Assembly: GCA_026770025.1 (NCBI GenBank)
Contig: JAMXDE010000004.1
Span: 1,798,001-1,862,000, forward strand
Source: Craspedostauros australis
Lineage: Eukaryota; Bacillariophyta; Bacillariophyceae; Mastogloiales; Achnanthaceae
Direction of reading: 5' to 3'
DNA length: 64,000 nt
Within the stretch, counting starts at the first letter, position 1. Each line of letters begins with the position of its first letter. This document shows positions 1 to 64,000 of the stretch, piece after piece. The translations under genes and the position numbers were made by a program. A model generated the notes under the pieces. That model did no database searches. It saw nothing but the letters and a program-made list of their open reading frames with translations, and had not been told where the DNA came from.

Positions 1-3000
1 CCGACCCCACCAGCGAGGCTCCCTCGTCGCTGCAATGCTGTTGTTGCTGGGGGCTACGCAGATGCCTCTGGCGACAGTGACAGCACGTACGACGACAACT
101 ACAAGAAGGAGGGGCCGCGCGCCAGCAGGAACAGGAGAGGAGGCCAGTTCGGGTACGATCCAGAAGAGGCGGGAAACTGGAGGCGCAACGCCATTGTTCG
201 CGTGATGGCAGCGCTTCGATCTAACCTAGATCCAGAATTGTTGCAGTCAATGCCAACAAAAGGGTTCGTCCTTGCAGGCAGACATGATCGAACCATCTGG
301 AGCTATGTGAAACAGATGTGGAACGTCGTATCGTCCGCGCTTTGGACTGTCCTTCTTCCAGAAGAGGATGTGCCGGCTTGTCAGATGGACCAGGTGGTTG
401 AATACGTACGCGGAAACTTGGAGCTTCCACCAATCATGTTGGCACCCAATCTGTACACCCTGGGTTTGCTCGGAGAAACTACATCATCCGTCACAGCAAG
501 AGCTGCCTTGGCCATGTCTGCGCCACATGCACTGTGTACTACTATCTTGGGCAAGCACGCACATGGACTATCAGGGGAACAGAAGGCGCGCATGCCTCCC
601 AAACGCGACATGATCACACGCAGTCAGACAGACACCTTGCGACGCTACTACGACATGATGAGCCACGGTGAAAGCATTCCACTGCGAGTTCTTCAGTACC
701 GTGTGAGTGCCTGCAATCTCTCTGGCGTGGTGTCCTTCCTCATGACAACAACAACATACAAGGCAGGGTTAAGTCACACGGTACAGTATGGTGGAGTTGC
801 ATTTGAGAATGTCCCAGTGTTCGATCGTGGCAGCACTACCATCCAAGAATTATTCGACATGTACTCTTCCGCTACCAACCACCCAGTTGGAATGCCCGCG
901 TTTGCTACTATGACTAACCTACTCACACGCAAAAGCAAGATCAAGACGGGGCTTTCGTCCTTTGAGAGTTACTTCTGGATGGCTACGGAGAAACTCAAAC
1001 AGGCAATTTCGCGCCTAGTTGAGCTGCTGAAGGCTAAGTATGAAGTGGGTGGCGAGGAGCGAAACGATGCCAATGACGAAAGCCGCAACGACAATGATGA
1101 AGCAGATGACGTCATCACGCAGCATGTGCGCACAGCCGATTCTCTCTTGCATGCACTCGAACTGCTTGTTGTGTTCCTCAAATGGGAATTCACCGCGTCG
1201 CACATGCAGCTTCAGTGTGATGACCCAATGCACTCGGCCGCGTTCGCTCTCACCACCGAAAAGGAGAAGAAGAAGGCAACAAGCAATCAACGCAAAACAC
1301 GCACCAACAAGCACAAGAACAAGCGCAAGAAGACCGCCACCATCACAAAGGACACTCCAACCATCACAATTGACATTCCTCCCACCACCTCAACCGAACA
1401 ACCACGTAAAGTATGCAACCGTTGTGGCGCAGCAATGCGATTTGTGGATGATCGTTTTGTTCCTTTTGTCACAATGCTTAAGGACAACGAACTCACAGAA
1501 CACAAGGACGAATTGCAATCAATGCTTGCTTCGGCGCCAGGATTCGCCAATGAAATCAATAATTACATGGCTCACAAAGTGCGTGCCAAAGTGCAATTCC
1601 GACAAATCGCCTTTTATCAATCCGAACTCAACAACAAGCCTGAAAGAGCCTATGTGGTACTCGACCATAAGCAAAAAATTCTACCGACAGGCCAAAGCGA
1701 AGCCCAACAAGAATATTGGGGGAAGAAGGGGATGTCACTGCTTGGGGCAATGGTCATCACGTGTCGCAACGACATCTTTACTTATCGATTCATTGACATT
1801 GTGGTTGGTGGAAGACCCACACAAGACACACTTCAAGTTGGTGGACTACTGGAGATTGTGCAAAAAAAGGTCAAAGACATTCTTCCATCCGTGACTGAAA
1901 TCATCCTACAGAGCGACAATGCGTGTTGTTTTGCCAGTCACGAGCACATCGCACTCATCACATCGGTACTCAACAAGAACCTCAGGCAACGAAACGCGGC
2001 CAAAATCATCGCGTGGATCTACACGGAGGCCCAAACCGGTAAGAGCATGCTGGACACCCACTTTGCGTACATCACACGTGTACTGCGAAAATACGTGCAA
2101 AGTGGACGCGACATCAAGACCGCCCGCCAACTGTACGAAGCACTGAAAGCTGGTAACATCACAGGGGCAACAACGGTACTAGTCAACGCGTCGTTCCTCC
2201 AAGGCAACATCACCACGCTTCCTGGCGCACCAAAACGACGATTCCGCGCATCTGGACAACAGGTACGTCAGACTCACGAGGTGAAGTATGATGATGACCA
2301 GGCACGGTTGGTGGCTGCATCTGGCATCACGGAAGACGTCGTGGTGAAGAGCACCGAATGGGAAGGCTGGGTGATCAACGAGTTGGGTGTCATCGAGGAC
2401 AGAGCATTCACGTCCAACAAGCTGCCCATCACGTCCGAATCATTCAGGAAGACGGACAAGACACGCAAAATGGGGCGCACAGCGGCAGAGAGTAAGGCGC
2501 TTGCGTTCGGCAAAGCCATCCAAGACGGACAGCAACACCTGCCATCGGATCACACCACGGCGCTACAAGACCAGACGGCGGAAACAGAACACCCACCACT
2601 CGCAGTACAAGGCTGGGCGAGCAAAACAGCACGGACCAACGCCAAACTACCAGACTACATCGCGGACAAATTGAAGGACATCTGCGCAGCGTCCGCGAAG
2701 GACCCGAAAAACAGACCGTCTGAACACGAAGCACACGAGCAGTTGATGGACGACAACAGGACCAAAACTGACTGGTACGTACAACTGCACGCAAACCCCA
2801 TGCGCGTGAAGGCGTCGCTGTTTGCAGCGTACAGTGCCAAGCAACGCAAACAAAAGAAGGAGGCTGCCCTCATCAAGACAAAAACCAACACAACAAGCCA
2901 AGCAACAGCAACAGCACCTGCACCTGCAATCGTGGCAACCCACAATGCGCCAGCTGCAACAGAGGAGGAACGAAGAGAAGAAGAGCTGCAGAGAGAGGAA

Positions 3001-3096
3001 GAGGAATGGGAGAATCAGAGGTGGTGTGATGCTCACACAATGAAGGTCCATGCAGAAAGTGAGGCTGTGTTGGGTGATGGGACGGAAATTTTGTGA
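1..3096 (+). CDS. Putative DDE/RNase H-fold transposase-like protein, 5' end beyond window
   Basis: The frame is open from base 1, so the N terminus lies outside the window; the first start codons (GTG 202, ATG 205) are internal. The core carries an Asp in a VLDHKQKILP context (D codon 1663-1665), an Asp in LQSDNACCF (1915-1917) and a TEAQTGKSxxDxHF motif (E 2026-2028, D 2053-2055), an order typical of DDE recombinases. Before it are a Cys/His cluster (about 1200-1240) and a CNRCG pair (1411-1428) that could bind zinc. A Lys/Arg-rich stretch precedes the CxxC pair, and a conserved C-terminal module (about 2640-2850) is followed by an Ala/Thr and Glu-rich tail. Homologues lie at 7693-11652 on the other strand and, decayed, at 33735-34800. 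The transposase role is inferred from the motifs and the multicopy state. I do not recognise a named superfamily. The ORF ends in TGA. Confidence 0.7.
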   Translation, partial: PTPPARLPRRCNAVVAGGYADASGDSDSTYDDNYKKEGPRASRNRRGGQFGYDPEEAGNWRRNAIVRVMAALRSNLDPELLQSMPTKGFVLAGRHDRTIWSYVKQMWNVVSSALWTVLLPEEDVPACQMDQVVEYVRGNLELPPIMLAPNLYTLGLLGETTSSVTARAALAMSAPHALCTTILGKHAHGLSGEQKARMPPKRDMITRSQTDTLRRYYDMMSHGESIPLRVLQYRVSACNLSGVVSFLMTTTTYKAGLSHTVQYGGVAFENVPVFDRGSTTIQELFDMYSSATNHPVGMPAFATMTNLLTRKSKIKTGLSSFESYFWMATEKLKQAISRLVELLKAKYEVGGEERNDANDESRNDNDEADDVITQHVRTADSLLHALELLVVFLKWEFTASHMQLQCDDPMHSAAFALTTEKEKKKATSNQRKTRTNKHKNKRKKTATITKDTPTITIDIPPTTSTEQPRKVCNRCGAAMRFVDDRFVPFVTMLKDNELTEHKDELQSMLASAPGFANEINNYMAHKVRAKVQFRQIAFYQSELNNKPERAYVVLDHKQKILPTGQSEAQQEYWGKKGMSLLGAMVITCRNDIFTYRFIDIVVGGRPTQDTLQVGGLLEIVQKKVKDILPSVTEIILQSDNACCFASHEHIALITSVLNKNLRQRNAAKIIAWIYTEAQTGKSMLDTHFAYITRVLRKYVQSGRDIKTARQLYEALKAGNITGATTVLVNASFLQGNITTLPGAPKRRFRASGQQVRQTHEVKYDDDQARLVAASGITEDVVVKSTEWEGWVINELGVIEDRAFTSNKLPITSESFRKTDKTRKMGRTAAESKALAFGKAIQDGQQHLPSDHTTALQDQTAETEHPPLAVQGWASKTARTNAKLPDYIADKLKDICAASAKDPKNRPSEHEAHEQLMDDNRTKTDWYVQLHANPMRVKASLFAAYSAKQRKQKKEAALIKTKTNTTSQATATAPAPAIVATHNAPAATEEERREEELQREEEEWENQRWCDAHTMKVHAESEAVLGDGTEIL

Positions 3097-6000
3097 TGGA
3101 TGTGCATCACCGCGATAACACGAGTTGTGGAGTTTTGTGGGTGGCAGACCATGCTACTACAACGAGTCTAGAGGCCATCCAAAAAACACATCCAATATCT
3201 GCTTGTCATGCTATATCTCAACAACACATCGTTTGCAATTAAATCTAAACATTGCATTCATACGCCTGACTATCTGTTAATCAGAATACTGAAGTTTAAT
3301 TGATATTGAAACTGTTTTTATTTTCATGTTGATCCACCACACAATTGTGTGGTGGATTCAAAAAAATTCTCGATCAAGCAATGTTGCCCTCCTCTCAGCA
3401 CCCATGATCATCATCATTATCCTGATATTTTGATAAACTGCGCACCACAATGGCTCAGTATACTCCCCATCTATCCAATCCATGAAGATGGGCCACAGAT
3501 ATCCACATGACATGGCCCAAAGTGTCCCTGCAGTGAAAAAGAACGTTGTCAAAAAACCGATTGCAATCCAGATGCGGTATGGATACAGATCCATACCGCA
3601 TCCTTACGATCCTTGCAGCCCCTCCACATGGTCCTCGTGCATTCCCACACTCTCTGGTGACATGCTGATGCATCCAGAGGGGGATGGGCATCGATGGTCT
3701 TGATGGTACACCTCCATTTGGTGATGCCATCTGTTTTTGTGGCACCCCACCAAAACATGATCTGTCGGTACTCATTCGAGGCCACAGCCTCTTCCAGACC
3801 ATTGCAGCAGCCCAAACTTCGCGACGTGCATCTTCAGGCGATGATGCACGGGCCTTGTATGGGCGACTTGGCGATTGGGTGGCTTGATGATGCTGCCTGT
3901 CACAGCCAAAGCCACACCATGGGAACCCCCGCGATACACCGCCAAAACTCTTGTCCTCCACCGTTTCCTCCGCGCGGACACCTTCTCGGTCGTCCCTGAG
4001 CCTCAAACTTCGTGGGATCCTTGGTGATGTCCTTTTGGATGCGTCTTGCGCATCCATGGGCGTTGGTGTGGGATGTGTATGGATCACATGTCCCACATCC
4101 AACAAGCCGATCCGGCGCCAAATTGGGACGTTTGCGCGGGAGCCTGCCGCCGCCCCAAATGAACCGCTCTCGCAGCCCACTCTCGCCCACCCACCAAACG
4201 TTGCATGGCGGTGACGGTGATATGCTTGTATTTGTCTGTGGACCGCTGGTTGGTGCGGCGCGGGGGTTGCCGTTGGACGGCCATTGTGGACTTTTTTTGG
4301 TGTTTCTCTCTCGTCATGTGGTTGTGTCGAGTTTTGCGCTCTCGACCGGCCTCACATATTGGGGGCTGAGGTAACCATTGATTATTTTACCAAACGTACG
4401 AAAGAAGCATCACACAAACACTCCGAATAGTACCAACCCACCCAACCCTTCCGTCACAACGAAACACACAGGACGATGATTCATGTCGTCCTGTGATTGG
4501 TGGTTCATGATGCAGCAGCCAGTTTGGTGACGTAGATGAAGGATCAGACAAACGGAGGGTAGAATGGTTGTAAACGCGAACTCGCCGCTTCTCCCCAAAC
4601 TCTACAACTAGCGCTATCGCGGAGGAGGCGTTGGATGATCTCATCAGATCACCTCAAAAAGAGACTAAACAATTCAAAATGGGAACAACCTCGCTGAAGG
4701 GAAGAACAGTGAAGGGTTAAGTTGGATCGATTTAGTCGTAGCCAACAGCCTGAAACCCGAAAGAGATCGAAAAATGCGCACATCCATTGGTCCATAAAAC
4801 TTAAAATAGGATATAACTCAAAAATGTAATGGTTAATTATTTGTATTAGACCTACAAGGATTACGAATATGTGCTCGGTCTGGATATCCGAGACAATATT
4901 TCTGGAGGTCCATTTCAAAGTGCAGGTCGACTCGCTATCCGGGCTCCTATGGTACGACTACACTGCCAGCCACAACAACTGAGGACTCCACACTTCGGAG
5001 GCTGTCATTAACGACCGTGCTAGAGTTTCTAGAGCATGGAGTAGTTGAATTGACCACATGAGAGGACGATGATGATCCAACGACAGAGGTCCACAAGTTC
5101 GATGAAGAAGCAAACGGTATCGGGTTGCAGTTATCCCATGCCGACCGATAAGGCCCCATTCAGCGAAGTACAGTATTTTTCTGCGGATTTGAGATACTGA
5201 AACGTGATATTATTAGAACATGATTTTTCGTGTTGTACATTAGGGTTAGATAAATCTAGCTAGCTTCTACGACACAAATACCTGGCTGGATTGTCTTCAC
5301 CGCGGACGAAAATGATGACGTTGTTGACGGTCGATATCAGACGGCGATGACACCCAACAGGGTGGATGGTGACGTTGTGGCAGATTCGATGTTGCGTTGA
5401 TTTCTCGCGTTGTTGGTGATTTGGCTCGGTTTGGTGTTTCCTCCTTTGGGCGTGTCGTGTCAAACAGCACAGCGTCGGCGGCATCCCTGCGCATCAGCTG
5501 CAACAGCAACACTTGCGAATACCACACAGCACAGTATTATAGAATATAATGTAATGGAGCACAATGACTTATTCTGTGGTGTGCAAAACATTGTACTATT
5601 TAATGCGATGCTTAGTTTGTCAATACAAAGTCCTGCGCAACCTGCGTTGCTCCCCTTGAACATGGGACGTCATGTTCATCTGCTGAGCTGATGGCACGAT
5701 GCGGAAAGAGACTGGTGGCAGCAGCGTCGTTTCCTTTGTTGTTTCTCGTGTTGTGTTTTGTGTCGTTGTCGGTTGATTTTGACCTTTCCTGTTGTGGCAG
5801 CCATCATTGTGCAAATCACAACACGATTTGGGCAGGAAGAAGGAACCAAATGACCACATTTTTCCCAATTCCATGGTTCCGTTTGCATGATCTGGCGTCA
5901 GAGCACGTTTTAGAGATTCCGATCCTGGTGGTGAGACAGACGTTGAATTTGTCATTTTGAGGGATCGAGCAGAGACAAACAACACGAGAATGGGCTCCAC

Positions 6001-7692
6001 TGCCAAACCATTCCGCCGAGACTCGAACGACCAGTGCTGGCACAAATCAGTCGCAGGGTTTTTCGTGCCTACTTTTGCACGGGAGGTAAAGTCAGGGGCG
6101 GACAACTGCTAGCCGCAACAGCTTTTTGGCCGCCGCGATCACATCGGGTGGTCCCCTGGACCTTTCTTGCATCTGTTGATCTGTGGGGTGGGCGTGTTGA
6201 ATGTGACAGTTTTGCTCGAGTGTTGCAATCCTTGCCTTCCACACGGAATACAATCAGTGAGAGGGATAGGCTGAGGATCGTCGCGAGCTGCCAGCTTGAG
6301 AATGGATCCAAAATAGTAGAGTGAAGTACAGTGGAGCCGAGGCGATTAGCACCGTACAATAGTGCAGTAATAAGAATACAATAGCTGCAAGCAATTTGTG
6401 TGCGATAGCGAATACTGTCATCGTCCCTGCGTTCCATGCCTGATTGTCTGCGTCGTGGTTGATCGGCAGAGAAGATGGGCAATGGTTGCGGCGTGTGTCG
6501 CGGTGTGTGTTGTGTCCACCACTTCGGAAAAATCTCTGTATTCGTGGTCACGTGAAGGAAGTACAACTGTCATTCTTGCATCACGCATGTCACAGCGACC
6601 GCTTGTGAACAACGCAACAGCAACCATGGACACTTATCACATATCAGAAACAACTTCGGTTCGCCTGCATACATGATCCAACATTGTCGTCGTTGCCTCT
6701 GTCGTTGTGGTGTGCTTGTTCTGTTCCTCACTTTGTGATCGCATTCATGAATGAGCCATGTCGTATCGATGGCGTCGGGTCTGTCTATTGGCAACAAACG
6801 ACATTCATCACTAAATGGTGGGCATGCAAAGCGCAGCCATCAGACAAGGCACAAGAACACAAACGTGCACGGCGGAGGGAGGAACGGGCTGCGCAAATCA
6901 ACATAAACGCACGCACCACAACAAACAACGAAGATCACAACAACAACGATGCTGAAAAGGTAGTCGACATGCCTCCACGAATATCTCAGCTGCACATCAG
7001 GCAACACATCGGCCGCCACCATCATGGAATCCTCCACTGAGGAAGCAGCACGCGAAGGTGGCCGAGCCCAGGATCTTCTTCTCGTTTGTTTGGAGGCATG
7101 GATCCAAGCTTTGCGTATTGCGAAGGTCGCGAGCGGATGCCAAACTTCATCATGCTGTCGTCGACGTCTGCGCCGATTATTCATCATGAAGTTGATTCGA
7201 CAATATTTACGATGAGTCGCTGCTTGCGCTCGCAGTGAGTACCAGCGCAGTGTCGGAAGCAAGGCGAGAAGAGCATACCTCTCTTGAATGCTATGGGCGG
7301 CGCCACCGCAATATCTGTTATGCGCAGAAGTGATCTAGATATGGATGTGAATGTGGATACAACCGACTGTCTTTGCGATGGCGGAGGTGACGTGGTATGC
7401 CATGAAGACGCTCGTGATTCGTGCCTGTTTCCTGTTCCCTGTTCCAGCAGTGCGCACATGAAGAATGGAGTGTTGTAGAGAGATCTGACGACGACCATGT
7501 CGCACGACGAGTTCACGAGTATGGAGCTGCGAGTATAGTGCGAAGATAGTATGGTGCGATTATAGTATGGATATGATACGAGAAGGGAGCAACTACGATG
7601 CGAGTAGAGCACACCACCAGAGTACATCGGGAGTACGTTTAGAAGCAGAATGCGATAGTCGAATGGTACATTCCTTGTTTCGGGACATTATT
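3097..7692. other. Gene-poor region between two transposase-like copies
   Basis: No ORF here resembles a known protein. A GC-richer patch at about 3600-4370 is open on both strands, the longest being a 241-codon minus-strand frame at 3455-4180, but it lacks recognisable motifs and could be chance. Short frames at 5620-6105, 6069-6566 and 6840-7262 are likewise unsupported. I found no terminal inverted repeats linking this spacer to either flanking copy. Confidence 0.5.
3332..3357. repeat. 26-bp perfect palindrome downstream of the transposase-like ORF
   Basis: Thirteen bases starting ATCCACCACACAA are followed at once by their exact reverse complement. It lies about 235 bp past the stop codon at 3096 and is followed by a run of A. 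It could be a cruciform or hairpin acting in 3'-end formation, or part of the element's end. The sequence shows only the symmetry. Confidence 0.8.
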
Positions 7693-10600
7693 CTATTCTG
7701 TGGAGGACTCGGCGTTCTTCTCGCCACTTCTCAGAAACGATTTGAAGAAGGAGGCTTGGATCGACACTCTCTGCTCCCAATCATATTTCATTACCCTTTC
7801 CATCAACCATTCAAACACAGCATACGACGTGATCCTGTCGGTCCTGTCTTTGCTTTCTTGGATTACCTCGCACGCAGCTTTTCGGACCTTTTCAGATAGC
7901 TGTGGCGTCTTCTTCTTCTTCGTGGGTGACATCATCCTGATTTTTTGTTCGGATGCCCACAATGGTTTGGATTCCGAAGAGGACGACGCATTGGGATGTG
8001 TCACGGTTGATTTGGCAGGTGGCTTCGATGACAATTTCACAGTTGGCGATGCTGATCCAGATGATGCCGCCGATGATGACGCCAATGATGACGATGAATT
8101 TGCAGTTGCTTTCCTGGATGCTGTTGTCGTGGATGCTTTTGTACTTGCCTTTTTGGTGTACGTGATTGCCCAACCCGACTCGACAAAGTCAGGAGCCTCG
8201 ACCTTCTGCTCAACTGTGACGGTGTTGGCTTCGTCGCCAGGGCGTGGCTGTGAGATGAAATCGAAGACCCAATTTGTGACGAGATCGCGGAGAACGGCAC
8301 TTTTTGGAGTATCAGGCTTGCCGCGAGCGCGTGACGTGCGTGTTGTGTATGTTGGCGGAGACTTGGCTTCGCCTGGCGTCTTCACAAAGGCAGGCTCGAT
8401 CTCTTTGATTTCGTCGCTTTCGAAGTGTATTTGCAGATCTTGGATGTCGTAGCTGTCCAGCTTTTCTTGATCGATGATCTCTGGCTCGGTGACACCAGAG
8501 GATGCTGTGAGTACAGCGCTGTCATCGCGAAAGTCCACCTGATGCACATCTCGGCAGGGAATCTCTTCTGTTCGAAATGGCTTGTTTTCGAGTCCATCGG
8601 ATTGCATGACAGTGGTGCCCTTCAACTTGCCGGCATGTGCAAGCACGGTGATCGTCCCCTTGATTTTGTGCTTTACGAGGTTGGTGAAGATACCTTTCTC
8701 TGTCAACCCCTTTGCGCCCTTTGTGCGGTTGATGGCTCGTCTCAGAACGTTGCCCACGATACCAAAGTGGCCATCCACTGGACTCTTGCCGGTCTGAGCT
8801 TCTGTGAACAGCCACTGTGTGATTTTGGGTAGTTTTGATGGTGGCGTTGATCCGCGGTTCTTGATGGCTTGGTCCTCACTTTTTCGCTTCGCGACCAAAA
8901 ACGCGTTGGATTTGATGCGTCTGTGTTTTGCTCTCTGCGCCATTCTCTTTGCTCGCGCTTTCTGTTCCGGAGTTTTCGCGACAGACTTCCTTCCCACAGC
9001 CCTCTTCACCTTCCGTTCACATTTGGCCTTGATTGGGCGTTTCGTACTCTTTTTGACCTTGGTGATGATGCCAACAGTTGTCCTCTTCGTCGCCTTGGTA
9101 CTGCAAGCTGCACTCGCAGATGTGGCTATTGCAGTAGCAGCAGCGTCATCAGGTGTACTCGTGAATGTGGCAGTTGTGACAGCGTCGATGCTATTGACAG
9201 CGGTTTTGGACTTGGATTGGAGCTTGACAGCGGCAATGGGATGCTTCTTATCATACCCCTTCATGTCGAATGTGACCCCATGCTCATTTCTGTTGAGACC
9301 ATGGATCAATCGGATTGCCGATGGGCTTGCAAAGCAGCTGGCATTGTCACTCTGAAAAATGACCTCCTCGAGACCATTGTGTAGTTTGGGTAGAATGTCT
9401 CTGAGGAGAAGCTTCAGTGCACCAGCAACCTGTAGAGTGTCTTGTGTAGAGCGCTCCTCGATGAGAAGGTCAATGAATCGATGTTCAAATCTTCCATCTG
9501 TGAAGACGACTGTCATCACACCCAGAAGTGACATTCCTGATTTTCCAAAGAATTCACTTTGGGTCTCTTCGTTCGCGGTGGGGAGGAGCTTGCACTTGTG
9601 GTCAATCATGGCGACACATGCATGTGGGTGGGTCATCAAGTATTGGTTGTTTCGCTCACTTTGCTTGAACTGCACCATCGCCCTGATCCGATGAGCCATG
9701 TAGATTTTCATCTGGTTGCTGCAGAAGTCGACTGCGTGTGGCATTGTTTCCACCTCCTCCAAAACGTCGTCATCTGTAATCCATTGCCTAGCAGCTTCGA
9801 CAGCTGTCTTGGCACGGATTGGAAAGAATGTCATGGCAGCAGCGCATTTCTTGCAGACGTGCTTCGATGGCTGCCGATCACATTCGGTGAGAGCAAATGT
9901 TGCAGAGTGGAGATGGTCATCATCACACTCAATTTGCATATGGGAGTTGGTATACTCCCATCTCACAAAGGTGAAAGTAGTGTCGGCATCATTCACCAGC
10001 ATGGCAACTTCGGCACGCAGATCTGTGGTCGCGTCGACGTCAGGGAGTAATTCCAAGATCCTTTCCATCATGAGTTTGAATTCAGTAATGACGTTCGACA
10101 TGTCCATGTAGTAGGAGGACAAGGCGGTGTGTGAAGTGCCACATCTTGTCAGCAGCTTGAGGAGGTCGCGGAAGGTGGGAAAGCCGACTGCATTGTCATT
10201 GTCCTTGATGTAGTCGCGGAACAGTTCCCTTGAAGGAGTACTGTCACGAACAAAGATTGGCAAATTATCGTAGACAATGCCATCGAGCATCACAGTACGC
10301 AATCTTCCGCCCTTGTAGTGCCCAATGGTTGTGATGTACGAGATGGCGTTCTTGAGGGAGTCTTCGGGTGGACGGTAAGGCCGCTCTATTTTTGGAATTG
10401 ACTTCCCAGATAGAAGGGTGCCCGCCAAATCCTTGAATCGGCCGTGCGTGTCTTGGCGCATGGCAATTCGAGTGTTGACAACCTTGGCTTGTTCTTCTGC
10501 TGGTAGGGCATGATGGTGCACTTGCAGGATGCGCTCACATTCTGTGGCACCACATGTGCATGCCAGAATCGCACGTGCAGCTTTAGAGAAGTCGTCATTT

Positions 10601-11652
10601 CCAAAGAAGGCAACGTGACAGACGGTCTCCTCTAAACCTGTGAGAGAGAGAGCCTTGTTGTGCCGGACATACTTGATGACATCACACAGTTGGGGTGGAG
10701 CCATCGTGTTGGGGGCAGCTGCATTCCAAAAGATAGAAACATGTTCTTCCCATGCTCATTCCATGGAGTCCCAATGATATCTGTTGGACTTGGTTGAAAT
10801 CCCTGGGTATCCGCCCTTTGGGAAGTTCCTCAGTGCGCCTGGATCCCTGCCTGTCATCCTGAAGAGGGATAGCAGCTTCTGTTTTGCAGACATATCCTTC
10901 GTCCATGTTGGCCATCCAGGGGCTGAGGCTTCGTTGTTGATGATAGTGTCACCCATCATTGTATCACCATCGCGATTGTTGTCAATGCTGGTTGGGACTG
11001 GAGCAGACATGACAACACTGCGATTCGCTTGGACATGCGGACGAGGTGCCGTTTCGGAGTGGTTTTGATTGTCACCATCTGGGGCAAAGCCCACCTGCCC
11101 AGCTCCTTCATGGTTTGCTCCACATTGTGGGCAGAACGAGAGTCTTGCATATGCCGGATTGCAGCAACCGCAGAACACGATACCACAACCTTGACATTCC
11201 AAGTTGCCAAAGCAGGTGATTGGCATGCCGTGTGCGATTGGTGGCATTGGAGAGGTACCGTATGGAGCAGGCGTGGCAACCATAGGTGGCATGGGGTAGT
11301 TTGGGATGCCAACAAAGGCAGAATGCAAGTTTGCATCATACCCAACAGTTGGCATCGCAGCGTTGTAGTGCCCACCTCCTGTGGGATAGTTGTAGTTGGC
11401 ATGCGTTGGAGGGGATGCAGGGGTTGGACCATAGAGAATGGTTGGGTAGTTGGCGAGGGGTGGGGATGGTACAAAGCACGCCACTGGTGCAATCATCCTA
11501 GATTGGTCCTGAGACACCGATGGTACGAAGGGGAGAGCATAAGGGTTGAGCCCCTGGCGAGGAGAGTGGACATCGCGACCTTCAAGAGGACGGTGAACCT
11601 TTGGTGAAGGCTGGTGGGCGTTGGGGGGAGAGTTTGGGCGTGGGTGGCTCAT
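7693..11652 (-). pseudogene. DDE-transposase-like protein, full-length copy split by one in-frame TGA
   Basis: Two frames that look separate (298 and 1003 codons) are in the same register, separated by a TGA at 10756-10758 and 17 further sense codons, giving about 1319 codons ending in TAG. Alignment with the copy at 1-3096 runs straight through the break, including paired Trp residues seven apart. The N terminus is Pro-rich with a zinc-ribbon-like cluster CQGCG...CGCC...CPQCG (about 11130-11215). The core has Asp in MIDHK (9601-9603), Asp in FQSDNASCF (9346-9348) and TEAQTGKSxxDxHF (about 8765-8803). The gap between the last two motifs is about 180 residues here against about 37 in the other copy, because of a Lys/Arg/Ala/Thr-rich insertion. 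The C-terminal module (about 7725-7905) matches the other copies. If translation restarts after the TGA, the 1003-residue part still holds the whole core. Confidence 0.65.
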
Positions 11653-12336
11653 GATCCGAAGGTGGTGTCAGGGCAAACGAAGGAGGGTGATGGGTGGTTT
11701 GATGTGGACAATCGAAGATACTGTTGGAATTGGTGCTTGCTGAGTGTTTCTGGACATGTGACGAGGAACAGGACAGCCCCAAGAACCGCAGCCTGAGAGA
11801 TCGCAACAGACACGACGAAGAGAAGGAGGAGGACGATGATGGTGGAAAGCCCACAGCACACCTGAGAGGCCAGTACTTGTATGCACACATGTCTGCATTT
11901 TCCAAAGTGATGTGCCCTGTGGGTGTCATCAAAATGAGCAGCTGTCCCAGAAAAACCGAGCGTCAAACATACCATCTGCAACATGTCGTCTGCGACATTT
12001 TTCGATACTGGGACCAGTGGAGCAGAAAGTTGACAAATGGAGCTTCGACTATACTGAATGCACAGGCAGCTGTCTCCTTTGATGAAATCAATCGCACAAT
12101 CATTGATGGGTCTGCCCCAGGAGAAGCATACCATCAGAGTTGTGAACAGTTGAAGCAAACAATTTGGAGTGATTTTGGCAGTCTATGTTATTCTACATTT
12201 GTATCCATATCCTGCCTCTCTTCTTATCTTTCTTTCTGGTCTTGTCCATCTCACCAGTCTATTGTATACATATCTACAAGCATCAAGAAACAAAAGAATA
12301 CACTTGGTTTGATGTTGCAATGTGGATCTACTACGA
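11653..12336. other. Spacer between transposase-like copy and minisatellite
   Basis: Frames are open on both strands here, including the first part of a plus-strand frame from 11724 that runs on into the minisatellite, and a 169-codon minus frame at 11649-12158. Neither shows a recognisable domain. The region may hold the 5' end of the minus-strand transposase-like element, but no boundary repeat was found. Confidence 0.4.
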
Positions 12337-13626
12337 ACCTTCCTATCGCTGCCGCTTTCGTTGCCCATCGCCTTGCCATTGCTGTCGCTTTCATTGCTTT
12401 CATCGGTGCTGTTGCCCATTGCCTTGCCATGCTTTCATTGCTTTTGTTGGTGCTGTCACCCATCGCCTTGCCATTGCTGTCGCTTTCATTGCCCATCGCC
12501 TTGCCGTCGCTTCCATCGCTTTCGCCGGCGCTGTCGCCCATCGCCTTGCCATCGCTGTCGCTTTCATCGCTTTCATTGCCCATCGCCTTGCTGTCGCTTT
12601 CATCGCTTTTGTTGGTGCTGTCGCCCATCGCCTTGCCATTGCTGTCGCTTTCATCGCTTTCATTGCCCATCGCCTTGTCATTGCTGTTGCTTTCATCGCT
12701 TTCGCCGGTGCTGTCGCCCATCGCCTTGCCATTGCTGTCGCTTTCATTGCCCATCGCCTTGCTGTCACTTTCATCGCTTTCGCCGGTGCTGTTGCCCATC
12801 GCCTTGCCATTGCTGTCGCTTTCATCGCTTTTGTTGGTGCTGTCGCCCATCGCCTTGCCATCGCCTTGCGCTTTCATTGCTTTCATTGCCCATCGCCTTG
12901 CTGTCGCTTTCATCGCTTTTGCCGGTGCTGTTGCCCATCGCCTTGCCATTGCTGTCGCTTTCATCGCTTTTGTTGGTGCTGTCGCCCATCGCCTTGCCAT
13001 TGCTGTCGCTTTCATCGCTTTCATTGCCCATCGCCTTGCCATTGCTGTTGCTTTCATTGCTTTCGCCGGTGCTGTCGCCCATCGCCTTGCCATTGCTTTC
13101 GCTTTCATTGCCCATCGCCTTGCTGTCGCTTTCATCGCTTTTGCCGGTGCTGTTGCCCATCGCCTTGCCGTGCTTTCATTGCTTTTGTTGGTGCTGTTGC
13201 CCATCGCCTTGCCATTGCTGTTGCTTTCATCACTTTCATCACTGCTGTCCTCCATCACCTTGCCATCGCTTTCATTGCCCATCACCTTGCCATTGCCGTC
13301 GCTTTCGTCGCTGCTGTTCTCCGTCGCCTTGCCGTCGCTTTCATCACTTCTGTCACTTCCATTGCCTTGCTGTGGCTATCTGTGTCACTGCTGTCCTCCA
13401 TCACCTTGCTGTTGCTTTCATCGCTTTCGTCGGTGCTGTCGCTCATCACCTTGCCATTGCTGTCGCTTTCGTTGCCCATCGTCTTGCTGCCGTTGCCGTC
13501 GCCCATCGCCTTGCCATTGCTTTCATTACCTTCGTCGCTGCCGTCGCCTTGCTGTTGCTTTCGTCGCCCATCGCCTCGCTGTGGCTATCTCTGTCGCTGT
13601 TGTCGTTGCCGTCGCGACCACTCCAT
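12337..13626. repeat. Large pyrimidine-biased minisatellite, core CCCATCGCCTTGCC
   Basis: About 1.3 kb of tandem units sharing the core CCCATCGCCTTGCC, joined by variants of TTGCTGTCGCTTTCATCGCT and GGTGCTG. Units differ in length (roughly 30-50 bp) and spacer, and drift toward the right end. Most units keep triplet phase, so long ORFs appear in all plus frames (hydrophobic Leu/Ala/Ile repeats) and on the minus strand (Ser/Asp/Asn/Lys repeats such as NGKAMGDS). No frame stays in phase across the whole array and none has a flanking domain, so I treat the ORFs as by-products. Confidence 0.85.
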
Positions 13627-13804
13627 TTGATGAAGCGGCGAATTGTGTGCAGATGGCACTGCCCCTCCTTGTCTGCGGGTCGAAAGCCGCTGGCGCTGCG
13701 TTTGGACTCAACTCACAGGGAGAAACGGGAATAATGACAATTACCATAGGTCGCAAAATAGCTGAAGTGAAACACGTATGCCACAACGACTTGGAGTGAC
13801 AAGC

Positions 13805-14605
13805 TGTTGGCAAGTTCCGGACCTCGGAAGCCTACGATCGTGGATAGTCATTCTGTTTGATATTTCATTACTTGAGCACTCCGATCCTCTTGATGTCTCT
13901 GTTCTCTTGCCCGATGCTCTTGGCGTATCTGTCTGTTTCGTAGATTGGGTCTCCGACTACGAGTCAGTGCACAAGATGCTCTCTCGCTGCTATTCGTATT
14001 CTCTCTCTCTCTCTCTCTCTCAATGTTGTGTGTTCATGCTACACAATACTCTGTGTTCAATGTGTACTCCATATTCGATACTTCGTTCATTCACTACTGG
14101 CTTGCCACTCCATGAGTGCTTGCCACTTGAACTCCTCCTCGTGTATCCACAATCTTGATGCCCTTTGGTCATCGAATCTTCACTTTCTGCTTCTGACATG
14201 GAGACAGATGTCGACGTGGTGACATGATGACATCCTGTCGACTTCAGCTGTCGTCTTCCTGTTCCTCCAGATGTCACGTTCCATCGATGATGTCGATGGC
14301 TTGATGAGGATATTGTCATTTGAGGTTTTGTTGGGAAGTACATCGAGGCTCGCTCGATACCATACGTTTCCATTGATGGATGGACGGACGATATTCTTGA
14401 TTCTCTCAGAAATCATTGATTGCAAATTTCCTCCAGAAATTCTCCTCATGTTTCTGTGTTCCATTTCCACTGTGGTTTTGCCAATTTACAGCATATTATC
14501 AACACGAATGTAGTTGTACCGTCCATACATGTATAAGAGAATAGCAGGTGAACGATGCACATATACACGTACATCTCGACATATACTCACATGTACATCT
14601 CGACA
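13805..14605 (-). repeat. 3' LTR of the copia element (subfamily 1)
   Basis: Ends TG...CA in element orientation. It differs at many positions from the 5' LTR at 20936 but resembles the partial LTR at 55571-56143, for example in the stretch reading GATTGGGTCTCC. It contains a CT microsatellite near 14005 and two copies of TACATCTCGACA at its element-5' end. Confidence 0.9.
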
Positions 14606-14613
14606 CCCTTCCT
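14606..14613 (-). other. Polypurine tract next to the 3' LTR
   Basis: On the minus strand the bases just before the LTR read AGGAAGGG, a typical plus-strand priming site for LTR retroelements. Its position supports the LTR boundary at 14605/14606. Confidence 0.7.
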
Positions 14614-14625
14614 GTGTGCATTCGG

Positions 14626-17600
14626 TCATTCGAATGTTCTTGATGTATCAAGGTACGACTTCTCGTGTTCACGTTGTAAGTCGGCCTTGATGTTCTTGGT
14701 GAATCCGTCGCTTGTGTTCTGCTCGGATTTAACGAAAATGATTTCGATGGTTTTGTTGATTACCATGTTCCTCACGTAGTGATGGCGCACGTCGATGTGC
14801 CGCGATCGTTGGGATGTTGATGGGTTCTTGGCGATGAAGATTGCTCCAATGTTGTCCATGCGGACCTTGATTGGCGTCTTCACTGGGACGCCCACACTTT
14901 CGAGTAGCTGCATGACGAAGAAGATTTCCTTTGCTGCTTCGGAAAGGGCAACGTATTCTGCTTCGGATGAGCTGAGTGTGACGGCCTTCTGTGTCTTGGA
15001 TCGCCAAAGGATTGGTACCTTGCACAGGTATAGGATGAACCCTCCTATGCTGATTCTTGTGTTCTTGTCTCCTGCATATTCGCTATCGCAGAAGAGCTCC
15101 ATGTCCCAGCCGTCGTCGTCTGGACGCGCTGGATGGATCTTCAATCCATAGTCCTTTGTATCGATCACATACTTGATGATCCAATTCATCTCCTTCATTG
15201 CGGCCTTGGTGGGCCCGATCAATACCTTGGAGAGTTCCCTCACAGGGTTCGCGATGTCTGGTCGCGAGTGCTTGATGAGGAAGAGTAGCATACCGACGCC
15301 TCGGCGGTATTCGGCATGTTCTTCCGGTCCAACCTTCTGTAGTCCGTTGTCTTTGGATGGTCGTACAATGATTTGACCCGGGGTTCCCGGTGTCCCATAG
15401 CGTTGCATCTTCTCAACCTTGGTTCCGAACTCTTCGATGAGATGTTGGATGAGATGTGGTTGACGCAATGTCGCTCTAGTCTTGTCATGGTTCAGTTCGA
15501 TGTTGCAGCTGAGGTAGTCTCCAAGTCCTCGCTCGATTGTTACCTTGAACTTGCTGCCTTGGATATCCTTCAGGAATGTCTCCAATGCCTTGGAGTCTCC
15601 ACAGCAGAAGCAATCGTCCACGTAGATGGCCACGATCATGCTTCCTTCATTCGTCTTTCTGTAGAACAGGCACGGGTCTGCTGCGCTCTGTTCGAAATTG
15701 ATATTCTTGAGGGTCGATACCAACATCTTGAACCATTGCCTGGCGCTCTGCACAAGTCCGTAGATTGGCTTGTGTAGGGTCAGGGCTTCGTCTGGTTGAT
15801 GATCCATCCTGTTGGGACAGTTCATGTAGATCTCCTCGTTGAGGTCTCCATGTAGGAATGCCGTTACAACATCGACGAGTGCGCAGTCCATCTTCTTGAT
15901 CAGCATGATCACCATCATGACCCGATAGGTCACGTCATGGATGACGGGTGAGTAGTGCTCTTGGAAGTCTACTCCTGCGATTTGTGAGTAGCCACATGCA
16001 ACGAACCGTGCTCGATGTGTGCCGTCACGCTTCAGCTTGAAGACCCATTTGCACTTGCAGCATCTGCGGCCGCGTGGGATGGCGTCTTGTTTGATCTTGC
16101 TGTACACCTTTTGTGTGTTCATGGAGTCGAACTCCTTCTTGATGGCTGCTCGATATCCCTTTCGATGGATGGGATCTGGATGATTGAAGGCTCCATCGAA
16201 TGTTGTTGGTTCGATGTGCTTCTCTGATTCTTTGTTCTCGTCCTGCATCGACAATCCGATGTCGATCATTGGTGCCTCGGTGATGATTGCGTTCATCCCA
16301 TATAGTCCAGTTGTGCTATGATGAGTGATCTCGATCTCTTCTTCTTCGTCTATGATTTCTTCGTCATCTGTAGTTTCGTTGTTGGACTCGTCGGTTATCT
16401 CATCGCTCAGTTCGTCACTATCGTCATTGGATGATGACTTGCTCTCATAGCCTTCCTCCTTTCGACCTCGTTCGTTGAAGTCTGCGAGCTCACACAGAGC
16501 TCTGGGAATACTCTTCCCTGTAGTTGGCTTAGGATTAGCTTCTCCCTTCCTGTCTCGTGCTTCATGACGTCGGATTCTCTCCTTTCTAGCTATGTCACGC
16601 TTGCTTGGTTTGTTGGGTGGAGGTCTGGATGGTACGTTATGTGTAGACTTCGCTGGTGTATTCGGAGGAGTGACGCCTGTGTCATCGTCGGCTTCGTCGC
16701 CGGATGGTATGATCTCGTCATCCTCATGATTGGATTCGCTCCAATTTTCCTCGTCGTTGTGGATTAGTTGGGTTACTGCTCCATCGTCCTCATCATCCTC
16801 ATCGTCGCTGTCCGATAGGATATAGTACCTGTTGCTGTCAGCAAAAGATACTCTCTTTGCTTCTGATGCTTGACGCATTGCCGTCCTTGGCATTGCTCCC
16901 TTCCGTCCGATGGTTGTAAAGCCGTCTGCGTCCGTTGTTCCTACTTCGTTGGATATGTTCGGTGCTGGTGCCCAGCCACGGAACTGTCCGTATGATTGGT
17001 TGAGTCACTTGATATCGCGTGAGCAGATCAGTGACTTGGTCGATGGTCTGTACATGTTGTAGACCCCTGATGCATGTTGGTGTGCACACCCAATGAATAC
17101 CATCTCTTCTCCTCTATTCTTGAGTTTGGCGGTAATCCCGCCATAGGTAGTCTTCACAACACCCACCTCTCCAAACGTGCGGAGTGCATCCGCATATGGT
17201 GGATCGCTGCCAAAGAATTGTCGATGTGGTGACTCCTTTTGATTCTTCGCTACGGTGATGTAGGCGATGGCAGTGGCAGTGTTCGCAGCAGCTGCCCACA
17301 GGCCATGCCTATATTCTTTGTCGAGCTGTGCTCCATTGAGCATGGAGCGGATCTTGGTATAGAGGTACGCGAACTTGCGTTCCACTCTGCCGTTCTGTTG
17401 CGGCGTGTTCGATGCCGTGAATTCGAATTTCACGTTGAGTCCTGCATCGATGAGAATATCCTGCGTGGATTTGTTCTCTCCGCTGTTGTCACCTCGGAAG
17501 ATGATCTGTTGGTCACCAGTCTGTGACTTGATCGTTTGGATGAATCGTTTGATGTACCCTGGTTGATCACTTTTGTTCTTGAGAAAGAAACTCCAGCAGT

Positions 17601-20600
17601 GATCCGTGCAGTCGTCCACGATCAGGGTCCAGTAGCGTTTATCTCCGAAGCTTATGTGTTTAGTGTAACTAATGTCAATGAAGAGCCGTTCGCCGCGGCG
17701 AGTTGCTCTCGGAATGGTTGCCTTCGGGATGTTCTTCACTCTCGCATTCGCGACCGCGCAGTCGCGACATACCGGCATCTCGCCGATAATCTTCCATCCG
17801 TATTGGGCGGCTGTCCGCTTCATGGTCTCGAGTGGCGCGTGGCCGAGCATTCGATGCAGATTCACCGAGCTGATCTCCTTGGATGGATTCTTGATGATGG
17901 CTGTGCAAGCCTTGTCGTCGTTCGTTGGCATGATGGGATGCATCTGCACTCCCGTGATGAATCCGTTGGATGTGGGGAAGACTCGGTCGAATACGATCTT
18001 CGTTCCAGATCCGTTGATGATGTCCATCAGAATGCCGTTGTTACCAAGCTGGTAACCGTTGTACAGAGCCTTGTTCGTAGAGAAAAGGTTCACTGCCATC
18101 TTGGGTGTGTACTTCACATCATCGAGCCGGATGATGTGGCCAGTGTTGTCTCGCTGCTTGACCTTCAAGCAAATGGATCCCATTTTGGGAGAGTCCAGCT
18201 TCGTGCTGTCTCCCACTTGGACGAATGACTTGATGTGCCGCACGTTGAAGAGAGCGGCGTCCGAATTGACGATGTGACACGAAGCTCCGCTGTCGGCAAG
18301 CCAGGTGTCCTTGTTGACCTTGTCTTTGTATCAAGTGCTCAGCTCGTGGAGCTGCTCCACGGCGGCTGTAGCCATCTCATCCATGAGGCCGTCTGCCTCT
18401 TCATCTTCATGCACTCCATCTTCGTTGTATGGATTGTGATTCTCATCAGCTTCGTCGTCGCTTGGTAGTTCTGCGTAGTCCGATGGAACCGTGCTGTTCT
18501 GATGGATTCTGGCCCCTGTTTCGTATGGCGCGACGTGTGGTCGCTCGCGCAGGAGCACCTGCATGCATCCTCCAAGCACATAGTGCAAATCCAATTCGGA
18601 GAGTTCCTCCTCTTCGTTTGCTTGCAGTAGTCGGTTGAGGATGGCTGCGTTTGCGAGGATCTCTTCAATTGATTTGAAGTTATCGGATAGGATGGTGCTT
18701 ACCATGTTCACCCAAATGTATCGCAGTGGTTCGTTCACGAACCCTGGGAACATTGGTAATGCAGCTGTTAGAACCGCATCGTAGATGAGCTGCTTCTGCA
18801 TTCGTTTTGCAGTGACCGTTGGTTCCGGGAAGGTCTGGAGTCGGTAGATGTCGTCGACTCTTCTGGGATTTGGTTCCGGTGGGAATTGGATTCGGATTGG
18901 ATAGACGACGTGTTCATACGGATTGAACGTATCGCTTGGACGGTCCTCAGCTTCGTCGCTGTCCTCTTCATCGAAGATGCCCGTTCTCTCGTTTCGCATT
19001 GCTGGGGGAGGCGGCGCCTCGGCGCGGTTCGCCCCGTCTCTGATGGTGTCGTCGTCGTCTCCATCTGCGCTGTCCTCGTCGGCGTCTTTGTCTGAGCCGT
19101 TCTCGTCGGCGTCCTCGTTGTCTTCGCTCATTGCCTCTTCGATGTCGCTATCGTTGGCCTCGCTGCCCATCTCAGCTCCGTCGCCGTATGGACCGATCAG
19201 GTCGTGCGCGTTGAAGCAGCATTTGTAGCTCACTTCGCGTCTTGGATCCACCTCGTGGATGATTGGCTCCTCACTGAGCCACTCAGGAACGATCTCATCG
19301 TCCTGTACTTCGTCGTCACTTCCGACGCATGCGAAGTTATCGAGGAAGGAGTCTTCGATGTAGTCGTCGGACAACAACATGCAGAGCGGCATGTCTTTCG
19401 CCGAGAGTACCATCTCGTGCCCGCTCTTGTCGTGTCCTTCCGTTGCCGCATTGGCTTGTTCGTTGTTCTTCTTCTTCTCGTTGAACTTCTTCTTTTGGCA
19501 CTCCGCCTCGCGATGTCCGAAGATGCCACAGTAGTTGCACTTCCCGTTGAAGCCGCTTCCCTTGTTGCGGTTGTTGTTGCGATTGTTGTTGCGCTTTCCG
19601 TTCATCTTGTTGTTGTTGTTTTTCTTGTTGTTCGATTTCTTGCGTTCTGGACAATCGGCGGATCTATGACCATACACGCCACAGTTGTGGCAAGTACCCT
19701 TGAAGTTACTGGTGCTCGTGAAGCCAGTGTCGTTGCTCTTCGTGTTGCTGTCTTGGAAGTCGTCGACGTACGCTTTGCCTCCTTTGTGAGTGGCGTATGC
19801 AGTGCAGAGTACTCCTCTGATCGTGTTGATGGTAATCAGTTCCGGATTGTACGTGAGTTGATGTTGGAAGTTCACGATGTGTGTACTGTACTCGTTGCTC
19901 ACCGTGCTGAGGATTTGCATGATCATTTCCTCGTCTGTGATCTCGTACTTGACATCGTGAAGACGCGAGCGTAGACCCTCGAGTCATGTGATGTAGATGT
20001 CTGGGTCCGAGTCTCTCTTCATCTTTTCGTTGTTGAATTGGCGCTTGAGTTTGATCTTTGTCGCCGCGTCGGATGGTCGAAACTTCTCCGCGAGAACGTT
20101 CCACGCTGCGTGTGCGTCTCCTTCGGGGTAGTCGTCAGAGATGCATTGGTTGATGTATTGGATGGCCTGCTTGCCTTTTCCTTTCTCTGCATCCATCATG
20201 AGGATCAGATCGCTGAAGCAATCACATCCCAGCTCGTAGATCTCTTCCATCGCTTCCTTGGCTTCACCGGCGGCTGCCGCGATCTCGTTCACTGTTGGCA
20301 CCTTGGTCTTGCCCAACATCACGTCTCTCGTCTTCTGTGCACAAGCGTATGCCTTCGCTTGGGACTCCCATGCGCTATAGTCTTCCTGTTCACCGTTGAA
20401 CATCGGCGCCTTGATGCGTCGCTTGTTCATGTTGGCTGATGTCGCCATGTTGATTCGTTGTTGCGTTGTTGGTGCGCTCGCGCCCTTGATTTCCGTTTGT
20501 TTCTGTGTTGTCACTTTTTCGGTTTTCGCCTGTTGTTGCGCGGAGATTGTTTTCGTCACAAATTCTCCTCCTGGTGGTGTCTCACTTTTCCCACTTCGTT

Positions 20601-20853
20601 TGGCTGTGCGAATGCTCTTCGTCACACCAGTCTCCTCTTGCTTGATCGCCTTGAGAATCCTCTCCTTCTCGCGATGTTGCCTTGCAGACTGTTCCTCTTC
20701 GGTCTCGTCGATGGCGCTTGCGTCTTCGCCTGATAGGACAGTAGCCGCTGCTACTTCCTTCTCTTCTCATGGTGGAGTCTCACTCGCACCTTCTTCTTGC
20801 TTGATAGTCGGGTTGGACAGAGGGATGTCTCTCAATTCCTCTTCCTCGCTCAT
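14626..20853 (-). pseudogene. Copia gag-pol polyprotein, one frame with four internal TGA codons
   Basis: From ATG 20853 the same frame runs about 2075 codons with no TAA, TAG or frameshift. It is broken by TGA at 20767-20769, 19984-19986, 18331-18333 and 17005-17007, and ends with TGA at 14626-14628. Gag (about 20450-19800) has a UBN2-like region, then two CCHC knuckles CHNCGVYGHRSADC and CNYCGIFGHREAEC. An acidic stretch and an uncharacterised helical region of nearly 390 codons follow before the protease DSGAS (about 18290). Integrase has H-H-C-C (HRMLGH...CRDC) and a D-D-E core (RLFIDISYT, IFRGDNSG, NGRVERKF). RT has YVDD, and RNase H has FCDSEYAG, SSSEAEY and MDN. The TGA at 17005 stands where related polyproteins usually have Trp (RDIK-W-LN). 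It could be a decayed element, or one whose UGA codons are read through; I cannot tell which. Confidence 0.88.
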
Positions 20854-20935
20854 TCAGCCTGCTGCTCTTGAATGATGTTCGTCTTCCTCGCACGATCCGA
20901 TCCACAGGCTCGCCCTGATCTATCGTTTATAAACG

Positions 20936-21729
20936 TGTTGGCAAGTTCCGCTCACGGTAACCTACGATCGTGGAAGATGGTGTTGGTTGATAGTCGTCTG
21001 TTTGCTATTTCATTAGTTGGCTACTCCGATCCTCTCGGTATACGCCGTTCTCTTGCCCGATGCTCTTGGTGCTTCAATCTGTTTTGTAGATTCAGTCTCC
21101 GACTATGAGTCGGTACGCGAGATGCTCTCTCGCTCCTCTCTGTATTCTCTCTCTCTCTCAACATCGTGTGCTCGTCGCGCACGATATTCCGTGTTCGATA
21201 CGTACTCCATATTTGACACTCCGTTCATTCAGTACTGGCTCCTACTCCGTGAGTACTCGCCATTTGAAGTTCACCTTCTGTATCCATGATGCTGATGTCC
21301 TTCGGTCATCGGATCTTCGCCTCCTGCTCTGACTTGGAGACAGATGTCGACGTGGTGACATGATGACATCCTGTCGACGTCAGTAGGCGTCCTTCTGCTC
21401 TCCAGATGTCACGTTCCATTGGTGATGCAGGAGTCTGTCAGATGATATCGTCATCTGAGGTTTAGTTGGGAAGTACCTCGAGATTCTCTTGGTACCATTG
21501 ATGGATGGACGGACGATCTTCCAATTCTCTCAGAAATCGTTATTTGCAAATTTCCTCCAGAAATCTTGCCCCTTTTCGTGTGTTCCGTTTCCCCTGTAAT
21601 TCTGACGAATCACAGTATACTATCGACACGAATGTAGTTATACCGTCCAAGTGCGTATGAGAGAATAACGGGTGAACGATGCACATATATACGTACATCT
21701 TGACATATACTCACATGTACATCTCGACA
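20936..21729 (-). repeat. 5' LTR of the copia element (subfamily 2)
   Basis: A 794-bp copy with the same termini as 13805-14605 but much closer in sequence to the solo LTRs at 31753-32547 and 39593-40387, for example in GCTCACGGTAACC at one end. It carries a CT run near 21150. Confidence 0.9.
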
Positions 21730-22197
21730 AGGTGAGGGGTGGAGAGATAATCGAAAGGATGGGATGGATCAATGATGGAAGAATGTGGCGTGTTGTTGAT
21801 TTGGCAAGAAGATGTACAGTGGGGTGGGGTATGGATGAATTGGCTGTTGTAGGTGGGTGTGGATCAGAGGAAAGCATAAACATAGAGTGGTGCGGATGAT
21901 GCGGATGATGCGGAGGAAGCATGTGATGCAATGTAATCCCATGACATGGATGTGTTGCGGTGGTTCTCCTTGATGTCGTGATTTGAAATGGATTACAAAT
22001 GAGATAGCCCAGCGACAAGCATGGAGCAATGAAGACAACAAGAACAATCAAACAACGCAGAATAAAGTACCATGATTGGCTAATGTTCGGTTAACGCATG
22101 GAGCTGCTAGTTTGCCGGAACTGTGCAAGCTTAGAACATATCAGCTTGGAGCGCACGAACTTAAATCTGTTCGGCTTGCGCCAAGGGAGAAGCTCTG

Positions 22198-22290
22198 ATG
22201 CCACCCCTCGAAAGGTGTGGCTATCGGGTTGTGGCTCCCTTGCAGGCTTGCTTGTGAAGGGCTGAGCGGAGTGCGAGAGTCCTCTATCGC
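22198..22290 (+). repeat. Dispersed repeat, copy 1
   Basis: This segment aligns with 43721-43797 through GCCACCCCT-GAAA, CTATC-GGTT, CTCCCT and GGCTGAG-GGA, with a short length difference. The left part can fold as GCCAC...GTGGC. It may be a non-autonomous element or a shared structured RNA segment. Confidence 0.55.
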
Positions 22291-22635
22291 AACAACGAGA
22301 AATCAACCAAGCTTTTTTTAAAATGGACACACAGTTACATGGCTCCGTTGATGAAAGAGGAAACATAACCAGGACACACAAGTTCCAGAACACAATTAGA
22401 GATCCCCCCAACACCCATAAGTGACGCAACTGAAAGCAGATGTTGTAGAACTTTATATATATTATTATATTATAGAATAATATTCTGGAATACTATTGAA
22501 CAGATTGGCGTGTGGATGTGCAGATGGCAAAAAAGAACGGAGCAGATGGCACCAGCCACAACGCGATGAATTGTCGCGACACTCATAATTTGTGTCGTGG
22601 ATACGTGTTCCAACCAGTCAAACACCAAAATTAAA

Positions 22636-22746
22636 TGTCCTCAGGAGGACAGATAAGTTTTCTGTCTTCCTGAGAACAGTTACGATGCATGTCAAAAATA
22701 AATGTCCTCAGGAGGACAGATAGCACTAAATGTCCTCCTGAGGACC
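22636..22746. repeat. Cluster of short hairpins TGTCCTCAGGAGGACA
   Basis: The hairpin TGTCCTCAGGAGGACA occurs at 22636-22651 and 22703-22718. Its inverted form TGTCCTCCTGAGGACC is at 22731-22746, and a degenerate member at about 22662-22679. Each is preceded by AAA and the first two are followed by GATA. Function unknown. Confidence 0.75.
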
Positions 22747-22762
22747 GAAACTTTCCTTACGG

Positions 22763-22787
22763 ATATACTCACATGTACATCTCGACA
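22763..22787 (-). repeat. Terminal 25 bp of the copia LTR, isolated
   Basis: The 25 bases are identical to the outer end of the LTRs, including the terminal CTCGACA, but no LTR sequence continues inward. It is probably a remnant or a microhomology capture. Confidence 0.6.
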
Positions 22788-24156
22788 GTGTCGAGCTGTG
22801 TGACATCATTTCTTCATCCTACCAAGACTACTAACTAACTCATAATAACACAAACAGAGATTAGCACAAAAGCATGACTCTACTCATTGTTACAGTAACA
22901 CAACTTCTAACAAGGTCACTCCTCTCGAACTGCATTGCACGGTTATCCCAAAACCGGCAGCTCACGAGGCCTTTCCTACTGAATTGTGTCACCAACAGAG
23001 CACAAATCCTAACTAGATGTGCAAATTCATGGTGGATGGGACTGACTTTTGTTTTCTTGAACCTCATCCTTTTCAAAGAAATGGTACAGTCTCAAATACA
23101 AGGGAACTGATCTGCAGTACGAGATGGCAATTTGCATCCAAGCTGGTGACATCGTTTGGTGCCATGGTCTGTTACCTTGTGGTCAGTGGCCGGACCAACA
23201 GATCTTCGACTGCTTGATGGTGGGAAACTTGCTGCTGATGAAATGGTGCATGCTGATCGAGGACACAGCAGTCCCTTGGTATGCAAGTCAAAGGACTATG
23301 ATACCAATGCTGACAGGGATGGCAAGACTCATGTAAGAGCAAGACATGAAACCATTTACGTCTCTTCAAGAGATGGAAGATCTTACATGACTCATTTCAA
23401 CATAATATGCAACTGCGCAAGACAGTATTGAAGGCAGTTGCCATAGCTGTCTGTTGATCAGGGCTTCTTCCAGCCTTGCCAAGTCAGGTAATAGAGAAAG
23501 AGACAGACTAAGTGATTAGAGCAGAGCAGAGAAATTGGTTGTATGCGTGTGAACAAAGTGTTGTACAGAAGACCCGTGTTGCCTGTCATTGGAACGATTT
23601 TGGGTTTGCACAGTTGTCAATTCGAATGAATCCCATTGGGTCTTCGTTCTTAGACCAAAGGCAAAATATATATTACCATAGCTCCCAGTTTTGCGTTGGA
23701 CAAGCAATTCACGCAGAGTTGCACGGTACGTTTCTCGTCGTGAATTCCTGTGGTGATGATTCCTCCGCCAGATTTCGGAATCGTCCTGTGACAACTCTCA
23801 ATTCCTACTTCCGACGAAGAACAAGGAATCACCAACATGTCACGATCATCGACTGGATGGACTCGTTTTTGAACCAATCATAGCGCGCGACGTGGACAAT
23901 GCGAATCGAAAGCGGGCTTCGACAGATGTCAACATCACAAGTGTCGCGCGCGTGCGCGGAGCGCAAAAATTCTTGCGCGGTCAAACGTTGCCCAGGCAGA
24001 GTGACAAATTTGAGTGTGCGAGATGCGTGTTGCCCCCAACGATGAATTCAGTAGTGGATGCTGGTTGTGCTTTCAATCACTTCCATGGAACGATCTCCGA
24101 TCATGACAATTGGCAGTTGCAACACAGATTCTTCAGGAGCTGCTTTTGTGGTTAGA

Positions 24157-24258
24157 TTGTTGTTGTCGCTATTGTCGTTGTTGTCATTGTTGCCATTGTT
24201 GTTGTCATTGTTGCCATTGTTGTTGTCATTGCTGTTGTCATTGTTGTTGTTGTTAGCA
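24157..24258. repeat. TTG/CAT-type trinucleotide microsatellite
   Basis: Imperfect runs of TTG, GTC and CATTG triplets on the plus strand read as Asn/Asp/Met/Thr repeats on the minus strand. No coding context is evident. Confidence 0.8.
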
Positions 24259-27200
24259 TCGTAGCTCGTCGTGTGTTGGTGTGATAGAGGTTGGCGCACT
24301 TGAGGAGATTGCACCCGACACAACAGGACGACGAGCTGGGCCCTCTCCCACCAAGATCCAAATCGGCGCTGGTATTCGCTGTCAAATATAAGGTCTGTCC
24401 CTCTTTCGAAAAGATGTTGTGCGTCATCGAGAAGAAATGATTGGTCGCTGAAAATTCAAACAGGTTGGTGGAGAACACCTCTCGCCGACACGTGATCTGA
24501 AATCAGAAATTTGGGACCAAAAATTGATGAAGCCAGGCCTTTGTTCTCGTCCAAAACGTGAAATACGTTGAGAACAAGAAAATCACACTTGTTTGGAAAC
24601 AGGAAAGCACACGAAACTGCGTTCGATTCGGAAGAATCAAGAGATTGACACCGAAACAAGAAGCCAAGCGCAAAGCAGATGAACAACGGCCAGAAGCCAA
24701 CGATGGCCATGAACAGCAGCAGAACAGAGAACAAAGCATTGTGAAAGTCAAGCTGGGCATCAAGATCTGGATTACCCACCAACCCACAACTATGGATTTT
24801 GACAACTGATCCACAGTCCAGACGAAGCAGAAGCCTCAGTATGCATGCTGCCACTTCACAATCCTCAACATGTTTTCGCACCCAACCACCTCACCCACGC
24901 GAAATGTGAGTGTGTCAATGATGGACACGACTGGAAATCAACCTGAAGCACGACTGGCGATTCCGAACCCCATTTGCCCCTTCACGTCCGCATGCGCAAC
25001 GTTTTTAGTTGTAGATTAGTGCGAAAAATATAAACTTTTTAACTACAGGGCCCAGGAGCTTGTAACTTCACACATATACTCTCTACAATATAATAGGATG
25101 ATATAGGTAATAAAATAAAAAATCCGCATTTGTATACTATCGTATCCTGAATGGGGTCATAAGGAGAGTCACTTGTGATCGTGCAAAGATGATCACGAGG
25201 ATGAATCTCCCGCCCGAGAGCGCAATCCCAAACGGTTTTGGTGTCATTCCACCACCAAGCAGCACAAGTACTATAAGTGATGGCGACGAAACACTTCGTG
25301 CAGAGTACAAGAACTGAAGGGGTCGCTGATCCCTGGTGGGCCGTTGTACCGAAGATGGGCTTCCCATGCACGCTTGCTCTCCCAGATGGTAAGAGAGGTC
25401 TCGGCGTCGCGCAATCAGCGAATCCAGTGAAGAGCGATGATGGTGGAGCAAACAGAGCAATCGTTCGAAATCATGGATGGATCGGTACCACTGCCATCCC
25501 ACCATCGGCGGTGGCGTTCTTTTTCATCAACAAACGACATTGGCGCGACATGGAAACCTTCCAATCAGCGTCGGATGCCAGCTGGGGCCATGGTGGCACC
25601 AACTCAACCAACGCCAACAAGGGGAAATGGTTGCCAGAAAGAAAAAAAATGGGAACAAACGAGAAATCAACATCGCGATCGTTGCAAAGCAATAACCATG
25701 GTTGAGATTAGACGGCAAATCGAGGCCACGCGCATCATTCGCATCATGAGCGTGCATACTCGTACAATTGTGCACCAGAACACGGCTTTCGGATCAATTT
25801 GAAAGGAGGTAATTCCAAAAATCAGCACCAAAGCGCGATCGTCTCCACATGCGCAATGCCGTCACGGCTCCGCTCGTACCAACACCTCCGGTTACATCCT
25901 CGCACGAGCTTTCGCACGCGACACCACTGATACACCCTCCCCCAACGAAACACTTGATGGTGGCGACTTCATTTGTTGTCAGATACGAGCGCTTGGGCCT
26001 CTCTTGTCTATCTCGTACACTACGTTCGAGTGTTTCGTCCGGGGTGAGAAACATCTGCAAGGTCCTGTACGTCTCTCGTGGATATACTTGTGCGCGTGTG
26101 TCCATGGCACAGGCTTGGTGATGACGGCGTGTGCGGTGGCAGCTGGTATGGGACGTGTGCGACGAAGTTCAACTTGTCCACGAGCGACAGCCTCCTAACA
26201 TTGCCCGAGCATTCTTGGTTTCAACACCAGCGCAATCTACTTTGCGCAGCTTCATCCATCCACCCATCCATCCACTTGTCCACCCCATCACCACATGGGA
26301 ACCGCGGTAAATACGTTTTTGGCGTCGTTTTCCAATGGGACTGCCTTATTAGTCCATTTAGTCCGTGCGCTTGGCATCACAAAACGCAAAGGTACTACTG
26401 TAGACGTGTGATCGACGTCCCGTGGGAGAGGCTATGAACACTAGGAGCTGCTTCTGTTGCCATTGATTGCCCAGTGCAGGACAGCTCGACAGGGCTTAGC
26501 CAGCGTCTGCGCCATCAATTTTTGGCTGGATGTCTTTGGACATGTTGCCACCAACCGTGTTGAGGCCAATCGCCCAGGTACGCGCTTTCTGGGCTTGATC
26601 TTCGTTGTGCAGTCTTGCTTCAACAGCGGAAACAGTGAGCGCAACCACGAACGCAGGTAGAGGGCAAAGCCTCGCGCGTACTCTGTGGTACAGGAAGCAC
26701 ATCTGTCCTGACCAGAATAGCCTCCGAGTGCGAGCAGACACATCCCGCTCGCCGAATGTGACACGACACGTTCCGTTTGCAAACTGAGGCAAGGGCGATA
26801 GAAAGAGAAGGTGGATGGAGTTGCGTGAACTTCGAAGCGGTATTCTCCAGTACGATGATTGATGCACGGGGCTGCTTGGCTGTCCAAATGTCCGAAAGCA
26901 ATTTCTTCATCTTGATGAGAACGAGTGCTTTGTCCTACAGCAACAGGAGATGGCGGAACAACTATGCCTTCTATGACGTCACAATGCATGAGGAGTCGTC
27001 ATGTGAGTCCACACCACGATCCATGCGATTAATTGTTTGATTGCGCAGATAACACGCAAGGTTAGTAGCGTCACATGACTCGAAATGACACAGTGAGCGT
27101 CCACCAGCGCGAACGATGATGCAGATCGCATCGGCCTTCACGTCGCTTTTGTAGTCACTGATGTGGGAGCAGGTCATTCCCGCACGTCGCCCGATCAGTT

Positions 27201-28451
27201 GTCACCTCGAGTCTGACTCACACGAATGGGGAGAAGTTCTCTTTTCGCACAGCCTGGTTGGGGAAACGTCAGCACATCATCTGGACCGAACAAGCACAGG
27301 AAGCTGCCGGCATTCGTCGTCCACAGAAGAGTTGGGCCACGGCTATACGCCATGCGAGACAAGTCGAACTTGTGATCATTATTTATCAGCCATGAATGCG
27401 TCAACTTCTTGTTTGTGGTGCACGATGCGAGCGACATGTCAGAAACGAGGGGCTCTCTTCCCTCACGCGGAACAGTTCACCTCAACATAGCCCCTCCTCC
27501 AGGATCACTTGTTTTGTGTTGGGTGTTCGAAGAGATGCGCAGCGTGCGATGGTTGTGTTCGAAGTACTGCTTCGCGAGAGACACCCAGTCATTGCTTTCG
27601 CTCCTGCCAGTTTTCCTATCTTCGAGGCACATGGCTTTGAGACACCAAGCTAGACATGCGATAGCACGTGTATGCAACCACACAGATTGCGAGATAGATT
27701 GGCAACATCTTCATTTGCGCTCATTGACATCGTTGCTAGACGTGAAGAGTTGAGGTAATACTTCTGAAAACTGTACATGCATGTTCATGTCTGACTATTC
27801 AAACAACGGTAGCCTATCCTGAACGTGGATTGGCCTGACTGATGATGCACGTTTGATGGTGCTCGAATTGAGGGGTACCCGGTAGCAGACATCTTCGTGG
27901 TTGTTCTTCCGCTGGCGAGGTTGACCACTGCATGATCGTGACGATCGACCGCGGTGTGGACTGATACGACAATCTATTCTAGGTTATCCGCATCCCCCAG
28001 GCGGTGTTTGTCCGTTGAGTCATTGAGAGTCACGCTTAGTACCTGGGAATGATAGCGCGTTCTTCGTCTCGGATTTCCAGCGAACACGAGCGCTTTCGGC
28101 ACATGTGAGTATCATGATACTATGCCCCAACACAGATGAGGAGCGGTGAAACTACAGTGACCGACGTGGCGAACGCACCCGCACATCGAAGAGGGAGGGG
28201 CAATACATGGGGGAGAACACGCTCCAGTGTCCAAGCCCTGTCGGATCGGTGTTCTTCCGAAGTTTCGCACTCGCGAACGCGCATTGGCACTCGCGTAACC
28301 GTCACTGAGTATGTGAAATGAAATGCGTTGGTAGCGACATGGTCACGACACAGGATAGACGTGGGATCCCTATGAACACGCCTTGGACACGACATGGACG
28401 TGCGACAAGCACGACATGGACATGCGACAGACACGACAGAGGACCGGATCG

Positions 28452-28497
28452 ACGAGCAAGGGGACGCGCAAGTGACGAGCAAGGGGACGTCCAAGTG
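28452..28497 (+). repeat. 23-bp minisatellite, two units
   Basis: Two units of the 23-mer beginning GACGAGCAAGGGGACG lie back to back. The same unit recurs at 28810-28878, about 350 bp away. Confidence 0.8.
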
Positions 28498-28809
28498 ACG
28501 ACCAAATTTCTCGCAATTACCGTGGTTTTGTCGGTGTGACATGTTGCGAAATGGGCCATACTACCATGTCTAGTCTAGTTGTATGTTCAAGGGCGATAGA
28601 GTGCACTTTTCAAAAATAGACTGCATGAATGTAAGCGTACGATCTATACCATGGTAGCACACGTATTTGATCTTGATTGCAACATCATTCTGAAACACAG
28701 TTGACAACAGAGTTTTGCATCGCAGCGTCTCCAGACTGATCACCTACGATACTGTGACATCTCTCTATAAGTAAAGTGCGGTAAGGGACATGTCGATTTT
28801 TCAGGAATC

Positions 28810-28878
28810 GACGAGCAAGGGGACGTGCAAGTGACAAGCAAGGGGACGAGCAAGTGACGAGCAAGGGGACGTGCAAGG
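28810..28878 (+). repeat. 23-bp minisatellite, three units
   Basis: Three units of the same 23-mer as at 28452, with a few substitutions. They are followed by related GACATGAGCACGACGTGAG-type repeats to about 28930. Confidence 0.8.
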
Positions 28879-31338
28879 GACGCGACATGAGCACGACGTG
28901 AGCACGACGTGAACGCGACGTAGACGTGCCTTCGATGTGACATTGGTGCAATGGATACACGACTTGGACGCGACCCTGTCACGACTTGGACACGACATAG
29001 GTACGACTTCGCACACATGGCTGCACGAGGGGCGTTGCGAATGACAGTGACGCTCAACGCATGCGTGCGGAGAAACTAGTGTCCGTTCCGTTGGTCCGTC
29101 TGTTTCGACCCCATAAATAGGCGCCTGTGCTATCCGCGGGAAATACCCCGAGCAATGCACATCGTGACACAAAGAGCTGCAGGGGCATACATGTTGATCG
29201 TGCTTCGCTTCCATCGTTTTGTGTGTGGGACTCAGGCGAACATCGTTCACTTGTTGTGTAACCGCCTTTCGCGTGCTTGCTTCGCGGAGGTGCGCATCCA
29301 GGGAAACGTGCTCTCGCCACGCGCGGTACTACACTGTCGCATGGAGCAAACTGTTACCGTTATCATCTCGATGTGTTCTACCGCGACTCCTCGCAGACGG
29401 ACGCGCGTGATGACATCAGCAATAAACATCACAGTGAATCACATGAACATTGGAGAGTGAAGGTCGTGTCGCATGTGCTGTCCGGCACCCAATTGCAAGA
29501 CCCACAGTCTCATCTGTTCTCTCGCACTTCGCCGCGCAACCAATCATGACCGCTTCTGTCACGGTGAACACAGCGGGCGTGCGCATCACCAAACCAAGAC
29601 AAATTCTGCTCATCTCGTGTGCATTTTGATGTTCGTGTTGCAGTTCCAACCACAGGGGATGATCGTGGCAGCCAGCTCGTTGTGGTGTGGTCTTTGGGGC
29701 GATTTCTGCGTCTTTCGCCAGTGACTCAAACCGAAGTGAGTGCGTCACGAATTTGGATGCGCTGATGCTGGCACTGTGGGGCGCCCTGTGTCTTTGCGCC
29801 AGCTTACTGTGCGGATGGCATCCTCCGCCGCTGCCTCCAACTGACAACAGTCGAATCAAGCACTCGTCATGCACACACCTGAAGCGCATTCAACACAGTC
29901 GCAACACTGACTCGGATTGAACTCTGTGATGGCTTGCCCTCGTTTGATGTTGTTCCTGTGATGCAAGAGACATGCGACGGGTAGGCTGCCCAAACAGATG
30001 CACAGAACACATGATAACTAGCCCATCCCTTGTACTAGCAACAAATAGCTACACTGTCAAAACCACGAAACGTGATGACCGTCGATAGCTTCCTGTGTCT
30101 GTTGAGTTAACGCGTGGTTGGTGTCCTGGTTTGAATAGAGCAAGCAAACAATTGCACTGATGGGGTACACGGGAAAGCGCCATGTTCCGTTGTTTGACGT
30201 TGTAAGTACTATGTTCTGAGTTTGCATGTCGGACGCACTGGACAAGCATCGTGAGGAATGCAACGCGAATTTCGTGCCCTCGTGGCAACACCCCCAAGGA
30301 AGAAGACCGCCAGACACCCACGCTTGCTGAAGAGAGTCCCACTTTGTCATGCGAAAAACCCAGAGAATCACCAACGAGCGCCAGAGCAGCGCGGCCAAAC
30401 AGACGTTGCACAGGGGCGGGCTCACCACCTTCGACAACGGCAGTGACAGGAGCACGACAGTGATCACGCAGTAACGTAGTGCGCATTAATACAGGAACGC
30501 GGAGGAATGGAGCTGCTTCCAGTGCAGAGTGCGACGGTTGATGACGCGAAGTTCAGTAGGCTAGTAGGACAACGGACAGCTTGTAGTTGGAGGAGCGCTC
30601 TGTGGTAATCAACGACGGTGCGAAAAGGAACTGCTCAGACAAGTACGAAAGTTACCTGAGCAAGGGGAGGGGAGAACACGAATGATGATTGCAAATCAGC
30701 CACTTCTTTCCAAAGAGGGAAAGCAATTGTGTGACTGCATCGATGCCGCGTCGTGTCGTGGGTCTGGGAGGGGATGTGTTGGGACAGACACAACAGGGTG
30801 GAACGAGAAAAGGGGACATCATTGGCATGTGCGAACAGTGCGCGACATCGCAACCACGAACACAAATCAGCGCGACGTCATGTCGACATGGGAAAGGCGT
30901 GCTCTAGTAGTCCCATGAGTGCATGACTCGACAGACCCAAAAGCCGCACAACACGCCCCAAGCGTGAACAAAGCAAAAATCGACGCAAAAAGAGACTTTA
31001 CCGCGCTTCCCATGTTTCCCTTTTTGATGGGAAACGCCACCATGTGTTGGAAAGTATCTTGGTGGCGAAACGGTCAGCGACTAGGTCGATCTCCTTGACA
31101 AATGAGGAGGACGGGCAAGCGAACATGCTTGTGCTTGGTGAACATCTACCCCCGTTTTTCTGCGTGTTGATGAGCTCAAACTTATGATCGTGACCTCACC
31201 GCGAACCAATTGGTCACATTGTAGTACCGCAATGTTCGCCATTTGTGAGTTCTCTGTGACATGAAAGCTCGGTTCCAAGAGCACAACTCCTCCCCATGAC
31301 AACCAAGTGACGTGGTGTGTTGGGGACTTGATAGCTTA

Positions 31339-31483
31339 CTATTGGGAAGCAATGCGAAGCGCAGATCTTACATCGCAAGCAAGACCTTCGTGCTCCGCAA
31401 CGAATGAACAATCATCCACAGACGGCTTCGCATTTCTGCCATGACGATCACGTTGGATGTTCCGCTTGTCCAAAGATACCATC
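31339..31483 (+). repeat. Dispersed 145-bp repeat, copy 1
   Basis: Nearly identical to 43795-43939 over exactly 145 bp, same strand, with only a few substitutions. A frame in it reads SHFCHDDHVGCSACPK, with Cys/His spacing like a zinc knuckle, but upstream and downstream coding context differs between copies. Confidence 0.85.
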
Positions 31484-31752
31484 AGTTGGTATTCCGTGTC
31501 TTTTGCACGTTGTCAGGAGGATGGTCTGTCCTTCAACCGGTTTGAGGCCGTTTGATGTTGAGAACAAAGCTGTATCAGACGATAATGTAACTGTAGTAGA
31601 CTCGGAAGTAAGCTGTGAAGATTGTTTCTGATTGCTTGTTTTATGTGTTAAGCTTCTGTTGAGAGGACGATCGAGTAAAAAGGTAGGAGTTCATGCTGTC
31701 GTGCTTCAGCCGTTCTTTGTTGCGCAGCAACATGTCGTGTCGGTTCTGCACA

Positions 31753-32547
31753 TGTCGAGATGTACATGTGAGTATATGTCAAGATGTACGTGTATATGTG
31801 CATCGTTCACCTGTTATTCTCTCATACGCACTTGGACGGTATAACTACATTCGTGTCAATAGCATGCTGTGATTCGTCAGAATTCCAGGGGAAATGGAAC
31901 ACACGAAAATGAGCAAGATTTCTGGAGGAAATTTGCAATCGACGATTCCTGAGAGAATTAGAATATCGTCCGTCCATCCATCAATGGTACCAAGAGAAGC
32001 TCAAGGTACTTCCCAACTAAACCTCAGATGACGATATCATCTGACAGACTCCTGCATCACCAATGGAACGTGACATCTGGAGAGCAGAAGGACACCTACT
32101 GACGTCGACAGGATGTCATCATGTCACCACGTTGACATCTGTCTCCAAGTCAGAGCAGGAGGCGAAGATCCGATGACCCATGAAGATCATGGATACTGAA
32201 GGTGAACTTCAAATGGTAAGTACTCATGGAGTAGAAGCCAGTACTGAATGAACGGAGTGTCGAATGCGGAGCACGCATCGAACACGGAGTATCGTGTAGC
32301 ACGAGCACACAATGTTAAGAGAGAGAGAGAGAGAGAATACAGAGAGGAGCGAGAGAGCATCTTGCGTACCGACTCATAGTCGGAGACGGAATCTACGAAA
32401 CAGATTGAACCACCAAGAGCATCGGACAAGAGAACGGGCGTACACCGAGAGGATCGGAGTAGCCAACTAATGAAATAGCAAACGAACGACTATCAACCAA
32501 CACCATCTTCCACGATCGTAGGTTACCGTGAACAGAACTTGCCAACA
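31753..32547 (+). repeat. Lone copia LTR (subfamily 2), plus orientation
   Basis: A 795-bp LTR in the opposite orientation to the other copies, reading TGTCGAG...CCAACA on the plus strand. It is followed directly by a fragment of a different copia family. The flanking bases (GCACA left, CCCAT right) do not match, so it is not a simple solo LTR with target duplication. Confidence 0.9.
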
Positions 32548-33586
32548 CCCATACATGAAGGTCATCCAGCAAGTCTACACCATCAAAGACATTGGACCAC
32601 CCAAATACAATCTGGGCAACGACGATTCCAGGAATGTGAAAGACAAATGGAGCGTTGGATGTGACAAATACATCGCAAACGTGATGGAGAACATCGAACG
32701 GCAGCATGGAACACTCCATGACCAGTATGTTCCCATGTGGGACAAGGACCATCTGGAAACGGATGACTCCAAACTACTCACACCAGACAAACACCAACAG
32801 TTCCAGCAGCTCATCGGCATGCTGAACTGGGTCATTCAACATGGACGTTTCGACGTCACCTTTGCAACTTCTTCACTCTCTCAATTCACTGCATCACCAC
32901 GGAAAGGACATCTAGCAAGAGCACTCAAGATATGGAGCTATCTCAAGAGTATGTCCACACTCAGAACACAAATCGACTCCAGACCCATGATATTCGACAA
33001 TTTCAACTCGACGCTGTCCAACTCAGAATTGGTGGTGCAAATGAAGGAAGAATACCCTGAGGCACAGGAGGACGTCGACGACTGGTCACCAAAGCCAATC
33101 TATCCGGAGCTGCCAATGTATGCATTCGTCGATGCTGACCATGCGCACGATCTTGTCACACGCCAATCAAACACCGGGATCATCCTTTTCCTCAGCAGGA
33201 CGCCTGTGTACTTCTTGAGCAAGCGGCAGACATGAGTCACAACGTCTACATACGGAGCAGAATTCAACGCGATGCGATCAGTGACAGAAGAAATCATTGC
33301 ACTCCGATACGCACTCTGATCGCTGGGGAGTCCGTGTCCAATCATCGACGGTCACATTCTGCGACAACAATGTGGTGATCTCGAAAACGACGATCGCAGA
33401 CAGCCTATTGCAAAAGAAGCATGTGGCAATATCATTTCACTGAGTCCGTGAGGCTGTGGGAGCTGGGACACTGGTTCCAGTCCACGTCCCATCGGCTCAG
33501 AACTTCGCTGACATGCTCACCAAGGCATTGGTGAGGCCAACACTAACACTTCTTGCCACAAGCCTGTTCTACAGGGGTCCACCTTG
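32548..33586 (+). pseudogene. 3' pol fragment of a second Ty1/copia family
   Basis: The translation shows the RT connection region (YNLGNDDSRNVKDKW, then LIGMLNWVIQHGRFDV) and RNase H (YAFVDADHAHD, SKRQT, STYGAEF, FCDNNVVIS, NFADMLTKAL). The family differs from the element at 13805-21729 in sequence throughout. The frame is broken by TGA at 33233-33235 and 33317-33319, a one-base shift soon after, and TGA at 33441-33443 inside SFH-VREA, where relatives often have Arg. No TAA or TAG falls in the reconstructed frame up to about 33586. The 5' part of the element is absent. Confidence 0.85.
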
Positions 33587-33734
33587 AGATCAATGGGCGT
33601 GACAGCTTTCTCTGTACCTTTTACCTCTCTACTAATCATAATAGTCCATATACTGGTCGGGGGATTGTCTTCGGACAACTCACAATAAAAGAACAAGAGC
33701 TTTGACCAGGGCACACAACAACGGGCCAATACGT

Positions 33735-34800
33735 CTTCAGTAGTTACTTGTGCACTTTGGCAGCAGGGATGGCAATGATGATGAGGCAACAGGTGATGGC
33801 GATCATCTTGAAAGCCCTGCGATTTGGAGACATCAAAGGCACCACGATGTTGCTGGTTGACGCTTCCCTATTGAAGGGCAAGTGGCTGACTCACTGTACG
33901 AGCCCAAGAGCTCGATGGTCTGCAAACATGCTTGGTGTTCCCAACACTCACGAGATTCAATACGAGGATGAGAAAGCTTGGTTAATTGAAGCTTCGAATG
34001 TCACCAATGCCAAAATGGTGGAGGAAGAGGCTTGGGAGTGCTCCGTTGTGAACGAACTTGGCGCGACGGTGAAGGAAGACCACAAGTAGTCACGCCAACC
34101 AGTACCAGTTGATACAAAAAGGCAAAGATGAGGCGTAAAGCCCAGAAGAGTGTGAAACAGAATGAAGCGAATGTATTCAAAACAGCCCTTTGCAACAACC
34201 TCATGGAAACTGCTGGCTCGACGCAATGTGGAAGGATACAACTGCTGCTATGGATCTTCCTCCTGCTACAACACCGGGTTGCGCCGCAAAGAAGACTCGA
34301 TCGTTTGAGCCTATCCTGACTATGTGTTGGCAGAGCTGATCAAAATCTGCGTACTTGCTTGCCATGACTCAAGGAACAGAATAGTGGAGTACGACGCACA
34401 CCGACAACTGATGACGATGGAACGGGTGAGAACAGACTGGCACGCTCAACTACACGTATCACCACTGAGAGTAAAAGCATACCTCACCATGGACTATCTC
34501 AAGTTCAAAAAAGAACAAGAAAAGAAGTCAAAAACCGCTGAAACAACGGAGTGCACAATGGTAAGTGTGGCTGCGAGCACCAGTGCGCAACCAACGCTGC
34601 ACGATTCTGGTTGTGACGAAGAAGAATTTGGACGGTGCAAAGCCAAGGAAGACGAGAATTTGGAGCAAACCCACGATGATTTGCATCTACATGCGGCAAA
34701 ACAAACAGTCGAAAGTGCGGAAACATTGAAGGAAAATGTGGCGTGGAAAATTGTGAATCGTGTCAGAACCAGATTGCAAGCGACAAATAATTCAAAATAG
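33735..34800 (+). pseudogene. Decayed third copy of the DDE-transposase-like family
   Basis: Pieces in different frames align in order with the C-terminal half of the copy at 1-3096: a remnant of the DxHF motif (about 33745), KALRFGDIKGTTMLLVDASL, HEIQYEDE...VVNELG, then a Lys-rich segment and the conserved C-terminal module at 34318-34490. The frame is lost by a shift near 33750, a TAG at 34087-34089 and further shifts near 34120 and 34320. The catalytic Asp motifs upstream are missing, where the copia fragment now lies. The last open piece ends in TAG at 34798-34800. Confidence 0.75.
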
Positions 34801-35184
34801 GAACAGGTGTGACATCATCAGCGAGTTTTGGCGATACCCGGCGAAGTCTAAGGAAGGTCTACAACGGCCGAAGACAAAAACTATTGCAAGGTCTATAACT
34901 TTTGATCCACAACTCTCCCGATTTTTAAATTAAATACCCCTCGACAGAATTTTACGTAGATTCCGAATATGTACTTATTTTGTTAAAGTTTAAGTCACTA
35001 TCAGGCACGACTGCACCTTCGTTCACTCGAGTGGGTCCTATACATCGGGGATGAGCGCAGGTGCGCATAACTCCGTTCGTGCACGTGGGATGTAGGTACC
35101 TTTCATGGGAGCTGCTGTCCCATCAACTCTTTGCGCAGTTTCATTTGTGACGGGACGGGATGGGGGCTCCTCTGATGTGTTTCC
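34801..35184. other. AT-richer spacer before the LRR gene's 3' end
   Basis: No gene is visible. The segment near 34905-34960 is AT-rich and may contain the 3' end of the decayed transposase-like element or the 3' UTR of the LRR gene. Confidence 0.4.
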
Positions 35185-38100
35185 TCAATCACCACTGTAG
35201 AATCCGGGTGTTCTGGTCTGGCAAACGCCCTCTGTTGAATTCCATTGGCACGAGCCGGAGCACTGATGCACAGTCTCTTTCGTGTCGGGATCATGGAAGG
35301 ACGGACACGATTCGCAGGTCGACGCATAGACACCTTTGCCATAAGTATCGCAGGCGACGCAATTTCTGTTGCATTCGGCGTGTTGCGGTATTCGGTACTC
35401 GCATGCCTGGCCGTCGCTGCAACAGCCTGCGCAACAGCTGCATGCCACGCGGGCTGGGTTACCATTGACAAGATCCGGTCTGCAGTCGCTCCACATGTCT
35501 GCCGGGACCGTGCTGTCGCTGCAAAAGATCGGATCCAGGTTGCCAGTGATCCTGGATCCTCCAATGTGGAATTGGAACAGGTTGAACATCTGGGCGAAAG
35601 ACGAGGGAACTGTTCCGCTCAGGCCCGTGTCTGAGAAGAAGCCGTTGACCAGCCTCGTCATCCTCCCCAGTTCGGATGGTAAAGTCCCGTTCAGCTTTGG
35701 CATGTCATGCATTCCCAAAATGACCATGCTCGTGCAATCCCCCAGTTCAGTTGGGATCGTGCCGGAGATCTGATTTTTGAGGAGGTCAAGCTGGGTCAGC
35801 GCCGTGAGGCGCCCGAGCTCTGACGGAATTTCCCCAGAGAGTCGTGTGGAGGGTAGGTACAGTTGCATCAGGTCCGCCAGCAATCCAATTTCTGTTGGGA
35901 TTGATCCGCTGAGGCTGGTTGAGTGGGCTTGGAAAGTAGCCAGGTTGCGCAAGTTGCCGATGTACGACGAAATCGTCCCAGTGATTTTGAAGTTGATGTT
36001 GAAGCATACATTCTGTAGATTGGACAATTGGTAGAAGTCCAACGGGATGGTGCCTTTCATGTTGTTGTCGATGAACATGATGGATTGGACAAAGCCTTCC
36101 GGATCGCAGAAAATACCATATTCTTGGGGTTCCACTTGGTTCCACAGGCAGATGTCCATGTCGGTGAGGAAGTTGGGCTGGTTTCTCCACACGAATCCAT
36201 TCATAGCGCGGTGCATCTTGGAGACGATGTAGCGTTCCAGCAGGTGCGCGGCGTCGGACGGGCCGTTACGCAGCATCAACTCCGCAGTCCGTTGATCGGA
36301 GGTTGACATCCACAGCATGGTTTGATATTCGTCTGATTCTTTGTCCATGAATACCGTTGTGTTGGTGAAGGAAGGCGGCCCCATCAAGGCAGGGCCGATG
36401 ATGCTGACGAGAAGGTCGATGGCCGTTTCCTCAGTCGGAAAACCTGATTCTTCAGTTGTCGGGGAGGTCGGAGACAGTGTTGGCATGATGGTCGGAGATG
36501 AAGTGTTGCTAAATCCCACCTGGTCGTCTGTTTCGTTGTTTCCGACGGCACTGCCGGCACTGCCATTGCTAGCATCTGTGCCCGCGCCTGTGGCAAGGAT
36601 GACAGCTACGACAATTCCGATTGTGCTGAGTAAACAGATGGTAATTGCCACTATCTGCAATTGCCGGCGCTTGCGTTGAGCGACTGCAGCATTTCTGTCT
36701 GACTCGTCGTTGTTCTCGTGGAGGTTTTCACTTCGTCCGTCGGCGAGCATGGTGTTCTCCATATCCACGGCCGTCCCGTCGCTCGCCACCACGATAGCAG
36801 TTTGAAGGTGAGTGTAATCGTATGGCACCCTCGCACTCTGTTGTTGGATTCGAAGCTCTTGCGTGATTTCGTCCCTGAGACCTTCCCGAACCTGATCAAC
36901 GCAAGGCGCCAGCGTCGCCATGATCGGAGCCTTTTGATTTGGATCCGTTGCATCCAGCTGAAGGTCCAAGCCAGGGCTGCTATCGACGCGTCCGTTGCTG
37001 CCGCGATTGGTATTCTCAGAAGCATGGTACGCACCGGAAAGATCATCGGCGATCGTTGTTTGGTCACTGAAGAGGTCTCCCAGGCGGACTCCGCTGGTAG
37101 ATCCGAATTGAATGTAAGAAGATTCTGAAGATGAGCTGTCATGCGACTGGCGCCTTTTCTTAGCGGTACTTCGGATGGGTGAGTTGCTGCCATGGGAAGC
37201 ATCATCGTCGGAGGATATGTTGTGTTGCTTTCGCCGAGGTCGATCAAGCTTGGCTTCATGTCTCTGTTTTCTGTCGTCGGTTGATTGTTGATGAGACGCA
37301 CGTTGCGTTTTCGAGGCGTCTTCCTTTTGGAGGTGAGATTGGATTTGGTTGAAGCGATCGGTTTGCGTGACCTGCTTCCGAGGACGGGTGCGGGAAGATC
37401 GCACCTTGCGGTCAATGCTCTGCATGCCACTGCTGCGTCGTCGTCGTTGCGACCGGGTGATCGAATTTGCTTGGGAGAAGTTGGATTGGAGGCTTGTTGT
37501 AGAGTAGCGACGGCCGTTGATTGACAGCGACCGTGCACTGTGGACGGAATGATTGCGATCGTGACTGCGACCTCGGTTGGGAGGCTGAGAAGGCTCTGGA
37601 TCGATGTGAGCGTCAGTGCGATTGCCGACATGGAAACCCACGGATGGAGTTCGGTTATCAAGCGTCGCTGGCTGGGCACCAGGCTCTGCCAACGTCAGAA
37701 TATTGATGGATGGTGCGGATGATGCGGATGCTGTTGATGTTGGTGTCGATTGCAATGTCGATTCCAGCAAAGAAGGTACCTGGGCAGGGTTGGGCTGTGG
37801 AGTGTCCTGTGTGCTACCCAGCGTGCTTTCAACGGTGCTTTGGACTGTGCTTTCAACGGTGCTTTGGACTGTGCTTTCAACGGTGTCATCCAACGTATTG
37901 ACTGATGGGGTTTCAACGCTCGCTATAGCAACATCACTATCGCCTCCATTGCTGTCGCTGTCGCTGTCAATGTCAATGTCTTCGAATGATCGCTGTGGTA
38001 GTGGTGGTGATGAATTTCCGTGCTCTCTGCTGTTCTCGCTATCGCCATTGGATTCTGATCCCATGACGCCATTTCGCCTGGAATGGTTGCCGCCGCCAGC

Positions 38101-38313
38101 GTCTTCGCTAAGAGTAAAGCTCCTCCTGCTGTTGTTCCTCCTGCTGCTGCTTCCCTGATTGTCTTGGTCGTTGTGACCGCAGTGATGGGCATCACTTGAA
38201 CTCATGTCTTCGGGAAGATCGTGGTACCTATGGCTCGCTTTCACTGGAACTCTTGTGTGCAGGACTCCAGGGACACCCAGCAAGTCCATTGAAACGTGTG
38301 TCGTTTGACTCAT
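35185..38313 (-). CDS. Single-pass membrane protein with extracellular leucine-rich repeats
   Basis: A 1042-residue protein starting at ATG 38313. The long N-terminal half is hydrophilic, rich in Ser, Asn and Arg, with VQSTVEST repeats (about 37795-37890), and is likely cytoplasmic. A basic RKRR precedes one membrane span (about residues 552-574, VAITICLLSTIGIVVAVILA). After it come a short Pro/Thr/Ser linker, a conserved region with WNQVEPQEYGIFCDPEG, plant-type LRRs of the form GxIPxELGxLxxLxxL (about residues 740-910) and a C-terminal Cys-rich domain (about 920-1035). This architecture is known from expanded diatom LRR families of unknown ligand. The ORF is uninterrupted. The stop is TGA, and there is no evidence for introns. 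Confidence 0.88.
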   Translation of the reverse strand: MSQTTHVSMDLLGVPGVLHTRVPVKASHRYHDLPEDMSSSDAHHCGHNDQDNQGSSSRRNNSRRSFTLSEDAGGGNHSRRNGVMGSESNGDSENSREHGNSSPPLPQRSFEDIDIDSDSDSNGGDSDVAIASVETPSVNTLDDTVESTVQSTVESTVQSTVESTLGSTQDTPQPNPAQVPSLLESTLQSTPTSTASASSAPSINILTLAEPGAQPATLDNRTPSVGFHVGNRTDAHIDPEPSQPPNRGRSHDRNHSVHSARSLSINGRRYSTTSLQSNFSQANSITRSQRRRRSSGMQSIDRKVRSSRTRPRKQVTQTDRFNQIQSHLQKEDASKTQRASHQQSTDDRKQRHEAKLDRPRRKQHNISSDDDASHGSNSPIRSTAKKRRQSHDSSSSESSYIQFGSTSGVRLGDLFSDQTTIADDLSGAYHASENTNRGSNGRVDSSPGLDLQLDATDPNQKAPIMATLAPCVDQVREGLRDEITQELRIQQQSARVPYDYTHLQTAIVVASDGTAVDMENTMLADGRSENLHENNDESDRNAAVAQRKRRQLQIVAITICLLSTIGIVVAVILATGAGTDASNGSAGSAVGNNETDDQVGFSNTSSPTIMPTLSPTSPTTEESGFPTEETAIDLLVSIIGPALMGPPSFTNTTVFMDKESDEYQTMLWMSTSDQRTAELMLRNGPSDAAHLLERYIVSKMHRAMNGFVWRNQPNFLTDMDICLWNQVEPQEYGIFCDPEGFVQSIMFIDNNMKGTIPLDFYQLSNLQNVCFNINFKITGTISSYIGNLRNLATFQAHSTSLSGSIPTEIGLLADLMQLYLPSTRLSGEIPSELGRLTALTQLDLLKNQISGTIPTELGDCTSMVILGMHDMPKLNGTLPSELGRMTRLVNGFFSDTGLSGTVPSSFAQMFNLFQFHIGGSRITGNLDPIFCSDSTVPADMWSDCRPDLVNGNPARVACSCCAGCCSDGQACEYRIPQHAECNRNCVACDTYGKGVYASTCESCPSFHDPDTKETVHQCSGSCQWNSTEGVCQTRTPGFYSGD

Positions 38314-39292
38314 TTGACCAGAGAGATGAATCGAGACTGTTTAATCGAATTAGTCTTGCCTCCACAATCTGTGTCGTTGCATTCGCTGAAAATGACCAGT
38401 AAATGTCGTGTCGTTAAGTATTGTATTTAACGAGATCGTCTATTGGTGTCAAATGACCGCCATTGTGACTGTAGTTGTTTAAGTCACGAATCAATCTGAT
38501 GCACAACTGAAAGTGCATTTAATGCACTGCAAATGCATTTTTTGGTGGAAGCACACAGGTCGCGGGACTCGCTTGAGCTGTTTGTGTGTGGGTTGGCGAT
38601 TGGTGTGCAGGCCCCAAGAACAGGATTGTTCGCCACAAGATGACGCGAAGTTCAAGAGCCGCGCTCGTTGCCGACACGAGCGCTTGAACTGCCGAATCAA
38701 GAACTTGAAGACCATGAGCGACACTTTTAGCATGGTGCCTTATGCCGGCGGACGATTGATGTTCATACGATTGCTAATGATAATGAATGTTGTTGTTGAT
38801 GATGTAAGATCAAAATTATGATTACCTGAGCTATCTCTCTCCCTTCTGCAGTCTGCACCTCTTGTCAATCGTATTCATGCATTTCGAGATCATGTTGTTT
38901 GTGCCTTATCCCAAACCTGCGCCACTCTCTGTTAGACTTCTCGTTTTGGATGGAGGTCAGGGTTTGGATGGCGATATTCCTTTTCATATGCATATATTTG
39001 TACGATTGAATCTTGACCAATCATTCCTCCAACTGGAGCTTTGACTAATCAGACTTCCAGTTGGAACCTTGACTCATCCGACTTCAGTTTGAGTCTTGAT
39101 CAAGTTGATTTCAATTTTGATTCACGACTCGTCAGTCTTGATTGACTGTTAACACGACTCGTAGGTGTGACTGGCAATGTGATTGCTTGGGTGACTTCTT
39201 GATGACTAGTATCTATTGTGCACAAGTCTAGGTCTTGTGTCACCAATAGTCTATCTAGCCTGCCGTCTAGGGCACTCGCTTCCTGATGGTCA
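38314..39292. other. Spacer between LRR gene and gypsy remnant, possible short LTR
   Basis: No coding region is supported. A segment at about 38930-39154 begins TGTTAGAC and ends TGTTAACA on the plus strand, so it has TG...CA ends in both readings. It lies shortly downstream of the gypsy pol stop in element sense, so it may be a short 3' LTR. No second copy is in the window to confirm this. The segment before it contains diverged direct repeats of the type TTGACTCATCCGACTTCAG. Confidence 0.35.
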
Positions 39293-41345
39293 CTACTCGA
39301 AGAATGGGATGATCTGACGCAAGTTGATGCGTTCAGTTACTATCCCTTTCTGTACTAGGAGTGTGCCATTCGTAAATACGTCCTTGACGGTGTATGGTCC
39401 TTCCCGTGGCTGTGCCATCTTTGGAAGGATGCCTGGCTTAGTTACTAAGACTTTGTCCCCAATTTTGTATTGGTGTGCAATCCTTTGAGAGAGTTTTCTC
39501 TTTGATTGGATCGATTGATTGCATGCTGTTTACATTGTGCGATGTGAGCCCAGTCGACTTTGAATCGGGCTGGTAGGAGCATGTCTTGTCCATGTTGGCA
39601 AGTTCCGCTCACGGTAACCTACGATCGTGGAAGATGGTGTTGGTTGATAGTCGTTCGTTTGCTATTTCATTAGTTGGTTACTCCGATCCTCTCGGTGTAC
39701 ACCAGTTGTCTTGCCCGATGCTCTCGGCGCTTCAATCTGTTTCGTAGATTCAGTCTCCGACTATGAGTCGGTGCGCGAGATGCTCTCTCGCTCCTCTCTG
39801 TATTCTCTCTTTCTCTCTCTCTCTACATCGTGTGTTCGTGCTACACGATACTCCGTGTTCGATACGTACTCCGCATTCGACACTCCGTTCATTCAGTACT
39901 GGTTCCTACTCCATGAGTACTTACCATTTGAAGTTCATCTTCAGTATCCATGATCTTCATGGGTCATCGGATCTTCGCCTCCTGCTCTGACTTGGAGACA
40001 GATGTTGACGTGGTGACACAATGACATCCTGTCGACGTCAGTAGGCGTCCTTCTGCTCTCCAGATGTCACGTTCCATTGGTGATGCAGTAGTCTGTCAGA
40101 TGATATCGCCATCTGAGGTTTAGTTGGGAAGTACCTCGAGATTCTCTTGGTACCATTGATGCATGGACGGACGATCTTCTGATTCTCTCAGAAATCGTAA
40201 TTTGCAAATTTCCTCCAGAAATCTTGCCCCTTTTTGTGTGTTCCATTTCCCCTGTAATTCTGACGAATCACAGCATACTATCAACATGAATGTAGTTATA
40301 CCGTCCAAGTGCGTATGAGAGAATAGCGGGTGAACGATGCACATATACATGTACACCTCGACATATACTCACATGTACATCTCGACATGTCCAAACACCA
40401 ATTGTCCAAGGGTTGCTTGGAGTGTGGTGTGGTACGTGGTCCTTACTGCATAGGCAACTGCCGTCAGGAAGGGCTCCCAAGGTTCTTCACCTTCATATTC
40501 CATCGCATCTAGTTTGAACGTGCAGAACGCATCGTCCAATACCTGATGGATTCGCTCTACGATGGCATTCCCTTGTAGGTTGTAGCTACTAGTGGTTTTC
40601 CTCTTGATGTTGAAGATATTGCACATCGTAGAGAGCAGGAGTTCGTGGGTGATATGCGAGCCATTGGCTATCAAAGGCCTTTTAGGTTTCATCATTGTTT
40701 GGTTTGCCAATTGTGGCAATTCCAAACCGTCCAGTTGCTGGATCAATCACTGTTATTGCTCTCATCTCACACTTCTTTTTTGATGGAGTGGTGATCGTGT
40801 ATGGCCCAATGAGGTCGACGTTGACCCTTTTTCATGGGTTTACTTCAGCTTGTTTCGCTGGTAAGTGACCATACTTCTTTTGGTTCTTCTTAGAGAGTTG
40901 GCATTGTTTACAGGATATGCAGCGGTCAGCGATGTCTGCTGTTAATCCTGGCCAGTAGAACAATTGTCTAATGGTTGCCTCCATCCGGGTTCGCCCGGGG
41001 TGTACAAGGTAATGGTGGTACCAATCGGTTATTTTGGCGCGCACTTCTGTTGGCGCAAATATCTTGTCCTTGTAGTGTACAAGTTGGACTCCTTCGACCT
41101 CTTTTAGTCTGGTATTTTTCATCCGGACTCATCTTAATTGTTCGTTGCAACGATTTGTCCTTTTCTGGTGTTTCTCAACCAGTGCTGGTTTCATCGGGAA
41201 TTCCTCATTTTCGGTTTCCCGTGTTGACATGTACGAAAGTGGGACACTCTCGTCTTCATTTGTGTTGGATACATCGTCGTCATGATGTTCCATTGTTGGG
41301 AGTCTTGATTGTTGGAAATCCGGGGTTTCTGTTAGTACTGTAGTC
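39293..41345 (-). pseudogene. Ty3/gypsy integrase remnant, split by a copia LTR
   Basis: Read on the minus strand: an acidic linker (from about 41345), an H-H-C-C zinc domain (YHHYLVHPG...CISCKQC, about 41030-40890), the start of the integrase core (VNVDLIGPYTI, about 40820), a gap where part of the core is deleted, GNAIVERIHQVL (about 40560), then the solo LTR at 39593-40387. After it come GQDMLLPARF and a C-terminal GPY/F-like domain (REGPYTVKDV) ending in TAG at 39293-39295. The RT portion is absent. There are shifts near 41110, 40690 and 39470. A TGA at 40832-40834 sits just before KRVNVDLIGPY, where gypsy integrases normally have Trp after Pro. Confidence 0.88.
39593..40387 (-). mobile_element. 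Solo copia LTR with 6-bp target duplication
   Basis: A 795-bp LTR flanked by TGTCCA at 39587-39592 and again at 40388-40393. Removing the LTR and one duplicate rejoins the gypsy integrase frame as VFGQDM. It is close to the LTR at 20936, so it arose by LTR-LTR recombination of an insertion younger than the gypsy element. Confidence 0.95.
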
Positions 41346-42506
41346 TATTCCGCTGTTAGAAACTGTACTGTTTTAGAACTGTGAGCGCAATCTCACTTTC
41401 TCTTCCAATTTCATTTTTCATGGTAGGAGTTAGGATTCGAGTGTAGTTGACACGAATCGGTGGAGGATGCCTCATGAATCTGCCGGCTTCGAGATAGCCG
41501 CGTGATGCAGTTCAAGAGAGGTGTACTGATTGAAGAGTTGTTACTGTAACGATGAGTAGAAGAGCGCTTTGTAGCTAATCCTTGTCTGTTTATTCTGTGA
41601 TAGCTTGTAGTGTTAGTAGGGTGAAGAAATGATGCCACACAACTTGGCAAGACCCTGCACTGATGTACTTGGTTCAGTGCTTGAGGGTAGATGATCATAA
41701 CAGTGCCTTGCTCTCCATACATGTAGATACACTGCAGTGTAGATCATGATGCATGTTGGTGACAGTCATGAAGCAGTGGTTGTGGCTGGAGCTGACCCTC
41801 GGATTCCATTGCTCAGGTTGAAGCAAGTTGGATACACATGTTGAGACTACGGCAATAATGCAGTAGCCGTCAGCATGGAGGGAATCGAGGTGTGTTGTAG
41901 TAAAAGGATGTGAGGAGCATATAGTTCCCAAGGTGAGGTGTGAGTCAGGTCGGTCATGCTTGAGTCATGATGGATTCGTGAATGAGGAGGGGAAGGAGGA
42001 GAAAAGATTTGGTGGTCAATCAAGTCGGAAGATTTCGCGCCAAAACAAGAATTTCTCCCATCGGGTTGATACCGTGTCCGGTAATAGTCTGTCCCTCATT
42101 GAATCTCAACTAGGTACATGTAATACGTATTCAACTTACTATTATGTAGTACTCATGGCGCGCGGGCATTTGTGTTGTGTGGGTTGTGCTGCGTGCGGTG
42201 AGCGAATGCTGGGAATGGTTTTCTGATGGAATGCATGTCAACGCGGAAGGAAGCATGCAGCTGTGCGCACAAGGGATTCAGTGCATCGGCTTCTCTACTT
42301 GGTGTCGCTCTGTATGCTGTGGCGGAGTGTCTCGTGCGTGGAGAGAGGAATGAATGAATGGATGCATGCATTGAAGGATGGATCGGCGAATTGGATCGGC
42401 GAAAGTAACGACGAATGGGTGGGTTGATGTGTTGCGAAATGTGAGGGGTTGCAGGAAAGAAGGTATGGAATGTGGAAATATGCAGAGACGAAAGAATGGG
42501 TGAGTA
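41346..42506. other. Spacer, no gene recognised
   Basis: Contains short frames only (such as 41411-41722 minus, 41695-41931 minus and 41933-42226 plus) with no known domain. Because the gypsy pol should continue upstream toward higher coordinates, part of this may be unrelated DNA joined at a truncation point near 41345. Confidence 0.4.
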
Positions 42507-42550
42507 TCATTTTCCCGCGTCGTCGTTGCCGTTGCGGCTGTTGCTGTTCT

Positions 42551-42583
<33 letters not shown>

Positions 42584-42799
42584 TGTTGTTGTTGTTGTGG
42601 TTGGTGTCGGTGTCGTGCCTCTGGTGGTGTCGAGCTTCGGACATGGCGTTGACAAGAGACCTGACATCGGACGAGAGTTGCATTTGCGACTCGCGCAACT
42701 GCGAGGTCTCGCGCTGCATCCGGTTCCTATCCTCCTCCAGATGGCGGTTCATGTTGAGCATCATTTGTTGCTGATTCAACACGAGCTGGAGGAGATCGC

Positions 42800-42866
<67 letters not shown>

Positions 42867-42901
42867 GCTGATGCTGATGCTGATGCTGCTGTTGCTGCTG
42901 C

Positions 42902-42962
<61 letters not shown>

Positions 42963-43280
42963 TGGTGGCAATGGTTCCGCCGGAGGCTGATGGATGACAG
43001 ATGGCGAAGCGCGAGGCTTCCCAGAGTCGGTCATCGCATCGACATTGTTGCCGTTGCTTGCGTCGAAGGCAGCACCAACTTTGGCTTGAGGCTGCGCCAC
43101 CGTGAACCTAAAAGTGCAGCATTCGAAACCAGGTGGGAGTTTCTCATCCTTGCCCAACACTGATGGTGGGAAGACGAAGGTCGCCAGTGCGCCGGTCGTT
43201 CCACTCGGCGTGACCTTGCTGTCGCTGCTGGTCTCCAACGGGGCGATAGATGGAGCTGCGGGAGGAGGGGAGCCGTCCAT
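42507..43280 (-). CDS. Asn/Ser-rich low-complexity protein, uncertain gene
   Basis: A 257-codon frame from ATG 43280 to TGA. The first 100 residues are of ordinary composition (PPGFECCTFRFTVAQPQ). Next come an (Asn-Ser)n run and a poly-Asn run encoded by CTGTTG and TTG microsatellites (about 42800-42960), then a plausible coiled-coil (LLQLVLNQQQMMLNMNRHLEEDRNRMQRE, positions 42660-42800) and a second Asn/Asp run. The helical segment with regular Glu/Arg/Leu spacing argues for a real protein, perhaps a nuclear or scaffold protein. No known domain is seen. Microsatellite slippage makes the length unstable. Confidence 0.5.
42802..42960. repeat. TTG and CTGTTG microsatellites
   Basis: A run of TTG triplets (about 42802-42866) passes into CTGATG and then CTGTTG hexamers. 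On the minus strand these encode poly-Asn and Asn-Ser repeats in the ORF above. Confidence 0.9.
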
Positions 43281-43644
43281 GACGAATAGAGGGAAGCAGA
43301 CTATACGTCAGAAACGACACAGGTGGTGGTATGTGGTGGGAATGTTGATGTTTCGTGCAAGGTATTGGTCGAAGTGGAGCATCGAGGTGTAGTCATGAGG
43401 TGGATTGTGACGGATGATTGTCTTGGAATGAGAGAATCGAGATGAGAGAATCGAGCGATGGCGATGTGATGGCGATGTGATGGATGATGTTTTTCTCTTT
43501 GTTGTTCCAAAACGAACGCAAAAGTCTACGATGGCGGCCAATGTAGACAGATGTGAAGGACAAGAAGGACTAAACTAGAACGAAATGACACAACATGATT
43601 GGCCAAAGTTTATTATCCATGTGGAAGTGACACTTTTGCCAGGA

Positions 43645-43707
43645 CTCTCTGAGTGGAATTAATTTCCATTTCTTGTGCAGAAATGGAAATCCATTCCACT
43701 CAGAGAG
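43645..43707. repeat. 28-bp near-perfect hairpin with 7-nt loop
   Basis: The arm starting CTCTCTGAGTGGAAT (43645-43672) pairs with 43680-43707 at 26 of 28 positions around the loop TTGTGCA. The inner part of the stem recurs once just downstream (GCTGAGTGGAAT near 43772), suggesting it belongs to the dispersed repeat there. Confidence 0.85.
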
Positions 43708-43720
43708 GGGGTGATTTCTC

Positions 43721-43797
43721 GCCACCCCTGGAAAAATGTCTCTATCAGGTTATGACTCCCTCGTGGGAAAGGCTGAGTGGAATACGAAACCTCTCTA
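43721..43797 (+). repeat. Dispersed repeat, copy 2
   Basis: Aligns with 22198-22290 in the same orientation with an internal length difference, starting at GCCACCCCT. It lies between the hairpin at 43645 and the 145-bp repeat at 43795, so the three may form one composite element. Confidence 0.55.
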
Positions 43798-43939
43798 TTG
43801 GGGAGCAATGCGAAGCGCAGATCTTACATAGCAAGCAAGACCTTCGTGCTCCGCAACGAATGAACAATCATTCACAGAAGGCTTCGCATTTCTGCCATGA
43901 CGATCACGTTGGATGTTCCGCTTGTTCGAAGATACCATC
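43795..43939 (+). repeat. Dispersed 145-bp repeat, copy 2
   Basis: Counterpart of 31339-31483. The similarity starts and stops sharply at both ends, without target duplications that I can see. Confidence 0.85.
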
Positions 43940-44320
43940 TGCATCGTATTGGAACAACACGCGGTAAATGTATCAATTATAACGACTGGCTGTCATCCGT
44001 TGTGCACGTTCGATTTCTTCGACCATGTGGATCGTTCTCCAATTTCTCCTTGTTCTGGGACAACCGGCAAAAAGCAACGGAAACAAAAATCGACTAGTAC
44101 GACTAATTCGACACCCAAGAACGATTTTGTCACCCCCGACACGAGAAAGCCACATGCGACGTTTTGACATCGATGAAGAACAAGTCTTCCTTCGAAGAAC
44201 TTATGGAGGCATCCTGTTGGTCCTATTTCGGATAAACACAGCGAGGCAACGATGCAGCTCGCCGGCTTGATCGAGTCCCGTCAGTTAAGAAACCATGTAG
44301 TTCGACATTCTAAATAATTC

Positions 44321-44520
44321 GAATGACGGCTATTTAATTCTAATGACGGCTATTTGAATCGAGTGACGGCTATTTAAATCTAATGACGGCTATTTAAGTC
44401 GAGTCGCGGCTATTTGAATCGAATGACGGCTATTTAAATCAAATAACGGCTATTTAAGTCGAGTCGCGGCTATTTGAATCGAATGACGGCTATTTGAGTC
44501 GAATGACGGCTATTTAATTC
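44321..44520 (+). repeat. 20-bp satellite array A, ten units
   Basis: Exactly ten 20-bp units of consensus GAATGACGGCTATTTRARTC. Variation is concentrated at the first two bases, the ATGAC/GTCGC step and the TTTRA step. Confidence 0.95.
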
Positions 44521-44984
44521 GCATTGTTTTCTACTCGTGATCCAAGTTGACAAGTTGGGAAATCGATCAAACCAGGTAAGTGCGCCTGGTCTCCCAACGA
44601 AACCACAAATTGATGGCTCTTCGCTGCTCTGCCCTGCTCTCAAAGAATCACAACAGAGACGGGTGTGCGTTTGGAGTGTTGTCGTCACCGTTCAAATTTC
44701 ATTGCTATCGTATAAATGTGAAGCCTTGCCAAGTCGAAAAATTGACTGTTAGGGAAGCCAATGCAAGATGGACTCGACACCTTCATCGCAGCGTTGAACT
44801 TCGCATGAGTGTTGATGAGCGTTGACCGATTGCCAAGGTTGAGCTTCCTGTGTTGCTTGGTGTGGGTGAGCGGTGGTTGATGGCCGGCTGTTGCGTTTTG
44901 TGGGGTGTGAGGGAGTGGTCTAATTACTATAATAGTGGTAGAGACGTATCCCGTGAAGGCAACAGATGACTAACTAAATAAGTC
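44521..44984. other. Unique spacer between the two 20-bp arrays
   Basis: About 460 bp of non-repetitive DNA. It has two overlapping short plus frames (44537-44752 and 44580-44825) without known domains. It is bounded on both sides by ten-unit arrays of the same satellite. Confidence 0.5.
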
Positions 44985-45184
44985 GAATGACGGCTATTAA
45001 AATCTAATGGCGGCTATTTGAGTCGAATGACGGCTATTTAAATCTAATGACGGCTATTTGAGTCGAGTGACGGCTATTTAAATCTAATGACGGCTATTTG
45101 AGTCGAATGACGGCTATTTAAATCTAATGACGGCTATTTGAGTCGAATGACGGCTATTTGAGTCGAACGACGGCTATTAAAATC
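44985..45184 (+). repeat. 20-bp satellite array B, ten units
   Basis: Exactly ten units of the same 20-mer in the same orientation as array A. The first and last units share the variant ending ATTAAAATC. Inner units alternate between TTTAAATC and TTTGAGTC forms, suggesting a 40-bp higher-order unit. Confidence 0.95.
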
Positions 45185-45852
45185 ATGGGTTTGGTTGTTG
45201 CACGACTTCTCGGGATTAAATCACGAGGCTGTGCTTCAGGGTCATTTTCGGAGTTTCTCCATGATTCTCCCAACAATGAAACTCGAAGCTATGACCCTCG
45301 AAGAGTTCCTGAGAACGAAAATATGAGTCGAGAGCATTCTTTTCGCGGGAACATTTGTCATCGCCAAAACAACAAGTTTTAATTGGCTGGGCCAGTCATC
45401 TCCAATATCGACTAATTCGACCCTTTTTGCCGGGTGTCCCTGGTGCGACACAAAGCGACGCAGCGAGAGTGACACCAACGATGACACCTTCCGACACCCA
45501 CCAACGAGCGCGCAAACACCCCAACAGTTGCAGTAACAACACCAGGAACGCAGCCTTGACTTCGCAAACTCCATCATCGGGGAACGCATCGACGACACCG
45601 TCCTCTGCTTCTTCTTCTCTTACAGCAACTCCACACCAACGATCCTGTCATCAAGGCGAATCAAGCCCATTCCATCCGAACGATTGGCAGCAGCAGCCGC
45701 AGCATCCTCTCTGCAGAGTATCCAACATTCGCCTCCGTCTGGACTGCTCCACGCGCTTGACACTCTGCAATACATATTATTACAATACCACCCAGGGCAA
45801 CACAGACATACAACCGGACTTGCTCAACATCCATCCAATTCAATCCTAAACC
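45185..45852. other. Upstream region and 5' leader of the AMPK beta gene
   Basis: Probably promoter and 5' UTR. A plus frame at 45355-45849 ends just before the AMPK ATG but has only low-complexity Ser/Thr/Pro composition. No clear TATA-like or initiator element could be fixed. Confidence 0.4.
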
Positions 45853-46872
45853 ATGGGAAATCAGCCATCAGTGAACGGCGGGAACGAGGCGGATGCGCAC
45901 GGACGCGGCTCGCAGCAGCACCAGCAGCCGCCGCATGCTTCCGATGGGCGCAATTACGGCGCGGGGTACAATCAGCAACCGCCGCCGCAGTATTCGGGAG
46001 GCCTGCCGTTCGGCAACACGTACCCGGGGACCGGAGGCGCTGGCGGCGGTGCGTCTGCTTCGGGCGGTGAGAGCAACATCCAACGGTCGAACAGCGACGC
46101 CTCCATGACGCTGCTCGATGGCGACAAGACGGCTGCCGCAGTTGCCGGCGCCACGCCCAACATCCAGGACTTCCTCGACGACAACACGGTGCCCACCGTC
46201 TTTCGCTGGGAGCATGGCGGACGTCAGGTCTACATCACCGGCACCTTCAACGGCTGGTCGCGACAGATCCCCATGCACCGCTCCGGCAACGACTTCACCT
46301 ACATCCACAACCTCAAGCGCGGCAAGCACGCCTTCAAGTTCATCGTCGACGACGAATGGAGGTACGCGCCGGACCAACCCACCGTGGCCGACGTCGAAGG
46401 TCGCATCAACAACTTCATCGACGTCACGGACTTCCAGGCCTACACGGGAGACAAGGAATTCGAAAAGGAGAAGGCGGCCGCCGAGTACGGCGTCAGCTCG
46501 GCCGAAGGCGTCGGCGGCGAGGAAAGCAAGATCAGCAAATCCATACCCGAAGAGGAGGATGAGGACGACGGATCGCCCAAGAAGAACAAGCCCGACAAGG
46601 ACGGCGAGATCTTCGCGCAATCGATGCCCGATTTCGATGAGTACACGAAGGAACCGCCGCCGCTGCCACCGCATCTGCGCCAGATCATCCTCAACAAACC
46701 GCCCCAGTTACAGGACACGGCAGCGTTGGTCGTGCCGCAGCATGTCGCGTTGAATCATCTCTACTGCACGGCGATACGCGACAACATGATGGTGCTGGGC
46801 ATCACGCAACGGTACAAGACCAAGTTCGTCACCACCGTGTACTATTCACCATGCAATGACAAGAAGGCATAG
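45853..46872 (+). CDS. AMP-activated/SNF1 protein kinase beta subunit
   Basis: A 339-residue scaffold subunit of the AMPK/SNF1 heterotrimer, which links the catalytic alpha and regulatory gamma subunits and senses glycogen. Residues 1-6 (MGNQPS) fit N-myristoylation. Residues 7-100 are Gly/Gln/Asn-rich and disordered. The CBM48 glycogen-binding domain spans about 113-192, with the expected aromatic sites FRWEHGG, GTFNGW and DDEWRY and the closing NNFIDV. An acidic linker follows. The C-terminal AMPKBI domain (about 266-336) shows PPLPPHL, HVALNHLYC and ITQRYKTKFVTTVYYSP. Length is near that of animal beta subunits. ATG 45853 has a favourable context (AACCATGG) and the ORF ends in TAG with no intron. 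Confidence 0.96.
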   Translation: MGNQPSVNGGNEADAHGRGSQQHQQPPHASDGRNYGAGYNQQPPPQYSGGLPFGNTYPGTGGAGGGASASGGESNIQRSNSDASMTLLDGDKTAAAVAGATPNIQDFLDDNTVPTVFRWEHGGRQVYITGTFNGWSRQIPMHRSGNDFTYIHNLKRGKHAFKFIVDDEWRYAPDQPTVADVEGRINNFIDVTDFQAYTGDKEFEKEKAAAEYGVSSAEGVGGEESKISKSIPEEEDEDDGSPKKNKPDKDGEIFAQSMPDFDEYTKEPPPLPPHLRQIILNKPPQLQDTAALVVPQHVALNHLYCTAIRDNMMVLGITQRYKTKFVTTVYYSPCNDKKA

Positions 46873-47694
46873 CGTGGATAGCATATGCGAGCGGGCTTCA
46901 TATGAATACATAAATGATTGGATGATTGGTTTGGGTTCGAACGAAGAGTGACAGTCAGAAAGGAAGGGAACGGGAGATGGTGTTGGGGAACGGCGACCTG
47001 CAATCGTCTATTCAAGGAGGAGCCTTGATTGGCTTGCGTGGAAGTACCAGTTTCCATCCCTTCATGCTGACCATATCCATTTTGAAATAACTTTCGCATG
47101 CTCTCCATCAACGACCATGTTGAGGAACGAAGGCAGGCACATGCGCGAGGTGCCAGCAATGATGTCCATTGTGTGCCCAGGCGCATTGGCGATCAACATT
47201 TCTCCTCAGCGTACCCGTACTCCACGCACACACACACGGTATCAATCAAACTCTCCATTCTGATATGTGCTGCGCGATACCACACTTGCCGGCCAATAGA
47301 TAGTACTACGAATTGTGAGCTGGCTTCTCGAGTACATGCTCGTGTATATATTCCTTCTTGGTTTGGAGAAGTTTGCTGTGTGACCTCGGACTGTTGTGTC
47401 TCAAACCGAAAAGAGTTGAAAATGGAAGCAACGGGAAGCTCCGTGATTTTTCTCATGTCTCTAACAATTTCTGCCACACGACTTCGAAATGTTCCATCGC
47501 CGACAGCGAATTTGACTCATACGACTAAATACCACGTGCGAACAACAGGTTCCAGAAATAATGGCCTCCGCCCCAGCCACCATACGCTGAAGTTCACATC
47601 ACCACAGGGTGCTCTGCTTTGCCAGCACAAAATAGGAAATAGCGGCAGGGCACGAACCAGAGCATGCTAGTATGTGTGGCTGTGTAAGTGGTGA
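46873..47694. other. Intergenic region between convergent genes
   Basis: Holds the 3' flanks of the AMPK beta gene and the minus-strand Cys-rich gene. A 190-codon plus frame at 47098-47670 and shorter minus frames have no recognisable domain. Confidence 0.45.
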
Positions 47695-50648
47695 TTAGAC
47701 GACTGCGCAGGCAGATTTGGATGGCACAGGGCAAGCCGCGCCTTCTTCTATGACGTACGTCTCTTGTGGCAAATCACACACTCCCGCTTGGCTGCAACCG
47801 TTGCAGGGGATGGCTGCCGTGCAGACTCCTTTTCTGATGATGATGTCATTGGTTGCTTTGGCATTGCCGCCAAGATTGTAGCAAATGTTCGTCCCCTCGC
47901 ACGCACCAGCTTCAACGATCAGGTTTCCTGAAAGTTTGTTCCCGAATTCACCCTGATGCAATTGATTGCAAGCGCCCATCCCTTGGCATGCATTTTTGCC
48001 GATGAAGATGCTTGCCACGACCGGATCCGTGGTAAAAGACCCTTGGTTGACGCGCCTAGCCACAAAAAAACATGATTGAATTGTATTGCATGCTCCTTCT
48101 TCCACTCGGATATTGCCAAAGATATTGGATCCAATCAAGCTGCAAGTCGCAGGCCCAGGGCAAGATCTTGGTCCAATCACGGTGAATCCGATTTTCGCAC
48201 CAGCATGTGGCTTGTTTGGAACGAAACCGCCCACCCCATTGCAGGCATCTGCGCCCTTGCAACTGTCAAGTATGATCGCGTTGGGACGTTGGCGGGCGCA
48301 AGCGCGATCTGCATCACACGACCCTGAGCTCACCGTCATGACACCGCCACGATCAAGATTATGGGTGCAAGCATCCTCACCTATGCAGCAGTCGCTACCG
48401 CACGCAGCCGTCACCAGAGCCGGGCTACCAGTGTAGAACTTCGCGTTCTCGTTCGCGATCGCCAACAACGCGGTGGTCACACTTTCGTCGTTCTTGATCT
48501 TATCAAAGCGTTCCTGAGCCACCCCGAACGTCACGGGTCCTGGAGGGGTTGCATCATTGCATCCAAAGATGCTCTTGATCATTTTGGCTGCACCATCGCC
48601 GAGTGTATTGATAGAATTGACAAAGTCGGCACAAGCTCCGGTCGCGCCATCGCAGCTGACCACAGTGTCAACGGGGTTGAATGTCGATGATGCACCTCCC
48701 GGAGTTTCGAGACAGCCAACTTGAATGGTGGCTGGGGGACCAGTTGGTGCCATGGTAACCGTTGGCACTTCGGTTGGAGCAATGGATTCCGAAGGAGCCC
48801 AGCTGGGGGTGTCTGACGGCGCATCAGTTGGTGCTACGGATTCCGTAGGAGCCCAGCTGGGGGCGTCCGACGGCACAGTTGACGGCCTGTCAGATAAGGG
48901 TAGAGTTGGCATCGAGGATGGTTGGTCGGATGGGGCACTGGAAGGTTGGTCAGACGGAAGGTCTGACGGAAGTGAACTTGGGCTGTCCGAAGGCTGTGAG
49001 CTTGGGACATCGGATGGATTTTCGGAAGGAATGCCGGAAGGAGCCGTGGAAGGCGATGCAGTTGGCATATTCGATGCCAAGATCGTTGGATTGGAGGTAG
49101 GTCGTCTTGTCATGGTCGGAAGAGGAGTTGGAAAGAAGGTCGGGGTCTCTGTGGGCAAGCTGTCTTTTCCAATGCAGTACTCCTCCACCCTCTCCCCAGT
49201 CGGATTGCCACCGGAGCTGCTGTCTCCCTTGGGGCAAGCTCCATCGGTGTTGCTGATGAGATACGCCCCACCGTTGTCGCAGTCTTCTGCGGTGATGCAT
49301 CCCCTGCAAGTGCCGGCGACACTGCACTCACCAGGAGCGACGATGATATCCATTCCCAACCTGTCGTTGAAGCCAATCTTTTCGCAGGAGCGATCCTTTG
49401 TGCAACTGCCATCGCCAATGGTCAGGCTTCCTTCGCGCTTGCCGGCAGTGCCATAATTGACTGTAGAATGAGCATCCTTGCAGGCATCGATGCCAACGCA
49501 TGCATTCGGTCCAATGTTGATGTGGCTTGGGAAACGGTTGGACGTCTTCTGCTGACTGCGGCGTCCAGCTGCGTTGCATGCGTCTGGGCCAACGCAAGAG
49601 GCGTCCAGGACGACGACATTCCCGTAAGAGCGATGCCCCACTCCCTCACATGATCCTGGATTGGTGCATGAGGCTTCACCCACGAAGGTGACTCCCGCAA
49701 CGGATGGATTGAGATCATTTTCATTCATGGATTCGCATGCACTCACGCCAGTGCAGGAGAAATCGAGGATGAGGGGATTCGGCCCGATGTTCTTGCATGC
49801 GCTGTCGCCGGTGCAGCTGGTGATGGCGACGGTCATGAATGGTGGAGAGCTGGAAGCGAAAGCGGCGGCAGAAGTGCACCCCGAGGATCCCTGGCAGCAT
49901 GGGTCTGCGACGACAGGCGATTGCATCGCAGCGATGGCCGCGCATGCTGCCTTCATGGCATCCGGACGTTCGGTGACGAGGGTCGCGCTAGTGGAGGCGA
50001 TCATCGTGAGTTGCTCAGCGAGCACAGTGTCTGTTGCGTACTTGTTGAAGAGCTTGCGCGCGGCTCCTTCGCTGAGGTCTCCAGCACAAGCGAAGAAGTT
50101 CTGCAGCTCTGCGGATTCCTTCACGGCAGTCACGGCCTCGCGGCACGATGGCTTGGTGGCATCGCAGATGATGGTCTTGGCGCTGGCTTCGGCAAGGGTG
50201 AGGGCGGTGGCACCGTCTGGGTTGCAAGCGACTTCGATGGTGGCATCGAAGGAGTCTGGGTCAGATGTTGGTTGAGTGGTAGGCGGCATCGAGGGCATCT
50301 CAGCTGGAGGGCCCGTCGGCGGGCCGGTCGGTTCATGCGTCGGCGAGGCAGTCGGAGGGCCCGTGGGCCGGCAGTCGGCGATCCAGTCGGCAACGCGGTT
50401 GGCGCAGAGGTCTCTGGAGTACCCGGGTTGTCTGTGGGAGGCTCTCGTTCGGCCTTGTTTTGTTTCGCCGCCTTCGCGTTGTCATCAGCGCCGACCTTGA
50501 GAGCGCGGATCCTGTTCATCGCCGTACGGAGTTCCTTGGTTGGATCCACGGGGGTCCGGTTGCCACGGAGCACGGCGTGAGTCAATGGCATGTTGGAGAG
50601 GAAGAGCACAGCCACGATGGCTGCCTTCATGTTGATCACGTGGATCAT
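47695..50648 (-). CDS. Secreted two-lobed Cys-rich protein with Pro/Ser/Thr stalk, frameshifted
   Basis: ATG 50648 opens a signal peptide (AAIVAVLFLSNMPLTHA) and a short linker running into PTGSPTAGP. At about 50362-50368 one base appears to be missing, and the protein continues in the next frame as PTASPTHEPTGPP to TAA at 47695, about 980 residues in all. Two homologous lobes each hold a Cys-bearing helical region and then repeated SCxGxxAC turns separated by short hydrophobic strands, suggestive of a beta-solenoid. Between them lies a stalk of TP, SD and PS repeats (about 48740-49120) like diatom cell-surface or frustule-associated proteins. Function is unknown; extracellular location is inferred. 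The shift could be a real mutation or a sequence error, because both sides keep the same PT-repeat character. Confidence 0.78.
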
Positions 50649-53201
50649 GGTTGCTTGCTGATTGTCGGTTGCTTGGATTGTGTGCTGTGATTCATTTTCG
50701 TGTTAGACACGAATAGAGCAGCACAGCGAGGAGTAGAGAAGTGTGGAGTGCGCGAGCATACGTACTCGTACCGGCGGGATGCGAGAGGTGTGGGGTTGAG
50801 TTGAGTTGGGCAGAGCAGAGCGGAGTTGGAGGCGATGACACATTATGCCACCAACATACAAAGCAAACGCATGATCGGAACGACAAGCGCGGGGGACGCG
50901 TGGCATCACTACGCATCACACCTCTCATGACGATGGCAGGCAGCTGATCCGATGGGAGCATCCTCCCCAGATGCTGCCGGTGATGCTGATGGTCCCGATG
51001 TGTGCATCTGCTTGAGGCAGCACGCTGTGTCGGGTAGGACGAGCGCTGCGAACGAATCCTCCCGTCATTGGTTCCTCGCCACGCAGACATTCATTCATCT
51101 CGCAAACCTGCGTCTGTAATCGACCGACGAGCGGAACGTACCTTTGGTTTGTATCTGGGTTTGGCCGGAGAGAGGCTTGTGATCACCTGGCAATGCTTGT
51201 CGATTGCTGTGTGGCGATACTGTGCTTCGGAGTACGATCTGTTCGTCGATTGTTTTTATGAGAGATGCTGTGTGGATGTTGTCGAAGGCAAGAAAGTGAT
51301 CGTCACAGACGCAAATCCACTTGCACGTGTAGCGAGAGACACTGAGACGCAGCGTGCGATGGACACCGTGGTTTTGTTGTTGCATCAACGACAGATGCAC
51401 ACTCCTCCCTCCACTACTCTTCTCGTGCTTGCACACACACACTTGTGGAGTCGAGTATTTGGAGGGGCATTGCTCATTCATTATTCATTCATTCGTTCGT
51501 TTGTTTGCCTCGTTCATCCGCCTGTCGCTCATGGGAACCTTCACCTCTTCAACGCAGTCCAACAGCGTGATCTGCACCAACGACGGCTGGTTCCAAAACA
51601 AAGAGACTCGTTTCAGTGCTGTCAGTGCGTGTGCATGTGTTCGTACGAATTGGATGAGTTTGACCCCGTTTCGTTCGCACTCGCGTTGATAGCGTGGTTG
51701 GTAGAAGTTGTACTATGGTGCACCACTGGTGAAGTTGGTTGGCCATTCCAGCGTCTATTTTCTCCGTGACCACATTCACCCATTTCTCAACGTTGTCTCG
51801 CTGAACCTGTGGTCACGACCACCTCCGAAAGAACTGAACGCCGCACACATCGCGAATAGCATTTCTTGGCCGGCTCGATTTATTGGTCTGTGTCACGAAG
51901 AAAATACGGGAATGGTGCCCGTACTGAATTGGTGCCGCGATGTGACACAGTAGCATGCACAGTCCCCGAAAGTCAGGCATAGCCGCAAGTAAGGGGCCTG
52001 TTGAGTTCCCACCACAAGGCGCATAGTACTCGCAAAGTATTGCCGTCTATTTATACAGAGGTGTGTTGATGGTCTTGTTGCCACCAACGTCAGCAAAACA
52101 CTTCTCCGACTCGCGCCATTCTCCTGATTCGGACATTCGTTGGAGAGAACTCGTAAGATCGAACAAGGTGCGTCAAAGCGACAACGTGTGTCCTCACCTC
52201 GTGTGTGGTCACGTTGCCACCATCCGATGCATTGGTAGAAGACAGACATGCAGGGATGCAACACCAGAGAGCCAGAGCGTTGGATGGAGTTGCCAAGGAG
52301 AGACACTGCACTTCAATGTGCTCCATGTGATAGACTCGTAGATGCTGCAGTCGAACAGTCCTCTCAATCATTCTAAACACATGTTCTGTCTCTGTCAGAG
52401 AAACTCTGTCGTCACAAAAAAAGCAGCGCGAGAGCAGCGACATTCGTACCAGCATCATGATTAGCAACAAAAGTAGAGACATTGACGACGGCATCACCAA
52501 TGGCAGCGCATCACGAGCGTGTGCACGAAGAGAAGCACAACTGAGAGCAAGACCAAGACCAACCGTAAGCTCATCGCCATGGACGTCATTGGCTTTTTTT
52601 GTAAAGTGTTCTCTCGACGAAGATTAAACAAGACTGGCTTGGCGAAACGAAAATGTGAAGGAAAGCTTGTGCGCCTGGCGTTCGTGAGTGGCGTGACCAG
52701 ACGACGGAAGCGGGGAAGTGGTCGTGGCAATGTCCCAGACCTTCGAGGCGCAGCAATTCCGACAGTCGACAACTCGCAACGAACCATTAACACTCCAGAC
52801 AGAGAAACAAGAAAGACGAAGAGAGAGAGAGAGAGAGAGCAGGAGCGATGGCAGACCAGCTCACGTTGGTTGAGACAAGACGGCGCAGCCGAAGCGCTGG
52901 TCGATTCGCACGTGTTGAGTGTGAGGCATGATGCTTCACTCCGGCGTTGAGTGCTGTCTCTCTCCCTCCCAAAAGTTCTGCACTTTGCTCGAAATGACTT
53001 TTGGATTCTTCGTGAGGATTCACCTCATTCGACAATCGAATCGATGGACACGATGGCAACCGCACACACAGATTCCATTTCAGTGAGTATCGGTTTGATA
53101 GTATTAACGTATTCGTTCACAAGTATCTCTCAGACAAAGTAATTACTCTATGCCTGTGGTACCAAGTGGAATGAGCTCAACCAAGCCTGGGATGATTCCA
53201 G
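50649..53201. other. Intergenic region, no supported gene
   Basis: Several frames of 70-235 codons exist (such as 51068-51769 plus), but composition and lack of domains give no support. The part near 53040-53201 may contain upstream exons or an intron of the glycosylase gene that follows. I searched it for the N-terminal catalytic motif of that family and did not find it. Confidence 0.45.
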
Positions 53202-54389
53202 GATCCTCGTTGCATTCTCCAACACAATCCTGACGATCTTGATGATGCTGTCGTGGTACACGTACATTTTGGAATGGCAGGCAACTGGGCGGTGTACCCG
53301 TACAACCACAGCAATGAAGATCCACCACCAGAACCAACCAAAACGAACCGCGTACGATTGGAGTCTGGTGATATTGCGGCCGATCTGGCAGCCATGACCA
53401 TGCAGCACAGTGACATGTCGTTGTACAACAACAAACAATGCAAGTTGGGTGAAGATCCCTTGTGTGCCGATGTCGATCCAGAAGCGTTGTGGCAGCGAAT
53501 CCAGGGATCCAAGAAGTCCATCAGTGCATTGCTGATGGATCAGAGCTACTTTGCTGGCCCTGGGAACATCTACCGTGCGGAGATCTTGTTCAAGGCGGGC
53601 GTGCATCCCGACGTGCTGGGCAGGGCACTGGAGCGCTCCCAATTCGACCGGGTGTGGGCACACACCGTCGCATTGCTACTGCGTGGATTCGAGACGGGTT
53701 CCACCCTGACGGTGGATCCTTCTGAAGCCAAGGCGTTGGGAAGGTCGAGACTGTACATCTACAACACCTCTAGATGTCCCCGCTGTTCCACTCACATCCA
53801 GACCTGACAGATCGCGAATCGCAGGTGTTACGCTTGTCCCAGATGTCGACCGGTGCATGGCAGTGACCTGAAGAGCACAGTGATCACCAATGCAGTGAAG
53901 TCAACGAAGATAACGCAGACAGCGAAGATGGCGAAGGTAACGAAGGTAGCGAAGATAGCAATGACAAACGCTGTATCTCGCACCGCATCCCGCACCACGT
54001 CTCACGCCAACACAGTGAAAGAGAATCGCGTTCCATTCAATTCGCACTGTGCACCTGAATCAGTGACGCAACGATTGCAGGCCGACGGGCCTGGAAGGCT
54101 CAACATTCGTGAAATCAAGAGCGAGTTACATCGTCGAGGCCAGACGATTGTCACAAACTCGAAGAAGGCAGTGTTGGTGCAGCAGCTGGAGCACGTCCTA
54201 TCGAAGGATGCCGTGATGGTGTCGGCGGAAGATGATGCGATGGAGAAGGCCATGGCAGGGGAGAGTTTGGCGGTGGAACACATTGCGGAATTGGGACCAT
54301 CGCAGGCCCGCAAGGCCAGGCAACGGGCGGTAGCGACAGTGATAGCAATACCGATAGCGATCAAGAGAGAACCAATCACTGTCGAGTAG
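53202..54389 (+). pseudogene. Fpg/Nei-type DNA glycosylase with SAP domain, TGA in zinc finger, 5' end missing
   Basis: The translation matches base-excision glycosylases of the Fpg/Nei family: VHVHFGMAGNW, then the helix-two-turn-helix region LGEDPLCADVDPEALWQRI with LLMDQSYFAGPGNIYRAEILF, then a zinc finger CPRC...YACPRC. A TGA at 53805-53807 interrupts the finger between IQT and QIANRRC, where relatives commonly have Trp. The same frame stays open for 190 more codons to TAG at 54387-54389 and includes a SAP-like DNA-binding motif (LNIREIKSELHRRG, about 54097-54200). The N-terminal Pro-Glu catalytic start is not found upstream. The frame has a TGA at 53193-53195 just before a possible splice acceptor at ATTCCAG/GATCC (53201/53202). 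It is either a 5'-truncated pseudogene or a gene with an upstream exon and a tolerated UGA. Confidence 0.8.
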
Positions 54390-54954
54390 TCCACAGATTC
54401 GGACGGGGATTGATGACGCTGCGGATACTGGTACGTATGATTCGTGCTCAACTGCGGAGAATGAGGGTGGTATTACAAAATTAGAGGAGGAATTGGCACA
54501 GAGAGAGAGAGACTCCATTCACTTCGAAGACGCGAAAGCTGCACCGATCGAGTGCTCGATAACGACAAGCGATGGGAGCTGTTCTGGAGTAGATAGAGCT
54601 GCACCAGCGCTGGTGGTGGACGGATGGACGTGATCGTGTCGATGAGGGTGTAGCAGATTCAACATGATATGAACATGCCTCTGTGTCCATGCTTCATCGT
54701 CGATGTTTTTGCATTCGCTTACTTTTGCTATTCCTGCCGGCGTTTCTCTACCGTGCTATCCTTGTGAGTGGTCATCACGCAACGCAGAGTACGAGTATAG
54801 TAGTCGGATCCTTCCAAAAACGACCAACGCAGATTACTACTACTCATACAACGTGCGTCCACCTTCCCCGTCACCATTGCTGTCATCTATAGAGCTTGCG
54901 CAAATATAATAGATTGGTTGATTCGTGCGAGTGGAGCATGGTGTAGTTACACTC
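54390..54954. other. Spacer between convergent broken genes
   Basis: No gene seen. Only short frames and no notable repeats. Confidence 0.5.
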
Positions 54955-55570
54955 CTAGTTCTTCCATGATGTTCCCTCATTGGTGCATGCCACAATCACA
55001 TCACCGATCAAAGTCATGGCCTCTGCAGCCTTGGCATGCGCCACGATGGAATCCACGACGGTGGGCAAAGGTGTGTTCTTGAATGATGTCGACGACGATG
55101 GCGACGATGATGATGACAGCGACGAGGTGACCCATCCATTGAGCTGCTCGAAATTCATGTAGTAACCTTCACCCGACAGGACCTTGCGACATGCATCCTG
55201 AATGATTTCATCCATCTCTATCTTGGTGACCTTCCACAAGGCCTCCACCTGCAGCACAAACAGCAGTGCTTTCTGGGCCTCGAACTGTTGCAGGAAGAGG
55301 AGGTCTTCCTCGTCGTAGTTGCTGACAGCGTCTCCATCTGAGTCATCAAACATCAAGGTGTGATGATCCAACAGGAGCCAATCACCTTCCAAATCCATAT
55401 CGAAATCGCTGACACCGTTGTTGTTGTCATTGTCATTGTTGTTGTTGATGTCACCATCCAAGTAAGACTTCCCCTTGTTGCCCTGTTCCAACTGTTCCTT
55501 TTGTTGTCAATGCTGCTTGCGTTGATGTTGCTGTTCCTTCCACAGTTCTTCTTGCAAACCCCGCACTTTC
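54955..55570 (-). pseudogene. DnaJ X-domain protein, C-terminal part cut by an LTR
   Basis: The frame ends in TAG at 54955-54957. It holds an acidic/Asn-rich linker, FLQQFEAQKALLFVLQVEALWKV, then TKIEMDEIIQDACRKVLSG and a final helix AHAKAAEAMTLIGDVIVA. This pattern fits the X-domain found C-terminal to J-domains in stress chaperones (ALWKV-IE-ACRKVL). Upstream of the first candidate start the frame continues as a Gln-rich coiled coil, broken by TGA at 55507-55509, and stops at the LTR inserted at 55571. The J-domain is absent from the window, so the insertion or a deletion removed the 5' part. Confidence 0.68.
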
Positions 55571-56143
55571 TGTTGGCAAGTTCCATGGACGGATACCTTG
55601 CGATCATGGAAGATAGTGTTGATTGATAGTTGTTCTGTTTGCTATTTCAATTGTTGAGCACTCCAATCCTCTTGGTGTCTCCGTTCTCTTGCCTGATGCT
55701 CTTGGCACGTCTGTCTGTTTCATAGATTGGGTCTCCAACTATGAGCCAGTACACAAGATGCTCTCTCACTGCCATTGTATTCTCTCTCTCCTCAATGTTG
55801 CATGTTCATGTTACACGATACTCCGTGCTTGATGCGTACTCTGCATTTGACACTCCGTTTGTTCACTACTGACTCCTTCTCCACAAGCACTTACCACTTG
55901 AACTCCTCCTTGTGTGCCCATGATCTTGATGCCCTTTGGTCATCAACTCTTCACCTTCTACTTCTGACATGGAGACAGATGTTGACATGGTGACACAATG
56001 ACATCCTGTCAACGTCAGTTGTTGTCTTCCTGTTCTCCAGATGTCACATTCCATTGATGATGCGATGGTCTGTCAGATGACATCATCATCTGGGGTTTAG
56101 TTGGGAGGTACCTCAAGCTTTGCTCAATACCATACTCTTGGTG
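55571..56143 (-). repeat. Truncated copia LTR (subfamily 1), CpG-depleted
   Basis: Starts with TGTTGGCAAG like the other LTRs and aligns with 13805-14605 for about 570 bp, then breaks off after CAATACCATACT. Many CG sites of the relative are TG or CA here. It interrupts the DnaJ-X gene. Confidence 0.88.
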
Positions 56144-57415
56144 TTTGTGTGGTGATCGAAGCAACAGCGGCTCCACTTTCTGTTGCCTTTCTTGTTGTCT
56201 CCGATATTCTGGAAATGTCTTCTGATTCCTTGGACTGCATGGGGTGCTGGTCAGACTTTGCCATCGGTGGGGAACACTCATCGAGTAGTCATTTTGTAGG
56301 CCATTCGCCTAACGAGGGGACAACGTATCACAGAAGCCCGGACACACGAAATGAGACTATTCAAGGAGGGTCTCAGCAAGCACCATGGAGTACACATACC
56401 CGTACTTCTCTCATTTGTCTTGGAGCAAGCTCAGGTGCAAGGTGTGAGGTACAAGGTACTGGGACAGACCAAAGCACAAGTTCTCTCAAGAGCGCAGAGT
56501 ATCAGTAGTGCTCTATCATGCTCGTCGAGCGCATTGGTATTGGCATGTCTTGACGGCCACCCTATCTCATCCCTCTCCCTCGTCTCTCGCTGCAAGATGT
56601 TGCCCGACCAAGCTGATCTTGCGAATGACGACCAAGGATGTCTGACGTCGTCCTGCATCGTGGTCGTGGTGTCGCTATAATCATCCTCCAGAGGACGATT
56701 GTTGCGATTGTATTCGTACTCGTACTCGTACCTATGCATGACAAGTGCCATCTGGACTCATCCATTTGTCGACCACATCACCACCTCAACCGATCGCTGA
56801 TGGGGCGAACGGATGCACACACCGCAGGTCATTACACCCTCCCACATGATGGATCTCTTCGTTCGGAAAGAATCGTTTCAACGGTGGCATGGATTCGAAT
56901 GGACGCTAACGAAACTGAGGGATTCTCGATCGTGAGTTCCCCTGGTTTCTAGAATACTTTGAATGACCTGCACATGCAATGATACATGAGCACACATTCT
57001 CGTTGTATCGTATGGTGTTGTACGAGTATGATGGCGCAGGAGGATAATGAATAGGAGTGCACAGCGGTAGTACCTATCATCACTTGTGTGTGGGCAGGAC
57101 TGCGCACCATCCATCGCCCATCATGCACCATGCACCATGCACCATACACCATGCACTATACATCGTGGATAAACTAGCCAGTGCACGAATAGATGATGAA
57201 AGAGTATGAGTATGGATGTGAACATGAGTATTATTATACATGGATTTGTCGTTGTTTAGTGAACATTCTGTCGTGTGTGTTTTGTCTTGTGTTCTGCATG
57301 ACATTTGTGATATCCGTCGCGATTCCCCTTCGCCCCCTTTGTGTTGGTACATAGCTGAGTCTTGAATCAGCTTACAACAGCTCGTAGAGCAGCTCATAGA
57401 GCAGAGTAGAACATT
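56144..57415. other. Spacer after the truncated LTR
   Basis: No supported gene. A minus frame at 56015-56281 reads a charged segment with KESEDISRISETTRKATES in one register, which could be retroelement-derived, but it is too short to place. A short ACCATGC-type tandem repeat lies at about 57115-57160. Confidence 0.4.
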
Positions 57416-58477
57416 CTACATCATGCTTTGGCTCATCAGTCCGTGGGCACCGACAAAGTGCGCGTCGGCAGTTTCTCCGGTGGCATTCTTGAGCATCATG
57501 TTGATGATCATCATGGCTGTCGATGTGATCGTCGTGTTGGTGTCGACGATCGTTTCGTTGACGATCGTTTCGTTGACGATCGTTTCGTTGCCGATTGGCA
57601 TGTCCATCGTCGTGGATGCTGCCATGCTCATCTGCATCAGCATGCCGCATCCGTACAGCAGCAGGGCGGCGACTGCGACAGCACTTCCGACGTAAAGGCG
57701 GAAGAGACTGATGATGCCGCGGAAGGCCAGGGTGAAGAGGAAGGAGTTAATCAGGCCCATGAACTGGACGATCACCAGGTGCTGCATGGTGAGACATTCG
57801 GGGAAGCACATGTCCAGGGTGACTGCCGCCAGCATGGGGATGTTGAAGATCCACGAGTTGCCGTTGCGGAGGTCGGATGGGATGAACTGCTTCCATGTCA
57901 TCAGCTGCAGCGAGAAGAGGATGGCTGGGATGGTGGTGTTGAGCTGGATCGCGTTGAGGAACGACATCAATGATGGCGAGTCGCCCATGATGTTGCTGGC
58001 GGTGGGGAGATCGCCGCATAGGCCGCAGTCCTTGAGCAGCAGTCCGATGATGCGGATGGTGGAGTAGTGGAAGAGGGCGATGGCCAGCTGGAATGCTTCT
58101 TTGTGGCACACGACGATCCTGTCTGGTCCCCAGATGACGGTCTTTTTGGGAACCTGCTTCATCAGTGAGTAGGCGTGTGTGGCGAGTGTCTCGTTGGAGA
58201 GCGTGGCGAATGCGACGAGGTATGGGTTGTTTGGGAACACGATGGCGAGCATCGCGGTGAGGAGGCAAGTGGAGCCAAGGATTCCGTGGAATCCAAACCT
58301 CAGCTTTCCGATCTTGAATAGGTAGGCATGCTTTCTGGCTTGGTACTTGCCAGTGGTCTTCGGCTTGTGCATGCTCGTGTTCTTCCTGTTTGTGGTGGTG
58401 TTTGTGATGGTGGTGTTTGTGATGGTGGTGTTTGTGGTGGTGGTGTTTGCGCTTGTGGTGGTGAAGAGGTTCATCAT
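57416..58477 (-). CDS. Multi-pass membrane protein of unknown function
   Basis: A 353-residue protein from ATG 58477 to TAG. The N terminus is Asn/Thr-rich (repeats NTTIT, each a potential N-glycosylation sequon), followed by a basic stretch. There are about six hydrophobic segments, including ILGSTCLLTAMLAIVF, FQLAIALFHYSTIRIIGLLL, WIFNIPMLAAVTLDMCF and LVIVQFMGLINSFLFTLAF. After the last come three tandem NETIV repeats (15-bp repeats near 57545-57590) and a short tail. The layout suggests a membrane protein with glycosylated ends. I do not recognise the family. A GGTGT pentamer array begins 16 bp upstream of the start. Confidence 0.75.
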   Translation of the reverse strand: MMNLFTTTSANTTTTNTTITNTTITNTTTNRKNTSMHKPKTTGKYQARKHAYLFKIGKLRFGFHGILGSTCLLTAMLAIVFPNNPYLVAFATLSNETLATHAYSLMKQVPKKTVIWGPDRIVVCHKEAFQLAIALFHYSTIRIIGLLLKDCGLCGDLPTASNIMGDSPSLMSFLNAIQLNTTIPAILFSLQLMTWKQFIPSDLRNGNSWIFNIPMLAAVTLDMCFPECLTMQHLVIVQFMGLINSFLFTLAFRGIISLFRLYVGSAVAVAALLLYGCGMLMQMSMAASTTMDMPIGNETIVNETIVNETIVDTNTTITSTAMMIINMMLKNATGETADAHFVGAHGLMSQSMM

Positions 58478-58493
58478 TTTGTTGGATTGATTT

Positions 58494-58603
58494 GGTGTGG
58501 TGTGGTGTGGTGTGGTGTGGTGTGGTGTGGTGTGGTGTGGTGTGGTGTGGTGTGGTGTGGTGTGGTGTGGTGTGGTGTGGTGTGGTGTGGTGTGGTGTGG
58601 TGT
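58494..58603. repeat. GGTGT pentamer microsatellite, 22 units
   Basis: A perfect 110-bp array of GGTGT on the plus strand (ACACC on the coding strand of the downstream gene), starting 16 bp upstream of that gene's ATG. It would lie in the 5' UTR or core promoter, so repeat number could affect expression. Confidence 0.95.
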
Positions 58604-61132
58604 TGTGCGATTGAGCTGTTGTGGATTTGTGAATTTGTGAGTTTATGAGGAGTGGAGAGGCAACAAAAGTTGTCTCCTCGGCCATCCAGTCTGTGCTCAC
58701 TTTTTGTTTGCACTCTGGGGGAAGAGTGCACAAAAAGATGAGACGGGCATCCCACCTCTGCATACCACACGTTGCAACTTTGTTGTTCGGAGTGCAACAC
58801 GTTGAACCATACCTCGGAGTAACCTTGTTGTCGCGATCTTTTGCGATCTGTCGTGATCTGTCGTGATTTGTCGTCGTACAGCGAGGTTGGACATACACAG
58901 TCCCAGTGCGATGTTGGAAAACTCCGTCGTTGCGCACAGGAAGTGGTCTTCGTTTGTGAATCGCGCACTGCTGTTGTGAATGTTGTTGATGGCGTCTATT
59001 GTCAGTTGGGGAGTTTGGTTGATGAACGAAGCCCAATTGACACAAGGAGCTCAAGATCGTTGGAGGATTTATTGGACTGGAAAGAAGTGGGCGTAGGCAC
59101 TGGAGAACAAGAACATGTCTGTCATATTCGTCCATGAAACACTCCAAAAGGCGAAGCCAGAGAAGCACTCACAAGGTTGCGTTTGGATCGACCACGAACA
59201 TGTGAAGACGAACCACCACAAGAAAACTGGGGCAAGATAGCCACAACGACCAAAACCGCAACAACATGTCGTCACGGACTGCTCTCTCTCTCTCTGAACT
59301 TCGGCATACACTTCTGCAGCCCCGCCTGAGCCAACCAGCACCATCAGTCGCTGAAAGATGACAGGTGAAAGCAAAACGACCAACATGCATTCTGGTTGAG
59401 CGCAGCACTCACAGTCCTCGTTCACACATCTGTTCTTCTCTCATGTTGTCCTCGAACTATATACTATGTCTCTAGAGAGTAGCATGGTGTATGTGCATGG
59501 CACAGAACACAGAGTAAAGATGGTGCAGACCACCACGGAACACCTCTGGATACTGCAACATACAATACGTAGAGTGTATCAGTTTCATGGCTGATATTGC
59601 ATCAACATCGTAGGAGTACGGCACTCGCAATGCGCAGGCCCACATCGGCAACGGAGTTGTCTCGTAATCTTATTTGTCTGGACGCATTCAGCGGTCCGCA
59701 TCATGGCTGGTGTGACGTGATAAGTTCCAGGAGTCTTGGAGAAGGCAATGTGGTGCGCACTCTCGGTGTTCATTGATTTCAGGCGAAACAGCGTCGTGGT
59801 TCTGGAGAAGTTGGCACACCCACAGAAGTAAAAGGTCAGGAGCCAATCGCAACCAGCTCCGCTGTGTCGGAGAATAGAAGCCGCATCCATGCCGCACCAT
59901 ACTTACTCGTACATAATATGCTTAGATATCACGCATACTCGTACATACGATCAGCAAAAGACGGAGCTTCATGGTTGCGGGCAACGTGAGGGGGTTGGTA
60001 CCACACCAAGATCAACTGCAAACCGTAGGTCCGTGGCTTTTTGCTTCTCTCCGTCAGTACTCGCATCAGTACTCGCATCAGTACTCACATCAGTACTCAC
60101 ATCAGTACTCGCATCAGTATTCTCGGAGCAACCCAAGTCTGTCCAGAGTGGACTTCTTCATCTGACGACGGACTTCGCAAGCTTAGATCAAGACCAGAGC
60201 GATGCCATTGCTCGTCTCCGATCTACCTGTACGTCCGAGGAGGGTTGACTTGGTCGTATCAAGACAGGCAGATCGCCAAACTTCATCCTTGCGATCACAG
60301 ATCGGAGAGGACGAGTACAAGCCCACTTCTGTGGAGGTACTTGTGCTCGCAGGTACTTGTATGGTGGCTCCGATGTATGGCACTACACGAGTATGTGTGT
60401 GTACTCCTTCACTGTCGTATGAATCCCCGTGTTTGGAGTGTTCTATGAAAGTCCGTATCCGCATCCATATTCAGTGAACGACGACAGAATTGTATCTCTG
60501 TTTGGTATGCAGCCTGCGGCATGCAGCCCTTGAAGCCTGAGGAAAGGAAGAGGAGAACGGGAAGCTGCTATGTCCTCGAAGGGTGGAGGTCACAACCAAC
60601 AACGGTGGTCAGAAAGAGAAGTTTCTCTGGTTCGCATGTTTGGAAACCAGAGACTGAAGTGTGAGATAACAAGCATTTTGGCGTGACACCCAATCGGGAC
60701 ATCAAAGGAGATCGTGCAATATGACAATACAATGCAATTTATGCAACAATGCGCGTGGGCTCCAGCAGAGTACTATGCGAGGTTAGACCCTCATGGAAGG
60801 AAGAGACATTTCGCCGAACAAGGCAACAACACCGATGTGACCATACAGGGCACCCTTCGCACGCGTCTGCTGCAATCAGTGTTGTCATACCTTGTATCAC
60901 ACAGATCATCGCAACAGCATAGAATAGAATATTAGAATACCATACATTCTCAAACGGCCAGCATTCATATCAATCCAACACCAACAGCATCACAAGCGGC
61001 AACAAGCGGCTCCGACGTGAGCTACAGAAGACAATAGAGTCGCTGTTCCAAGGCAATGATTGACTTTGGGTCTGAACTGAAGAGTGGCAGTCTTCGAGGA
61101 AGTAGCGGAAGTGTCAGACGCCCCATGTAAAC
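58604..61132. other. Intergenic region between divergent genes
   Basis: No supported coding region. Frames up to about 165 codons on the minus strand near 58474-58968 run through the GGTGT array and are low-complexity by-products. It holds the 12-bp minisatellite at 60055 and the presumed promoter of the glycosyltransferase-like gene. Confidence 0.45.
60055..60114 (+). repeat. 12-bp minisatellite, five units
   Basis: Five units of CAGTACTCGCAT or CAGTACTCACAT, plus a degenerate sixth. Open in one frame as SVLA/SVLT repeats, without other coding support. Confidence 0.9.
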
Positions 61133-62977
61133 ATGATGCGACGTTCCCATACACCTCCACCTTCGGCGACGGCGACAGCTTCCGCAGCACCGTCATCGTC
61201 GTCAGCGTGGGCTGTCTCAGCTTCTTCTTCTGCGCGAAATGCACTGAGAGACAACAAGGGGGTTGGGGTGCCAAAGAATGATGGCCCATTGCGCTGCCTT
61301 GGACGAGCGGAGCGCTCCAAGTTGGTGCTGGGCGTATCCGTGCTATGCTTGGTAGTTGTGGGCTGCTTCATCGTTGGGGGGATCTTCGTATCGTTCACTC
61401 AAATTGGCTCCAATAGACATCATGAAAAGCCACCAGCAGGAGCATCGAATTCCGTATCCCATCTCGCGAACGGCTTTCACTTCGCAGAACATGGCAACGC
61501 AGACAGCAGTCATAAAGCAGAATCTGCTTCATCCAGATCAGCATGGCAACAACAGGGCGACCAGGCGGCGAGACAGAAAATGCCACCTCCTCCATCCGCG
61601 TCGTCATCGTCGGCCGCTCCACCTTCGAAGCATCCACTCAGAATACACTACATTGTCACATCCATGCACGAATTCGAAACGGGCAAACGGGGCACCCAGA
61701 AGGGACAGGATCGGTACCAAAACACCATCATTCCTGTCGTCACGGAGAACGTCCGCAGCATGATCCAAACGGGGTATACCGTGGATGTCACCTTCATCAG
61801 CGATTACACGTTGCCACCACAACGTCAGCATCTGTTGCAGCAGTCCCTGGCCCCCTACTCCGTTCATCTCACATTCTGGGGCGACGCCACGCCGGTCGGA
61901 TACAAGATGGAGGATGTGAGCAAGGAGCATGCCGCGCAGCATATCACGCGCGGGTTGGCGCGACAGCATCGATTCGTCATCAAGGATCGATTGCAGCACT
62001 ACGACTTCTTCGCGTGCTTCGAAGATGACATGGTGGTCAAAGGTGCCACAATCCGTCACTACGTCGACATGGAGGCGGAGATATACCGACTGCGACAGCT
62101 GGCGCACGATACGGCACCGAATCCCATCGTGAAGCTGCCGGCAGAAGTGCGACGCCAGTTCGGTGATCGATTCTTCGGGACTTTGACGAAGGAGCAGCTG
62201 AAGCGCGTCATTCCTGGTTTTATTCGTGTGGAGGTGCTGCTGGATGAGGACGCGTACGGTGCGCAAGAGGAGCTGGATCCCGTGCCCGTCACGGATCGCC
62301 CGCAGATCGACCCCAATCCATGCTGCAGCATGCAGGATGCCAGTGAGACGAGGCCGGCATCACCGCGATCCGATCAGCTCGTGCTGTGGGAGACCAACAT
62401 CAAGGCGCTGGGCGTCCGCCGCATGCCGCCTGCTTCGAAGCTCTTCGATTGGGTGCTGCTGCAGCGCGGGCCGCGCTATTTCGATTGGGAACTGTACATC
62501 GCCGACTACTGGTCCAACCGACATAACAAGTACTACTCGGGTGCAGAGCGTCCCGACGAGAAGGAGTTTCTGTACATCAACAACCAAGGTGGATGGATGG
62601 CAACGCGGCGGCAGATCTGGGAATGGCACACGGATGTGTGTTTGGGTGGATTCTTGCCGCCCTTCGATGCGCCGGATTTCCGTTATGATGGTCTGGACAT
62701 GCGCAACGTGGAGTACTGGAGCGGCGCCTTGCAATTGTTCACGAGAGAACACGGGTGCAACCTGCAACGCATCATCAGCCTGAACCCGGATCACGTCGCC
62801 AAGCAGCTGCTGTACCATTCGTCGAACAACAAGCAACGCCAATTGCACAAGCGACGGTTTCAGATTGTCAAGGTGAATGACCTCTTCGGGCAGTTGAATA
62901 CGGTGCAGCAGGATGCCAACCAAATGATGGATTCGTTCATCCAGACTGTGCAACAGTATTGGGCCAAAGCACAATAA
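61133..62977 (+). CDS. Type II membrane glycosyltransferase-like protein
   Basis: A 614-residue protein starting with two Met codons at 61133 and ending in TAA. A short Ser/Ala-rich cytoplasmic tail is followed by one membrane anchor (about residues 64-86, VLGVSVLCLVVVGCFIVGGIFV) and a Ser/Ala/Pro-rich stem, the usual Golgi type II layout. The luminal part opens with IHYIVTSMHEFETGKRG and contains YDFFACFEDDMVV (E297-D298-D299), resembling the acidic metal/nucleotide-sugar motif of inverting glycosyltransferases, then EFLYINNQGGWMATRRQIWEW and a conserved C-terminal segment with Cys and His. Assignment to a particular family and sugar is not possible by eye. The gene converges with the RING gene 141 bp downstream. 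Confidence 0.72.
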   Translation: MMRRSHTPPPSATATASAAPSSSSAWAVSASSSARNALRDNKGVGVPKNDGPLRCLGRAERSKLVLGVSVLCLVVVGCFIVGGIFVSFTQIGSNRHHEKPPAGASNSVSHLANGFHFAEHGNADSSHKAESASSRSAWQQQGDQAARQKMPPPPSASSSSAAPPSKHPLRIHYIVTSMHEFETGKRGTQKGQDRYQNTIIPVVTENVRSMIQTGYTVDVTFISDYTLPPQRQHLLQQSLAPYSVHLTFWGDATPVGYKMEDVSKEHAAQHITRGLARQHRFVIKDRLQHYDFFACFEDDMVVKGATIRHYVDMEAEIYRLRQLAHDTAPNPIVKLPAEVRRQFGDRFFGTLTKEQLKRVIPGFIRVEVLLDEDAYGAQEELDPVPVTDRPQIDPNPCCSMQDASETRPASPRSDQLVLWETNIKALGVRRMPPASKLFDWVLLQRGPRYFDWELYIADYWSNRHNKYYSGAERPDEKEFLYINNQGGWMATRRQIWEWHTDVCLGGFLPPFDAPDFRYDGLDMRNVEYWSGALQLFTREHGCNLQRIISLNPDHVAKQLLYHSSNNKQRQLHKRRFQIVKVNDLFGQLNTVQQDANQMMDSFIQTVQQYWAKAQ

Positions 62978-63118
62978 ACCAAAGTATGGACCATTGGGGG
63001 AAGTGATTGGGATCATTCAAGCACACAATTTAGTACTAATACTATGGCATTATCATACCGTTATGATATTCATGGTCTTCAAAATCGTCACAAACATCTG
63101 ACGTTTGGGGTGTTCACT
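62978..63118. terminator. Shared 3' region of convergent genes
   Basis: Only 141 bp separate the TAA of the plus-strand gene from the stop of the minus-strand RING gene, so both 3' UTRs must overlap or be very short. No clear polyadenylation signal was recognised. Confidence 0.35.
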
Positions 63119-64000
63119 TCATGTTGCTCCGGGCGGATGATGCAACGAAAGTTGGATGGCACCACCGGATCCGCAGTAGGCATCCAAGATCATCGACGGC
63201 TGTTGGCCTGTTGGTTTGATGGTCTTTGCAATATCGCCGTCGCCGTTGCTGCTGGAAAGCGCGGTGGCTGATGTTTCGGCGGTCGATGCTGTCGCGCACT
63301 GATTCGCCGTGGTCGTCAGCAATCTCGTGGACGCACGACCGCCAGTCGTCCCTGAACTTTCATTGGATAAGCTCGTGGCTGTTGCGGTGGAATGGGTGGA
63401 CGACGAGAACGATTGTCGTCCGCGATTCGTCGAATCTTGGGTGGTGGCGTTGCGTGATGACCCATCCAATGGCTCATCATTTGGAAGTGCGTTCCTTCCA
63501 TCTCGATTTCCGCTGTGGGAAGCGTCCGCGCTGTCACCTGGCTTGGCATCTTTCGTAAGCCGATGATGGACACCGAGCTGGCCCAGGACGAGCTGCACGT
63601 TCTCGTCCGTGTACGGCAGCGTCTCCAATTCAAACCGACACGTGGGACACGTGGGGTTGCGCTTGAGCCATGGCAAGACGCATTCGGTGGAATGGTACAG
63701 ATGTCCGCACGGCAATCGCGTCACGAGCGATCCCGGACGCATCTCGTCGGCGCAGATGAGGCATTCGAACGAGCCTCTGCGATGTTCCGGAATCTGCTTG
63801 AATCGCAGATGCAGCAAGCCGCAGACGATCCTCTTGTGCGAGTGGTCGGCGCACGATGGTGATGTCCGGGATGCCGTCGATGCGGTCGATGAATGAAGGG
63901 ATGATCCTGCCTCATCGCTGTTCGTCGAAAATTCTGATGGTTCGAGGGCTTGTCCGCGACGATGACGCTGATGTTGTGGAAAGAACATGCGCGACATCAT
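63119..64000 (-). CDS. RING-H2 finger protein, possibly 5' partial
   Basis: A likely E3 ubiquitin ligase. The window ends exactly on an ATG (64000-63998), so the true start may be further out. Residues 79-122 form a RING-H2 finger: CLIC, then RLPCGHLYH, STEC and CPTC, with the Trp (LPWLKRNPTCP) that usually contacts the E2. The segment before it (KRIVCGLLHLRFKQIPEHRRGSFE) may be a short amphipathic region. The rest is Ser/Thr/Asn-rich and probably disordered. No membrane segment is seen, and the substrate is unknown. The stop is TGA. Confidence 0.85.
   Translation of the reverse strand: MMSRMFFPQHQRHRRGQALEPSEFSTNSDEAGSSLHSSTASTASRTSPSCADHSHKRIVCGLLHLRFKQIPEHRRGSFECLICADEMRPGSLVTRLPCGHLYHSTECVLPWLKRNPTCPTCRFELETLPYTDENVQLVLGQLGVHHRLTKDAKPGDSADASHSGNRDGRNALPNDEPLDGSSRNATTQDSTNRGRQSFSSSTHSTATATSLSNESSGTTGGRASTRLLTTTANQCATASTAETSATALSSSNGDGDIAKTIKPTGQQPSMILDAYCGSGGAIQLSLHHPPGAT

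Follow-up and report, generated by a model that had tools for sequence, protein, structure and literature searches.

The diatom Craspedostauros australis very probably harbours a large family of autonomous DNA transposons of the cut-and-paste type that has been active recently, and members of this family lie in the stretch of 64,000 nucleotides analysed here (hereafter the window, G000:C2:1798001-1862000). In one branch of the family, group A, terminal inverted repeats at sharp ends, a target duplication of fixed length, an empty site and near-identical copies at different sites were all found. The family is ordinary in kind, real and well delimited, but no credible match for it was found in the protein libraries searched. 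The first-pass annotation of the window had described a transposase-like family, and this description is borne out by the mobile signatures reported below (copies, inverted repeats, target duplications and an empty site).

The window contains two long copies, A and B, and remains of a third. The open frame of copy A starts 735 bp before the window (G000:C2:1797266) and is in full 1,276 aa long (L009), P0001 (202-3096, plus strand) being the portion that follows the first start codon inside the window. The left end of element A is situated 1,094 bp before window base 1, and as its right end carries an inverted copy of the left repeat the element could be delimited to 6,040 bp. In copy B a frame break separates P0003 from P0002; the two are fused in the relative L002 (1,319 aa), whose P0002 match is 99% identical, and the window copy of B is therefore frame-broken. 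A third, decayed copy had been placed near 33.7 kb and was recovered by tblastn at 33805-34530. A terminus of the family type, seen by pattern and reading, lies at 35037 and is followed by CTAT (35038-35041), whereas a left end of this copy was not found. The features are as follows.

1..3096, plus strand: putative transposase gene of copy A, interior and 3' part (ORF and relative L009)
1..4946, plus strand: element A, in-window part of the 6,040-bp transposon (G000:C2:1796907-1802946), from comparison of copies
4792..4946, minus strand: right terminal inverted repeat of element A, minus-strand start GAGCCCGGATAGCGAGTCGACC, 83% identical to the left repeat over 155 bp
4947..4950, no strand: target duplication CTAT of element A, right copy (the left copy lies outside the window)
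5152..5286, plus strand: 3' terminus of element B (GGCCCCATTCAGCG...), with the flank ATAA at 5148-5151; end common to other B copies
7693..10704, minus strand: putative transposase ORF of copy B (P0002), with 181 residues from the second Asp to the E of TEAQ
10756..11652, minus strand: N-terminal part of the putative B transposase (P0003), with a Cys cluster that by eye is zinc ribbon-like; fused in L002
33805..34530, plus strand: third copy, decayed, C-terminal region only (tblastn, 30% identity to P0001 residues 644-888, E 1e-28)
35016..35037, minus strand: family-type terminus of the third copy (GACCCACTCGAGTG... on the minus strand), from pattern and reading

Pairwise alignment showed the proteins of copies A and B to be paralogous (33% identity, E 2e-73, with a second stretch at 32%, E 1e-19) and to have the motifs DHK, QSDNA and TEAQxGKxxxDxHF in common, in agreement with the earlier description of two long copies with common Asp and TEAQ motifs. 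The distance between the first and second Asp (D1 and D2), previously put at about 84 residues in both copies, was measured as 83 in A and 84 in B, and a spacing of 83–84 residues recurs in each of the nine proteins measured, which comprise both window copies and seven proteins from the genome. The gap to the last motif, given before as about 37 and about 180 residues, is 36 in A and 181 in B when counted from D2 to the E of TEAQ. Four subfamilies are present in the genome (group A, group B, L068 and L069), in which this distance is 36 (group A), 80 (L069), 99 (L068) and 181 residues (group B) and the distance from D2 to the D of xDxHF is 45, 89, 108 and 190 residues, in the same order. The variable insertion proposed before the last motif is thus real, and its four lengths indicate a spacer of varying length rather than an insert that is either present or absent.

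When eight proteins from the four subfamilies were aligned, identity between the groups was 28–37% and the spacer before TEAQ proved to be low-complexity with no invariant column between the groups. The residues D684, D769 and D960 are invariant in all eight proteins and may, judging from this conservation, be the catalytic residues of a transposase; E951 of TEAQ is likewise invariant in 8/8, leaving both a DDD and a DDE arrangement possible. The invariant blocks include DHK, KxGMSLLG, QSDNAxCF and TEAQxGKxxxDxHF. H/C positions (HSA.FAL ... C..C...M) precede the core, the N-terminal region has two invariant Trp, and a few positions are invariant in the C-terminal region as well. The zinc ribbon-like Cys cluster, recognised by eye, is confined to groups B, L068 and L069.

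The length variation ahead of the last motif would suit a DDE superfamily whose insertion domain is large and all-alpha (hAT, P and RAG/Transib-like), a comparison made in the first-pass annotation. The spacer found here is, however, low-complexity, ranges from 36 to 181 residues and has no invariant column between groups, and neither a Pfam match nor any other sequence match backs the comparison. Target duplications are 8 bp in hAT and P and 5 bp in Transib, and those of group A, described below, are 4 bp. The available part of PMC12730594 likewise gives 8 bp for hAT and describes, for Transib/RAG1 and relatives (CMCT: CACTA/Transib/RAG-like), a motif C(2)C together with H(3-4)H between the second and third acidic residues; by reading, this C(2)C...H(3-4)H motif is absent from the 45-residue stretch between D2 and the third Asp (D3) of group A. 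Membership in such a superfamily is therefore considered very unlikely.

The genome searched comprises 74.8 Mb in 90 contigs. As lower bounds, at least 47 matches were listed for P0001 (from 507 first-look candidates) and at least 77 for P0002 (46/1375 candidates scored), and for L069 the count comes from the 36 scored among 445 candidates. Single open frames of 1,170–1,322 residues were present in 14 of the 20 group A loci read, and among eight group B loci the open frames of L002-L005 are 1,319–1,472 codons long. The dN/dS ratio is about 0.25 (0.23–0.30 in 8/8 pairs). Both coding selection and multiplicity were observed in group A and also in other groups. In the L069 group (C28, C43 and C14) the proteins are 100% identical, as rounded; no left boundary was found over about 2.6 kb upstream of the gene (C28, C43), and the right end common to the copies has no family-type terminus. 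The case for mobility was built on the other copies.

Comparison of 20 group A loci revealed a sharp left boundary. The inverted repeats of this group are about 155 bp long and start with GAGCC; in copy A the two repeats match each other at 83% identity. Apart from L022, of which the left side was compared, 19 copies could be compared on both sides, and 16 of these carry the repeat at both ends, the exceptions (3/19) being L013 and L027, where it is missing on the left, and L017, where it is missing on the right. An exact 4-bp target duplication surrounds 15 of the 16 two-ended copies (ctat, atat, ctat, atag, atag, atag, ttaa, atat, atag, gtat, ctat, ttat, atac, ctat and gtag), and the remaining one, L028, has repeats at both ends, an altered left tip and no duplication. 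TA occupies positions 2–3 of all 15 duplications, as it does in the flanks on the left side of L017 and L022, and in the window it makes up 2.8% of the dinucleotides. The outer bases of this NTAN target vary yet agree on both sides of the element, so the stagger is one of 4 bp and the duplication is not merely that of the 2-bp TA.

When the two flanks of L026 were joined, 38 of the 40 matches scored (65 candidates) were single matches elsewhere in the genome that span the junction, and the other two were the flanks of L026 itself, overlapping by exactly the 4 duplicated bases. Three of the empty-site paralogues were read letter by letter, and they contain GTAG once (L077) or GCAG once (L078 and L065). 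The copies L019 and L020, located on different contigs and with different duplications (atag vs gtat), are 99.9% identical over 5.7 kb, and this near-identity at different sites indicates recent movement.

Long open frames under purifying selection would also suit a host multigene family, or domesticated paralogues, that is not mobile. The sharp ends, the 15 exact target duplications and the empty sites stand against such a family, and for group A the empty site refutes it; for the family as a whole we regard it as scarcely credible. Instead of single-locus orthologues devoid of mobile signatures, the genome-wide search for copies, end repeats and duplications proposed in the first-pass annotation yielded dozens of copies, among which those of group A have 155-bp repeats and 4-bp duplications.

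In group B the 3' end (window 5152) is common to C82 and C63, whose flanks are different, and the termini read GGCCCC/GACCCC. NTAN precedes the terminus in all ten copies read, the window copy included, among at least 40 genome matches listed; two of the ten, L057 and L058, share an identical flank of 20 bp and could represent a single insertion. A left end for element B was found neither in the window nor in the copies C63, C82, C18, C19 and C17, and the evidence for a duplication in this group comes from one side only. In the copies C2, C82, C63 and C19 a copia-type element adjoins the B gene at one and the same junction; it has an RT match above the cut-off, a weaker gag match and a weak rve match (E 4e-4, below the cut-off).

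None of Pfam, NCBIfam, PHROGs and the PDB sequences yielded a credible match to the family proteins, and no DDE-family, MULE or integrase-core Pfam family appeared in the eight proteins among matches at E up to 1; the MULE family gave matches at nine other places of the genome. Structure predictions of two window sequences are of low confidence (mean pLDDT 44 and 48) and the models gave no significant structural match. Both models have the predicted order strand (D1), strand, strand, helix, strand (D2 at its end), helix, which with low confidence suits an RNase H fold. Scans with short patterns, which distant relatives would escape, gave 68 and 87 matches in viral contigs and 19 in each scan of prokaryotic contigs, none of which was confirmed.

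The target of piggyBac and Kolobok is TTAA, and that of Harbinger is short and contains TA. With piggyBac and Kolobok the present family shares the 4-bp duplication, and TTAA is among the sites seen (L016), but unlike their fixed target it accounts for 1/15 duplications. A short target containing TA is likewise shared with PIF/Harbinger (PHIS), but the bases beside TA vary here and are duplicated too, and no DDE-family Pfam match was obtained. The available text of PMC10045372 gives duplications of 4 bp for piggyBac, 0–4 bp for PHIS and 4–10 bp for MuDR/IS256, the last range including the length found here, whereas no MULE match was seen in the eight proteins; it also counts 23 DNA transposon superfamilies in Repbase, 21 of them with DDD/E enzymes. 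Duplications of 4 bp are further described, in sources available in part, for Ginger1, some IS481EU, AcademX (3–4 bp), some PHIS and MuDR-type elements.

A further candidate is Ginger2, for which the accessible part of PMC2836005 describes inverted repeats of about 50–180 bp, 4-bp duplications and an AT-rich target (RTATAY), so that repeat length range, duplication and target composition would all agree with Ginger2 or another integrase-like superfamily with 4-bp duplications. According to the same text, however, Ginger2 termini are TGTNR and the enzyme consists of H2C2 and an integrase-type DDE core. Neither was found here: the termini are GAGCC and GGCCCC/GACCCC, and the eight proteins gave no integrase-core match with a Pfam library that does detect rve, weakly (E 4e-4, below the cut-off), in the adjoining copia element. 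An origin in this quarter is exceedingly unlikely.

The founding paper of the Sola superfamily (Sola1-3) is reportedly that of Bao et al. in 2009. Sola elements are described in the available portion of PMC10741241 as having a DDD transposase, 4-bp duplications, mostly a size of 2–9 kb, repeats of 11–1124 bp and very variable termini, and, as far as the text of PMC7466962 is available, they have been annotated in the diatom Cyclotella cryptica. The present family resembles them in its three invariant Asp as a possible triad (E951 being invariant too, a DDE triad is also possible), in the 4-bp target duplication of group A, and in the 6-kb size and 155-bp inverted repeats, both within the ranges given. 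Since these features, the termini and the diatom annotation fit, Sola is named as the closest kind by description. The most likely assignment is thus a divergent Sola-type element, likened to Sola by published description only, and we hold it to be evenly poised between true and false. Membership in Sola is defined, in the part of PMC4455052 available, by PSI-BLAST convergence with Sola1, Sola2 or Sola3 transposases. The target of Sola2 is reported to be AT-rich in the available parts of the Sola sources (PMC10741241, PMC3627910 and PMC4455052), unlike the NTAN found here with any base at its edges. The earlier statement that the signature could not be matched to a named superfamily holds for the profile searches run, but the anatomy (three invariant Asp and a 4-bp duplication) points to Sola, a candidate that the first-pass annotation did not mention.

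An undescribed DDD/E superfamily, perhaps restricted to diatoms or stramenopiles and unrelated to Sola below the general RNase H level, is a possibility to be taken seriously, if tentatively. It would agree with the lack of a credible match in Pfam, NCBIfam, PHROGs and PDB sequences, with the lack of a confirmed relative in viral or prokaryotic contigs and with the NTAN rule, which was not encountered in the available parts of published descriptions of other 4-bp families. The gross features do, however, fit Sola as far as the text of PMC10741241 describes it, and since the libraries searched may contain no Sola model their silence does not separate the two readings. The more specific proposal of a new eukaryotic DDD superfamily, with NTAN duplications, an expandable D2-D3 spacer, very recent activity and no relative found outside this genome, is rather doubtful. 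In the literature, available in part, no published diatom family with these features was recognised, which is no proof of absence in print.

For the family as a cut-and-paste transposon, Sola-type or not, one long gene would encode a transposase with an N-terminal region and a probable RNase-H-like core, in which the three invariant Asp (in DHK, QSDNA and xDxHF) may act and the length-variable spacer sits before the third of them. The transposase would bind the inverted repeats at the two ends, which in group A measure about 155 bp, and excise the element, presumably by DNA cleavage, and the ends would then be joined across a 4-bp stagger centred on TA, giving the NTAN duplications. What was an orphan repeat protein can thereby be assigned to a defined transposon that moved recently and whose ends, target and empty sites are known; it represents either a diverged branch of Sola or an additional superfamily of transposases. 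It offers a testable system in a diatom and an anchor for annotating unclassified diatom repeats, and the spacer, which always occupies one position in the core while its length ranges from 36 to 181 residues, marks a place at which insertions are tolerated in an enzyme of this sort.

Silicon transporter genes (PF03842), a gene content from which a diatom host can be deduced, were also recorded in the genome, with at least 88 matches listed, the best at 831 bits and 32 covering most of the profile; in the control genomes this profile matched in 1/14, below the cut-off.

Between the transposase gene of element B (one of the transposon copies in the window) and the nearest LTR of a copia-type element lies a tandem-repeat-like array, which varies from one B copy to another:

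12338–13615, tandem-repeat-like array
13805–21729, minus strand, Copia-type retroelement with two LTR-like ends (13805–14605 and 20936–21729)
31753–32554, additional copy of the copia-type LTR
39593–40387, additional copy of the same LTR
55571–56135, additional copy of the same LTR

The two LTR-like ends of the copia-type element are only 78% identical and, by reading, its flanks differ from each other, and the element is therefore probably a mosaic. Its 3' part adjoins element B at the same junction in the B copies C82, C63 and C19. One of the additional LTR copies is located immediately upstream of the decayed third transposase copy.

When analysing the transposase family elsewhere in the genome, proteins from three loci (L069, C43:544507 and C14:808422) were found to be 100% identical, as rounded, across 1,298 aa. 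The C28 and C43 copies of this L069 group end together on their right side, and upstream of the gene they stay nearly identical for at least 2.6 kb; these loci either belong to a larger element or arose by recent segmental duplication. The 3' termini of group B copies at L057 (C82) and L058 (C64) are located on two contigs with an identical 20-bp flank, reflecting either a segmental duplication or haplotype copies. An additional subfamily, showing 58–60% identity to L069 over residues 609–1079, was represented by two loci:

C37:532850–536284, open frame of 1,687 codons
C57:234603–238025, open frame of 1,627 codons

Two other probable coding regions were noted in the window:

35185–38313, minus strand, ORF of 1,042 residues, by eye resembling a leucine-rich-repeat receptor-like gene
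63119–64000, extending to the window end, RING finger protein (zf-RING_2 match, E 7.5e-13)

Genome-wide, matches to the silicon transporter profile (PF03842) form a large set, with 32 of the 88 listed spanning most of the profile.
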